A program made the translations under genes and the position numbers. Under the pieces are notes generated by a model. That model saw only the letters and a list, made by a program, of their open reading frames with translations, was not told where the DNA came from and did no database searches. DNA of 64,000 nt from Agarophyton chilense. Taxonomy: Eukaryota > Rhodophyta > Florideophyceae > Gracilariales > Gracilariaceae. Shown here piece by piece: positions 1-64,000 of the stretch (position 1 is the stretch's first letter; the number at the start of each line of letters is the position of its first letter). The stretch is from contig JARGXX010000132.1 of the NCBI GenBank assembly GCA_030374765.1, positions 518,501 to 582,500 of the forward strand, given 5' to 3'.

Positions 1-1737
1 TTCGGCGATGCGCTGTCGCACCCTCATCCAAGCGGACATGCCGTACGTTTGCTGCGAGCAGGAAGCAGAGTGCCATTTCAGGGTGAACAAACTCCTTTCG
101 GACCTACATGCCGACTTCATCTCGCCCCATTGGAGATTTCCTCCGGCGGGCCACAACCTCTTGGCGCTCATGTGGTTTCGACCGACGTATGACCGCCCGT
201 TCTGAATGTCCAATAGGGTCTATTGGAACGAGATGCATGAGCCCGATGGTCGTTTGCGTCAATTTCTGGGGTTCTTCTTCTGTTGGCACCAGGTGGAGTT
301 TCAAGACATGAGCGCAGACAAACGTCTTCCTTTGTATCTTTGGCTTCCCCACATGGATGAGAACCAATGGGTCATGTAGTGGGGTGTCTCGCCGCTCCTT
401 TTGGTTTCCACACCGTCTGTGGTGGCGTATCACTCGTCCCAACTCATGGGCGATTACAATGACCGAAGGTCTTGGCTGTCCTGGTGGCTACTCTTCGTTG
501 AGTTTGTCATAATGTCCCTTACATCCATCCTGGATACCTCGAAGTACGGAATCCGTGGTACTGTTTGTTCAGATGATTGGAGGGTATGGTCCGACGAGAA
601 CATACTCGGTCCTCGAGGTCGCCTAATCCCGCTCCCGAACATCGCGATCCGCTTCCTAAGGAATTTGGGCATCCAGAATATCGTCAGTGGGACCCAATTC
701 GACTTCGAGGAGACTGAGGCCCTTTTGGATCATGTCCTACAGGTGGAGTGGGGCAAGACTCCCGGTTTTTTTTGGTATGACCACGATACCGACTCGTTCA
801 CGCCCATTCCGCTACATCCGCCGGGTCGGGAGGCCACTTGTGCTTATCACGCCAAGCCTTTGAAGAATCTACCATCGAATATTCCGAGGCGTCATGTGCC
901 CTACTATAATCCGAAAGCCATTCGTTTCAAACCCCTGTGCTTCGAGCCTGATGTGGAAGTTACGCCATTTATTTCTGCTGGTATGTCCGATGAAGAATCC
1001 ATCGGTGAAGGTCCCTTTTTCCTACCCGTAGAGGGCGTTAATCCTCCGGTCGAGTCCGCTGTTTTGTTGCCGACCGCCTCCCCTCCTCCAGCTCCTCCGG
1101 GCGCTCCTCCTCAGGATGAACTCTCATACGAGCCGCACGTCGCCCAAGTGGACAATCCTCCTGGTGAAGTTACTGTCGTAGAAAAAAGTCCTGTAGCTGA
1201 TGCACTGGCTCAAACGTTCACTGCGGGCGTCGACATCGCTCCGTCCTCTCCATTGCCACACTTTCCGGCTTCGGTCACGGCTGCGGCTTCGGATCTCAGT
1301 CATGTCTGCCGTACCGTTGGCACTACGGCCTTGACGAACATTGCGACAGTCCTGAGAAATGCTTGCTCTTGAGCGCGTCGCTCGGCGCGCTACACCGCAG
1401 TTGTCCAACAGGGTCAGGATCTCAAGACCGCTATGGTCAACATTCTGCAGCAGAATTCCCAAGTGATTTTCAGAAGGTCTCTGCCGACTTGGATGCCCGG
1501 TATGGTCAAAATGTGAAGGACCAGGAGGCTTCCGATGGTTTCGATAGTTCCTCTCGTGAATCTCCGCCAAAGAAGCGTGCTCAGCCCTCTGGGGCCCATC
1601 CTAGTGGTCTAATAAGCTCCTCGCGTAACCCTAATCCCGGGGCCTTAAGGACTCTGTATGGTCCCGAAGAGCGGGGTAAGAGCTTCCGCGTAGTTTCCTC
1701 GAGTTCCTCACTGTCCGTCGGTGGCCGGTCCAGGTAA
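1..1737 (+). pseudogene. Antisense accessory coding region of gypsy copy A
   Basis: Plus-strand coding, opposite to gag-pol and between pol and the missing 3' LTR. The longest open stretch (401-1372) encodes a protein rich in Trp, Tyr and Pro with a block containing HDTDSFTPIPLHP, then a proline-rich hinge. A further part ends with a serine/acidic run and SPPKKRA, which resembles a basic nuclear localisation signal. The same protein is encoded antisense in copy C (about 50.6-52.85 kb), and a distant relative lies antisense in copy B (about 26.2-28.1 kb). I recognise no named domain. It has a few breaks, and its N-terminal part may lie outside the window. Confidence 0.7.
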
Positions 1738-4700
1738 ACAAGTTCTCCATTCCCAGAGGTCGGTGTGTTCCAAACGGCTGTGTCGAAATTGACCGTGTAT
1801 GGCCGTTGGGCTTCGGTTAGTACAGCTCTGGCCGATTGGATGATGCGGTCGATGTGTCGGCGCAAATAACGCTTCGCATGTGTACGAGTCATTCCTTCTG
1901 TTATGTCCTGGGGTGTGATAGACTCCTGAAGGTCCACAGCTCTCGGCAGCGGCGCTGTCGTTAGCGTTAAGGCGAACGGTGTTGTCCCTGTGAAAGCGTG
2001 CACCTGCGTGTTGTAGGCATAAACCAGTGGCTCAATGTATTTGTCCCGGTCCACTTGGTACTCCGATACCTAATGTGCCATTCGGTCCAGAAGGGTGCAG
2101 TTGAAGCGTTCGGCTTGACCACTGGTTTGCGGATGGTACGCCATGGTGGTCACATGTTTGATACCTAAGGTAGCACAAACGTGTGAGGAGAATTTGGATA
2201 CAAACTGGCTGCCGTTATCAATAAGGAGGCAGAGTGGCATGCCAGATGAATATACCCAGTGGGACAAGAAGGCCGTGGCAACATCCGTGGTTGTTTTCTC
2301 CCCTAGGGGTAGGGCTGGGGTAAGTTCGGTAAAGCTATCGGTTATATCCAAAACAAACCGTTTCTCATGGGACGACTTAGGCAAAGGCCCAAGTATATCC
2401 ATTGCGACAAATTCCATCAGACCTGCGGCGGGTAAGTGCTTCAATTTGGTCCGATGGGTGGTGCGAGACCCCGGGATCTGTGCGCACGATGTACACTTTC
2501 ATGCGGTTTGCCATAGGTCGTGCGCCATTGGTGGCCAGTAAAAGAACGTCCTTAGGGTCTGGTACATTCGTCGGCCTTCAGGGTGACCAGCGAAGTGAGG
2601 GAATGCGCGACGTGTAGGAATCGTCCCATTAGTGAATTTGATACTATCCGTTGGAGTGCACCATCCAGCGGTGAGCGGCGAGACAGTAGTTCAAGTCGGT
2701 CATAGTCGCATAGGCGTCCAAGGGTTCCTACCAAGTGGGCTGTTTCCTTGCAGTACTCGTCTTCGACCAGCGCCTGTAGGAGTTCCTCGATAGTTATGGG
2801 GTGGAGCTCTTTCTCCTCCGAGGCTATCGCATTAACCTAAGGTGGGGCCGAATTGGGCGGTACTGTCTCCAAGTACAATAGGTATACTCCGTTCTCCTTT
2901 ACCTCAGAATCTTCCGATTGCAACTTAGCCATACAGTCATCTGTTTCCGTATAGTCCTGAGGTTCATCGTCTGTAAAGAAGGTAGGAATTAGGTCGTCCA
3001 ATGGAGTGTCGTCAGTTCCGTCGGTAATGATTGGCGAGAGGGCATCTGCTGTCTGGTGCTTAATGCCTGGCCTATAGGTTATCTCATAGTCATATTCGGA
3101 GAGCCTGAGGCGCCACCTAGCGAGGCGACTCGATGCATCGGCCATATTGAGTAACCAGCGGAGTGAATCATGGTCTGTCCTAATGGTACACCTGGTTCCC
3201 TCGAGATACGGACGGAGTGACAATACGGACCATACTATGGCTAGAAATTCCTTTTCGGTCGTACTATAGTTTCGTTCCGCGCTGTTGAGAGTTCTGCTCC
3301 AGTATCCAATATGTCCATAGTTCTTTGGTAACTCCTGTTCCTGTAGCAGTCCACAACCCAATTGGTCTTCAGAGGCATCTGTTTCCAGGACGAAAGGCCT
3401 ATTGAGCTTTGGTAAAGCCAATATGGGCGGGTTCAGCAATTTGTCCGTTAGGGGCTGAAATGCCTCGTACTGGTCGTCGGTAAGGGCTTCCAACTCCGAG
3501 GGTGTTCCTTTCTTCAGCATTGCGTTTACAAAAGCCGAGATTTTGGCAAACCCTTGAAGGAATCGTCGGTAAACATTGCGCAAATCACGAAGGATCATAG
3601 TTCCGTGTAAGTTCTGGGAAGCTTAGCCTGCCGGATCGCATTCGTGGTCCGTGTGGCCACCTTTAGCTGTCCTGGGAGGACGACTTGACCGGGATACTCC
3701 ACTGAAGCTTGGAAGAAGGCGCTTTTGCGGAGTTTCAGTGTTACTCCAGCGTCCTTTAGGATGGTGAGAACCTTCTTCACGTGGCCAAGGTGTTCATTTA
3801 CGGTCCATGAGAAGATTATTACGTCATTCAAATAGACTAAGGCGAATTTCCATTTGACTCTGGACAGTATAATTCCCATTACCTTTTCGAAAGTGGCTGG
3901 TGCGTTCTTCAAACCAAAGAGCATGCGAGTAAATCTGAACAGAATTTCATGGGTCGTAAAGGTTGTCAGCGCTCTCGCATCTTCAGCCAAAGGGATTTGC
4001 CAGTATCCAGAGTTAGCGTCCAGTTTGGTAAATAAAACAGCTTCGCCTAAGGAATCCAGACAGTCCTCCATGCGGGGCATTGGGTATGAGTCCCTCTTGG
4101 TTAATGCGTTCAGCTTCCTGTAGTCGACACAGAACCTGACGGAGCCATCTTTCTTCGCCACGAAAACAAGAAGACTTTCCCATTCGGATTGGTTTGGAGG
4201 CGCCGGCTCTATGAATTGAGCTTTGCGCATCTTGTCCATCTGGACGGCGACAATTTCCCTACCTTTAAGGCCGGTGCGGTATGGGTGCTGGAAATGTGGT
4301 CTAGCATCATCCTGAAGGTCAATGCGGTGTGTGGTGGATCTGATTGTGCCCAATCTACCTGACCACATGGCCTCGTACTCCCTGAAAAGATCAAATATCT
4401 GGGGCCTATAGGAGTCGAATTCTGCGCCGATAGCCACCGTCCCCTCCCAAAAGTCTACGTCCTCGTCGGGAGTTGGCGTCGCAAGGTTATCCATTTGGGC
4501 CTCCATAATGGCCACGGGCGCGGGTAGAGTGATACAAATCACTGCACCTTTAGGTAACCGCACGGGTTTACCTCGGAAGTTGCTGATTATGACCAAAAAG
4601 GACCTGTTGGGGTGGATGTCCATTACTCCATTGGCCATCAAGATAAAGTGCTTCAGAACCGTTTTTGGGTGGTTCTGAATCGTTACGAGACCTGAGAACT

Positions 4701-5244
4701 GGGAATGGACCGATAACGTGATTTGGGTCAGCGGGTGTATTGCTATTGCCTTTGACGAGCGAACCTTATTGGACTTCGTGTTTTCGGAGATAAACGCTTG
4801 TCTGCGGTTATTTTCTAGGCCTGGGGCGGAACCAGTTATGGGGATGGAAGGTGCGCGGTAGAACGCGACTTTCCTAAGGCCTGGATGAATGGACTTAATG
4901 CATAGGTCGATACAGGAGGTCCTTAGGATTGCCTCAGCGCCCAAATTAGGACATACAAGTAACAACGTGCGGACTTTGAATTGTTCTAACTGGAGGTAAA
5001 GTAATACTATCCTTTTCATGTCCATTGACCTACGTGATGCATCTGTATTCATGAAGGTCTTTCTTGCCTTAACGAAATCTTGCCAACCCAGTGGGAGTGG
5101 CTTAGGATGGACCAAGTTGGGACCAGCCCCTGTGTCCAATACGGCTGTGTTTACTCGAGAGTTGTTGGAGCGAAGTCCCACAGTCACTCGAAATTTGTAA
5201 TTCTCTTTCCTGAGGATACAGACAGGGTCGTTACTGTGTTTCAA
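1581..5244 (-). pseudogene. pol region of gypsy copy A (fossil)
   Basis: The minus strand shows an aspartic protease segment with a DTGAG active-site motif near 5.13 kb, a gypsy reverse transcriptase with FCVDYRKLN and FGLKNAPATF motifs (4.2-3.8 kb), an RNase H with an ETDAS motif near 3.38 kb, and an integrase core with YHPQTSGQAERFN near 2.13 kb. The integrase C-terminal part runs on to about 1.58 kb and meets the opposite-strand coding region tail to tail. The order is gypsy. About half a dozen breaks are apparent, so the copy is not functional. No chromodomain was recognised here, unlike copy C. Confidence 0.88.
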
Positions 5245-5375
5245 TTTTGGTTCATCCTGAGTGGTCCATTGCGGGTGGTATAGATGGGGGGGGGGTGAGG
5301 GGCTCTTTGGTTCATAACCATCCAGTTGGTTGAGGCAGGGGCTTAAAGAGGGAAGATTTGCCTCGCGTCGACCCT

Positions 5376-7669
5376 CTAAGAATTTTCCGATGGAGCTTTC
5401 GTTTCTTCCTGAGAATAAGATTCGTCTTCGGGGTTGTCCCTTGAGTCTACAATGGAATGGACCTGTGGGGCTTTGATCGTAGTAATCGGAAGCCTGGCAT
5501 AGTGTGAGCTTCCAGGGATCCCTGTTGCTCGTTGGTGTGCCCTGTTCAACATTCCTTCGGATCGCCGGCTCCGGTAATTATCGTCCCTTAAGGCTAGGAG
5601 GTTTTTGCCTGCGTCCTCAAGCAGATACCTCGTGCAGTCACAAGGTTGGACCATTGAAGGGTAGAGGAAGCAAGCCCTCGGGGAGCGAACAAAAACGTCC
5701 TTGCGGGGCGGAAAGGGGGAATGCTTGGGTGAGGGTGGACCAGTGGTCGCTGTAGCTACCTGGGAGGTATATGATAGGGACCCGGACGGAGGAGCACTGA
5801 AAATAATCGCGAGGACATCTCCCGAGTCGGGGAAATGGAGTGATGCATCCATGTCCGATTATGTGGAGCTAATAAAATGGACTTGAGTTTGTTTGCGCAA
5901 TGGAATTGCGTGTACTCTGGATATCTCAGCGTGTCACCTGGAAGTCCTATAGGTTTTGCCATATCCTTTGGAATAGGTAACGAGCCTTCGTAAGGAGTAT
6001 TGTGGGTTTTTCGTGTGGTAATTGCAGACATGTCTCCGAATAGAAGGGAGTAGTCGTGTGATGAAGTGACGTTTGAGCCGTCCTTCGAAGAATGAGTTTC
6101 CACATTGGTAAGCCTTCTTTCATAGGTCGTCTGCGAAAGCCAATTCGGTCATGTTGGAGCTCTGCCTAAAGAAGATTACTTCCTGTCGGGCATCCATTAT
6201 AACGTCATCCGTGGCGTTAGTTTCCGAGAGGTAATGAACAACCTGAGGGTATGACTGGAGGAGCTCACGGTCTTGAGCATCCACGAGGTCAGTTGTGCCA
6301 GATATCTTCGAAACCACTTGGCCACGCGCCTGTCCTGTAAGGAAGAATTGGAAAAGGTACAGAGCGGCGCCCTCGTGAACACCGTTCTGATCGCAGGTCG
6401 TACGGAACAAACTGAGAAGCCTAAGGACAGCAATGGGATCGGAACCCGAAAACTTGTCCGTAATGGTTAGTTGCATCCGTTTGGCCAATTTGACGAGTCT
6501 GCCAGCCACCGAACCAGACTATTTCGGGGACGTGTCGGGCAGACGATATTTCCGGTAGTCAAAAGTCTTAAGGAGAAGTTCGTTGGAGGTTGTCAGTGTT
6601 CCGAAGCCTCGAACGGCAGCCTCATTCACTTCCGAGTCGGTCGATTCGGTCGAGGCCGATTCGGAATCATTCGTGTCTGAATGGCCTCTTCTTCTGCTAC
6701 TTCTTTTCTTCTTTCTCCTGCGTTTGGTTCTTTTCTTTCCAGGGGAATAGGGACTTAAAGGATCGATCTCGCTTTCAGATCCCATGGAGCCCTGAGGTCG
6801 CCGTTCCTCATATAATCCGTCGGGTGGGGCAAGCGGTCTCTTTTTTATACGCGGAGCTTCTATTCTGCTCCTCGCTTGTTCATCCCTTGGTTTTTCATGA
6901 TGGGCAATTTGTCTCTCATCTAGACGCGGAGCTTTTCTTCTGCTCTTAGATTTTCCCACCATTGGGTTTTCCTGATGGTATTCCCGGCGAGAGGCAGATA
7001 ATGCCGCCACTTTTGGGGGTTCGGTAGAGGTTTGCAATATTTAGACCGCATGTTTAATTTGCGGTGGAGTGGTCCTAGGGACCAAATTGGCTGCCTGGCG
7101 GGGGACTGCTCCTTGAACGGTCTGTAGGAGGGAGTCTATGAATAATTCAGACTCCACTACCTTAGGGACGATTCGCGTGATGAGGTAGTCCGTATGATCA
7201 GCGATCACCGTAGCGAGTCAAATGTCCACAATGGAATCCATGGGGGCTGAGCAGAGCTCACGGAGATGGGCCAGAGAAGGTTGGCAAGCCCTGTGAGCAC
7301 GTTTTCTCTCATTCCTTCGGTCTGGTGGGTTTTTCCTTGAAATGTCTTTGGCCTAGAGGTGGCCCTGGTGAGGAGTTCTCGTAGCTGCCACCGTGATCGG
7401 CGAATCCTTTCAGGGTCGTCTATGGGAGTCAGTACTCCTTGCGGATGGCTTCTCATGCTCCTGCGGTCGCCAACATTATCAACCTGAGGTTCAGGCGATA
7501 TCGTCGGTGTTGCAGTGGCAGCTGGTCCATCTGTAGGAGTCCTATGGTCTGGTCGGTTGGATGTGTTTCCTGCGTCAATAATGGCGGTTGCTTCTGTACT
7601 TCTGGTCCGTTGGGGAATTAAACCAAAGGTTAGAATCCGGATGATTCTTAGTTCCAGTGGTCTGTTCAA
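5376..7669 (-). pseudogene. gag region of gypsy copy A (fossil)
   Basis: Several minus-strand reading frames cover this span. They include a charged segment rich in lysine and arginine followed by a serine/acidic run (around 6.55-6.75 kb) and a capsid-like helical segment (around 6.12-6.51 kb). The same blocks in the same order occur in copy C at 44.37-46.07 kb, which is the main reason for calling this gag. No CCHC knuckle was recognised. The region is broken in several places. Confidence 0.75.
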
Positions 7670-7684
7670 TTATTCCAAAGGTTT

Positions 7685-7700
7685 CTGAGTCGGGAGACCA
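7685..7700 (-). other. Primer-binding site of gypsy copy A
   Basis: Three bases inside the LTR, the element strand reads TGGTCTCCCGACTCAG. The first 13 bases are identical to the site of copy B at 17972-17987, which has the same 3-base spacer. The complement ends CGGGAGACCA, like the 3' end of yeast tRNA-Tyr, so a tRNA-Tyr primer is a reasonable inference. No tRNA gene is present in the window to confirm it. Confidence 0.7.
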
Positions 7701-7703
7701 AAA

Positions 7704-8147
7704 TATAACGCAATGACTGTTGGGTCAGCGTACGGGCCTCGAGGGGTGGTAGCGTGGTAGAGCGGGTCCTAAGGTTCGAATACTTGACGGCGGCACTACC
7801 AAAGTACTTGGTTCAATTGGCTGGCGTTTAATGCGTAGTGCTACAGTTGGAGCTACGGAAACGATGGCTTGAAAACCAAAGGGTGGAACTAATATACCAA
7901 AGGGGTTTATTTAGTATCGTAACGGTGCCTACCTTACTCTAAGGGAGAAGCGTCACTCGAGTTAAGTAAATAGTACTGGCGAGGTGCTGGGATCTCCCTG
8001 GCACTGTAATGCTAATCTATTACACTTATTAAAATAATTAATAATCTTCATGAGTCCACCTGAGGTCGACTTGTCCACTTGTCGTCTGTAAGATACCCCA
8101 TGGCCCAGTGGCTTCCAGGGCTCAACCGTTATTATCGCTTCTTCACA
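7704..8147 (-). repeat. 5' LTR of gypsy copy A
   Basis: About 444 bp. In element orientation it begins TGTGAAG and ends CATTGCGTTATA. It aligns over its whole length with the 3' LTR of copy C (53063-53508) and over its 3' part with the LTR fragment at 42852-43026. The outer flank carries no second LTR inside the window, so no insertion age can be taken from LTR divergence for this copy. Confidence 0.9.
7755..7783 (+). promoter_or_regulatory. Antisense tRNA-like A-box and B-box in the LTR of copy A
   Basis: On the strand opposite to gag-pol, TGGTAGAGCGG (7755-7765) fits the RNA polymerase III A-box and GGTTCGAATAC (7773-7783) is one base off the B-box consensus. A T-arm-like stem surrounds the second box. 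There is no room for an anticodon arm, so this is tRNA-like rather than a tRNA gene. The pair is conserved in the LTRs at 42.9 and 53.4 kb. Promoter activity is inference. Confidence 0.45.
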
Positions 8148-9306
8148 CATTATCCCAACTTTTATAGCACAAAAACAAAGAAAAAGCCCAAAAATAAAGA
8201 ACTAATACAAAAAACTCTGTTTGGTATGAATTCAAGCAATGTTTGAGCCATACCGCATGCTTTTCTAACACAAAAACGCGTAGAAGTAGGCGTTATCTGT
8301 TCTATGATACGTAATTTTGCAAGAATAATTGCAACAAAACTGTATTTAAATGTAAAATGTTCTAAAATATGACGCAAATTTAAAAGTCAAAACTGGTTAA
8401 ACTATAGAACAACAAAATAATCTACTTTTGAAAACGCACCAGAAACGCAAAATTACGTTATGTTTCTCAGAAAAAGCTCATTAAAAAAGAGTATGGGAAA
8501 AAGAAAATGTTTTGGACATAAAATGTGAATGTGGACGGACCAGGTTTCTACAACTTTTATTGTCACGATTATTGCAAAACAAATTTGAGTTTTGTAAATG
8601 TTTTTTTGTTGAACATCTGAGATGGTTTTAGATGGCATACCTAAAGAAACACCACCTAAAATAGGGTTTTTAAAGATATAATGACTTAGAAACGTTATGA
8701 TAAAGTGTTAGAAAGATATGAGCTACCTTACTTTTACTTTGCGTATGAATTAAAATTTGGTTTTTAGCAGAATATTGCGCTTGTAAAGAAGTCAAATGTT
8801 TAGAAACAGTACATGAATGGTTTAAATATGACTGATACGGATCTCCTATGGCGAATTTCTGATGTAAACTTTATTGAAAACATGTATGGAGTGCTAGATT
8901 AGATGATTTTTGGGCAAATTAGACAGTTCAGTACAGTCTTTTATTCGAAACTTTGTAACACAAATTACTGTGAAAAAATTATCTCTAATTTAATTCATTT
9001 TTTCATTGAATAAATGATAAGGCACTCTATAAGTGTCATTAGGGTTAAAGAAGCGAAAACAAACTACTGAAAGCGCGCTGTAGAGAATATGACTGATGAA
9101 AGGATACGTTTTTTAAACAGTATTGTGACTTGATATTTTTCATGTGTTGTTTTTATAGAGTGTACTGTACTCCAAAAGGCAAATTACAAAATCTTTGTGC
9201 AAGGGATATGTTTTTGAAACAGACTTTACATGTATTGCTACTGTACGACGCAAAGAAGCCTTGAAGTAGCCCACGATAACCCGTTACCTTTCTCACCTAC
9301 GAATAA
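8148..9306. other. AT-rich stretch without recognised gene
   Basis: This sequence has homopolymer-rich AT composition, unlike the GC-richer gypsy DNA next to it. Frames on both strands are short and show no conserved motif. I see no RNA gene, LTR or terminal repeat here. Confidence 0.6.
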
Positions 9307-9942
9307 TGTGCCGAACAGCCAGGCAGTGAGCTGGTCGAAAGGAACCCAAGTCCGGAACAAAGAGCCAATTTACTTTCCAAGATATTCTTCTCAAGGTTCT
9401 TTCCCATCATCTATCAGGGCTGGAAGAACCCCTTGTTTGACAAAGCTCTGTTACAACTACGTGATTTTAAATGAAGTGAGTATACGTCGTATAATCTACT
9501 TGGAAAGTACGAAAATATCAAGGATAGTACTTCCAAGCATCCCAAACTGCAGATAGCTCTCTTCAAAAACCACCGTTCAGCACTCTTTTTCACCGCTGCT
9601 CTCAAAGTAGTGGACTTTGCCATACAACTTTTTCACCCGGTTTTTGTCAATCATCTTCTCTAGTTTTTACAAAACAAGAGCATTGGGCTATAGCCTCCGA
9701 GCAACACTGTGGGTATCAAATGGTCTTTTGGGCTCTGTGCAGCTCCACTGGTCAAGGCTCTTGTTGAGAACCATTACTTCATGCGCACTATTCCTGGCTG
9801 TATGCGAGTGCGCTCAGAGCTGCAAGGTGCAATATATGACAAAAGCCTGCGAATGAGCCCCTCTGCAAAAGCCACGTCTTCGCTCGGAGAGATTGTCAAT
9901 CTCAAGCAGCTTGAAACACAGCGTATCGGCGATTTCTTCTAA
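9307..9942 (+). pseudogene. ABC transporter (ABCC/MRP-like) pseudogene fragment
   Basis: One plus-strand frame reads like the start of the first transmembrane domain of an ABCC (multidrug-resistance-associated) transporter. It begins with the L0-type linker (NLLSKIFFSRFFPIIYQG, then NPLFDKALLQLRDF) and ends with SELQGAIYDKSLRMS and GEIVNLKQLETQRIGDFF, which match the family pattern of RSAL-IYRKALRLS and GEIVNLMSVDAQR. The frame stays constant but has in-frame stops at 9472, 9661 and 9691 and ends at 9940. Only about 210 codons of a protein normally over 1,200 residues remain, and both nucleotide-binding domains are absent. It is a host gene remnant, with the RPN5 remnant 0.5 kb downstream on the same strand. 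Confidence 0.75.
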
Positions 9943-10470
9943 TTCTATTCACAACGAAGTCGCTTGTTTCATCCCTGGCGGAGACCCACCTGTCAACGTT
10001 TCGAAGGGTTACTCCAAATTTTCTTTCTCGTACCTCCAATTTCCAGGTGCGAAGTAAGACCGTCGCGCCACAGGAAACCTGCAGTTCACTAGATCTTCCT
10101 GTTCTCGTGAAACCAACTCACTCGTGAAATTAATACAACGATGTAGACGGGAAGCCTTTTCTGATCACAACCGTCCAACTTTTCCGGACAAAAGAGAAAA
10201 CATCTTTGTCCGATACTTCGAGAAGGTTTCAGAACGTCTTCTCTGGGGCATATGCGACACATTCAACATGGTCCTGTGGACCGGTTGGTGCGGCACATGT
10301 TTGAAGCTTACCAGTGGAAATGATTGGTGCTTTTTTTTCAAACCGCAGCTGTCCGGACACCCTCTATCCCGTGGGTGTCTGAACGATTTCCTGCTGAGAG
10401 GCTTTCGTGCGACAGCATGTGTTCCATGTTCCACTTCAAGGGTGTGCTGGTAATATAATCTAGTCACTTC
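9943..10470 (+). other. Interval between two host gene fragments, possible further coding remnants
   Basis: Short plus-strand stretches look coding in amino-acid make-up, for example GGDPPVNVSKGYSKFSF near 9.98 kb and HMRHIQHGPVDRLVRHMF near 10.26 kb, but they lie in different frames and I cannot assign them to a family. No promoter, RNA gene or transposon end was recognised. Confidence 0.35.
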
Positions 10471-11250
10471 CAAGTTCGATTGTGTCTTGATAAGAACGAT
10501 TTTGTCCGTGGAGCAATCATCTCAAAGAAGATAATTCGTCGACAGCTAAGTAAGGAAGGCATTTCTGAAGTTAAATTGCGCTACTAAGCTCTCATGATTC
10601 GAATTCACACTCACAACTCAGACTACCTTCAGATATGCCGAGCGTAACTGAAGCGATACGACTCAATCATGGCGACGAAAAGGTAGAACTGGATGAGAGA
10701 GATCAAACTTGCATGTTTGCTTGTGATTCTGTGTCCGAGGGAGAGAATGAAAAATGAGTTGCTGCACAAAATCCAATCAATCAAGTCTATTAAAGAACTT
10801 TCCTCATACGCACAGCTGCTGAAACTGTTCTCCACAAATGAACTCATTCGATGGCCATTCCTATGGAGGAACATAATAATGAACTGAGAGCTACAGCTGC
10901 GATAGCAAAATCTGAAATCAAGAACGAAGAGTTGAAATGGACCGCAGCGCTTCAGGAACGGGTAGCCGAACATAATCTTCGCATCATGGAGAAGTACTAC
11001 TCTCTTATACGTTTGGACAGGCTTCCAGAGTTTCTGGATCTCTCTGGAGAAAAGACAGAGAGAAATCTTGCCGCCATGGTATCTGACAAGAAAGCGTTGT
11101 CGGCAAGAATTGACAGGCCAGAAAAACCTGTTTCATTTGCAAAACTGTACGACGCAGATGCCCTTTTTAAAGAGTTGGGCCTCCGATGTTTTTTCAATAT
11201 CTTCTTCGACATTTTTGTGTGTGGTGCCTTCAGAGAGCCCCAATCGATGC
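10471..11250 (+). pseudogene. PSMD12: 26S proteasome lid subunit RPN5/PSMD12 pseudogene fragment
   Basis: RPN5 is a PCI-domain subunit of the proteasome lid. Plus-strand translation follows the C-terminal half of the human protein closely. RLCLDKNDFVRGAIISKKI matches its RLCLAVKDYIRTQIISKKI. ELSSYAQLLKLFSTNELIRW matches KYKDLLKLFTTMELMRW. EHNLRIMEKYYSLI with LPEFLDLS matches the start of the PCI winged-helix part. The fragment has in-frame stops in its first third and shifts frame near 10.88 kb and again near 11.17 kb. The N-terminal half is missing. It ends about 60 bases before the LTR of gypsy copy E. A working copy must be elsewhere in the genome, since the subunit is essential in eukaryotes studied. 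Confidence 0.85.
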
Positions 11251-11313
11251 CTTTTTTGGAGGAGAATGGTTTGATTTCAGTATCAGACGAGGGTAAAGTT
11301 GTCGTATGGGCTG

Positions 11314-11612
11314 TGTTGATCAATACGGCTACGGGAGTCTACGCGCCGCGCTATCGTGTGGGAAAGAGAATAGGCACAAAGACCTTGAAAGTTCGTCCAA
11401 GGTTGCCTCCGGACTGGATATCTTCAATCGGGTCCGGGCTTTTATAATGCCACGTTCGGGCAGATGACCAAAGAGGGTCCTGCCTCTTTGGGCTGCTATA
11501 ACCCAACTGCTTTGGGTTACGAAAGTGCTACTTCTACACTACTACCTAATACGGCTAGGCCGTTCGAATTAATGACCAATCTAGCCAGCACTAGCATGCG
11601 TAGCCATCATCA
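11314..11612 (-). repeat. 3' LTR of gypsy copy E
   Basis: 299 bp, starting TGTTGATCAA and ending CATCATCA on the plus strand. It is the partner of 16322-16620. The inner flank on the element strand is a purine-rich tract (ATGGGGGAC), as expected next to a 3' LTR. Confidence 0.9.
11468..11563. repeat. Three consecutive hairpins inside the copy E LTR
   Basis: CCAAAGAGG/CCTCTTTGG (11468-11476 and 11483-11491, 6-base loop), AACCCAA/TTGGGTT (11500-11506 and 11512-11518, 5-base loop) and ACGGC/GCCGT (11551-11555 and 11559-11563). The same three occur in the other LTR with small changes. They may shape the LTR transcript, for example around polyadenylation or packaging, but the role is unknown. Confidence 0.6.
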
Positions 11613-12692
11613 GTCCCCCATAACCAAACCTTTTGTTTGGTTATTGTTTTCGATGGCGGAGATCGAATTGCGTTGCCTCCTCGTACCAGACTTCTTCGTT
11701 TCATCCAAATACTCTTGTAAAAGATCGGGTACGTCCTTGATGAGCGATTCCATAGTAACCCAGTCTGCTTTGTCCTGTGCAAACCCAGGCCACTTGACCA
11801 GTAGCTCTATCTGATTATTGCGGCGTCTAATGTCTTCGAAGTCTTCGATCACCAGTAGCTCGTCTTGTTGATAAGATAAATGTTCTTTGATCTCTTCTGA
11901 AACTTCAAAAGCCTTGTTCTGGAAACGCTTGAGTCTTCTGCCGTGCACCAGTTCCTTCTGAAAATTGAGGAGGTTTTCTACTTCGAAGATGAATTGGTCC
12001 CTGCAATCTGTTACCCGGAACGGTCCTTGCCACCGGAGACTCGTTTTCGACCTGATATGTTTCTGTAGAACGGCTTTCAATACGTAGTCGCCTTCTGTGA
12101 AGTCAATAGGCCTGACACCGGTCCGACGGTTGTGCGCCTCGATAGAAGATTTTCTTTGCTTCTGTGCACGTTCTGCGCAGGTGCGATGAATGCTGTCCAG
12201 GGCCGTCTGCAACTTCTCGATTTCCAGGAGGGCCTTCGTTCGTTCGCTGTCGATGTCGCTGATAGTTGATACTTCCTCCTGACTTCGCAGAATTACGGAG
12301 AGTGGAGAGTCCTGTGGTAGTCCGGTGAATACCGTTAGAGGGCATTTTCCACTATGCTTCTTCGTAGGAGCGCTGTTCAATGCTGCCTGGACTAATGGCA
12401 ATACAGTCGGCCAGGCGGATTGCGGTAGGTGGAACTCGGAGAGGATTGCTCGGGTGGCTCTCAGCAACTCGCGGCATACAACTTCGACCGAGCCATTGCT
12501 CCTCGGGCAGTAAGGAAGTGTGAAGTGGTGGTCTGCCTTCAGCTTCTGAGCCAAATGTTTAACCAACTTGTTCTTGAAATGGCTTCCTTGATCCGATATC
12601 CACGACCTCGCCACTCCGAATGTTGCGAACCATTCCACTAATACCTCAGCAACGGTTTCAGCGTCCGCTTCTTCCGTGCTTCTGAACCACAC
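11610..12692 (-). pseudogene. Integrase core and chromodomain of gypsy copy E
   Basis: About 360 residues. The integrase core shows SDQGSHFKN and PYCPRSNGSVEVVCREL, giving the second acidic residue and the glutamate of the DDE triad. A GPF-type motif follows (SLRWQGPFRV). The C-terminus has a chromodomain: IELLVKWPGF followed by ADWVTMESL, which fits the chromodomain pattern YLVKWKGY...TWEP. Chromodomains in gypsy integrases are known to steer insertion to heterochromatin. The frame runs exactly to the LTR boundary. Confidence 0.87.
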
Positions 12693-12725
12693 ATATCCAG
12701 AAAGATCGTCCTTTACAATCAGAAT

Positions 12726-14612
12726 TTATAAGTTAACCTTTTCGCCCTTGCTGATGTAACAAAAGTCGAAATGGAGCAGTTCGGTCGGTTTGCTGGCGTG
12801 AAAAATATGGCCGAGAGGCCTTGGGACGACTTTTCCAGGTTCAGTTGCGAGGCAATGGAAACATGACCGTATGAAATCCTTAGTGTGGCTCCTAAGCTTC
12901 CTCCACCAGAAATGTGCTGTAACAGTTTCTGTCGTTGCGTCAGCTGCTCTGTGTCCCCCTCTCCCGGTGTGCGCTGCGATCAGGATCCGAAGTTGTAGCC
13001 TCGTGTCCTCGTCGGGTATCCATATCTGTCCCGTAGGCAATCGTACAACTCCACTTGTCCGCTGCGCTCTCTTGGGAAATGAGTTAAGGCTTTTCTGCTG
13101 GGATTCGATGATATCTTGCAGCGACGGCCATTCATACGCTTGGTTGACTCCGGGGTTGATTGGCGCCGTCATTAGTGCTCGTATTCGTCCCACGTTAGAC
13201 GGCTGCACAGTGTTCTTCGTTTGGACAGCCCACCTGGTAAGCATGTCGGCCCACACGTTTCGTTCTCCCGCCACATGTTCGATGATGAATCGAAACCCGA
13301 TCAATTTCAAATCCCAACGGGTGAGCTTGTTGGCGGTGTGCCGCGCAATTCCAGGGTTACGGCCATATGGGTCGTAGATGTGGACGAGGTTCGCATGGTC
13401 GGTGTAAATTGACACGGTCCGTCCGACTTTCAAGTACTCCAGTCTGCACATGGACTCTACGATCGCGAATCCTTCCTTTTCTGGCACACTCCACCTTTCG
13501 GAAGAGCCGGTGAAGGCTCCGGAGAGAAAACACAATGGTTCGTGCGTTTGTTCGTCGATTTGCTTCATCTGCTCCTGTACTGGCGACTGGGTTAGGCTTG
13601 CCGCCCAATGAGTGTCCGAAGCGTCTGTGAACAGACACAGTCTGTAGCCTGGCTTGGGAAGTGCAAATTTCGTAGCAGATGCGAGATGCTGTTTGACACG
13701 ATCGAAAGCTTCGAAGTGCGCGCAATTCCAGGAAACCTCCACCCTTCTCAGGGCCTTTTTCGTCCGTTTTCCGGCTTTCTTGCATGCTTCTTTTAGAAGC
13801 TTATGGAGTGGCGCTATTACACGAGTGTAATCGGGTATAGATGTCCTCATCCAGTTAGATGCGCAGAGTAGTTGTTGCAACTGGTCCCCAGTTTGTGGAG
13901 GCTTCATCGCCAACAAGACCTCAAAGTTCCGTAGGTCAAATTGGACTCCTTCAGATGAGATTATCCTGCCGCAGAACTTTACTTTCGTATTGATGAAACA
14001 AGACTTCTTAGGGTTCACTTTGAATCCAGTTTCCGTGCAGACTTCGAGGAATACTGCGATTTCGGACAGAAGCTGTTCTCCATTTTCGGCGTGGATGAGA
14101 AAGTCGTCTAGCCATTGCAGCATGCGATTTACCTTTCCCTCGAACTTCTCCCTTGTCACGGATTGGAAGTGGTTTCCGGAGTCTGTGCCTCCCTGTAGAG
14201 TTCTGGTTGGCGAGTACATCCCTAACGGGGTCTGGATTGACATTATCTCCTGCGATAGTTTGTCCAAAGGAATTTGCCAATAGCCATGCGTAAAGTCGAT
14301 GTTCGCGAAACACTTTCTTCCTCCACAGTCCTGAAGCATTGACTCGAAGTGCGGCATCGCTGACTGGAGAGGCAATGCCTTCGAGTTTGTGCCGCGTAAG
14401 TCGACGGTGAAACGGAGCTTGTCAGTCCCGGGCTTCGGGACTGCGAGTGCGGGGCATGCCCATCGTGCCTGGTCATGCTTGTAAACCGCGCCGATCTTCT
14501 CGAGTTCACGAATAGTGTGCTTGATGAAAACTCTCTGCGCGGTTGAGTATAGTCGTTGGGGAGAACGATATGGTTTGGCGTTCGGCGCAAGCTTGATGGA
14601 GAGAGGACGCAC
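12726..14612 (-). pseudogene. Reverse transcriptase, RNase H and integrase N-terminus of gypsy copy E
   Basis: About 628 residues. The reverse transcriptase carries LRFTVDLRGTN and, at the catalytic site, WLDDFL instead of the more usual YVDDIL or YLDDII. The RNase H part has LFTDASDTHW and a conserved glutamate region EKEGFAIVES. The C-terminal third is the HHCC zinc-binding part of integrase (HTGRGGH ... CFHC). The LFTDASD type of RNase H and the tryptophan in the catalytic loop recall gypsy elements described from oomycetes. The frame is open over its length. Confidence 0.88.
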
Positions 14613-14642
14613 ATTGGCAGGAGGATCTGGTCCTAACTTGAT

Positions 14643-16181
14643 TCAAAAACAACTGCGGTGCTTGTCCAAGAGTTTTCGAAGCTTTCCAGTGCCTGCTTCA
14701 GATAGGCCGTTCTTCTTGGCATCCTCGATCGCCGACTGTATCGCATTGTCGATGTACTCCGTGGAGTCTACTCCAAATCCTGCTTTCAGGCACTCGGGTG
14801 GCTCGATGGGATCTTCGTTTGTGTCCGTGTAGCTCAAGCCTCGATATGTCGCTGAAGAGAGCCTACAGTATCCTCCTTGCAGTTCTTTTTCTGATTTAAC
14901 GTCGATAAGAGACACTACGCGGTGCAAATGCTCGTTGAAGTCGAAAGCCATGGCCTTCAGCAATAGTCTTCCCAAGAGTACCTCAGGCATTTCGGCGCCT
15001 GCAATTAGGAACTGTACACCTCGGATGCGCACAGGGATTCCTGTATGAGGTAAAAGTATCGCTAGGTCTAGGTTGACAGTCCTTGACGCGATGACCGGTA
15101 ATCTAGAGTCGTTTGACTGGATGGCGGTGTCCAGCGTCATGGGTTTCTCAAGTTGTTCTGGCAAGAGTTCAGGGTACTTCGCAGCGATGGTTTCGAAAAA
15201 ATCAGATGGTACGGTAGAGTAGTCCGTGCCTGAGTCTCCTAAGGCTACCGTTTCAATATCGTTTAAACGGATCTTGTACCTCCCTTCCTCTGCGTTCGGG
15301 GCAGGGTCGACCGAAGAGTGCAGTGAAGCAGCCTTGGCGCTTCTTCCTTTCTTCCTCTTTTTGCCGAAATGGTGGTCGAGTAGTTCGCGTCTCTTCTCCT
15401 TCGAGGTGACAGGGCATCTGCTGATCGGATGTATTCCTGAACATTCTCCTCTGTTCAAACATGGCTTGTCCCAATCATCTAAGTTGTTCTTCTCCATCGC
15501 GCCCTTTCCTTTGCTCGCGTTGCCCACTTTGTGGGGCTTTTGTATGCGAAATCCCTTTCGAAGTTTCTTCTTCTCGGGTTCCTCCGATTTCGAGTTCTCA
15601 CTTGTTACTCTGGTGTCAGGAGCCTTTGAGTGCTTCCTTTTTAGCTTCAGAGTTGCGCACTGTACGACGTGCACTTGAGCTGCAAGGTTAGCTATGGTAT
15701 TCGCAAAGAAATTCAAATCTCCCTTCTGCTCCTTTTTCAAAAGTCGCATCTGGTCCATTACGATTTGTTTCAGCTCAGTTGGTTCCAGTTTCGGCACGAG
15801 TTTCACGACCAGTTCCTTGCATTGGTCCTTGTCGTTGATGATGCTTGAAGCGTTGTACTCATCCAGTGCGGCGATGATTTCTAAAACAAAATTCTCCGCT
15901 GCTCCAGAAGGGTCTCTTGGCATCACTTTGTAACGAACTCTGGATATGGCTTCCTCCACGCGGTCGCTGAGGTCTCGGATAGTTGACGAAAGGCGATTGT
16001 CGAACCAGTTCTGAACGGCTTCGTCCGTGGCGTCTTCTGATGATGGTGCCCCTTCGATGCGTCCCAACATACACAGACTGTGCAGTAGTCTAGGATTCAT
16101 GCATTGCCTGATGGATGAGGCTTTGATCCTCTGATTCGGTGCGCGTCCGGCATTGATGTCGTTTTGACGTTCGGTGTACAT
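14643..16181 (-). pseudogene. gag-protease reading frame of gypsy copy E
   Basis: The 512-residue frame begins soon after the 5' LTR. The first 200 residues are a helical capsid-like domain. A lysine-rich segment follows, then a cysteine/histidine cluster around CLNRGECSGIHPISRC, which may replace a CCHC knuckle in the nucleocapsid. After that comes an aspartic protease with GDSGTDYS as active site. The frame looks whole. The next frame starts about 30 bases downstream; gypsy elements commonly express pol by frameshift or read-through, so the junction may be natural. Confidence 0.85.
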
Positions 16182-16321
16182 GGCAAGGTTTACTTAAAAT
16201 TGAATAAGATCTGGTTGAGTCGCGCCAGCCAGATTCGGGGGCTGAATAGTGTTCACGATTCCGTACGACGACATAGTGCTCCTGTGTGGTCCTGGTACTC
16301 TTTGACGTCAACAAAGTGCTT

Positions 16322-16620
16322 TGTTGATCAAGACGGGTACGGGAGTCTACGCGCCGCGCTATCGTGCGGGAAAGAGAATAGGCACAAAGATCTTAGAAGC
16401 TCCGTCCAAGGATGCCTCCGGACTCGATATCTTCAATCGGGTCCGGGCTTTTATAATGCCACGTTCGGGCAGATGCCCAAAGAGGGTCCTGCCTCTTTGA
16501 GCTGCTATAACCCACTGCTTTGGGTTACGAAAGTGCTACTTCTACGGTACGACATAATACGGCTAGGCCGTTCGAATTAATGGCCAATCTAGCCAGCACT
16601 AGCATGCGTAGCCATCAACA
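16322..16620 (-). repeat. 5' LTR of gypsy copy E
   Basis: 299 bp, starting TGTTGATCAA and ending CATCAACA on the plus strand. About 20 differences from the copy at 11314-11612 were counted by eye. No clear tRNA primer-binding site was recognised next to its inner end. Confidence 0.9.
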
Positions 16621-17174
16621 GTCATGCAGAATCGTTTCAACAGATAACGAGGAAATAATTTTGATGTTCGAAAGGAATCATCAACGTACTGCTTCAAAGC
16701 CTACAAAACTCCGAAAATTAGTAATTCCGCTTATGCGGCCACACAAGAAAATTATGAAGAATGGCATGCGAGACTGGGACACACTGGAGAATCAGTTTTA
16801 AAACCAATATTTTCCAAACGAACCGCTATTGGAATACCGATGAAACTAGAACCGAACACGGAAAATTCCTGTAAGGGATGTGTTCTGGGAAAAATGGTTT
16901 CAAAGCCATTTAAACCCTTTAAAGACTTTCAAGCAAAATCAAAGCTGGAATTAAATCACACAGACCTCTGTGGTCCTATGAAAACTCTGTCTAAGGGAGG
17001 GAAATTTTATTTTATCACGTTTACAGATGATTACACTCGAAAATCTTTTGTCTACTTCATGAAAACAAAAGACGAGACGGTTCAGAAGACGAAGGAATAT
17101 ATTGAAATGGCGGCTGAGAATCAAGCTGGACTTTCTGTCAAAAGAATTCGCAATTACAGAGGGGGAGAATATAT

Positions 17175-17968
17175 TGTAGTGCAACCCTCGTGAGGGCCGT
17201 TTTCCAGGACTTGGTTGTTTTTCCCCCTCGGGCGATACTTGTGAGATCTATGAGTAATACCGCTACTAGCGGGCTGGCGTAGCCAGGTGTATACGCGTTG
17301 TACGCGAAGTGCACCGGCGGCCGTTCGCCGTGGCCGCGATTCGGGTGTGACTTACCCACGTGTACCACGGGTGGCCCAGGACAGGTTGGCACAGCATAGC
17401 TGGATATTTCTCTATTTATTTAGCTTTATAACACTAGGTTAGGGAGCTCTTTACAGTATTCTACACTATATAGTGCCAGGGCGATCTCACCCTGACACTC
17501 AGTAAACCTCCCCAACCAGGGTTCTTGGCTCTAAGTCTTTTTCCGCTTTCGCGAGTCTTCCACACTCTACGGAGGTGAAGCCGCGTTACTAACGGTAGAC
17601 TTATCCACCCTGAGTCAACAGGAGACTCACCGCTGTTAGCGTGTATATCTTTCATACCACTGCCGTGTTCTCGCCCCAGTATTGGGTTTGCTACATATTT
17701 CTTTTGGCTCTCGTGGCCCATGCCCCCGATCGCCCCCACTGGGTGGTCCCCCCTTTATCACTTGCCCACCCCCGTGGAATACAGCTCATACCTGGTCTGA
17801 TCCCTTCTAGCATCCCGCACTCTCCCCGCTTGGCGTGCTGGTGAACCTCGGCCTTACACCCCGACTTAGTCGTGTTTACTCCGGAGAGGTTCCGTCGCCG
17901 TGTTACCCTCCTTGGAGGAAGACTCGGATATCTTCGTGTGTTTCCGCCGCCCTTGGCGTTGCACTACA
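17175..17968 (+). repeat. 5' LTR of gypsy copy B
   Basis: 794 bp, with inverted ends TGTAGTGCAA and TTGCACTACA. It is preceded by the duplication TATAT at 17170-17174. It differs from the 3' LTR by roughly 20-25 changes by eye, which makes the insertion relatively recent. Confidence 0.95.
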
Positions 17969-17971
17969 AAC

Positions 17972-17987
17972 TGGTCTCCCGACTTAG
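17972..17987 (+). other. Primer-binding site of gypsy copy B
   Basis: TGGTCTCCCGACTTAG, three bases after the 5' LTR. The first 13 bases are identical to the site of copy A. The complement ends CGGGAGACCA, which fits the 3' end of a tRNA-Tyr by analogy with yeast. Confidence 0.75.
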
Positions 17988-18065
17988 AAGGCTAGGGGCA
18001 ACTGGTTTGGTTGTTTTTCACATTGCTGTGCTGTCTTCTCTCGTCAAGATCTGCTTTTTAATTTC

Positions 18066-20258
18066 TTGGTTTGGACCCACTTGGTGGAAGCTTTTGTTGT
18101 CCTATTCTTAATGGTCAACGCTACAACCATGTCACGACTACCGTCGGAAGCAGAACCCGCGATCACGCGGAGCCGTTCCGTCAATAACTCGGTGCCTGCG
18201 GACCTTGGAAGGGTTCCCCCGCCGTTACCTCAAGCCACTCCGAAAGGCAAGAGTAAGGGGTCGAACTCCTCCAAGAACAACAAGCTACCGCCTAAGGCGT
18301 CGAAGAATGGACCCAATTATGGTGCTGGACCGGCCCCTGCCGTGGATGACCCGGCTCCTGCCGACGAAAAGGCTTAGAAAAACGAGTTCCACAACGACAC
18401 CAACTCAAGTGTGAGGCAGCAGATCCGCGTAATGCGGGAAGCGCACAATGCCTTTGTGGAAGAGTTCGAAGCCCTGCGTTCCAGGTGTGATGGCTCTTCT
18501 GTGAAGGAAGTGGTTGACGACCTCCGCTTGTTGCGGGCGGACGTCAACACCCTGTTGGAATGTTTTGGCGGTCCTGCCGCTTACGTGGAAGATGTCGAGA
18601 CCCAATTCAATCGTGTTAGCGCCCGTCTCCAGACGTTAGAGCAAACCATATTGATGGAAGACGTCCCGGAGAAGCCGGTTGCTGTGTCGCACCAAGCGAA
18701 ACACGAGAGGAAAAGAAACGATACCCGCCGTCGGCGTGGAAAGCGTGACAGCGATGACTCGGACTCGTCGAACTCCTCACGGTCTTTGCGTGGCTCTCAC
18801 CATTCAAATGGGTCGGACTCGTCAGATTCGTCTTCTGACGATGGCCATCGCAGGCGTTCATCCCGTTCTAAACGGTCGTCTGCCACCCAAGGTGTGATTC
18901 GCGCCCGCGAGAAGGGAAGGAAACACTCCGGGTTGAAGGAGCTGAAATGCACCAACCCCCTGTACAAGAAGTTGGTTTCTTACCGATACTATCGGCTATA
19001 GAACTCCTCTCTGGATCGCACGCCCCGTGGCACGGGTAGAGTGAAGGATTGCATAAAGCGTATGCAACTGTTCCTCAGGAACCAGAGCTTTTCTGGAGAA
19101 GACCCCATTTTGGTGCTGGATTTCCTTGCGAGGTTCGTCGCCGAAGCGGATATTTTCGGTATGACCGAAGGACAGGCGTTTATTGCACTCCCGTACTTTA
19201 TGAAAGGCCTCGCCGAGGATCAATACAACTCTGTAAGAGGTTCGTCTAGAGCCTCCGAAGGAGGGGTAACCTACTGGCCAGAAGCAGTACAATACCTCTT
19301 GAGGTGCTACGCCACTAATCACGCGATTCAGTCGGCCATTCTCGCTCTTCGCGATACGCGCCAGAAGTCTGGAGAAACGGAAACCGAATTCTCGGTGCGC
19401 CTGAACAAGGCTTTCCACCGTAGTGGGAACGTACACTCCGCGGGAGAGCGCTGCACCATGTTCATCGATGGACTGGACCCCACTATCCGAACACTCGTGG
19501 CCCGTTACCGGGAAGACCGAAGGAAGACCACGTATCTGGAGTTGGTCCAACACGCGCAAGCGGAAGGTGACGCTTTAAGAGCTCGTGCCCCCGGACACAG
19601 GTCGCGAACCGCCAAGGCGTTGGTGATGGAAACGAAGTCGCCATCCCTATCGCTGGTTGCGATTGAGCGCCCCCAACAGGAGTACGACAACGTACACTTC
19701 GCCCGAAGCGATATCCATTCGGTCCCGACAACCGAACTACCGTCTACGACGGACGACTCATATGACACGGCCCAAGATGGACCCCTGCTGTACGCAGACT
19801 CTCCCCGTGTTCACGGACCTTGCATTCCGTATTCAAACGGTGCGCTCCAACAGAGTCGCCCTGGATGGAAGGATACCCGCCAAGCGGTGAAGTTCACGGA
19901 TGCTCGCTCCGGTTTGCAGCCCTCATGCCCGGGACTCATATGCCTCATATGCTACGAACACGGTCACATTTCACCGGACTGTATCCTCACCGTGAGGGAA
20001 GTAGCCCGAGTAATCGGTAATTATGAGGCGTTGACCCCAGTGAAAAAGCGGATTGTTCCGATGACGTCGTATATTCCAGCAAAGATCGATTTTCCACGGA
20101 GTATTCCGGAGGCGAAACCGCGCAATGCGTTGCTTTACCCTGCCGAGCAGGCTCCCGACCACCGCGCCGTTCCTTCAAACCCCGCCGCTGGCGCCCCATT
20201 GCTAGTGGGTCAGGATTCTGAGGCCCCGCCCCAGGCGGATGGGACTCAGGAAAACTGA
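18066..20258 (+). pseudogene. gag region of gypsy copy B (fossil)
   Basis: Three plus-strand open stretches cover this span: a Pro/Lys/Ser-rich start (18066-18377), a coiled-coil-like then serine/arginine-rich part (18411-19001), and the capsid-nucleocapsid part (19041-20258). The last contains a retrotransposon gag-type helical domain and a zinc knuckle CLICYEHGHISPDC near 19.94 kb, which fits C-X2-C-X4-H-X4-C. The first two stretches read like the N-terminal gag of copies A and C, including the serine/acidic stretch. One or two breaks are apparent. Confidence 0.8.
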
Positions 20259-20296
20259 TTTCGGGAGTCTCTCCTTCGGGAGAGGCGTCCCCAACA

Positions 20297-23200
20297 GTGA
20301 GGTTGACGACGCCCGAGGCGTCTCCGCCTCGCTCCCCGGTCACAATCCTCACGAGGAAACAGGCCGTCTCAGACGTGGACTCTGAACACTTTGGTGTTCT
20401 ACGTGGACCGTGGAAACGTGTTCTTAACCGCCGGTTCCCGGATAGAGTCTTAGTAATGGCCAAGCGCAATTACAAGGTGTATGCCGACCTTTGCCTTTCT
20501 ACCCAGTTTATGGTTCGAGTCCTTACTGTTTTGGACACAGGTGCTGGTCCGAAATTCCACGTGGAGTCGCTGCTGTCCCCGGCCTTGCGGTCTCAGATTC
20601 GCCTTGGCGTGGCGCCCGACGTGGCGGACGCGAATAACAATCCGTTGTCAACGGTTGGAACCGTCGCTCTCGTCGTTCGCTTGGGCTCCTTCGTGGTGAA
20701 ACTCGACTTTATTGTATGCCGGAAATTGGCTGCCCCCATCATCTTGGGATGTGACTTCTGTGACAGATTCGTTGACGCCATAAGGCCCCGCTTAAAGCGT
20801 GTTGAGATGGAAGACGGCTCGTCGGTCCCGATTGTCCGTCGTCCGCTGCGGCGTGTCTCCAAGAAGCACGTACCGCTCCCTGCCGCGCAGGAACCTCCAC
20901 CCGCTTCTCGGGAGTCTACCAAGCTCCGCGTGGCTGCGTCTGTCCGAATCCCGCCAGAGTCCCAAGTATGGGTGCGTGTCACTTCCCGTCAACACGGTTT
21001 ACGAGTCATTCAGTTTCTCTCATCTCTGTACGATGGATATCAACTCGCCGTGGCGAATGGAGTCGCGCAGATTGTCCCAGACAAGCCGTTCGCGGTGCTC
21101 GTTGCCAATCTGGGCTCCACCCCCCAGTCACTGGTGAAAAACCAAGTTATTGGATCGGTAATGCCTCACCCCACCGCGATGGTCCCCACTAGGCTGACCG
21201 CTGTTGAAGTCCTCGGTCTCGTTCACTCTAAGGAGGGGGAGGAAGCTGCCGTCCAATCACCGAATGATTCGGAAGCGCAACCTGCCGAAACAGAAAAGAA
21301 GCCCGTTCCAACTAGTTACGACCGTGTAGACCCCGTGGAAGAACTCGAGGAACTCGACCTCGGTCATGTACCGGAGTCACACCGTGAAAGTCTGCGCGAA
21401 ATGTTACGGGAGTTTACCACAATGTGGGATGGCTCTCTTGGTGAGATAAATACAACGGAACACCGGATAGATTTATTGCCGAACACCCGACCGGTGGCTC
21501 AACACCCTTACAGGGCAGGCCCCAAGGCTCGAGAAGAGGAACAGTTCCAAGTGGACAAAATGCTCCGAGCTGGAGTGATCGGACCGGCTCAGTCGCCGTG
21601 GGCATCCCCAGTTGTACTGGCTCCGAAACCCGATGGGTCCTGGCGCTCTTGCATCGACTACCGTCGCTTGAATGATGTTACCGTCAAGGACGTGTATCCG
21701 ATCCCACTAATGGATGAGTACATCGACTCTCTCGGCACTGCTACCGTGTTCACGGCTTTGGACGCCAATTGGGGATATTGGCAGGTTCCCGTTAGGGAGG
21801 AGGACCAAGATAAGACTGCGTTTGTCTGTCACTCGGGACTCTACCGTTTCAAACGGATGCCTTTTGGTCTAACGAATGCTCCCGCTACCTTTCAGCGTGC
21901 TATCGAAATTTTGTTGGCCCGCTTTAAGTGGCGTACTTGCCACGTTTATTTGGACGATATCATTGTATTCTCAGACAATCTGGATGACCATCTCACCCAT
22001 GTCAGGGACATAATGACCACGCTACATGATGCTGGAATAACCCTCAAACTGAGGACATGTGAGTTCTTTACCGATACTGTGAAGTATCTCGGGCACATTA
22101 TCCGTCCTAGACGTGTAATGATCGAGGAAGCTCGAGTGAGGTCCATTCGCAAGGCGAAAGAACCCGCTACCCAGACGGAAGTGCGCTCCTTTCTAGGATT
22201 GGTCAACGTCTACCGACGGTTTGTCCCTAACTTCGCTGACATCGCGGCCCCCTTGAACGCGCTTCTGCGGAAAGGTCAACCACCTAAACTGGACCCCTTT
22301 ACGTCCGCCCAGACGGATGCTTTTAACTCCCTTAGAGAGGGTGTCACATCAGCACCGATTCTATCGTTACCGAAACCCGGACTACCGTTTTCCGTGGACA
22401 CGGACTCTAGCGACTACCAGGTAGGCTGTGCGCTCTTTCAAACTACTCCCGAAGGAGAACGCAAACCCATTGGGTACTGGTCACGCTTGCTCAATGTCCA
22501 CGAGCGGAACTACTCCGTGTCGGAGAAGGAGTGCCTCGCAGTTGTGTGGGCCCTCTCTACACTCCGCCCCTACCTCATGGGTGTGCACTTTACCGTTTAC
22601 ACGGATTACTCGTCCCTACGATGGCTCATGACCATCTCGGAGCCGTCAGGCCGCTTAATGCGTTGGAGACTCCGCCTCGCGGAATATGACTTTGAAGTGA
22701 TCTACAAGAAGGGCACTCAGAACGCGCAAGCGGACGCGCTCTCGCGTTTACCCACGAATGGGGAAGCTCTAGCCGTCGATAACGAGGATATACCTTGCTT
22801 CGTCGTAGACGATGGAACACCGGGGGACCCGGATTGGTTATACGATAAATGGAACGAAAGCCCGGAATCGGATGATGATATTGACGCATCGCTCGTCTCG
22901 GACGATTCAGAGAAACCCCCGCCGGGTAATTTTGTACCGATACCCCTGGAAGAGATGGTCAGAGAACAGCAGGGTGACCCCTTCTGTACGAAGATTCGCG
23001 CCTGGCTTAATGGCGGTGCACAACTCCCTTTCGAGGTGAACGATCTTGGATACCTCGTCAGGACGGTTCAGTCATCCTCACAAGTCGTGGTGCCGCATAC
23101 TCTACAATCTAGAGTTGCGCATCTATCGCACTATGCGAAACTTGGTGGACACGCCGGTGGACGGAAGCTCTACCTCACTTTGCGAAGGAATTTCTACTGG

Positions 23201-25492
23201 CCCGCCATGGCGGTGGATTGCTACGCAACGGTGCGGTTTTGTACCGAATGTGCTAAGAATCGGGTGAAACTTCGCAAGTACTCAACGAAGTTGAAAGTAT
23301 TCCCGGCACGGGCTCCTCTCGAGTTTGTCGCCATTGACATCCTCGGTAAGCTCCTCACCACACGACGTGGACATAAGTTTTTACTCGTTATCACGGATCG
23401 TTTCTCAAAACTGGTTTGTACCGTACCTCTACGGAAGATATCCGCTTTCACGGTTGCACAAGCATTTGTAACCCATTGGGTATTCGTCTACGGCCCGCCG
23501 GTTAATCTTCTATCCGATAACGGAAAACAGTTCGCATCGCGATTCTTCGAGGACGTGTGCAGAATTCTTGACATCAAGAACCTGTTCACAACGACCTATC
23601 ACCCCCAGTGTAATGGGCAAGTGGAGCGGTTTAACCGAACGCTATTAGCGTCTCTCCGTTCTTACGGGGCCGACCACCCAAAGACATGGGATTTATACAT
23701 CGACGCCTTGACGTTCGCGTACAATACGCAGGTACACCGTACTACGGGCTTGACTCCATTCCAACTGGTCTTGTCCCGCCCTCCGCCCGGTGTCGCGTTA
23801 GAACCCCAGCCCACGCTGGATGCGTTCCCTTCCGTGAAGGATTATCGCCACAGGTGGAAAGAGTGGTTTACGAAGCTGATCCTAATCGCCCGAAACTCGA
23901 TGGCTCGTGCCCAAGCCGCTTACAAGCGTGATTTCGACTCTCGTGTACGCGGTAAGGCCCCGCTAATCAAAGCCGTTGACTTCGTCTTCGTCCGTAAAGA
24001 GTACTGGAATCCTGAAAAGGAAAAGAAGCACAAGCTTTCTTCCGTCGCGGACGGTCCTTACAAGGTCATTTCGGTGAAAGACGACACCATCGTGGTGGAA
24101 ATTGTGGACGCTCATGAGCGGATCTCCCGCGACCGCGTTGTACTCGCCCCGCCACCGACGTTGGAAGTAACCGAAATGGGTCAACAATCCCTCTCTGAGG
24201 ATGATGGTGCTCGGCACACAACAGTGGCTCAGCCCACTGCCGTGGTTTCCAGACCTTCTGCGTTACCACACCCTACCCGGGGACTCTCTGACTTGCCGAT
24301 CTTATCAGACCAATGCCAGAATGGCCTCTCTTCTCTCACGCCACGGGGCGGCGTCTACCCCCGCCCGTTGGGAGTTTCAACCACTCCCCATGCCGCTCCG
24401 TCTCAGGAGGGGGAGGAGGCTCATAACTCTCGTCGAGAGATGGAAACCGCTTCGTCGCATCATGACAACCGTGGTGCACGGACTCCTGGACACACCAGCA
24501 AGAACAACGGTGATCCGGACGTCCCGTCTACCAACGTGCCATCTCCGCATTTGCGCGCTACAGCCGTTGCTGAACCCTTTATGGGAAGCGCCACCGCATC
24601 TGCATCTGATCGCACTCCCCACGGGGACTCTACTCGACAGGACGCACCACGTAGTGGAAACCCTCTCGCCGAAGCGAAACCGAAATCGTCGCAGGATGCT
24701 GTTCGCCCTCGCGATACTGGACCGGCTATGCCGTCGAGCGTTGACCCGCAGCCCGTGGGTCACGGTTCGTCGACACCAGCTACGCTGGAAAATTTAGAGC
24801 ACGCCCTCGCAGGCCCCTCTAGGCCGAATCGATCGGAAGTGGTCCCTCGTACTGTACGGCTGGACACACCGGCTAAGCCGGGCAAGCACACCGTAGCAGA
24901 CGGGAGATTCACACCCAGCACGCTTGATGCTGGTTCAGAATCCGCGCGCAGTGGCGGACGCACTGCGAGTGTCTCGGTAGACCCCGACAGCGTTGTCGAA
25001 GGCGCACCGGTCACCCCGGAGAATGTGCCCGTCAAGGACGGAAGCACTTCGTCGCCGAGTGAAGTTGAACCCTCGAAAGGGATAGTTGAGGACGAACTCG
25101 CTCCCCGCAGGGGTTCCTCGCCGCGCACTTCGCCGCCCGTTGGTGAGGAAGGCACGGTTGACCCGGAGTTGCACGCTTGTCGCGGTACTTGGTCGCCCAA
25201 GCGAGCAGACATACCGGCAGCGCCGTTGCACACGCCCTCACGTGAGGAGGCGGAACACAGCACGGCGCGGAGTACTCCCAGCCATCAGCCAGACGTGTCA
25301 CGTGACCAGACGACACCCCGCTCGGGAGATACGCCAATCAACGCCCAAGGCGGCTCACCCGGCAAGGCACGACGCCCCGTGATGAAACCGCCTCCCGCGT
25401 CAAGTCCAGCACCGTCACGACGGATATCACCCCGACGACTCGCGGAACGCGACCGCGAAACCCAGCCTTGGGATGAGTCCGCGTTCCTTTGA
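20297..25492 (+). CDS. gypsy pol polyprotein of copy B: protease, RT, RNase H, integrase, long disordered tail
   Basis: One open frame of about 1,731 codons without an obvious ATG start, as expected for pol expressed by frameshift or read-through. Approximate residues: aspartic protease with DTGAG at 80-84; reverse transcriptase with VYLDDIIVFSDN near 550; RNase H with DTDSSDYQVG near 700; integrase zinc-binding HHCC region 938-990 (GGHAGGRKLY ... CTEC); core with FVAIDILGKL near 1010, SDNGKQF near 1074 and GQVERFNRTL near 1105; a GPY-type motif (VADGPYKVISV) near 1250. The last 430 or so residues are rich in Pro, Ser, Thr and Arg and look disordered, which is unusual for gypsy pol. All catalytic motifs read intact. 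It is GC-rich compared with the copia DNA around it. Confidence 0.95.
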   Translation: MRLTTPEASPPRSPVTILTRKQAVSDVDSEHFGVLRGPWKRVLNRRFPDRVLVMAKRNYKVYADLCLSTQFMVRVLTVLDTGAGPKFHVESLLSPALRSQIRLGVAPDVADANNNPLSTVGTVALVVRLGSFVVKLDFIVCRKLAAPIILGCDFCDRFVDAIRPRLKRVEMEDGSSVPIVRRPLRRVSKKHVPLPAAQEPPPASRESTKLRVAASVRIPPESQVWVRVTSRQHGLRVIQFLSSLYDGYQLAVANGVAQIVPDKPFAVLVANLGSTPQSLVKNQVIGSVMPHPTAMVPTRLTAVEVLGLVHSKEGEEAAVQSPNDSEAQPAETEKKPVPTSYDRVDPVEELEELDLGHVPESHRESLREMLREFTTMWDGSLGEINTTEHRIDLLPNTRPVAQHPYRAGPKAREEEQFQVDKMLRAGVIGPAQSPWASPVVLAPKPDGSWRSCIDYRRLNDVTVKDVYPIPLMDEYIDSLGTATVFTALDANWGYWQVPVREEDQDKTAFVCHSGLYRFKRMPFGLTNAPATFQRAIEILLARFKWRTCHVYLDDIIVFSDNLDDHLTHVRDIMTTLHDAGITLKLRTCEFFTDTVKYLGHIIRPRRVMIEEARVRSIRKAKEPATQTEVRSFLGLVNVYRRFVPNFADIAAPLNALLRKGQPPKLDPFTSAQTDAFNSLREGVTSAPILSLPKPGLPFSVDTDSSDYQVGCALFQTTPEGERKPIGYWSRLLNVHERNYSVSEKECLAVVWALSTLRPYLMGVHFTVYTDYSSLRWLMTISEPSGRLMRWRLRLAEYDFEVIYKKGTQNAQADALSRLPTNGEALAVDNEDIPCFVVDDGTPGDPDWLYDKWNESPESDDDIDASLVSDDSEKPPPGNFVPIPLEEMVREQQGDPFCTKIRAWLNGGAQLPFEVNDLGYLVRTVQSSSQVVVPHTLQSRVAHLSHYAKLGGHAGGRKLYLTLRRNFYWPAMAVDCYATVRFCTECAKNRVKLRKYSTKLKVFPARAPLEFVAIDILGKLLTTRRGHKFLLVITDRFSKLVCTVPLRKISAFTVAQAFVTHWVFVYGPPVNLLSDNGKQFASRFFEDVCRILDIKNLFTTTYHPQCNGQVERFNRTLLASLRSYGADHPKTWDLYIDALTFAYNTQVHRTTGLTPFQLVLSRPPPGVALEPQPTLDAFPSVKDYRHRWKEWFTKLILIARNSMARAQAAYKRDFDSRVRGKAPLIKAVDFVFVRKEYWNPEKEKKHKLSSVADGPYKVISVKDDTIVVEIVDAHERISRDRVVLAPPPTLEVTEMGQQSLSEDDGARHTTVAQPTAVVSRPSALPHPTRGLSDLPILSDQCQNGLSSLTPRGGVYPRPLGVSTTPHAAPSQEGEEAHNSRREMETASSHHDNRGARTPGHTSKNNGDPDVPSTNVPSPHLRATAVAEPFMGSATASASDRTPHGDSTRQDAPRSGNPLAEAKPKSSQDAVRPRDTGPAMPSSVDPQPVGHGSSTPATLENLEHALAGPSRPNRSEVVPRTVRLDTPAKPGKHTVADGRFTPSTLDAGSESARSGGRTASVSVDPDSVVEGAPVTPENVPVKDGSTSSPSEVEPSKGIVEDELAPRRGSSPRTSPPVGEEGTVDPELHACRGTWSPKRADIPAAPLHTPSREEAEHSTARSTPSHQPDVSRDQTTPRSGDTPINAQGGSPGKARRPVMKPPPASSPAPSRRISPRRLAERDRETQPWDESAFL

Positions 25493-25794
25493 AGGGTGGT
25501 CCCTGCACGAGAACTCTCGGAAAGCATTCCGACCCAAAAACTGGGAGAATTGCCCCACGGGAAGGCCTCCGGCCGAAGCCGTCGAACTGACGCTCTTCGT
25601 CATGACGCCTCGGCGGAAGCAACCCGCCAAGCGGCCAAGGCAACCCGGAACCCGGTTCGTTCCCCTACCCAGGGCATGGAAAGGCAACGCCAAACCATGG
25701 ACCCCTCGAGGGAAGGGCACAGTAGCCCACACGCACCTGCGGAAGTACACCGGTTTGGTCCGGTGACGCGTACACCGCAAGGGCGGGAAGTCTA

Positions 25795-25960
25795 CGAGAA
25801 GAATGTTCGTGGTCGACCACATAGTGGAGCACTCATACCATCCGGATGGTTATATTCAATACCTCGTCCGTTGGTAAGGTTTAGGGCCCGAATGGGATTC
25901 GGATGAGCCGATGGAACATCTCCCACGTTCGAAGGTGGTGTCATATCACCGCAAAACGCG
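25795..25960 (+). other. Chromodomain-like segment downstream of pol in copy B
   Basis: Plus-strand translation here contains GYIQYLVRW and then a segment rich in acidic residues followed by PRSKVVSYH, which fits the C-terminal half of a chromodomain (hydrophobic strand, KW or RW, acidic patch, helix). It lies about 300 bp beyond the long pol frame. Copies C and E have chromodomains in the same relative place, at the end of pol. This is a fossil part; I do not infer how it was once joined. Confidence 0.55.
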
Positions 25961-26182
25961 GACGGGAATCCCGGCATCGGTTGTTAAAGCCCAGGTGGGA
26001 TAACACCCACCTCGGTGGAAGAGAAAAGAGAAGTAGGTTTGCTTGAGAACAGGCTAGTGAAGGAAGGTTTTGGGTTACACAAGTCACTTGGTTTATATTC
26101 GAAGCTATCGATGGAATACCGAGCACTCGGGATACTACTCTAAGTCACAAGGGAAAACTCCCCATCGGGATCGCGTGCCCCG

Positions 26183-28121
26183 TCACGGGTTCGGCTCACC
26201 ACCCTCGGGTTGGTTACCTCCCTGGAGGCGGGTGATCAAGGCCTCGCGCATCGCGGCAATATCGCCACTCGCTGCGTTGGTCCCCAGCCCCACCTGTCGC
26301 AGGAACTGGGAGATCACGGCCGCTTGACCCGCCGGAGCGGAGCTCGCATCGCCTAGGGCGGACGCCACACCACTTGGGAGACTCACTGGTGGAACCGGAG
26401 GTGGTCCAGCTACCGCGTACTCCGACCCAGCCCCCGTGGGGTTATCCAAATCCACGTAGCGCGTGGCTGGCGTCCCCGCGTTATAGGGACCTTCCGCTTC
26501 GGATCCCTCGACCTCCGCCTCGGCTTACGCTTCTCCGTCGTCGGGTTCGTTGTCCACCATTGGATCGTCGCCGTCGTAGACGTGGTAAAATTCATCCGCG
26601 TCCCCGAAACCGATCGGATGCCCCTCGGGGATATGGCGTGGTGCAAACCGGAGTTCGTTCGCTTCCTCCGCCGAGATTTCGTGCCCTTCCCAAGGGTCAA
26701 AGTATACGAAATCACCTCCCAAGGGAGTACGCCTTCCTGGTGACAGGTCCTGACCCCGGCTACCCACGGTGCGCCCGCTTTGTTCAATCGGAACGGTGGT
26801 CCAGTCCAACTGGTCGATGTAATCGAGAAGACCCGCCACTTCTTCGGCGTTGGTCACTCCACCAAGTGGGATGCTCAGGTCCAGGCTGCGAATCGCGGAC
26901 CTCAACCGGAACGGGAGGAACCACAGTCTGTACTGGTCATACACCTCCCAGAGGATGAACACCGCCGCGCGGACTGCCCATTCGGTAATCACCACGGACC
27001 ACAGTCCGGACTCGGGATCCTCGATGAGCTACGAACCGTAATACGTGATGACTGGTGGCAGCTCGATGTAACAGCCCCGGCAGGCCTCGAGGTTCGACCA
27101 CCACGTTGGAATGAGGACATAGCGACCCCGTCGGTCGGCCACGCGAAGGCGTTCGATCTCCACGTTCTGATACGGGACCAAATACCCGAATCGGGATCGT
27201 GCTCGACGCTCGAAGCCGATTAGGGCGAGGAAGTTGGCCCGCGCAAGTCAACGCATGTAGCGGAATTCTGCCCGCATAATCGGTCGCGTCCAGCACATGG
27301 TCTCTTGCCGTGCTGTCGGGATGACCCTCCACGAGAGTCTTTCCAAACCCGCCAGGCGGTCGACGTAACCAATCTCACCTTGAGTGCGGAAAAGCCGAAT
27401 GTCGGTGTCGAGACCATCGGGGATGGGATATTCGAAAGGAGCCTGGCGAAGCCGTTGATGGCCAAGAAGGACGAAGGCCGCATGAGCGGAAGCCGAGGTT
27501 TCACTACCCCGGCGCGCCACAGCATGGACCGGAACCGCTACGCGGCGTCGCCAATCCAACGAAGTTGTCGCCACGGCCCAAATATCGCCCGGAAGCATCC
27601 CGTTTCCATCGGTGTACATCGCTATGCGCGCTTCGTTTTACACCGCAATCGGGTGGAACCACGGCGCAAGCCGGAGAACGGACGCATGATGCCCAGGATG
27701 GCGCGCGACAAGCATGTCGTATGGCGGCCACCCTCTCGGGAGGAACATTCCGTACGGAGCAGCAGCCGGGTTCGCGATAGGAATTAGCGGCGCAGCCGAT
27801 GACGCGCTTTGCGGGAGCGTAGCGGACCGGAAGCCGGAGAAGTACCCCGCAGGGAGACGGTTGGGTTGATTTTTTTGGGTTGCTCATCGGTGAGCGAAGA
27901 GGCCGGATGACCGGAAGAGGAGACTGGCGAAGCGAAAGATGATGCCTAGGAATCGGAGGACTGGCACGCAAGGATGCGGATTCGGTTGAGATGGAACGTT
28001 GAGAACGGTTGTTTCCAGGAGACTGGAGTTTTGCCGCACTGCGTTTGTTGGCATCGGATGAAGTGGATCCCAGCGAGCTGGTTGCACTCTTATGCATTCG
28101 TCTCGGCGCGTCGCCCACCAT
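26183..28121 (-). pseudogene. Antisense accessory coding region of gypsy copy B
   Basis: Minus-strand coding between pol and the 3' LTR. Open stretches include 27504-28121 (starting with a Ser/Arg-rich part), 27248-27619, 26525-26995 and 26183-26455. The stretch at 26.5-27.0 kb has a Trp/Tyr-rich core, then EEVAGLLDYIDQLDW, an acidic region and a helical C-terminal part. It aligns by eye with the antisense proteins of copies A and C, for instance with EEAEAHLDHVLQVE in C, although the DNA is otherwise unrelated. No named domain was recognised. A few breaks are present. Confidence 0.62.
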
Positions 28122-28144
28122 CGCGGATGTCGTACTCGCGCCTC

Positions 28145-28156
28145 AGGAGGGGGATA
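28145..28156 (+). other. Polypurine tract of gypsy copy B
   Basis: AGGAGGGGGATA lies directly against the 3' LTR. In LTR elements this tract primes second-strand DNA synthesis. A similar tract (AAGGAGGGAGATA) abuts the 3' LTR of copy C at 53050-53062. Confidence 0.75.
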
Positions 28157-28947
28157 TGTAGTGCAACCCTCGTGAGGGCCGTTTTCCAGGACTTGGTTGT
28201 TTTTCCGCCTCGGGCGATACTTGTGAGATCTATGAGTAATACCGCTACTAGCGGGCTGGCATAGCCAGGTGTACGCGCGTTGTACGCGAAGTGCACCGGC
28301 GCCGTGCGCCGTGGCCCCGATTCGGGTGTGACTTACCCACGTGTACCACGGGTGGCCCAGGACAGGTTGGCACAGCATAGCTGGATATTTCTCTATTTTT
28401 TAGCTTTATTACACTAGGTTAGGGAGCTCTTTACAGTATACTACACTATATAGTGCCAGGGCGATCTCGCCCTGACACTCAGTAAACCTCCCCAACCAGG
28501 GTTCTTGGCTCTAAGTCTTTTTCCGCTTTCGCGAGTCTTCCACACTCTACGGAGGTGAAGCCGCGTTACTAACGGTAACTTATCCACCCTGCGTCAACAG
28601 GAGACTCACCGCTGTTAGCGTATATATCTTTCATACCACTGCCGTGTTCTCGCCCCAGTATTGGGTTTGCTACATATTTCTTTTGGCTCTCGTGGCCCAT
28701 GCCCCCGATCGCCCCTACTGGGTGGTCCCCCCTTTATCACTTGCCCACTCTCGTGGAATACAGCTCATACCTGGTCTGATCCCTTCTAGCATCCTGCACT
28801 CTCCCCGCTTGGCGTGCCGGTGAACCTCGGCCTTACACCCCGACTTAGTCGTGTTCACTCCGGAGAGGCTCCATCGCCGTGCTACCCTCCTTGGAGGAAG
28901 ACTCGGACATCTTCTTGTGTTTCCGCCGCCCTTGGCGTTGCACTACA
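28157..28947 (+). repeat. 3' LTR of gypsy copy B
   Basis: 791 bp, with the same inverted ends as the 5' copy, followed by the duplication TATAT at 28948-28952. Immediately upstream is the purine tract AGGAGGGGGATA, the expected plus-strand primer. Confidence 0.95.
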
Positions 28948-30750
28948 TATATGTCTACCGAACTTCAAGAATTTTTAAAATCGAAAGGAATTGTTCATGA
29001 GCCAACAGCTGCCTACCAGCCGCAAAAAAACGGAATCTCTGAAAGACTAAACAGAACATTATGTGAAAAAGCACGTTGTATGCTTTATTATCATAATGCT
29101 TCTAAACGTTTTTGGGCTGAGGCAGTACAAACGGCAAACACAATCAGAAATATTATTTTAACAAAAATTCTAAAAGACATGAGTCCCGAAGAAAAATGGT
29201 CTGGAAGGAAGCCAAACATTTCCAACCTCAGAGTTTTTGGATGTAAGGCCTATGTTTTTATTCCGAATGAAAAGCGGACAAAATGGGATTCTTAATCAAG
29301 AATATGCACTTTTATAGGGTATGACGCAACAAACTACAGATTCATGGACAACAGTACAAAAAAGCTTATAATAAGCACAAATACACAGTTTTTGGAGCTC
29401 CCAAAAGACAATGAATTTGAAGTGAACACAGAAGAAAATAATTTTGAAGAACACCTGGAAGGAAGCACTTTAACCACAGATAATATTCAAGAACCAGAAA
29501 TTCAGAACGAGGAAAATTCGGAAACACATCAAATCGTCCCAAGACGATCCTCAAGAGCCAGAAAAACACCAGCAGGGCTGACGTACGATCATGCTGAAGA
29601 AGATGAAAATACTGCCACAGGAGCAGTTATGATGTTAACAAATGAAATGGAACCTCAATCTTTTAAAGAAGTAATAATAGCATTTGACAAAAAGTATTGG
29701 AGCACTGCAATGGTAACAGAAATGAATTCTCTAATGAAAAACAATACATGGATACTGGTACCAAAACAAACTGGAATGCGAATTCTAACGCCAAAATGGG
29801 TTTATAAAATTAAACCAAGTTCAGAAAACCAAGAAAGAACTTTTAAAGCCCGACTGGTGTGCCGTGAATTCCAAAAAAATACGAAATGGACTATTCTGAA
29901 ACATATGCACCAGTTGTGAGAATGGCTTCTCTGCGAATGATGCTCGCCCTTTCTATGCAACTTAAAATGCATATATGTCAAAGGGATGTAAAACCCGCAT
30001 TTCTGAATGGACTACTAGAAGAAAATTATACATGGAGCAAACGAAAGGATTAAAAAGTACAAAATATCTGACGCATGTTTGCAAATTGGAAAAATCTATT
30101 TATGGTTGAAAACAGGCACCAAGAGCTTGGTACAAAGTAATTAGCTCAGTCCTAGGAGAGATGGAATTCCCAAAATGCAACGCAGATAATGGGATTTATG
30201 TGGGAATTATAAATGGACATCTAACATTTATTGCTTTATACGTAGATGACTTAATCATTTCCACAGCAGACATTGGAACAATGAAGTTCGTCAAATCAAA
30301 TTAAGCTCAAAGTTTCATATGAAAGACCTTGGAAAGATCAGCCATGTTCTTGAAATCGAAGTAAAATACAATATGGAAGAAGGAAAACTGAAATTGTCTC
30401 AGAAACAATATTCGGAAACCATTTTAAAAAGATTTGGTATGGAAAACAGCAAACCCATCAGTACCCCTCTAGAAGCTAACAGGGTATTTTTTAAACCGAG
30501 AGAAATTGTGAGAGGAATGGAATCAACTCCATATCGAGAATTAATTGGATCCACCATGTACTTGATGCTTGGAACAAGACCAGACTTGGCTTATGCAGTC
30601 ACTACTCTAAGCCAATATTCTGATAATTCTTCTAATGAACATTGGTCTGCCTGCAAACGAATATTACGATACATACAGAAGAAGGCCAGTCGACGAGGAG
30701 TTGTTATTTCTGTAACTAGAAAGGCCATTTAAAGAAAAATTGCTGGAAGA

Positions 30751-33700
30751 ATCCAAGGAGCATGGCATACAGAGGGGACAAGGATAGGAAGAAGAATGGA
30801 AATCGTTCTTTTGACGAGAAGACTATAGGGAAAAATGCTTGTATCTCCTTCATTGCCTCAAATATTATAGAAAAGCAATCACATTACTTCTTGAATGAGG
30901 ACCAGTGGTACCTGGACTTTCACGCTTCAAGACACAAGGCCACTTCCTACCAGGCCTTCATTGGCGGTGTTCGATGGGCTGATAGACGGCACATATAGGT
31001 GGAAAATGGATCGAAGCGTGCTGTAAATGGTCAAGAGACATTGAATGTGAAACTTCCAGTGAAGATGAAAGAAGAATGGTGGCAGATCAGTCTGGGCGAT
31101 GTTCTGTACATACCCGAGCTGGTATGCAATCTTCTATCGGTCAGCGCTATCAAACAGAAAGGATTCTTGATAGTTTTCAGGTTCGACACTGTAGGGTGTG
31201 GAATCTGCCAAATATAAGAAGCTTTGAATGAGATGGTCGTGGCTGCTGGAGAGGAGACCGTTGATGGCTTACACGTACAAACGTTCTGTTCTGCATTCAA
31301 GTCAAATAAAAAGGATTTGATCACTTCTCCTAATGAAGTATATACGAAAAAGTGGCACCAGTGGCTAGGACATCCATGTGAGGAGCACTTGCGCAAGACT
31401 TTGTCCGACTTTGAAGTTTTTCTGAGCCAACCAGTTGAACCAGTGGGGCACTGTGAAGCATGTGTAGAAGGAAGGTCAGCGCGAGCTCCAAGGAGGTCGA
31501 TGGAGGCATTCCTACCACACAGTGACGACGTTTTGGAGCTGGTCATCTCCGACATAATGAGACCCATGATGGTGACAACCTTATCCAGAGGTCGGTACTT
31601 AGTTACTGTGTATGAAGACAAGAGATCGCTGTCTCTTCTGCGGTTCTTTAAATAGCGAAACGAGGTGCCCGGTTCAGTGAAGGAGATGCTTCCAGAGCTA
31701 GAAACACAGTCGGGCAAGCGTCTCAAGAAGTTCAGAGACGAAAACGGGGGAGAGAATCTGGTAGAATTCTTTTAGCCTTGGCTGAGGGAGAAAGGGGTCA
31801 TCTGGAAACGAACCCCACCGTACAGTCCAGAGTCAAAGGTAAAAGCTGAAAGGTTGAAAAGGAAACTGTGGGACAAGGCAAGGGCGATGTTGCGAACAAC
31901 TGTGGGAATCCCATGTCATGCGCAGCTGTAGACATAGGCCATCAACACGGCCAACTATCTACGAAATCGAACATTCTTCAAACGACGAAATGAAGCATAG
32001 ATGACACCTTACGAGTCGTTCATAAAGAAAAAGCCCAATGTGTCACGTGTGAGATTGTTTCGGTCAGTTGCACTTGTGCATGTGCCCAGAGAGAGGGGCG
32101 TAGGCAACCAAAAGTACACTTCGCGGACGATGAAAGGTATCCTAATTAGTTTTCGAGAGAGTAAACTGCTACAGGATCTATTGCCCAGAAGACAGGAGGG
32201 TGATCGTCAGTACGGATGTAGTCTTCGATGAAGACGCACCGAAATGGAAGATGACTCCTGATGTGCTGGAAGACATTTTTCTACAGCCATTTCATACCAT
32301 TGCGAAGAGTGGGAGTGGTAATGCAGTCAAGGATTACTACATTTTGATAGAACCAGGAACCCCTATTGCAAAGGCGAAGAAGAACCATGATCCCATGTCT
32401 GAAGATGAGTTGGAAGATGCAAGTGGAACGTTCATGTACGGCCAAGAGTTGGTGACCCAGTATCACAATGAGTCTCGACGGTTCTCGCGCACTAAGAAAA
32501 AACCATTGCGGTTCTCCCCTGACACACTCTTCGCCTTCTTGGTGCAGCTCATACTCAGCGTAACAGATCGATTCACGGCAACTTTTTACGGAAAAGCAGT
32601 GAGAAGGAATGAATCGCAGCAATGGAATTATGCAATGACTGAGAAAATGGCGCACATGGAGAAACGCAAAGTCTGGAAGTTGGTAGAAAGGCCAAAGGAG
32701 AGTACCGTCATTGACAATAGATGTCTCCAATTCAAGAAGACGGATGCTCAAGGCATGCCAACGTGGTACCGGGCGAGACCTGGGGTTCAGAGATTTCGCC
32801 AGAAAGGAGGAATCGACTACACAGAACTATAAGCACTTGTGAAAAAGTATAGTATCTTGAGATGGATGCTGAGCAACGTAGCGGAACGCAGCTTGGAAAT
32901 GATACATTTTGATCTTTTCATCGCCTTCCTCTGCGGCGACCTTCAAGAAGAACTGTACACGACGCAGCTGGAGGGCTTTGTTCAAAAAGGCAAGAACGAC
33001 CAAGGATATTGGCTACAAAAAGCTACATGTGGTTCGAAACAGGCGTCATATGCCTGGCGAAAGAAGTTCCAGGCTGTCATGGTAAGAATAGGATGTACGA
33101 CATCGACGAAAGACCCGGGAATGTTCTTTTATCGGCTTTTAAAGGACCTCGTTACTATCATAATGTATGTCGATGATGGATTGATAACCCGGAAAAAACA
33201 AAGATATCTTGCTACGGGTCGTGAAAAAAAAAAACTTCACTGAACCAGCCATTGAAAAGAAGCGGAAAATGTTTCTTGCAACGATTATGAAACAGAATCA
33301 GGAGAAGTAAACGGTGAAGGTTCAAAACAAACAGATGAACCAGCACCTGGCATCAGAGTTTCAGGATGAAAATCAGAAGAGGATCACTTTTTTTCTGTTG
33401 GATGCGTCAAAATTGAGTGTACTGGATGCAACAGAAGAAGGATTAGACCGCCGATATAGAGAGCTCATCGGTTCGTTAATGAAAATGGCAAATACAGTCC
33501 GCCCTGATGTAGCGTTTTCGTTAGCATATCTTGCGCGATACATGAACGGATTCTCCAAAAAGCATTGGAAAACAAGTTTTAATGTGCTTAAGTTCTTTTC
33601 ATGCACAGCAGTACTGGAAATTTTGTTCGATGGGGCACAGAAAGAGGCGATTCTCAGATACTACGATTTTGATTTTGCGAGTTACAAGAGGGACATGAAA

Positions 33701-33912
33701 TCTACGAGCCGATGCGTGTTTCTGAAAAATGGTGGGGTTATTTTATGGCGCAGCAGGAAGCAAACTGTTGTGGCGTAGTCGAAAGTACAAGCCCAGTTGT
33801 GGCCACATCCAACGCAGTTCGAGAATCATGGTGGCAAAAAAGGCTTCTAATAGATGCAACCGATAACAAAGCAAAGATTATAAAACAGAGGGGGGCGGTA
33901 TTCGATACTTAA
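30751..33912 (+). mobile_element. Ty1/copia retrotransposon, copy F (5'-truncated, fossil)
   Basis: Parts in order: protease region with WYLDFHASRH near 30.9 kb; pre-integrase and zinc-binding integrase with WLGHPCEEHLRK (31.35 kb) and HCEACVEGRSAR; integrase core to about 32.2 kb; reverse transcriptase with IIMYVDDGLI near 33.16 kb; RNase H to about 33.9 kb (ILWRSRKQTVV). The order is copia. It abuts copia D without an LTR between them and lacks gag. Many interruptions, perhaps ten or so, mark it as old. Base composition is close to that of its AT-rich surroundings. Confidence 0.88.
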
Positions 33913-34371
33913 ACGTGAAGCACACTTTGCTGTTCTAGTTTCTAGTCTTTTTGCGGATGGTTGCTTGTGCTTACCGGAACATCAATGCTGATAGGCAAAT
34001 GTTTCGGGCTTTTGTAGCACTCTGGATACGTTCCACATAATACAACTGCCACGCAACTGTTACACGCAATGAGTATCAAGAGCTACAGTTGCTGTCACCT
34101 CTTTGGGATGGTTACGAAGCCGTTTTGGACGCACATGCATCTCGTTTGGGGTGCGGCCCTTTCGGATATCATGCAATTCAAAGGGTGCTCACCTGATTAG
34201 AAGTGCTTCCGCATTTGGAATCATCGTAGGCTACATAGATACTCTAGAATTCTATATAAGAGCTTACCAAGTTGCTTGAACTCACAAGAACGAGATCGAT
34301 AGATGAAAAACTGCTACCACGTTACGCTACCGTTTGTTCGATACATTACTCTCATTGTTACGTTACAGGTT
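33887..34371 (+). repeat. Possible 3' LTR of copia F with purine tract
   Basis: A purine-rich run (33887-33897) directly follows the RNase H region. The next 470 or so bases contain a TATA-like TATATAAG near 34.25 kb and end ...GTTACGTTACA before a short leader and an ATG near 34.39 kb. That is the layout of an LTR followed by the start of another copy, but no second LTR was found to prove the boundaries. Confidence 0.35.
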
Positions 34372-34669
34372 GTTCGTTATCATAACCTTTAAAATGAGCC
34401 TCTCCGACGCAGTAAATCATCTAACGCAACCCAACAATCACTGTGAGGCTTGCATTAACTGACTGCATTCAAGTTATGCATCGCTAATGCAACAATCTAC
34501 TTTTGAACTTGACTTGTACGGTTGCATTAGATATATGAATCGCATTCCAGCACTAGCATTCCATAGAGATGATGCTGATTTATGGACATAATCAGGGCTC
34601 AATCGTTGTGAGCACAAATGAAGTGACCAATGACAGCACTAAGCACATTTAAGTCAACTATTATTTGGT

Positions 34670-34822
34670 AGGACACACTGTGGAGAAGAGACTGGTCTAA
34701 ATTGAAAACATTATAACTACAAAAATGGTTGTTGATCTTATCACAAAACCATTGCAGAGCAAGTTGCCCAAAAACATTCGTGGTTTTTTAGAGTACTATT
34801 GTGAAATTTGGAACATAGGATA
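34670..34822 (+). pseudogene. Copia pol C-terminal remnant
   Basis: A plus-strand stretch contains MVVDLITKPLQSKLPKN, which fits the conserved end of copia RNase H (DLLTKPL near the pol C-terminus). It stands alone, about 0.3 kb downstream of the LTR-like sequence above, and is presumably the tail of another decayed copia copy. Confidence 0.6.
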
Positions 34823-36560
34823 GTGTTGGAAGGTAGTCCTAGAACGTTTCAAACCTATCAAACATCACATTGTAATTTACTCTGCCGGAACCAAGAAATA
34901 ATCACTAGAAATGCATTAGTTGGGCAGTTCCTAAAATAGCGAAGGAAATGTGCCAACAAAACTTGTCTTTTCAGTTCTGTGACCAAGGTGGAACCCAAAT
35001 GATGATTTTTGAAAAGTTCAAGGCTTCAGCACAGCCTGCCAGTAGTATTGAAAACTTAAAAGAATAACAACCTTGAACTAATCTGCCTGTAAAGACGGGG
35101 CACCATATAAGCCACTCAAGAGTCATCGAGTGGTACATCCAAAGGGTCACTAAGGCATTGAAAGAGCTTTTCTTCTGGCGGTTCTATTTTTTTCTTGTTG
35201 TTTAGCTGCAACCACTGTAGTTTGTTTCCATTCGACTATGACGCCCAACAAGCCGCAGTATAATGCGCAACGCCGACAGTCTTCATCAGTCAAATATGAG
35301 TTCGGAACAGGCTGTGTCAAATAAATTTTGTAGATACCTGGCTCTTGTTTACAACTGTAGGCGTAGAATCTTTACAGCTCCGTTAAATTTGCCGATCCTC
35401 AAACTAAGAAATATAGCTTCCTGACTGAAGCATTGCAGCAAACTCTGTAAACAGGCAGAAAGAACATAGACTCCGATGAATTATCGAAAACTAAGAGTTC
35501 TAAAAAGCACTTTGGTCAGTCAAAAAGAAGTTAAAAATGAATGTCGGTGACATTTGTAATGTCCACGGGATAATGCTACCTTGTCCCCGTTTAGATGTTA
35601 GTCGTAACGGTTGCATAACAATGCAGTTGACAAAGACAGTATATGAACACCACCCGCTGGTAAAAGTAGTCATCTGACTACTTTGCCAGCCACATTGAAA
35701 CCCTTAGCCCGCCTCAAATCACTCCTAGTACCCGAATACTTTTCAATTAATAGTTGTGGGCCCAGATACAGGGTTTGGGGTTCAAGTTCCGACTAGTTCA
35801 AAAAATAATATGCACTTGTAAGCTACTGCTGTACAATCGATGCAAAGCAAGATTTACTACACCAAATGGGTCGATGCTTTCGGAGAAAAGAAGGAGTATA
35901 AAAAATATATGATCTACGTACATAAGACCAACAAAGATGCGCCAGATTTGCTCAGTTGGTTTGATGAAGTAACTCTCAAGTTCTGCTCTTTACGGATACA
36001 ATGGTGACACTTGATGCTTTAAACAAATATAGATCTTCTTTAGTGCCACTTTTAGTTCGCTGCAAACGGTTTGCAGCCACTTGCCTCGCTTACAATATTT
36101 GAGTGTCGTTTTTACTTATCAATTCACATCAAAACGCAGCAGAAAAGTCTTCAAGGAATATAAGTTAGGTCAAAGCCACGCTAAGCATCTCCTTGTTCAC
36201 GAAAACTATACGAAAACAATAGTGCAAGTCTAGAGAGCAAACATGATTACGATCATGTCTTTCTGGGATTAGGAGCAGAACTCTGTTATAGTGTGTGCTG
36301 TGTGCAGTGCGCTCTGCAATCTACACGGCAATGGCCGAGTTCTGGTCTGTCACCTAACCTCTCCAAGAATAAACGATCTTGATTCTACTTGAACATATTG
36401 CGGACAATTAAATGTTGTTTTTCTGATGGACTATAGTTTCTATGGTACACGTCATCGACAAAAAAATGAAGTACAATGAAATATTAAAATCACTTTTCTC
36501 TGTTTTTAGTATTTCTGATCATTCTTGAAGCTTCTGCTCAAATGGTTTACATTTACTCAT
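34823..36560. other. Intergenic stretch without recognised gene
   Basis: AT-rich DNA with short frames only. One 55-codon ATG frame at 35840-36007 is listed separately. A sequence near 35.78 kb resembles a B-box but lacks a convincing tRNA fold. No LTRs, transposon ends or RNA genes were recognised. Confidence 0.5.
35840..36007 (+). CDS. Small open reading frame, unknown
   Basis: A 55-residue ATG-initiated frame ending in TGA. It is rich in Lys, Tyr and Trp with a natural-looking composition (for example KWVDAFGEKKEYKKYMIY and DAPDLLSWFDEV), more protein-like than neighbouring frames. I recognise no family. It could be an exon, a small protein or a transposon remnant. No TATA box or splice sites were identified with confidence. 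Confidence 0.25.
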   Translation: MQSKIYYTKWVDAFGEKKEYKKYMIYVHKTNKDAPDLLSWFDEVTLKFCSLRIQW

Positions 36561-36734
36561 TTCTAAGGTTCTGTATATTTATTTACTAAGCAACTCTCTA
36601 GGAGACCTTGTACATCGCAGTGATGGTATGCATGGGAACGTCTCATGACTTCTTTTTTTCCCATATTTGTGTGTCTCTCTCCAAACAAAATCAGTTGTTT
36701 GGCAGCCACTTGTGGTGAACAACGCGCCACACCA

Positions 36735-37085
36735 GGACAGAACAACAAACACCCACGATGTAGACAGACAGATAGGAGCACCGACCACGGAAGGAAGGGC
36801 AAGAAGACCGACGAGGTATGACGGCAGCGGAAGAGGGCCGGCGATGGAGCGAAGGCAGCAGGGACCGACGGCAGGAAGCGACGGCAGAGAAGGCGACCAA
36901 CCACGGAGGGAAGGCAGCAGAGACCGTCGAGACACGACGGCAAAGGCGAGGAGGGAGCCAACCAAAGAAGGCAGGGAGGAAGAGGAAGCCGACCAGAGCA
37001 GGCAGGCGAGGTAGGAGAAGGGAGGGAAGGGAGGCTTCGGAAGACCGACCCAAGGAAGAGGACCACCAAAGCGAAGGGGTCTTAA
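36735..37085. repeat. Purine-rich low-complexity tract
   Basis: About 350 bp of strongly strand-asymmetric GA-rich sequence (GGAAGGCAG, GACGGCAG and GGAGGGA variants) that forms an irregular tandem repeat. Because of it, open frames exist on both strands here, Arg/Glu/Gly-rich one way and Leu/Pro/Ser-rich the other. They look compositional, not coding. Confidence 0.7.
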
Positions 37086-37325
37086 GAAATAGAAAAGGTT
37101 TTTTTTGAGTAGGAGTAGAGGCACCCTTTATAGGTACCTGAATACACAAAGGTGAACTGACCTGGCAAGCCATGTCAGCACTGACAAAATTGGATAATGA
37201 AATGTTTCCAAATCAGCTTACAAAAAATATCTAAATTATAAATGTTGCATTGTCAGCAAGACTAAAATGCATCGAAATCCATCAAGGATTTCGAGGCCTA
37301 ATTCCCTGTTGGCACAGCGCACCAC

Positions 37326-37369
37326 CCACCCACTGCCAGGTACACACCAGTGTACCTGGCAGTGGGTGG
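37326..37369. repeat. Perfect 20-bp inverted repeat with 4-base loop
   Basis: The left arm (37326-37345) ends CCAGGTACAC and the right arm (37350-37369) starts GTGTACCTGG; the loop is ACCA. All 20 positions pair. The flanks continue with CCACC/GGTGG sequence that pairs with a bulge. It could be a cruciform site or the core of a small foldback element. No run of T follows that would make it a terminator. Confidence 0.85.
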
Positions 37370-38065
37370 TGGTGTGTTTTGGTTCAGTAGCTTTTACTCA
37401 TGATCAATGTCTTCCAGAAGTTTCTCTTCTGTTTCGGTTTGGGCGTTTAATTATTCTAATCGGAACAACGGTCGACGGTTAATCTGTTGACGATTTCGAT
37501 AAATTCTAAAGAGAATGAATGCAGAAATAAACCTATAATACAGTTGTTTTGATATCCATCTTTATGTTTGTTGTGGACCGACTCGAGAACTATACGGGCT
37601 GTGAGGTTAGTACAGCTTTTAGATCATCTTGCGGTGCAGGTATACTTTAGAGGTAGTTAATTATATGTCTTTAAGGAAACGTGAGTTCTAGACACTAGCT
37701 CTATCTGCGAGAAAAACAAAGTAGACGGCCAGTCGAAGTCATTCAAAAGTCTCCATAGTCACTTTTGAGTACAGTCTTTTTGAAGCCACGCGAACGAAGC
37801 AGGTAAAATAGCAGATATTAATCAAGGAGTCATTCAACTGACTATCGGAAAGCGCCAATAGAGGTTAGAAGCTTGAGTGATCTCTTTACGGCTTAAATTT
37901 TACTTTGTCATCTAATTTCTAAAGACACTAAGGATATCTTGGGCACAAATAGTAGCAGAAGACACATCAAACGCTACATGCAACTACCCATCCCATCTAA
38001 CATGCAGTCATGAATACATCCAAATACCTAATAAAAAACCTTCGGTCGTCAAGTTTTTCTTCTGT
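37370..38065. other. Downstream flank of the TIMP-like gene, nothing recognised
   Basis: AT-rich sequence without a coding frame or repeat that I can name. It holds the 3' flank of the minus-strand gene that ends at 38066; no canonical AATAAA was found on that strand in the first 70 bases. Confidence 0.5.
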
Positions 38066-38599
38066 TTAGAGACTTGAAACATCATGGTGTAAAACATCGT
38101 GGGCTTTGCACTGGTTCTGCGGCAATTTATAACACTTCTTCAACTCGCCAATCTGTTCCCTTGTCAAGCTCTTGACTGCCAAATTTCCCTGACATATATT
38201 AACAAAGAACGTTTTAACACCATCATTAGTAGGCAATTCCTTCCCCAAATTTAACATATACAAATCTCCAATCTTGAAACTAATACCACAAGAAGCGCTA
38301 TTGTCTGTCGTATCTCCAAAGAATGTGGTTGATGAAGGACCGCAACCCTTAAAAACACGAACCAATTTAAACTTGTATCGAACAAAGTTGTAAAAGATCT
38401 GAGGAAGCAGACAAGGAGGCTTGCTTGTCAGACATGCAGCCGGTTTTGGTGTCGGTTGCACTGCACGAGCGACTACCTTGGCGATTACAACGGTTTCGGC
38501 TCGATCGTAGGATTCTTTGAAAGTGCTGAGTAGACAGGTGCAGGCTAAGGACACGTGCACAAGCAAGGCGAAAAGAGCAATCGAGACACCGACACGCAT
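38066..38599 (-). CDS. Secreted TIMP-like protein (NTR/netrin-like domain)
   Basis: 177 residues. Residues 1-19 are a hydrophobic signal peptide (MRVGVSIALFALLVHVSLA), so the mature protein would start with Cys-Thr-Cys. A mature N-terminal C-x-C is the hallmark of tissue inhibitors of metalloproteinases, where the first cysteine's amino group binds the catalytic zinc. Further matches to the TIMP/NTR pattern: VVIAKVV after the C-x-C, YKFKLVRVFKGC, SASCGISFKIG (TIMP: SAVCGVSLDVG) and a later cysteine in VNICQGN. Nine cysteines lie in the mature chain. The start was chosen at 38599 because it begins the signal peptide, and the TATA box at 38705-38711 sits about 106 bases upstream. No intron is needed. 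The substrate is unknown; protease inhibition is inferred from the fold. Confidence 0.82.
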   Translation of the reverse strand: MRVGVSIALFALLVHVSLACTCLLSTFKESYDRAETVVIAKVVARAVQPTPKPAACLTSKPPCLLPQIFYNFVRYKFKLVRVFKGCGPSSTTFFGDTTDNSASCGISFKIGDLYMLNLGKELPTNDGVKTFFVNICQGNLAVKSLTREQIGELKKCYKLPQNQCKAHDVLHHDVSSL

Positions 38600-38704
38600 G
38601 TTGAAATATTCACCAACAATATGTTTTAAAGAGCTAGGATTCCAACTGGTTAAGGCGGGCCTCAGTCGAGCATGATGCACTATGTTACCTCGGGAGATCT
38701 GGGC

Positions 38705-38711
38705 TTTTATA
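38705..38711 (-). promoter_or_regulatory. TATA box upstream of the TIMP-like gene
   Basis: TATAAAA on the minus strand, about 106 bases before the chosen ATG. A transcription start around 38675-38680 would leave a 5' leader of about 75-80 bases. It supports the start at 38599 over any upstream non-ATG extension. Confidence 0.6.
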
Positions 38712-39987
38712 CCGCTCTATCAAATAGTTTCCACTGCTCCGTCTCGTTCATATGATAATTCAGTTGATTCAGAAATATTGTGCGAGAAGATCTGCCGAAT
38801 CTGGTTGAATTGAGGAGATATCGTCAGTGTCAAGCAAAGCTGCAAATACTCGTGGTCATTTGAAAAGACTCATTTCAAAGCAGACTCGAAAATCCCAAGC
38901 AGAAGTGGAGAGCATTGCCAAAGGGATCAAATTCAATCTCAATTCAATTTACAGCGCACAATCAGTACAGTACTGCCATAACCGGAAGTGTGCTATCACT
39001 CGCCCGCTCATTGGCTAGCCAACACGCACGCGGCGTCCGCCTAGTGGTTGGCTGTCGGGAGGTGGTTGGGAGGCACACATGAGCCAGCACAAGTCCGGTT
39101 TCATCAATTAATCCACACGCGCTACAACCGGGCGCGTGGCGGGGAAGCCCGCTGATTGGGCAGATCCACAAACGGTTCCCGTGGGGCACATGTAGAACGT
39201 GGGGAGCGTGTGTACAATAATCCCTCTAGATATTCATATTCAGATGGCGACATGAATGTTTCTCACATGGTCACCTGTACGTTGCCTCTCTCTCAAACGA
39301 AAAATATGGTGTGTCCATTATTAGTTTTTTTCTATTTAGAAAACTATAAATATGAGTTCTACGAAAAAGAGTAAACGAAAAAAGCACGAGTGCAAAGCTG
39401 CGGTACAGCAAGAAGAGCGATCTAACAATGCTTTTGTGGCACAGATGAACATGTGAGCCGTAAGTTTGATAGACCAAAGATAATAGAAGGCTTTCACATA
39501 ACGAAACAGCATTTTTTTCGAGCAATATTTCACACAGAACAACGTGGCTCACATTATTTTCAGTGACAGTGTATACCTATCGTGTTTTGCTTCAAAACTT
39601 TTCATTTCATCCCTCATAAAGTGATAGTATCTAGTGTCTGCTTGCCGATTTGTTTCTCTAATTAACTTGATCTCAGGCAAGGCGAAAATGTCTACCAAGA
39701 AAAATGTTTAAAAACGAAGCACTGTGCGAAGGGTCACTTCGTAGTATTTGAGGTAGAGAATTGGGTATTTTCGAAAAGCATTTTGGAGGAAGAGCTTGCC
39801 AGTTCGTAGCACCTGAATTGCTTGAATTTGGATCAGGATCGATATCTCTTTTACGTTTAGTGCTTCCTGATGATCACGTTGCTCTTAAAGGTGCTGTAGA
39901 TAAGAAAATATGACCATAAGTACAAAGAACATGAGCATAAGTCATGGAAAGACAAAAGCAGAATATATCCTTGTAGAACTTTTCCAA
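38712..39987. other. Upstream region of the TIMP-like gene, no recognised gene
   Basis: Short frames only. A plus-strand frame at 38827-39018 looks weakly protein-like but has no ATG start and no recognised motif. No LTR or transposon end was seen. Confidence 0.45.
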
Positions 39988-40969
39988 TCACAGATATTTC
40001 TTAGATTTAACTCCTTTTAAACCAAAAAGTTGTCCGAATGTTACAATTATTCGATCAGACGAAATTCTACTGTTCTTAGTTTCTCCGCTTATAGACAAAT
40101 TCCTTAATTCTGGTTTCTTCTTAGGATGAATTGCACACACGTGTTCCATTGCGCCCTGATGTGCTTTTTCTATAAGAACTACCCATTTATTAGAATATTT
40201 TTCAGATAGAAAATCAGTGTTAAATATTTCTTTCATCATCCTGTTTTTTTAAACCTCTCGTATGAAAACCGATATTTGAAACAAATATGCTTATATTTGC
40301 AATTGAGCCGGTATGATGTTCAGAGCAACCAATAGCAATTCCATTTCGTAAAACAGATACTTCTACTTTAGAGCCATATAATTTGTGCTTTCCACTAAAA
40401 TAATTCTTTCTTTAGGCAATATTTCCAGCCGGTCGAAAAGTTTGTCGAAAGGTATTATCGGTTGCGTAGCGCACACATTTAAAATTCTTAAAAGTGCAGT
40501 TGTTGCGCATGATCTTCCTCATCGGATATTTTCCATCTGCACTAGCCATAAAACTATTGCAAATTTCTGTGGCTATTGTCGGCATAAAATTATTAGTGAC
40601 ACATTCAAATAAAGATCTTTTTATGTTGAATATGTTCCCTAAAAAATCCCAATAACCTCTGTTTTTCCTTGGGTTTGAACGAACATTTTCCCCGCGATCA
40701 GCATTCCATGAGTCCGCAACAGTTTCCCGGATATTGCTCCAAATAATACCAAATTATTTGCGAGAAAATTTGGCCGTTTTGAAAACTGCGTCAGATCCCT
40801 CTACGTTGTAAAATCTGTCCAAAATTGAACGGTCAAAATCTGTTTCTTTGTCTGAGTCAGGGCATCCATCGTCGAAAAAATATTTTTGGAATCCCTCTTC
40901 GCGCTCCATAGATGCATTTTATAGAAAATCTAGAGCGTTATTAATATGATTAAAAGTAATAGAATTCAT
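39988..40969 (-). mobile_element. Decayed DDE-type DNA transposon (DDE_Tnp_4-like transposase)
   Basis: Minus-strand translation in three frames gives the successive blocks of a DDE transposase family known from oomycetes and fungi. These are RGYWDFLGNIFNIK, then ATDNTFRQTFRPAG with the first catalytic Asp, then YFSGKHKLYGSKVEVSVL and GSIANISIF with the second Asp region, and IHPKKKPELRNLS plus ISSDRIIV near the end, where the third acidic residue belongs. Frame changes separate the blocks, and there are several in-frame stops, including one about 16 codons after the first ATG at 40969. It is the same family as the copy at 43488-44123. No terminal inverted repeats were recognised. Confidence 0.75.
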
Positions 40970-42412
40970 TCTAATGGATGGTGTGAACGTGTGGGAGAAT
41001 GCACAATAGAAGTGGTTTCCATTAAAAGAAAAAAGATTTTTTAAATAGACTAAACAAATTAGTACATTTATACATGAAGACCGACTAATTTCGTAGTTAC
41101 CTAGTCATCTACAAGGTCATTAGCAATATTTTCAACGTAGGATGTTTCAAATTGTTCTTATAGTGATTATTTTGACGCATCATCGCTAAACTAGATATTT
41201 TGCAGACGTCAGTTGATTTTTAGGTCAATTGCGCAGCCACCTATGCCTCTTTGGACCGGCATGGGTGATAAATGAAAGTATGAAACTGCATATTTTTGCA
41301 TAATGTACGTAAGAGCTCTAGTAGCAGTTGATTATCATCGATTCGTTCTGTACTGTGTTGAAGACAAATGTACTGTTTACTGAAAACTAAGGATATCGAC
41401 GAAAGTAAGATTTTCGTTGACTGGAAGAATCGCAGATTCTCAGAGAGAGAATTGACATGCTGACTCGGTACACTGTGTAGGGGAGAGGTGGGGGGAGAGA
41501 AAGCCATACCGGTATAGGCGACGTGCGTCTCGGCTGCTCCGGCGTGCTTAAATGCGCCGCGCGGCCAGGACGAGGGGCATGCTGACAGTCATTAAAGCAG
41601 CGCTCTATTCCCCGTGAGTCTTCACAACTATACACAAGTGTACATTAAAATGTACAAATGCCTTGACACTGAAAACGTGAACGTGTTACTGTAAAGAGCT
41701 GTCTGTAAATGCATTTGTTTGCATCTGAGAATTCTCGAACATTATTTGATCTCTTCAGAAATAGCAGTGGGTGACGTGTAATTCTGAAGACCAATTCCTG
41801 AATTTTTAGGAGTAATGTACGCCATTGACTTGAAGGTTATCACGAATGAGTATTACAAACATCCCTCGTACCCAGCACTGGTCATTGCGCTCTGAAAGTG
41901 AAGTTGAAGATGTGCAGGGGAAACTTTACGTTATCTCTATGCCGATTCAGGGCATTCAAGCGCAAGGTAGCCATTTTGGTCGTGGCTAGGCATCGTAAAG
42001 CAAGACATCCTGCTTTTTCAAGCACATCAGCATTGTTATATCTTAGTTCACGCTTTCACCAATAAATCGTGCAAAAGGACCGTTAAATGCAACAAAATAA
42101 TAAGATAAGTAACATGAACATCTTTCTCAATTTTAATTGTTAAAGAGACAGTAAACCTTTCTTGCTCTATCTTTTTCGAAATCAGAACAAAAAAATTGCA
42201 AAAGCGTTTGGTTCGCCTGTTGTGAAGAAAAAAACGAAGAAAAATAGGTAATTTGTCGATTCTTTGCTAGCAGCCTGTGTAATTCTGCGTAGGTTAGCGT
42301 CACCGGCGCAATAGCACGATCTAGAGGAAATGTTCAGCAGATACCATAATCAACTTTCCGAAGTATTCTGGGAAGGAAAAGAGCACTTTTTGTAAAGCCG
42401 GACCATCTAATC
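40970..42412. other. Stretch between transposon remnants, no recognised gene
   Basis: Mixed AT-rich DNA. Minus-strand frames around 41.24-41.64 kb are short and carry no motif. A thymine/adenine-rich zone at 42.12-42.26 kb has no coding signal. Confidence 0.45.
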
Positions 42413-42851
42413 ATGGATCCAATCGACAAGGAAGTCATGGAAGAGCGAACCTCAGAGTACGCTGAGGCTATTCAGGAAAAATGACATGCTCTCGAAAATT
42501 GTGTGGGCTTTGTTGCCTTCACCGTAATAGGCGTCGCCTGTCCTACAGAAAACGAGCGACAAAGGGTGGTGTACAATAGGCATAAGAGGAAACTTGCACT
42601 TAAGTTCCGGGCGGTGCACACACCAGACGGGTTGATCATGCACGCTTATGGCCCTCTGGAAGGGCGTCGGCATGAATGGACGTTACATGTTATGAGTGGT
42701 CCGGAGTCGAACTCATCAGATGTGCTCGAGGTAGGTAACAACAGATACTGCCTGTATGGAGAATCTGGGTACAGTCTGCATTGGTATTCGGAAGTTCCTT
42801 TTCAGAGTAGTAACCTCCCCACGTACCGTGAAGCCCTTGAAAAAGCGATGT
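42413..42851 (+). mobile_element. Decayed PIF/Harbinger-like transposase fragment
   Basis: One plus-strand frame from the ATG at 42413 shows RTSEYAEAIQEK, then ENCVGFVAFTVIG, RVVYNRHKRKLALKFRAV, TPDGLIMHAYGPLEGRRHEWTL and YCLYGESGYSLHW with EVPFQ. These fit Harbinger-type (DDE_Tnp_4) transposases. The conserved first catalytic motif, usually F-I-D-G-T, reads V-A-F-T here, so the first Asp is gone. There is an in-frame TGA at 42482. The C-terminal end, with the third acidic residue, is replaced by an LTR fragment starting at about 42852. It is inactive. Confidence 0.75.
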
Positions 42852-43026
42852 CTCTTCAAGCCATCGTTTCCGTAGCTCCAACCTTTAGGACTACGCAGTA
42901 AACGCCAGCCCATTGCACCAAGTACTCTGGGAGTGCCGCCGTCAAGGATTCGAACCTTAGGACCCGCTCTACCACGCTACCACCGGTCGAGACCCGTACG
43001 CTGGCTTAACCCGTCATTGCGTTACA
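42852..43026 (+). repeat. LTR fragment of gypsy family A/C
   Basis: About 175 bp matching the 3' part of the LTRs at 7704-8147 and 53063-53508, from CTTCAAGCCATCG to the terminal GTTACA. It abuts the Harbinger-like fragment. It keeps the antisense tRNA-like boxes (B-box complement 42946-42956, A-box complement 42964-42974). Confidence 0.85.
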
Positions 43027-43487
43027 CTTTCGACGCAAGCGATGGAATAGGAAGTGCAGACCCTACTGGCACTCCGTCCACGTGTGTTCCATCAATGCTT
43101 TCCAGGATTCACAGTAATTTTGTCTCGCCAAAAAAGATACCGTAACAATGTACTAAATTGTCACAAAGATAACACGTCAGTCTCAAATACAATTACGTAG
43201 TTACTAAGCAATGAAGCATTAGTTATGCAAGAAGCTGATTTTCTCCCAAGTATCATCACGTAAAATTCTAAGTTCTACCAGTTCCACTCCACTTTCTTTC
43301 AACATGAGGCATATTACCCTCGAGCATGCAGCTCAAGCGGTAGATCTCCCTACCAAAAATGCGCTTGAAAAGGAAAACAAATTACAACAGTACTCCTCAA
43401 AAAAATCACCCATGATTCAGACGAAGAATCTGATTCAGCAAGTCCCATTATGACTCGTTTTATTTCCAAAATCGATCACATTTAATC
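43027..43487. other. Short spacer, nothing recognised
   Basis: AT-rich DNA between an LTR fragment and a DDE transposon remnant. No frame longer than about 40 codons with recognisable motifs. Confidence 0.4.
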
Positions 43488-44123
43488 ATGAAGATGACTT
43501 ATTTTTCTGCAAAATATTTAGACATCCTGTGGAATAGCGTGTCAAAAATTATCGAAGGAAAATGGAATAGTGGAAATGGGCGTCAATATTCGTATACGGA
43601 TGAAGATATTTTTTATGACGTTAACAAACATGCGTCATGAAGGAAAATGAGACTTTCTGTTCCAACTATGTAAGATCAAAGGGGCTACATTTGAGAGGTT
43701 GGTAATAAAAATTGGCCGCTCTGTTTGCTATTTATCATACAATAACTACGTAGATACAATCGACGGGCTTTGGACAATAAAGCGTATTTTGTGCCTCAGT
43801 TTGGGATTCAACTTTTTTAATTCTGTAGATACGAGACAGATGTTATGTTCCAACAATCTTTTCGTCCAAGTGATGGCATGGCCGAAGGAAAAAAATATTT
43901 TAGCGGCAATCATAAGCTTTATGGTCTTAAAACGGAAGTCTCTGTACTCTCAAATGGAATTGCAAGAAGAACTTCTCCATATGCTCCTGGCTCAAAAGCA
44001 GACATTGATTTATTTATATCATATTTACAGAATCACAAAACCACGTTGCAGAAGAGAGAAGATGAAGGAAATAACTATATAACGGACGCTAGAGATTTAT
44101 TAGGAAAATACCGCGATCAATGA
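43488..44123 (+). mobile_element. Decayed DDE-type DNA transposon, second copy, truncated
   Basis: Plus-strand blocks in changing frames: YLDILWNSVSKIIEGKWNSG, GATFERLVIKI, then YETDVMFQQSFRPS with the first catalytic Asp, YFSGNHKLYGLKTEVSVL and GSKADIDLF with the second. These match the minus-strand copy at 39988-40969 block for block. At least two frame changes are present, and the region carrying the third acidic residue is missing. The remnant stops about 50 bp before gypsy copy C. Confidence 0.75.
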
Positions 44124-44178
44124 AGGTCTTAATGGATTAATTAATTAACACAAACTGGCTAGAGAGAGTCCTCTGTTC

Positions 44179-44295
44179 TGTGAAGGAGCAACGATAACGG
44201 TTGAGCCCTGTAAGCCCCCGGGGTCTGAGGTATTTTACAGACGCCACGTGGACTGGCCGAGCTCAGCTGGGCTCATTTAGATTTTTTAAGACCGA
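44179..44295 (+). repeat. 5' LTR remnant of gypsy copy C
   Basis: The first part of the LTR, starting TGTGAAGGAGCAACGAT, directly after the duplication TGTTC. It matches the start of the 3' LTR at 53063. Only part of an LTR is recognisable here. Confidence 0.8.
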
Positions 44296-44371
44296 AGGAA
44301 TTAGATAGAACATTGCCGCCGGCCTGGCCGACCTTCTCTGACCCCGTCTGCGTGAGCTCTGCCCAACCCAT

Positions 44372-46070
44372 GTGGATTCCATTGTGAACAAGCGACTCGC
44401 TACGGCGATCGCTGACCATAAGAATTACCTCGGTACGCAAATCGTTCCCAAGGTCATTGCGTCTGAGCTATTCTTAAACTCCCTCATTCAGGCCGGCCAA
44501 GGAGCAGAAACCAGCCAGACAAGCAATACGGTCCCTAGGACCACTTCAAAAATTATCCATCCGGCTTCCATATGGCAACCTCCTACCGAACCCCCAATAG
44601 TGGCGGTATTACCCACCCCTCGCTGGGAGCACCATCAAAAAAATCCAATGCAAAGACAATTTAGGAGCACTAGAGAGGCTCCGCGTCTAGAAGAGAGACA
44701 GATTACCATCCCTAAAGGACATTATGAGGTACAGCGACCTCAGGGCTCCATAGGATCTGATAGAGAGATCGATCCTTTAGGCTACTATTCCGCTGGAAAG
44801 AAAAGAAGTAACCTCAGGAAAAAGAAGAAAAGAATGAGTAAAAGAAGAAACCATTCGGACACGAGTGATTCCGAATCGGCCTCGACCGAAACGAACGACT
44901 CGGAAGTGCATGAGGCTGCCGTTCGAGGCCTCAAACCACTGACATCCACACACGAACTTTTCCTTAAGGTTCTAGACTACCGGAATTACCGGCTGCCGGA
45001 CAGGTCTCCGAAATACTCTGGGTCGGTGGCTCCAAGAATAGAGTCACCAAATGAACCAAACGGATGCAACTAACCATTACGGACAAGTTCTCGCGTTCGG
45101 ATCCCATTGCTGTCCTTAGGTTTCTCAGTTTGTTCCGTACGGCCTGTGATCAGAAGGGTGTCCACGAGGGCGCCGCTCTGTACTATTTACAATTCTTCCT
45201 TACAGGACAGGCGCGTGACTGAGTTGTTTCGAATATATCTGGCACAACTGACAACGAGGATGCTCAAGACCGTTAGCTCCTCAGGTCATATTCTCAGGTT
45301 GTTCGTTACCTCTTGGAAACTTACACCATGAACTACGTTATAATGGATGCCCACCAGGAAGTAATCTTCTTTAGGCAGAGCTCCAACATGACCGAATCGG
45401 CTTTCGCCGACGACATATGGAAGAAGGCTTACGGATGTGGAAACATCTTCTCCGAGGGACGGCTCAAACGTCACTTCATCAGGAATTCCAGGTGCAACGC
45501 TGAAATATCCAGAGGACACTCAACTACATTGCGTAAACCGAGCCAAGCGCATTTGGATAGCTCCACAGAACCGGACCTGGATTTATCACTCCTATATGCC
45601 AACTCAGGAGATGTCCTCGCGGTCAGTTTCAGTTCCCCTCCGTTCGGGCCACCATCATATACCTCTAGGGAACTATAGTGACCACTAGACCACCCCCACC
45701 CAAGTATTCCCCCTTTCAGCCCCGTAACGTCGTTTTTGTTCGCGCTTTAAGGGCCTGCTTCCTCTGCCTTTCAATGGTCCAACCTTGTGACTGCACGAGG
45801 TATCTAGCTGAGGACACACGAAAGAACGTCCTAGCCTTAAGGGAGGAGAATTACCGGGTGCGGCGATTCGAAGGAATGTTTAACTGGGCACCGCAACGAG
45901 CCACAGATACCCCTGGAAGCTCAAGCTATGCCAGGCCTCCGGATACACCGATCAATGCCCCACAGGTCCACACCATTGTAGACCCCACGCACGACCCCGG
46001 AGAGGAATGTTATCCTCAGGAAGAAACGGAAACCCCATCGGAAAACTCTTAGAGGGTCGAGGCGAGGCAC
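44372..46070 (+). pseudogene. gag region of gypsy copy C (fossil)
   Basis: Plus-strand stretches show a Lys/Arg-rich segment followed by a serine/acidic run (DTSDSESASTETNDSEV near 44.86 kb) and then capsid-like helical segments (45.1-45.7 kb), all paralleled in copy A. A cysteine pair near 45.78 kb (CFLCLSMVQPCDC) may be a degenerate knuckle. A few breaks are present. Confidence 0.75.
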
Positions 46071-46186
46071 ATACTCCCTCTTTCAGCCCCTGCCTCAACC
46101 AATTGGACGGTCATGAGCCAAGGAGCTCCTCACCTCCCAACAAAAACCACATACGATGGACCACTCAGGATGAACCAGAATTGGAA

Positions 46187-49100
46187 CACAGTAACGACCC
46201 TGTCTGCATCCTCAGGAAAGAGAATTATTAAGTTCTAGTAACCGTGGGACTTCGTTCCAACAACTCTCGAGTGGCAACAGCCGTATTGGACACAGGCGCT
46301 GGTCCCACTTTGGTCCATCCTAAGCTACTTCCACTCGGTGGGCAAGATTTCGTTCAGGCAATGGAGACCCCCAGGATTAGAGAAAACCCAAGTAGACCAA
46401 TGGAAATTAAAGGGATAGTACCCCTTTACCTCCCGTTAGGGCAATTCAAAGTCCGCACGTGGTTCCTTGTATGTTCTAACTTTGGCGCTGAGTCAATCCT
46501 AGGGACCTCCTTTATCGATCGATACATTAAGGCTACTTATCCAAGCCTTAGGAAAGTCTCATTCTATCGCGCACCTTCCATCTCCATAACTGGTTCCGCC
46601 CCAGGGCCAGAAGCTAACCGCAAACGAGCGATTATCTCCGAAAACACGAAGTCCAACAAGGTTCGCTTGTCGAGGGCCATAACGATACCCGAGATGACCC
46701 AAATCACCATATTGGTCCATTCCCAGTCCTCGGACCTCTTAGCGATTCAAAAGCACCCGAAAACGGTTCTGTAGCACCCTATCTTAATGGCAAGTGGAAT
46801 AATTGACATCCGCCCCAAGAGGCCCTTCTTGGTCACAATCAGCCATTTCAGAGATAAACCCGTACGGGTACCGAAAGGTACGGTGATTGGCATCACTCTA
46901 CCTGCGCCTGTGGCCAATATGGAGGCCCAAATGGATAACTTTGCAACGCCAACTCCCGACGAAGACGTCAACTTTTGGGAGAGGACAGTCGCTATCGGTG
47001 CAGAATTCGAATCCTATAGGCCACAGGTACTTGATCTTCTTAGGGAATACCAGCAAATGTGGTCAGGTAGATTGGGAAAATTCAGAGCCACTACACACCG
47101 TATTGACTTTTACGATGATACTAGACCACAGTTCCAGCACCTATACCATACAGGCCTGAAGGGTAGGGAAATTGTGGCCGACCAGAGGGAAAAGATGCGC
47201 AAAGCTCACGTCATAGAGCCGGCGCCTCCTAACCAATGCGAATGGGCAAGTCCCCTTGTCCTCGTGGCGAAGAACAATGGCTCCGTCAGGTTCTTTGTCG
47301 CCTAAAGGAAGCTCAACGCAGTAACCAAGAGGGATTCAAACCCGATACCCTTCATGGATGACTGTCTTGATTCCTTAGGCGAAGCTGTCGTATTTACCAC
47401 ATTGGACGCTAACTCTGGATATTGGCAAATCCCTTTGGCCGAAGCTGCAAGAGCGCTGACAACCTTCACCACCCATGAACTTCTGTTCAGTTTTACTCGT
47501 ATGCACTTTGGTTTAAAGAATTCCCCAGCAACCTTCTCATGGGTAATGGACATCATACTGTCCGGAGTCGAATGGAAATTGGCCCTGGTATATTTGGATG
47601 ACGTAATAATCTTCTCACGAACCGTAAAGGACCACCTTCGCCACGTGAAGAAGGTGCTAACAATCCTACAGAACGCTGGAATAACACTGAAAATCCGCAA
47701 ATGCGCCTCCTCCCAAGACTCAGTGGACTACTTTGGTCACATCGTCCTTCCAGGAAAGCTAAAGGTAGCCACACGGACCACAAGATCGATCCTCCATGCG
47801 AAACCCCCCCGGATCCACATGGAACTACGATCCTTCGTGGGCTTGTGCAATGTTTACCGACGGTTCGTCAAAGGGTTTGCCAAGATCTCGGCCCCGCTCA
47901 ACGCAATTCTGAAGAAGGGAATACCTTCGGAGTTCGAAGCCCTTACCGACGACCAGTACGATGCATTTCAGACCCTAAACGGAAAATACTGAAGCCACCT
48001 ATACTGGCTTTTCAAAAAACCAACAGGCCCTTTGTCCTGGATACGGACGCCTCTGATGTCCAAGTGGGATGTGCACTGCTACAGGAACAGGAGTCATTGA
48101 AGGACTATAGACCTATTGGATACTGTAGCAAGACGTTCACCAGCGCGGAGCGAAACTACAGTACTACCGAAAAGGGATGTCTAGCCATCGTATGGTCCGT
48201 AATGAAACTCCGTCAATACCTCGAGGGAACAAGGTTTACCATTCGGACAGACCAGAATTCAATCCGCTGGTTACTCAATATGACCGATGCATCAAGTCCC
48301 CTCGCTCGGTCGCACCTCAGGCTGTCAGAACATGACTACGAGATAACCTATAGGCCAGGTGTAAAGCACGAAACAGCAGATGCCCTGTCGCGAATCATTA
48401 CCGACGGAACTGATGACACTCCATTGGACGACCTAGTTCCTACCGCCTTTACCGATGATGGACCTCAGGGCTATACAGAAACGGATGAACTTATGGGTAA
48501 GGTGCAATCCTAGGATCCTGAGGTAAAGGAGAACAAATTATAGCTATTGGACTGGGAGACAGTACCGCCCAATTCGACACCACTTCAGGTTAATGCCATA
48601 GCCTCGGAGAAAAAATAGCTCCTCCCAATAACTTTTGAGGAACTCCTACAGGCCCATGTTGAAGACGAGTACAGCAAGTAAATAGACCAATTGATAGGCA
48701 CCCCTGGATTCCTATTCGACTATGACCGATTTGGACTACTGTGTCGCCGCTTACCACTGGGTGGCGCACTCCAACGGATAATACCAAGTTCACTAAAGGA
48801 CACAATTCCTACACCTCGCCCATTTCCCTCGTTTGGCTGGTTACCCTGGAGGCCGACGAATGTACCAGAACCTAAGGAAGTTCTTCTACTGGCCACTAAT
48901 GGCGCAAGACCTTTGGCAAACCGCACGGACCTGTACATCGTGCGCACAAATCCGAGGGTCTCGTGCCAACCATCAGGCCAAATTGAAGCTCTTCCCCGCC
49001 GCAGGTCCAATGAAATTTGTCGGAATGCATGTACTCTGGCCTTTGCCTAAGTCGTCCCGTGGGAAACGGTTTGTTTTGGTTATAACCGATAGGTTTACCA

Positions 49101-50422
49101 AACTTACCCGAGCCCTACCCTTAGGGAAGACAACAGCCACGGATGTCGCCACGGCCTTCTTGTCCGCTGGGTATATCCATATGGTATGTCACACTACCTT
49201 CTTAAGGATAAAAGCAGCCAGTTTGCATCCAAATTCTTCTCACACGTTTGTGCGACCTTAGGTATCAAACATGGAACCACCACGGCGTACCATCCGCAAA
49301 CCAATGGGCAAGCCCAAGGCTTCAACGGTATCCGTCTAGACAGACTGGCACACTACGTAGCAGAACACCAATTGGACTGGGACGACTACGTTGAGCCACT
49401 GGTTTATGCCTACAACACGCAAGTGCACGCTTCCACGGGGACAACACCTTTTGTTTTAACGCTAACGAGATCGCCACCGCCGATAGCTGTTGACCTTCAG
49501 GAGTCCATTATTTCCCAGGACATAACTGAAAAAATGACTCCTACCTAGGCTAGGCGCTACTCGCGCCGACGCATCGACGGCATTATCCAATCATCTAGAG
49601 CTGTACTGAAGAAAGCCCAATGGCGTTACAAGGTCAATTTCGACAAGGTCGTCGGGGACACACCTACCTTGGGAAAGAAGAATTGTTTTACCTGGACCGG
49701 CCACCAAAGGACAGTTATGAACTCGAGAACACTACGAGGAAGCTCTTACATCGCTCTACGGGACCATAGAAAGTCCTACGGCCAATCAACATACCATTAA
49801 GTTACTACTTGACGTCCTACAGGACACCGTATCTATTGATCGGGTTACACGAGCCCCCAGCTCTCCCGAATCACCAAAATCCCAGTCCCCTGGTCCAACG
49901 AAATCACTGCGGTTTCCGGTCGACGCTCAAGTCCCCACACCCCCTAAAGAAGTTCCCGCAGACCCGACTAGCCCCATGGACCCGATGGCCAATGTCACTG
50001 ACGATGACCCATCTCTTCCAATCAACTCCGATTGATTCGCCCCTCTGGACCATACTCTCCTTCCGGAGAACGAAGACCAACCGGAATTGTTGATTGAGAG
50101 CATCATCTCCGCCGTTCGGGGAGTAGATGGAACTATGCGCTCTCACGTCCGTTGGTTCGGCTACACCCCTGAGCAAGACACTTGGAAAGCGCCTCAAACC
50201 ATTCCGGTTAAGTTTATTGCTCGCTATTGGTGCAAAATCGGTAGCAAGGAGCGCAGCCATCAGGAGGGGGCAACAATTGGCCCAAATACTCCGAAAACGC
50301 TTCCTGACACGACGGTTCGCCGTAGCACGACGGTTTGCCGTAGCACGACGGTTTGCCGTAGCACGATGGTTCGCTATAGCTTCCACATCAGAAAACAAAG
50401 TCAGTCGCCAGGCGACACTTGA
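46187..50422 (+). pseudogene. pol region of gypsy copy C, ending in a chromodomain (fossil)
   Basis: Protease with VLDTGAGPTLVHP near 46.29 kb; reverse transcriptase with VYLDDVIIFSRT near 47.6 kb; RNase H with DTDASDVQVG near 48.05 kb; integrase zinc-binding region with CTSCAQIRG near 48.94 kb and core with YHPQTNGQAQGFN near 49.3 kb. The C-terminal end at 50.09-50.25 kb has a chromodomain: SHVRWFGYTPEQDTWKAP, close to the consensus YLVKWKGY...TWEP. Several breaks lie across the region. Confidence 0.88.
50308..50379 (+). repeat. Four tandem 18-bp repeats in copy C
   Basis: Four units of CACGACGGTTTGCCGTAG with small variations, together 72 bp, just after the pol chromodomain and before the end of the antisense region. 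No such array was seen in copy A. Short tandem repeats are common between pol and the LTR of gypsy elements. Confidence 0.85.
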
Positions 50423-50595
50423 AACAGACCTGAGATGCTTTGAAGGTTGGGCCACGTCCCGGGGCACGCACGTTTGAGATACAGGAGCCACCTTGGGAAT
50501 GCACACGCATTACTTTATTTGACTAACCAACAGAGGTCTAACAGCCCTCGCCATGACGTCAAGGTTTGCGGAAGCGCTCCGAGCACCAACAAGAC

Positions 50596-52852
50596 TCATT
50601 GGGGCGGCGCAAGAGTAACTCCGTCGTCCTCATTGGAACCTGCAGGAGCAAACCCGGGACTAGGGTTACCCGAGGAGCCTACTCTACCACTAGGACCGGC
50701 CGAAGCAAGCCGAGCACGCTTCTTCGGCGGAGATTCACCTGAGGAACTATTTTCACCATCGGAAGCCTCCCGGTCGCTCAAATGTAGACCATATTGGGCA
50801 TCCAAGTCGGCAGTAACCCTCTGGGTTATCACTTCGGCATTCTGCTGCGATTAATTGACCATTGCGGTCTTCAGATACTGAACCTGTTGGACAACCGCGG
50901 CGTAGCGCGCCAAGCGACCGGCCCATGAGCCAGCTTCCCTCAGAACTGTCGCAATGTCCATCTAGGCTGTAATACCAACGGTACGGAAAACGTGACTTAG
51001 ATGCAAAGCTGCACCCGTGACTGAAGCGGGAAAGTGTGGCAACGGAGAGGAAGGAGCGATTTCGACGCCCTCAGTGGACGTTTGAGCCAGCGCATCACCT
51101 ACAGGAATTTAGGTTTCGACAGTAACCCCGCCAGGAGGGATGTGCACTTGGGAGACGGGCGGCTCATATCAGAGTTCATGCTGAGGAGCAGCGCTCGTAG
51201 GACCTGTAGGAGGGGAAGTGGTCGGCAACACCATAGCGGACTCTACTAGAGGATTGACGGCCTCGACTTGCAGGAGGAAGGGATCTTCCCCGAAGGATTC
51301 TCTATCGGACATAATACCTGGAACCAACGGCGTGGCTTCCACATCAGGCTCGAAGCACAGGAAATCGAAACCAATGGCCTTCGGGGAATAGTCGGGCACA
51401 TGATGCCTCGAAATGTCCGATAGTTGATTACTCAAAGGCTTGGCGGGATAGGCACGAGCGTTGTCCTGGCCTTGCGGATGTAGCGGAATCGGCGTGAATG
51501 AGTCCGTATCATGGTCATACCAAAGGAACCCGGGATTCTTGCTGCACTCGACCTGCAGAACATGATCCAAATGGGCCTCGGCCTCCTCGATGTCGAACTG
51601 GGTCCAACGGACGATATTCTGGATGGCCTGGTTCCTTAGGAATTGGATCATGATGTCCGGGAGCGGAACTGAACGACTTCGAGGACCGGGTATGTTCTCG
51701 TCGTGCCATACTCTCCAATCCTCCGAACGGACATTACCACGGACGCCGTAATACGCGGTATCCAGGAAGGCCATAAGGGACATCACTGTCGTCACCCATG
51801 AGTTGGGACGAATGGTACGCCACCACGGACGGCGTGGGAACCAAAAGGAGCGGCGAGACACGCCAGTACATGGCCATTGGTTCTCATACACACGGGGCAG
51901 CCCGAGGTATACCGGAGGACGTTTGTTGGCGCTCATCTCGTGAAACTCCAGCTGGTGCCAGCAGAAGAAGAACTCCAGGGATTGACGTACACGACCATCG
52001 GGCTCGTGCATCTCGTTCCAATAGACCCTACTGGACATCCAAAACCGGCGGTCATACGGCGGATGGAAGCACATGAGCGCCAAGAAGTTATGATCCGTCG
52101 GAGGAAATCTCACATGGGGCGAGATGAAGTTCGCATATCGCTCCGAAAGGATTTTGTTCTCCCTGAACTGGTATTCGGCTTCCTCCTCGCAGCGGACGTA
52201 CGGCATGTCCGCTTGGATGAGGTGGCGGCAGAGCGTCGCCTAACGCGGATCCACAGTACAATGCAACCATCGGTTGTACCATGAGACGCTGTGCGCGTTC
52301 TTGCTGCCCCTCCGGAAATCTGGTATCTTCGCGAACCTCCGCGCGTCTAGATACATATGACAAAACGTTTGCAATCCTTCTACAGAGGACGGAAGAATGG
52401 CATGACGCATTGCCCGCGGGTTTCGTCCGATGGTATGGTCATAGCTGTCCCAAGACGTTCGTAAGCCAATTGGTAACCCTAGGATCTCCCCGTTTGGTTG
52501 TTCGAAGCCATTGTGCCGCTGCCAACAGGCTGGTTCGCCGGGAAATGGATAGGAAAGCCGTCGGAAGCGACATAGTCTCGAGGGATAATAGCGTATCCGA
52601 CGGGCTTATAAGGAAAGTCCGCCATCGCGCGCGACCAATGGAAAAGCACAATGATCGGAAGACGAGGTGACGTAATTGACCCGAGCGAACTGACAGGCGT
52701 GAACCACGGTAGACGAAGCGCGAAGGGTTGCCCAAGGAAGAACGAAGACTAAGGAAGGTCCCAATGACCATCAGAGGAGAAGAAGACAATGGACCATCTC
52801 GGCAATGCGACGTAAGTAATACGCCGGCGGTGAACTTATGGCCGGCGCTCAC
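50596..52852 (-). pseudogene. Antisense accessory coding region of gypsy copy C
   Basis: Minus-strand coding between pol and the 3' LTR. The longest open stretch (51169-52206, about 345 residues) has a Trp/Tyr/Phe-rich N-terminal half, SEDWRVWHDENIPGPRS, then EEAEAHLDHVLQVE, HDTDSFTPIPLHPQG and an acidic, proline-rich C-terminal end. A separate stretch (50596-50832) has SDREASDGENSSSGESPPKKRARLA, of which PPKKRAR resembles a basic nuclear localisation signal. Copy A encodes the same protein and copy B a distant one. No known domain was recognised. A few breaks are present. Confidence 0.72.
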
Positions 52853-53062
52853 GGCGCCCTGGGGTTTCAGTCCTTAGGCATATTGATTGCTACTCCGCCA
52901 CTCATTGTCAGCTCACGCTTCTTCGCATTCCCGCGGGCGATAACGACGTGACGTCCGTTAACGACCATTGGTACTGAGAGCAACGAAGTGTTCGCGTTCC
53001 CTAGGTCAATCATGAGGCCACCTAGACTTCGCCGTGACAGCAAAGTCCTAAGGAGGGAGATA

Positions 53063-53508
53063 TGTGAAGGAGCAACGATGACGGATAAGCCTTGTAAGCC
53101 GCCGGGCCCTGAGGGAACTGACAGATGCCACGTTGACTGGGCGACCTCAGCAGGACTGATTTAGATTAAGAATTTATTTTAATTAGTGTAATAGACTAGC
53201 ATTACAGTTCTAAAGGGATCCCAGCGCCTCGCCAGTATTATTTACTTGGCTCGAGTGACGCTTCTCCCTTAGAGTAAGGTAGGCACGGTAAGAATACTAA
53301 ATGACCCCCTGTGGTACATTAGTTCCACCAATTGGTCTTCAAGCCATCGTTTCCGTAGGTCCAACCTGTGGGACAACGCAGTAAACGCCAGCCCATTGCA
53401 CCAAGTACTCTGGGAGTGCCGCCGTCAAGGATTCGAACCTTAGAACCCGCTCTACCACGCTAACACCGGTTGGGACCAGTACGTTGACCTACCAGTCATT
53501 GCGTTACA
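53063..53508 (+). repeat. 3' LTR of gypsy copy C
   Basis: 446 bp from TGTGAAGGAGC to GTTACA, preceded by the purine tract AAGGAGGGAGATA and followed by the duplication TGTTC. It aligns with the LTR of copy A throughout. Confidence 0.93.
53429..53457 (-). promoter_or_regulatory. Antisense tRNA-like A-box and B-box in the LTR of copy C
   Basis: On the minus strand, TGGTAGAGCGG (53447-53457) is followed by GGTTCGAATCC (53429-53439), an exact RNA polymerase III B-box, within a T-arm-like stem. In this 3' LTR the boxes point into the element, toward the antisense coding region. They are conserved at 7755-7783 and 42946-42974. Whether they drive transcription is not known. Confidence 0.5.
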
Positions 53509-53529
53509 TGTTCTCTCCCTTCACCAGGC

Positions 53530-56500
53530 TCTGGACCCAGTCCAGGACAATGATGTTACAGAAACCAACCGAGGCTTACACCGTGGAGCTGACATTACTC
53601 CTCCCAATTACATCCCGAGAAGTCAAAATCAACGCAGTATGTATTCTGCAGCCATTAGTTGCCAATTCATTTCCAATAACAATGGCAAAACGAGATATGT
53701 TCTCCAACATTCAAGTACAGCCACTTTGAGGGAGACTTTAACCAGTCTATTATTCTCACCCTTCGAGACTACAACTTCTGTGCTTGACTGCACCGTCTAA
53801 ATCCATCACAGAAGGCTGATTACTTCGTAAATGTCCTCGATGGGCCAGCTAGCACTTTCTTCTTCAACAATGCCACCCAGTAGAAAAGCAACGCTCGCCA
53901 GATGCAAATGTACGGCAATTTGAGCACTCTGAGAATCGACAAGTTCATGGCTGAAATAGAGGTCAGTTCTGTCTTGACAAAGATAGTCACTGTCACCGAA
54001 GAACTTTCTCCTCAGTGTCCCTCGCAATTACGCTTTGAAGCCTACAAGATTGGGTATCTAAAAAAAAATTTACTTGGTCTGTCTTGGTTAAAGTTGCCTA
54101 TCAGCAACATGACCATGTCGAAGTAAACCTTTTATGGCTCTATTACAGCTCTTCGCGAAAACCTACAGCTGGAAAAAGAAATTGAAGAAGGAAACCGGTC
54201 TACCGGGACTCATCTTTTCGAGGCCCAACCTTCTTCCGACAGTGCAGAAGAAACCCGAGAGATGTTCGCAAGTATGATCCTCTCAAGGAATTTCGTCAAC
54301 AAAGGACACGCTATCAGATGTCTACACTTTAAACTCCTCGTTTGTTTGAAGAAAGTCAGCGCAGCAACGAATGTCACAGGTGCCGTGCCACTTGGCGGCC
54401 CGGTCATCGCTGTAAGCCTTGTTCTATTCGTAGCCAAGTCCGCCATCACTTGAAGAACGGTGTATCCGCTGTTCACATCGTTTCTGAGCTAGTTCTTTGT
54501 ATGGAGGGAAATACCACTACACCTGATGAGGTTTAGACTCCCGCAGTAAGGATGAGCCCTACAGTAGCGAGACCGAAGTCCGTCTGCGTTACAAACTAAC
54601 GATGGCAAAGGCTACAGAAAATTCGAATGACATGGCCTCAACGGGGAAGGGGTGGTACACGCACTACATAGCAGGTTTAATGATTAGCCAAGTCCATCCC
54701 CTCAGTGACCCGGGCCCTCATGATTTTCAGTAGGGCAATGAGTGTACACGCCTCATCTTTGTCGCCCGGTCAGGTGGAGAGCTTCCCACTAAACAACTCA
54801 TTCTAGGCGCAAAGAAGTCATTAAGAATGTTGATGTATTGGATTTTCACTAGGAAACCATTGTGAAAGAATATCGACGTTCTCGAATACATGGGTTCTGC
54901 GTAGATATTGGAGCACCGAAGTCCGTTATGAGCATTAAAGAAATACAATGGATGTATTCTGAACAGAATGTTCGCATGCCAGGGCTCATGAAAAATTTTG
55001 TCACGGCGAGATTTCGCTTGGCTGATACCACCTTCTACTCTTTTGGTCAAATTATTCTGACTTTGGCGACGCCCGCTAATGTTCTTCCTATACTGGTAAA
55101 ATGGGATGTCTTCAAGGCCAACATACCTGCACTTTTGAGCACGGACGTCTATGGCAAAGAAAGTGTGATCGCTGACACAGTTTACAATTGGTTGACGAAG
55201 CGATCTCGCATTCAAAATGACCACGGGTTGGATTAGTTTGATAACGAATGGTCTATTCCATTTCGTCGAGCCAGAAGTGAACATGAATTTGTAGATATAG
55301 CTCTATGGATCCAATTATACTTTACAAGGTCCCGACTGATGAAACTGTTTAAGCATTGCTTTCTCCCCTTTGCCGAAAAGCTCTTCAACTGGATGAAACG
55401 AGCTCCCCCGGAAGAAGCTACACCGGAGTCACTGTCCATTCTAATGGAACTGACAACGAGATGTGATCATTTTCAAAGGATTCATAAAGCTCTGACTCAT
55501 TTCCGAGTTGCTTTTGGTGCGGAGAATGTTCGCTTCAATGAGAAAATTCTTCTGGATATCATACATCTGGATGAAAAACCAGTGTTGCACATTGAAAACA
55601 ATGGTACACAATTCTCTGCTGCATGTTTTCTCCTGGAAGTATCGGAAAAGACGATCTGGCGAAAGATATTCTTCTACTGAGCAGTTATATACATGGACTG
55701 CCGAATCGAATTCTTTCTGAACAAGGAACAGCATTTGGCCCTCTCTTCATTAATTGCAGTCCTCTCCAATGTTTATGTTGACCGAACTGCGATAGAAGCG
55801 CACTCAAGTCTTGGCATTAGCGAAAGATATCACCACCCTCTACGGCAGACGTATCGCATGATACTCGACCAGGACTCTTCAAGAGACCCTAAAATTGCTC
55901 TTTATGTGGCAGTTAAAGCAATGAATAATACCTTAGAACCTGTAGGTCGCATTCCTTCTGCACTAGTTTTCGGGAAGTATTCGAAACTACATACGCGGTC
56001 TAAGCTCTCAGATCAACGAGAGACGCTAGCATCTAGGTCCAAGATTGTTCGAAGGGCAAGAGAAGAAATGGAAAAACTAATGACCAAGCTCTGTTTAAAT
56101 CGTGCATAAAGACACAGAACATCCCCTGGAACTGAGAGAATCTATAAAACTGGAGATAAGGTCTTAGTTTGGCGAGAAAAAGTCGTAGAAAGTCGTATGG
56201 GAGAGTGGATTGGCCCGTATACCGTCTGCAGCGTCGACGAGTATAAAAGACATATTTTTATCCAATATGTTTGTATTGGTGAGGCAAACCCATTTTTCTT
56301 ATGCGCATAAGTATTATGAACCTAATAATTTTGCACACTCACTCTTTACAGATATTCGACAAAGCCTAAGAGTTTTTGCTTCCCCTGAACTCTACAAAGT
56401 TCTTCTGACGGAGATCTTGGACAAGAATGACCCAAGATCCATGTCGCATGAGATGGTGATTTGTTCCAAACGAAGGAAGATCAAGATTCTGCTGAGCAGG

Positions 56501-58042
56501 GGAACTTTTTAAGGTCATCTTGCTAGAGAATATCCCGACAAATGCAAACGTACTACCTTGGAGATCTTTGCTCGGAATCAAGTCTACTGAGGATGGGAAA
56601 GTGAAGTACAGAGACAGATGAAGAAGCGGCATACATCGGAATCGCATGAAGAATATGATAGTACATTCCACAACCACGCTACAGCCTTCATGAATCAGGC
56701 TTTCGTTCGCACTGGCCGCAATGTATAAGTTTGATATCTCGACCTCTGATATTATTCAAGCCTACATTCAATCAGCAGAACCTATCCTTCGCGAGATATT
56801 TACCAGGAATCCTGTCCCTGAATTTGAACTGGATCCCTCTCAATACCGTCAGCTGGTAACACCACTGAATGTTTTGTGTGAGTCTGAGGATCTGTGCCAC
56901 CGAACCGTGGACAATCATCAAACCGAGGACCTTGGCATGGTGCCCACTCGATGGGATCAGGCTTTTTACACCTCTATGAAGGACAGTATCCTCAATGGAC
57001 TATCTGGTGGTTATAAAGAAGATCTTTTGCAATGCGGTGACTCTTTTTTCAAGAACACCGCAAGAAGACAAAGATGAAGTTTGAAGAGACGACCGAGATG
57101 TAATTGCCTTGCACTTTGATGGGGTTTCGCTTATTTGGGAAAAGAATGGGACCATAATACAGAATCAGGACGAGTATTTGAGAAAGCTTGAATAACTTTC
57201 AACTACTGCACCTCTTCCTATTTTTCGATCTATGCGCATGAGGCCAGTTCGGCTTCCAAACACCAGGCCACATTGCGGATTCGAAATATCACTACTAGCA
57301 GAGGTCACTGACGAGCTATTTGGTAAAGAAAAAGTGAAGATTATCAACTGAACAGAGTTCTTTGTTATTCTAAATCAAAACCCATATGGCTTCGTATACC
57401 TCTTTTGAAGCTCGACTCCCTACAAAAGGTTGGCTTTTCGCAAACTTCTTTCGCCAACAATCGTGACTTGTCTGTGCAATCAGGCCACATCTGCTCTCTC
57501 AGTGACGATACCGAAAGGGTGGCTCCTATTCCTTTTAGATCCTACAAATATAAAACGGTTACATGCCCAGCCATGGCAGCTGAAGTCATCGCCTTCAGCG
57601 ACCTCTTTGATGTTTCAGCGACATCGACAAATGAGCTGGGCGGCATCGTATGAAAACGATTCCAAGTGTCTCTGTTTACCGATAGAAAATCCCTATTTGA
57701 TGTGATATCCAAAGGTTCACGAACATCTGAAAAGCAGACTATAACTGACATCGTTGTTGCAAGATAATGATTCAAAAGAAGGGCTTTCTCTAATATTAGT
57801 TCGTTAGAAGTTCGAAAAATATAGCTGATAGTCTTAGGAAGTCAATGCAACAGGCAGCTTTAAGGGAAGTCATTTCAACTGGTGTACTGGATGTACGCCC
57901 AGAGCAATGGTTTTACACAACTAAGATGGAATCGGAAGATGATTTTACTTGGGTGGTGGAGGAAGGCTTAAGTAGTCGAACTTCATCAATGTATAGTCCT
58001 TCAGCAACATCTCTGCCGCAGGCTTTAAGTGCTGCTTTCTAA
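53530..58042 (+). mobile_element. Ty1/copia retrotransposon, copy G, of a fungal-like lineage (fossil)
   Basis: Parts in order: gag-like region (53.5-54.5 kb) with an atypical knuckle NECHRCRATWRPGHRC near 54.36 kb; protease-like segment with FCVDIGAPKSVM near 54.9 kb; integrase with RFNEKILLDIIHLDEKPV near 55.54 kb and LGISERYHHPLRQTY near 55.82 kb; reverse transcriptase with DIIQAYIQS near 56.75 kb; RNase H to 58.04 kb. Integrase before reverse transcriptase makes it copia, and the integrase type resembles copia polyproteins of filamentous fungi. No LTRs were recognised; copy C lies immediately upstream. It has many breaks, perhaps a dozen, and is old. Confidence 0.8.
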
Positions 58043-58611
58043 AGCCGCATTGCTTTCCGTTCTTCGATGTAGGCTATCTCGCAGAGTTCGTCATAGTACA
58101 TCACGTAATGATCACCGTTGTTACCAACACGCATTCGCACTATCCATATTCCTTCCTTTAGCATAGCAATCCATTAGAACTTGTTTGTCTTGACTTTTCC
58201 ATCGAGAACCTTAGCAAAGTTCAGAACTCTTTCAACTTTTTCAAGGACACGCTGGAAGGTTTCGATCGATTTGCATGGCACATCGTTGTTTGCAATCGCA
58301 GTTTGCACGCGATGCCGCGCTTGGTCATTTGTTACCCTTGCCTCACCGTCAGCGATAGTGAAAGAGAGACTGATTCCTTTCTCACCCTTTCCAATGATCA
58401 AATTTTCATCCTCGACGATGATTTTTCGCACTGTTAGGCTTCTCCCACGTGCTCCGGATCCCATCATTGCAAGAGGGAACCGGTGGTTTTCTAAACACAA
58501 CTGGCGAGCAGTGCTTCGCACTGTGGTCCTGGCCTGTCGGTCGTTGCCCTCTAGTGCTGTAAAACGAAGGCGGCACTGGAACAGGTTTGGATTGGGATCG
58601 CTGCGTTTCAC
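58042..58611 (-). pseudogene. Minus-strand coding region facing copia G, unknown
   Basis: A minus-strand frame of about 145 codons (58174-58611), followed in the same frame by a further coding-like piece down to 58042. Readable features: RLRFTALEGNDRQARTTV, a region with RKIIVEDENLIIGKGEKG, a helical part ETFQRVLEKVERVLNFA, and GIWIVRMRVGNNGDHYVMYY near the C-terminus. It ends tail to tail with copia G, stop codon against stop codon. No ATG starts the long frame. At least one break is visible. I do not recognise a family. It may be an antisense gene of copia G, a host pseudogene or a different element. Confidence 0.5.
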
Positions 58612-58636
58612 CGCGTACGCTACATGCTACGTTTTT

Positions 58637-58849
58637 CTACGCGTAAGACTTCAGCGTAGAAATCTGGATTCCAAACATAGATTCAGTACCGCTTAACGCC
58701 CTTGAAGTTGCATAGAAACACCCCTCCGCTAACACGCGTTTGTTTACTACGGAACGATCGCTTACCACTATCTTTTCGATTTTGAATTGGTTGCTCGCGC
58801 TACCGTTTGTATTCGCACCTCTTTGGTTGCCCGCGAGAATCGGAACCAT
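58637..58849 (-). CDS. Short ATG frame upstream of the unknown minus-strand region
   Basis: 70 residues from an ATG at 58849, with natural-looking composition (for example KIEKIVVSDRSVVNKRVL and AEGCFYATSRALS). It lies on the same strand and just upstream of the unknown region at 58042-58611 and could be its first exon or N-terminal part, but no splice pair was identified with confidence. No family recognised. Confidence 0.3.
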   Translation of the reverse strand: MVPILAGNQRGANTNGSASNQFKIEKIVVSDRSVVNKRVLAEGCFYATSRALSGTESMFGIQISTLKSYA

Positions 58850-61033
58850 TCTTTAATGGGACAAGACGTCAGCCGTTGGTCTAGTCTGTGCCAAGAAAGG
58901 TGCCGAAAGGCATTTGTGACAATGTACGAGCGGCTTGTATGGTCACTGCGGTTGCAGGGCGGAAAATGGAGGGAGTGTTTATTATAGCTGTGCAATGTGG
59001 GCTACAAGTAAGCTGGCGCATCTCCCAGATGAGCCGTGCAAAAATATATTTTAATAATATCTCTTTTGATCAATAGCAAGTTCCGCCGGCGTGCAAAGGC
59101 ACCGCAGCGTATTTTACAAATCCTCTGATCTCCACAGCACTACAATTGACGTAAAGGTAGTACAAATAACTGGTAAAGAAAGCTTCTGAAATCATTTCTA
59201 CTGGAAGCGATGAGACGCTTACCACCGGTCTCGACGTGACGTTTCGCTCTCAATCCTTCTCTCTAAACCCACCTTTTCCCACCAACAATTTGATTGTACA
59301 TATTCTGTGAACGGTACAGTCGTGAAACGTGTTCTAACGTCAAAAATAAAACAAATACTAAAGCTGCGTCAGCGTCTAACCATGTGTACTCGCGCCGCTG
59401 CTATGACATCCACTCTGCCAGGGGGGCTTCACTTCGATATCATCGCTCACTTGTCCAACCCCTGTATCTCCGTTCGGGTTCCCAGCAGCGCCACGTAGTC
59501 GTATCTTCAACAGCCTTGTCCACCGCATCGACCGTTCGGTATCCCCTTACCGCTCCTACACGCACACTTGCCACTTTACTACGGATCCCCCTTCTTTAAC
59601 AGCGCTTCGTTCTCGGAGAGCGCAAGAAGGAGAGTGGAAACAGCAATCGGGAGATTCCGAATGGTCGTGCCGAACAGGCAATTGCACTGGGCGCTCGCTT
59701 CCAGCGGCTGCGACCACACGGCAGGTAGTCCATCTCGGGCTCTCGTGCTGAACCAACAGTGGCAAGCCCGACGCCGCTACGACTGCCACCCATAAGGCGC
59801 CGGCGGTCTTTTCGTACGGTTGTTGCTCGCGAACGCTACGGAGGACGAGATCCTACGCGCGCAGTAGGGTCAGGCAAAAGAGAAGGCACAAAGCCCCCTG
59901 GAAGACTACTCCCAAAGCTGCCTCCTGCTCTCAAAGGTCTGCCAAGGAGAGCGGGCTTTTATCTTGTAGTTTCCCGCAGCCCGGGAACCGTCGACTGCAA
60001 CGGCGTGGGTTGCGTTCCAGACGACTGCGCCTTGTTCGCTCTCGTTGGGCCTGATCTAACAGCCATGATTGTAGTTCTCTTGCAAGGCCAGAGACAGCTA
60101 TCAATCTACTAATTCAAACTACTGGATTTGCTACCTACGGCTTCGTAGGTGGCCTGAAAAGATAGATTTGATACTGTAACAGATAGGATTGCTCGCATAA
60201 TTAACAGAGATGGAGGCCAAGGCGAGTCAGGATTTTTATTAGTACTCTAGCTTCTAGCCTAACTCGGTAGTCGTTCGGGCTAGTTGCAACGCTGTCAGCT
60301 AGCCCACTATTCGTAAACCGTCGTCAAGAGCTTAACGAATACTAGACAGGGCTGTTTCAGGCGTCTTCGAACGTTCAAGGCACTCTTCGCAATGCTGTAC
60401 ATTTGTCGAGCCCGCACAAGGGCAAAGGCATTTGCGTGTTGCAACACACGCCATTTTGCATTGCAACAGGAGAGACTTGTTTCAATCTTCTTCAACGAAC
60501 GCTTTTTAAGCGCGAGTCATACAGCTCGTTCTCAACGTGCGAGAACGGACGGACCTGGACAATATTTGAGTGGCCCTATTTCGGTGTTTTCCTGAGCTGG
60601 ATTGAAAAGTGCATGTGCAAGTATTGCCATTTGTGTATTGCTGTATATGGCGCTTGAAGTTACTACTAAAATTACAGCGATCGGAATGCTCCACGCAGTG
60701 AATAAAGCAAGCCGGCATTTACTTTTGACTCTCTTCTGCATGTTCTTCTTACTTTTAGGCACTTTCAAGACATGACCGACACTGGGAACAAACAGAGGGC
60801 GCTTAATGCTTCGGTTTAGGTAGCTGTGGTATTCATACAATATGGTTTGTCACCACATGTGCAGTCACCAACACGTCATGCCTTCCTTGAAGTTTTTCCA
60901 ATCACTATTTTGAGGTATCTATATGCGATTGCTATGCGGCGTGCAGCTAGTTGTTATGTGGGTGGGCTTTATTTACAGAGTTAGGTGGGAGTTAGTTTGA
61001 TTCCACATCATCCACCAAAGCTAGCTATACAAA
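58850..61033. other. Intergenic stretch, no gene recognised
   Basis: Several frames of 60-117 codons exist on both strands around 59.3-60.1 kb, where the base composition is GC-richer, but they overlap one another and show no motif. They may be compositional or remnants of a spliced gene. The last kilobase is the 3' flank of the heparinase-like gene. Confidence 0.45.
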
Positions 61034-63961
61034 TCAGTAAATATACATTTTGGAGGAATTATTACGTCTCCACCAGTTGCGCCTCCACCACCTACGCCTC
61101 TGCCACCACTTTGGTCTCCAGCGCTTTGGTGTCGGAGCGTGAGAAGTTGACGAGCTTGGAGATGGAGAGCTTGAGGCATGGGCCACAAGCGGCAACATCG
61201 AGGAAGACAGAGGTGGAGATGCACTTTGAGAAGCCGGGGGCTGCGGGCTCGGCGAAGCAGACAAAGACGGCGTTGTTGATACGGAAATGCTGGGTGAGGC
61301 ACTGTATGACGGAGATGGTTCTGGGGATGAACTGGGAGAGGAAATCGGGCTTTTTGCAGCCGCGTCACCCTGTACAACTGCGTGTGTTTCGGAATCAATG
61401 CTGTAAAGGAACTCTTCATCGTCGTAGATCACTGTCACTGAAGTTCCGTTTGGGTCCTGATCCATCGAGAATCGTTCCGGCTCTCCGATATGTGGGTGGA
61501 ACGCGATCCAGAAGAGCTCCTCTTGCCCGTTGTCGCTTCGGATGATAAGCCTTTCATGCCGCTTGTCGCTCGTGAACTCTTCCGTGCGGTATGATATTGA
61601 GTGTCCTGTCGATATCACGTGAATGTCGACCTGGGCAATTCCTTCATCGCTCAGAACAATGCGGCACGTGTTACCCTCGCAGCTCGATGAATCCGCGTCT
61701 ACTTGCACCAGATCACCCAACATCAGATACGATTCAAACTTGTGATTCGAAGCGCCCCCGGACACCCGGGTGGAGTCAACAACCATGAAGAATCCAGGTC
61801 CTGCAACTCCTCGGTTCAACACCACGGAGCGCACCATCCAGTCCAAGGAAACTTCGCGATAGTTGCTCTTCCAGACCCACATGCCTCTGAATCCAACATC
61901 GGGGTCCCCGTGCATGTTGAATTGATCTCGAGTGAATCCCAGATCTGCTCCGTCGTCGTCGGCGGGCCATCCAAAATCGTGTGGGTGTCCATACTCCGCC
62001 ATATCGAAGCGCTTTCCGACTAGCCTCGATGAGCCGTCCTCTTGCGTGACGGTTACAGCCGTCATTGGGGCTTTGTCAAACGGCCAGTTTCTTGCCCACT
62101 GCACGTTGTATGCGTAAGTCAAGTTGGCCGTCGCAACGACCTCTCGCCCATTGTCTTCGACTGCAACCATGGCTACGGAGGGCGCCTTCGCATCTTGAGC
62201 GAGCCCGTCGATGTGCATGAGCGAGTGCTTTCTGGAATCGATGTTCTTGTTCCACACGTGATCGTCAATCCATGCCGTTTTGAAAGCGGTAAGCGTGAAT
62301 ATACCTCGGTCCGCGTTGTCGTGCCCTGGGAATATCGCATCGGGACGCGCATCAAAGTGCACGTATATGGCGTTCTCGGCTTCACTGCCTCTGGCGATCA
62401 GCAGTCCCCGACGGGGGCTGAAGTATGAGAGCGGGAAGTGTTGCAAAAACTCCTTCTCCAATCCTTGTGGGGACTCAGCGTACGTCGATGTTCCGTGCTC
62501 CAAGCCAAGAACAGTGACGTGTAAGAGAACCTGCCCCCATTGAATGCGACAAGGGCTGTTGTTTTTGAAGTGCTTCCCCATCCTTTGCTTCCACACCATT
62601 TGCGGGAGTGCGCCGTCAGGATACGCGTACTTGAACAGGGCGGCCCATGCGGGATACGATATGCCGCCGCCCGACGAGTGACCAACAATGCGGGCGCACT
62701 GCCACGGCTCCATCATTTGGGCCACGTTGTGGATGAGGCCGCGAAAGCGATCGGTGTCCATGACGCGAAGCCCTCGGCGTTCAGCGGCCACGAGCGCCAG
62801 CGATCCTTCGCGAAGCGCGATGAAGTACGTGTAGGCGTCCTCGAACGTCACCCCATCGGGATACACAGCGTGGGTCATGTATGCTTCGATGAGGGCGGTA
62901 AAGCGGTGGTTGAGTCCGCTGTTGAAGCCTGTGTCGCCACTCGACGACATCACGGAGCTCGCATATGCGTCGAAGTTGGTCTCGCCCTCAAGGACCAGAT
63001 TTGTAATGTAGAGGTGGCCATGATACAAGGCCCAGTTGCTGAAGATGCGGTGAGGGTGCTGGGCGGCGTTGGGAGATTTTCGGGAGCTTTGGAGAGCAGT
63101 TCCCCACGACGTCTGTTTGTACATGAGCAGCGCTAGGGCGCTGAGCACAATTCGTTGTTCGTCGCTGGAGAACCGATCGTACAAAACATCGAGGGTGAGT
63201 GCCAATGAGGACCCGGCGGAAAACCAGTCATTGGACACTTCGAACCACCGATCTTCGTCCCACAGAAAAGCTCGTTGGGCTCCGTCTCCATTTGGGCACT
63301 TCCCGGCGCAGTTGACAGCGCGATGGGCGAGGAGCACTTTTGCCCATGCAACAGACGCCTTCACGCAGTCGTCAACTGTGGTGGTCATGAATGACTCTCT
63401 TTCACCCCGTTCCTGAACAACGTTCTCGTTCACGCTGGCCCACACCGCGCAAATGAAGAAGCTCTGATGATAACCCTCGGACATGTTCATGATATGGTTT
63501 GCAAGCGGGTGCAATGCATCGAGCTCTTGCTGCGAAGAAGAGGAAAGATCCTCATCTCCTGTGTAGAGTGTAGTTTCGCCGTTGCGTTCCATGTGAGCCA
63601 GTGTGTTTATAACGGGATTCGAGTCGGCGAGGTGGCGAGATGCTCGACGGTTGAAAAACGACCAGGAAGTGGGCAGGTCGAATGTACCGGCGTTGGAATA
63701 ACGCTCCAAAAGCTGGAGCCATCCGTGGTCGTCAAAAAGAATGCGAGGGTGAATACCCGGTTTGAAAGCAGCTGCCGGTGCAGGAGTGACAGCAGCTTTA
63801 CCAAACAAAGAAGCATGAGGCGCAGACTTCATGAAGGTGGCGACCCTATTCGGATTTTGTATAAAAGTGTCTGATTCTTCCAGAGATACATGAGCGGAAA
63901 GAACGATAACGAGAAGAGCGGAAAGAGAGGCAGTGACAGTGAATAAGCGGAGGGGAGACAT
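61034..63961 (-). CDS. Secreted heparinase II/III-like protein with Ser/Pro linker and Trp/Arg-rich tail
   Basis: 975 residues in one uninterrupted frame from an ATG at 63961. Residues 1-25 form a signal peptide. From about residue 70 (HPRILFDDHGW) to 480 there is a helical region like the alpha/alpha toroid of heparinase II/III and alginate-lyase families, with FSNWALYHGHLY near 305 and YPDGVTFEDAYTYF near 370, which recall their NW and DG...EG..Y motifs. Residues 500-850 look like the C-terminal beta-sandwich, with PGHDNADRGIFTL near 545 and SRKHSLMHIDG near 582. A linker of Ser-Pro repeats (about 870-935) leads to a tail rich in Trp and Arg (945-967). Polysaccharide cleavage or binding outside the cell is inferred; catalytic residues are not assigned. 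The tail could bind anionic polysaccharide. Confidence 0.78.
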   Translation of the reverse strand: MSPLRLFTVTASLSALLVIVLSAHVSLEESDTFIQNPNRVATFMKSAPHASLFGKAAVTPAPAAAFKPGIHPRILFDDHGWLQLLERYSNAGTFDLPTSWSFFNRRASRHLADSNPVINTLAHMERNGETTLYTGDEDLSSSSQQELDALHPLANHIMNMSEGYHQSFFICAVWASVNENVVQERGERESFMTTTVDDCVKASVAWAKVLLAHRAVNCAGKCPNGDGAQRAFLWDEDRWFEVSNDWFSAGSSLALTLDVLYDRFSSDEQRIVLSALALLMYKQTSWGTALQSSRKSPNAAQHPHRIFSNWALYHGHLYITNLVLEGETNFDAYASSVMSSSGDTGFNSGLNHRFTALIEAYMTHAVYPDGVTFEDAYTYFIALREGSLALVAAERRGLRVMDTDRFRGLIHNVAQMMEPWQCARIVGHSSGGGISYPAWAALFKYAYPDGALPQMVWKQRMGKHFKNNSPCRIQWGQVLLHVTVLGLEHGTSTYAESPQGLEKEFLQHFPLSYFSPRRGLLIARGSEAENAIYVHFDARPDAIFPGHDNADRGIFTLTAFKTAWIDDHVWNKNIDSRKHSLMHIDGLAQDAKAPSVAMVAVEDNGREVVATANLTYAYNVQWARNWPFDKAPMTAVTVTQEDGSSRLVGKRFDMAEYGHPHDFGWPADDDGADLGFTRDQFNMHGDPDVGFRGMWVWKSNYREVSLDWMVRSVVLNRGVAGPGFFMVVDSTRVSGGASNHKFESYLMLGDLVQVDADSSSCEGNTCRIVLSDEGIAQVDIHVISTGHSISYRTEEFTSDKRHERLIIRSDNGQEELFWIAFHPHIGEPERFSMDQDPNGTSVTVIYDDEEFLYSIDSETHAVVQGDAAAKSPISSPSSSPEPSPSYSASPSISVSTTPSLSASPSPQPPASQSASPPLSSSMLPLVAHASSSPSPSSSTSHAPTPKRWRPKWWQRRRWWRRNWWRRNNSSKMYIY

Positions 63962-64000
63962 TTGTTAGGGCAAAAGTTAGTAGAGTAGTAGTGAAAGTAA

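Follow-up and report, generated by a model that had tools for sequence, protein, structure and literature searches.

The Ty3/gypsy family represented here by elements A and C very probably once carried, antisense to gag-pol, a gene for a protein that was under selection; the gene lay tail-to-tail with pol and before the 3' LTR. The two copies lie in a 64,000-nucleotide stretch of Agarophyton chilense DNA (the window), which appears eukaryotic and contains many LTR elements. The dN/dS ratio, the distribution of stop codons, a permutation test and codon usage together indicate a real gene on the antisense strand, under selection of about the same strength as most of pol. A third element, B, has a candidate counterpart at the same place.

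Elements of the window and extent of the antisense frame

Elements A and C belong to one family and both show RVT_1 matches (Table 1). Element B has the pol domain order RVT_1, RT_RNaseH, Integrase_H2C2, rve, which places it in Ty3/gypsy (Metaviridae), and the best PDB matches of its RT piece are an RT/RNase H structure (4ol8) and Ty3 Gag-Pol (7q5b). Of 791 sites compared between its two LTRs, 22 differ, and the sequence TATAT is common to both flanks. By piece, B pol is 33-46% identical to that of A and C, mostly 35-39% (about 37%), and B gag is 31% identical to that of A. The last pol frame of C carries a weak Chromo match; two pieces of B gave no Chromo match, and a stretch of B past 25492 resembles a chromodomain tail by eye and also appears broken.

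Table 1 Coordinates of the elements and antisense frames in the window
Feature	Positions	Strand	Remarks
Element A, same family as C	1-8147	-	5' LTR 7700-8147; cut by the window start
Element B	17175-28947	+	LTRs 17175-17968 and 28157-28947
Element C, Ty3/gypsy	44179-53512	+	5' LTR truncated (44179 to about 44300); 3' LTR 53063-53512
pol ORF of B	20222-25492	+	1756 codons, no internal stop
Weak Chromo match in the last pol frame of C	50138-50230	+	E 0.0065, 16.8 bits (Pfam cut-off 25.1)
Antisense accessory gene of C, supported part	50596-52242	-	Frame from 52239 to TGA 50598-50596; 548 codons including 5 stops
Possible N-terminal part of the C gene	52243-52873	-	Open stretches 52240-52605 and 52439-52873 in two frames; no comparison support
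Basic NLS-like block ESPPKKRA of C	50713-50736	-	Near the C-terminus; NLS reading by eye
Antisense accessory gene of A	2-1640	+ (A on minus strand)	5' end cut by the window edge
Candidate antisense gene of B	26183-27619	-	Same place and strand; 3 internal stops

Several further features of the window were noted. The 5' end of C is permuted (42853-44300): the 3' part of an LTR is followed by about 1.2 kb of other DNA and then by the beginning of an LTR that continues into gag, and the remainder of the gag-side LTR and the leader are absent. The last pol frame of C contains an 18-base tandem repeat (3.7 copies, 50308-50374). A primer-binding-like TGGTCTCCCGACT adjoins the 5' LTR and, by eye, is apparently common to A (7680-7700) and B (17969-17990). 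The LTR of the A/C family can be read by eye as containing a tRNA-like block antisense to the element, with an A-box-like TAGCGTGGTAGAGCGGG near a B-box-like GGTTCGAATCC. The block is well kept in three copies (53336-53512, 42860-43020 and 7700-7850), with one B-box base different in A; an Rfam search of two of the three copies gave no tRNA match. In the 3' LTR of C it appears by eye to be oriented toward the antisense gene. Element D (11310-16623) is a compact gypsy element in which the LTR pieces are 91-94% alike; it has three long ORFs, and its Chromo match exceeds the cut-off. No room is left for an antisense gene at that place, because the last ORF of D reaches the LTR. Two ORFs (29296-29919 and 32146-32832) match the copia-type RVT_2 and SH3_retrovirus domains, with scores near or under the cut-off. 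A minus-strand ORF of 976 aa (61034-63964), with a hydrophobic start and a Ser/Pro-rich tail, gave no Pfam or PDB match and a single weak NCBIfam match far under the cut-off; it is possibly a host gene.

In C, the antisense frame is bounded upstream by a stop at 52242-52240 and contains an open stretch of 356 aa (51169-52239, minus strand), with in-frame stops at 51171, 51111, 50964 and 50853 before the terminal TGA. In C, the stop of the final open frame of pol is at 50422 and that of the antisense gene at 50596, so that the two are tail-to-tail. The location between pol and the 3' LTR is seen in C; the 3' LTR of A falls outside the window. An open frame opposite to gag-pol and between pol and the 3' LTR is what the term aORF-3R describes. 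In A, the longest open stretch is 330 aa (380-1372, plus strand), and stops occur at 203, 377 and 1370 and then from 1514 onward, where the frame is shifted. In both elements the longest antisense ORF exceeds that in 500 of 500 dinucleotide shuffles. The first-pass annotation had reported a coding region in both copies and a protein that reads alike in A (plus strand) and C (minus strand), and both statements agree with our analysis; the block HDTDSFTPIPLHP, for example, is common to the two frames. The copies diverge by 16-20% in the antisense region, are in different frames across about 91 bases (C 51783-51873), and the frame of the tail is shifted by a one-base gap at C 50826.

The ends of the gene are less well defined. 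The A copy had been delimited at 1-1737, of which 2-1640 is retained: A is collinear with C only to about 1640, and it lacks 869 bases that C has (49784-50652). Because this segment is missing, A 1648-1734 corresponds instead to the reverse of the integrase at 49777-49691, which it matches. The 3' end of the A gene is missing along with these 869 bases. For C, the span 50596-52852 had been given, with its lower bound at the terminal TGA, and comparison supports its larger part, 50596-52242. The remainder, 52243-52852, has no counterpart in A, since the window begins there, and the three frames of C 52200-53060 show no similarity to the first 300 residues of the B frame (z 0.0 to 1.3); for these two reasons the N-terminus of the C gene is unproven. 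A scan of 52200-53512 with a bacterial promoter model, which is uninformative for a eukaryote, found no bacterial-type promoter.

Selection and codon usage in the antisense frame

Selection was compared over 528 aligned codons (C 50653-52243 against A), that is, between two copies, both decayed. The dN/dS ratio of the antisense frame is 0.60 (bootstrap 0.45-0.75). The own-frame ratios of four pol pieces are 0.56, 0.38, 0.37 and 0.47, and for a fifth pol piece (48682-49165) the ratio is about 1 whichever of the three sense frames is used. By this measure, which rests on two copies, the antisense frame at 0.60 is conserved comparably to four of the five pol pieces (0.37-0.56). The antisense frame contains five stops in C and two in A, and the other five frames contain 12-23 each.

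Because the simple dN/dS method ignores mutation bias, we used a permutation null, in which the observed substitutions were moved 1000 times among positions with the same base and CpG state. The antisense frame has 68 synonymous codons, compared with 50.5 after permutation (p 0.003), and two stops in A, compared with 11.2 (0/1000). Its amino-acid identity (p 0.002) and BLOSUM score (0/1000) depart from the null as well. Four of the other frames gave no p below 0.05; the fifth, the sense frame that shares third positions with the antisense frame, is considered below. Applied to pol and gag, the same test gives a clear signal in RT and RNase H; for protease-RT and the second integrase piece the signal is partial. 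Neither gag 45040-45665 nor the first integrase piece shows a signal in any of three frames, and gag 44343-45040 shows a weak signal in one frame. The claim that the frame once coded is thus upheld by the ratio, the scarcity of stops and permutation p values of 0.003 or less. A ratio near one, or equal conservation of all frames, had been named as the outcome that would speak against coding, and neither is found in the two copies.

A codon-usage test of strand was trained on six other open frames of the window and gave positive values for all six when each was left out in turn. The log-likelihood favors the antisense strand in A (+30.9, 12 to 51) and in C (+25.2, 4 to 46). Third-position counts over the antisense region are weak (chi-squares of 0.3-4.3 by counting window).

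A candidate counterpart in element B and alternative explanations

The antisense frame of A and the candidate frame of B align over 333 residues, 88 of them identical, without a frameshift. The pair has a z score of 12.6, the highest of 36 frame pairs, and the runner-up (3.8) is in an unrelated register. When the proline-rich tail is removed, z is 10.8 with BLOSUM45, 10.0 with BLOSUM62 and 5.0 with PAM250. Blastp of A against the B frame gives E 4e-7 (BLOSUM62) and 1.7e-5 (BLOSUM45), and in a set of 258 six-frame chunks B is the top match after A and C with two of the three gap settings.

Other comparisons do not reproduce this match. The signal is gone at gap cost 15/2 with BLOSUM62. For C against B, the best z in 36 frame pairs is 3.1, with -1.4 to 1.2 under other settings. 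Tblastn for a B counterpart finds nothing at 1e-3, and hmmsearch with A plus C has no match in the B frame up to E 5 and two in another frame (3.8 and 4). With phmmer, the A query reaches the B frame at E 0.52, the C query has no B match, and the B query lists neither A nor C; hhalign against B gives P 0.013 and a probability of 3.4%. A and C differ at 94 sites; of these, B agrees with A at 25 and with C at 3, compared with 36 and 34 of 149 in pol. The rate at which B matches is equal where A and C agree and where they differ (49/182 and 25/94), whereas in pol it is 170/392 where A and C agree. An overfitted alignment would give such an asymmetry, as would a gene that decayed mainly in C. In addition, the longest antisense ORF of B is not unusual against shuffles (p 0.15), and codon usage leaves the strand of B undecided, with another register scoring slightly higher.

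Since the pol genes are related and the position is identical, the antisense genes of A/C and B are likely to share descent, as judged from sequence. This homology is likely rather than proven, because C, the profile searches and strict gap costs fail to reproduce the A-B match. The B antisense frame has three stops, compared with 0.66 expected from the LTR age (p 0.03), and B pol has none, compared with 2.2 expected (p 0.11). If the B frame is homologous, this pattern would agree with a gene not needed in cis, or with one supplied in trans. The gag and pol ORFs of B are open and its candidate antisense frame is interrupted by three stops; therefore, the antisense gene may be accessory rather than essential, an argument that is valid only if the B frame is homologous.

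The least probable alternative is that the antisense frame is the shadow of a sense gene, for example an env-like one, in the frame that shares its third positions. That sense frame has a dN/dS of 0.62 and permutation p values of 0.041, 0.047, 0.013 and 0.055, and in B the sense open stretch is the longer (240 aa compared with 212 aa) and codon usage does not choose a strand (+6.2, interval -12 to 26). However, the sense frame contains 19 stops in C and 17 in A, against the few of the antisense frame; the stop and BLOSUM permutation statistics are stronger for the antisense frame; and codon usage in A and C favors the antisense strand. The A-B comparison points the same way: the corresponding sense pair has a z of 1.6, far below the antisense pair, and the exact mirror pair has -0.3. 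In pol, likewise, the true pair (z 135) scores above the third-position-sharing pair (52), and the frames opposite to this conserved gene also score (z 61).

It is also very unlikely that the region works as an RNA, with an antisense transcript pairing with the 3' genomic RNA and controlling it and with the ORF incidental. The geometry makes an antisense transcript complementary to the sense 3' end, and the available text of a review discusses pairing of this kind for plant elements (PMC7264820), but an RNA role alone does not explain selection on amino acids; such a role could be additional. Recent capture of the gene by the A/C family from the host or from another element, as a mere hitch-hiker, is unlikely, though less so than the other two. 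In favor of capture, the libraries searched leave the protein an orphan, and no certain homologue shows a long history in elements. Against capture, the selection signal spans 16-20% divergence between A and C and resembles that of pol, and B probably has a relative at the same place. We therefore retain a protein-coding antisense gene as the preferred reading.

The predicted product and comparison with known antisense genes

Read by eye, the N-terminal half of the product is rich in aromatic residues, a further stretch is rich in proline and acidic residues, and the end is basic and NLS-like. The ESPPKKRA block is also present in A, in a shifted frame, and is not seen in B. When nine frame translations covering the three regions were searched against Pfam, two weak matches were the only result (E 0.15 and 0.21; the same pair at 0.051 and 0.075 in another search), and PF04195 had no match in these translations at E up to 10. 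No match was found for three antisense pieces in NCBIfam and PHROGs, or up to E 1 in a PDB search with a profile of A2. Two AlphaFold models, from alignments of three or six rows, are poor (mean pLDDT 37.8 and 42.2) and unusable. In collections of contigs, the antisense core of C had no pattern match among viral contigs; the A antisense ORF had 19 pattern matches among genome contigs, none confirmed, and no plasmid match; and B pol had 4 among viral contigs and 9 among genome contigs, none confirmed. Absence from these searches says little, as the collections are prokaryote, virus or plasmid.

We tentatively suggest that the gene would be transcribed from its own predicted promoter, located either in the LTR or in the stretch of up to 0.8 kb that separates the gene start from the 3' LTR, and would yield a protein of about 550 residues or more. 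From its position, the motif read by eye and analogy, the product is probably a regulatory accessory protein of the nucleus, which would regulate the element through its transcription, RNA export or integration, a role of the kind suggested for the Grande/Retand antisense proteins and HBZ. An antisense transcript and a nuclear protein are the predictions that follow.

More broadly, it is quite possible, if somewhat short of probable, that an old, putatively chromodomain-type gypsy lineage outside plant Tat has its own antisense regulatory gene, unrelated to TRP28 and predating the split between A/C and B. If so, antisense accessory genes would have arisen at this site more than once, since the gene would have been present before elements with pol about 37% identical diverged, and they would represent a general regulatory solution shared with HTLV. 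An additional case, with an orphan protein whose conservation resembles that of pol, suggests that regulators were gained at this site repeatedly.

The first-pass annotation had named Grande/Retand and HBZ as precedents and knew of none for elements of this type. The latter remark holds only in part, and the list of precedents is longer: the available text of a review places antisense ORFs between pol and the 3' LTR in Grande, RIRE2, PvRetro13 and the fungal Boty, and describes the function of the plant and fungal genes as unknown (PMC7264820). Chromodomain gypsy elements outside the chromoviruses are described in oomycetes (Chronos, PMC5348765) and in Ectocarpus (PMC12477816), and in the parts of these two reports at hand no antisense gene is seen in them; Ectocarpus also has a DNA transposon, Sola1-1, with an opposite-strand accessory gene (PMC12477816). 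In a literature search that covered few subscription papers, seen in part, we noticed no antisense gene in a chromodomain gypsy element.

As judged by sequence, the A/C gene adds to a known positional kind and shows no detectable relationship with PF04195. In Retand, the TRP28 ORF (PF04195) occupies the same place and strand, and according to the excerpted report the domain is found in the antisense ORFs of 97% of Retand clusters, for which a regulatory role is proposed (PMC11963269). Retand is described as a non-chromovirus, whereas a weak chromodomain match is seen at the end of pol in C. Grande gene23 and the RIRE2 aORF, of maize and rice Ty3/gypsy elements, are likened to the A/C gene by position, strand and description, not by sequence: they are antisense, lie between pol and the 3' LTR and occur in most copies, and the Grande gene, with a promoter of its own, has a nuclear product, in the review text available (PMC7264820). 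Boty of Botrytis, a fungal LTR element, offers a non-plant antisense aORF between pol and the 3' LTR, likened by its description in that text (PMC7264820). HBZ of the retrovirus HTLV-1, also likened by description, is an antisense retroelement gene with a nuclear product (PMC11963269, in part), and its antisense promoter lies in the 3' LTR (PMC7264820, in part).
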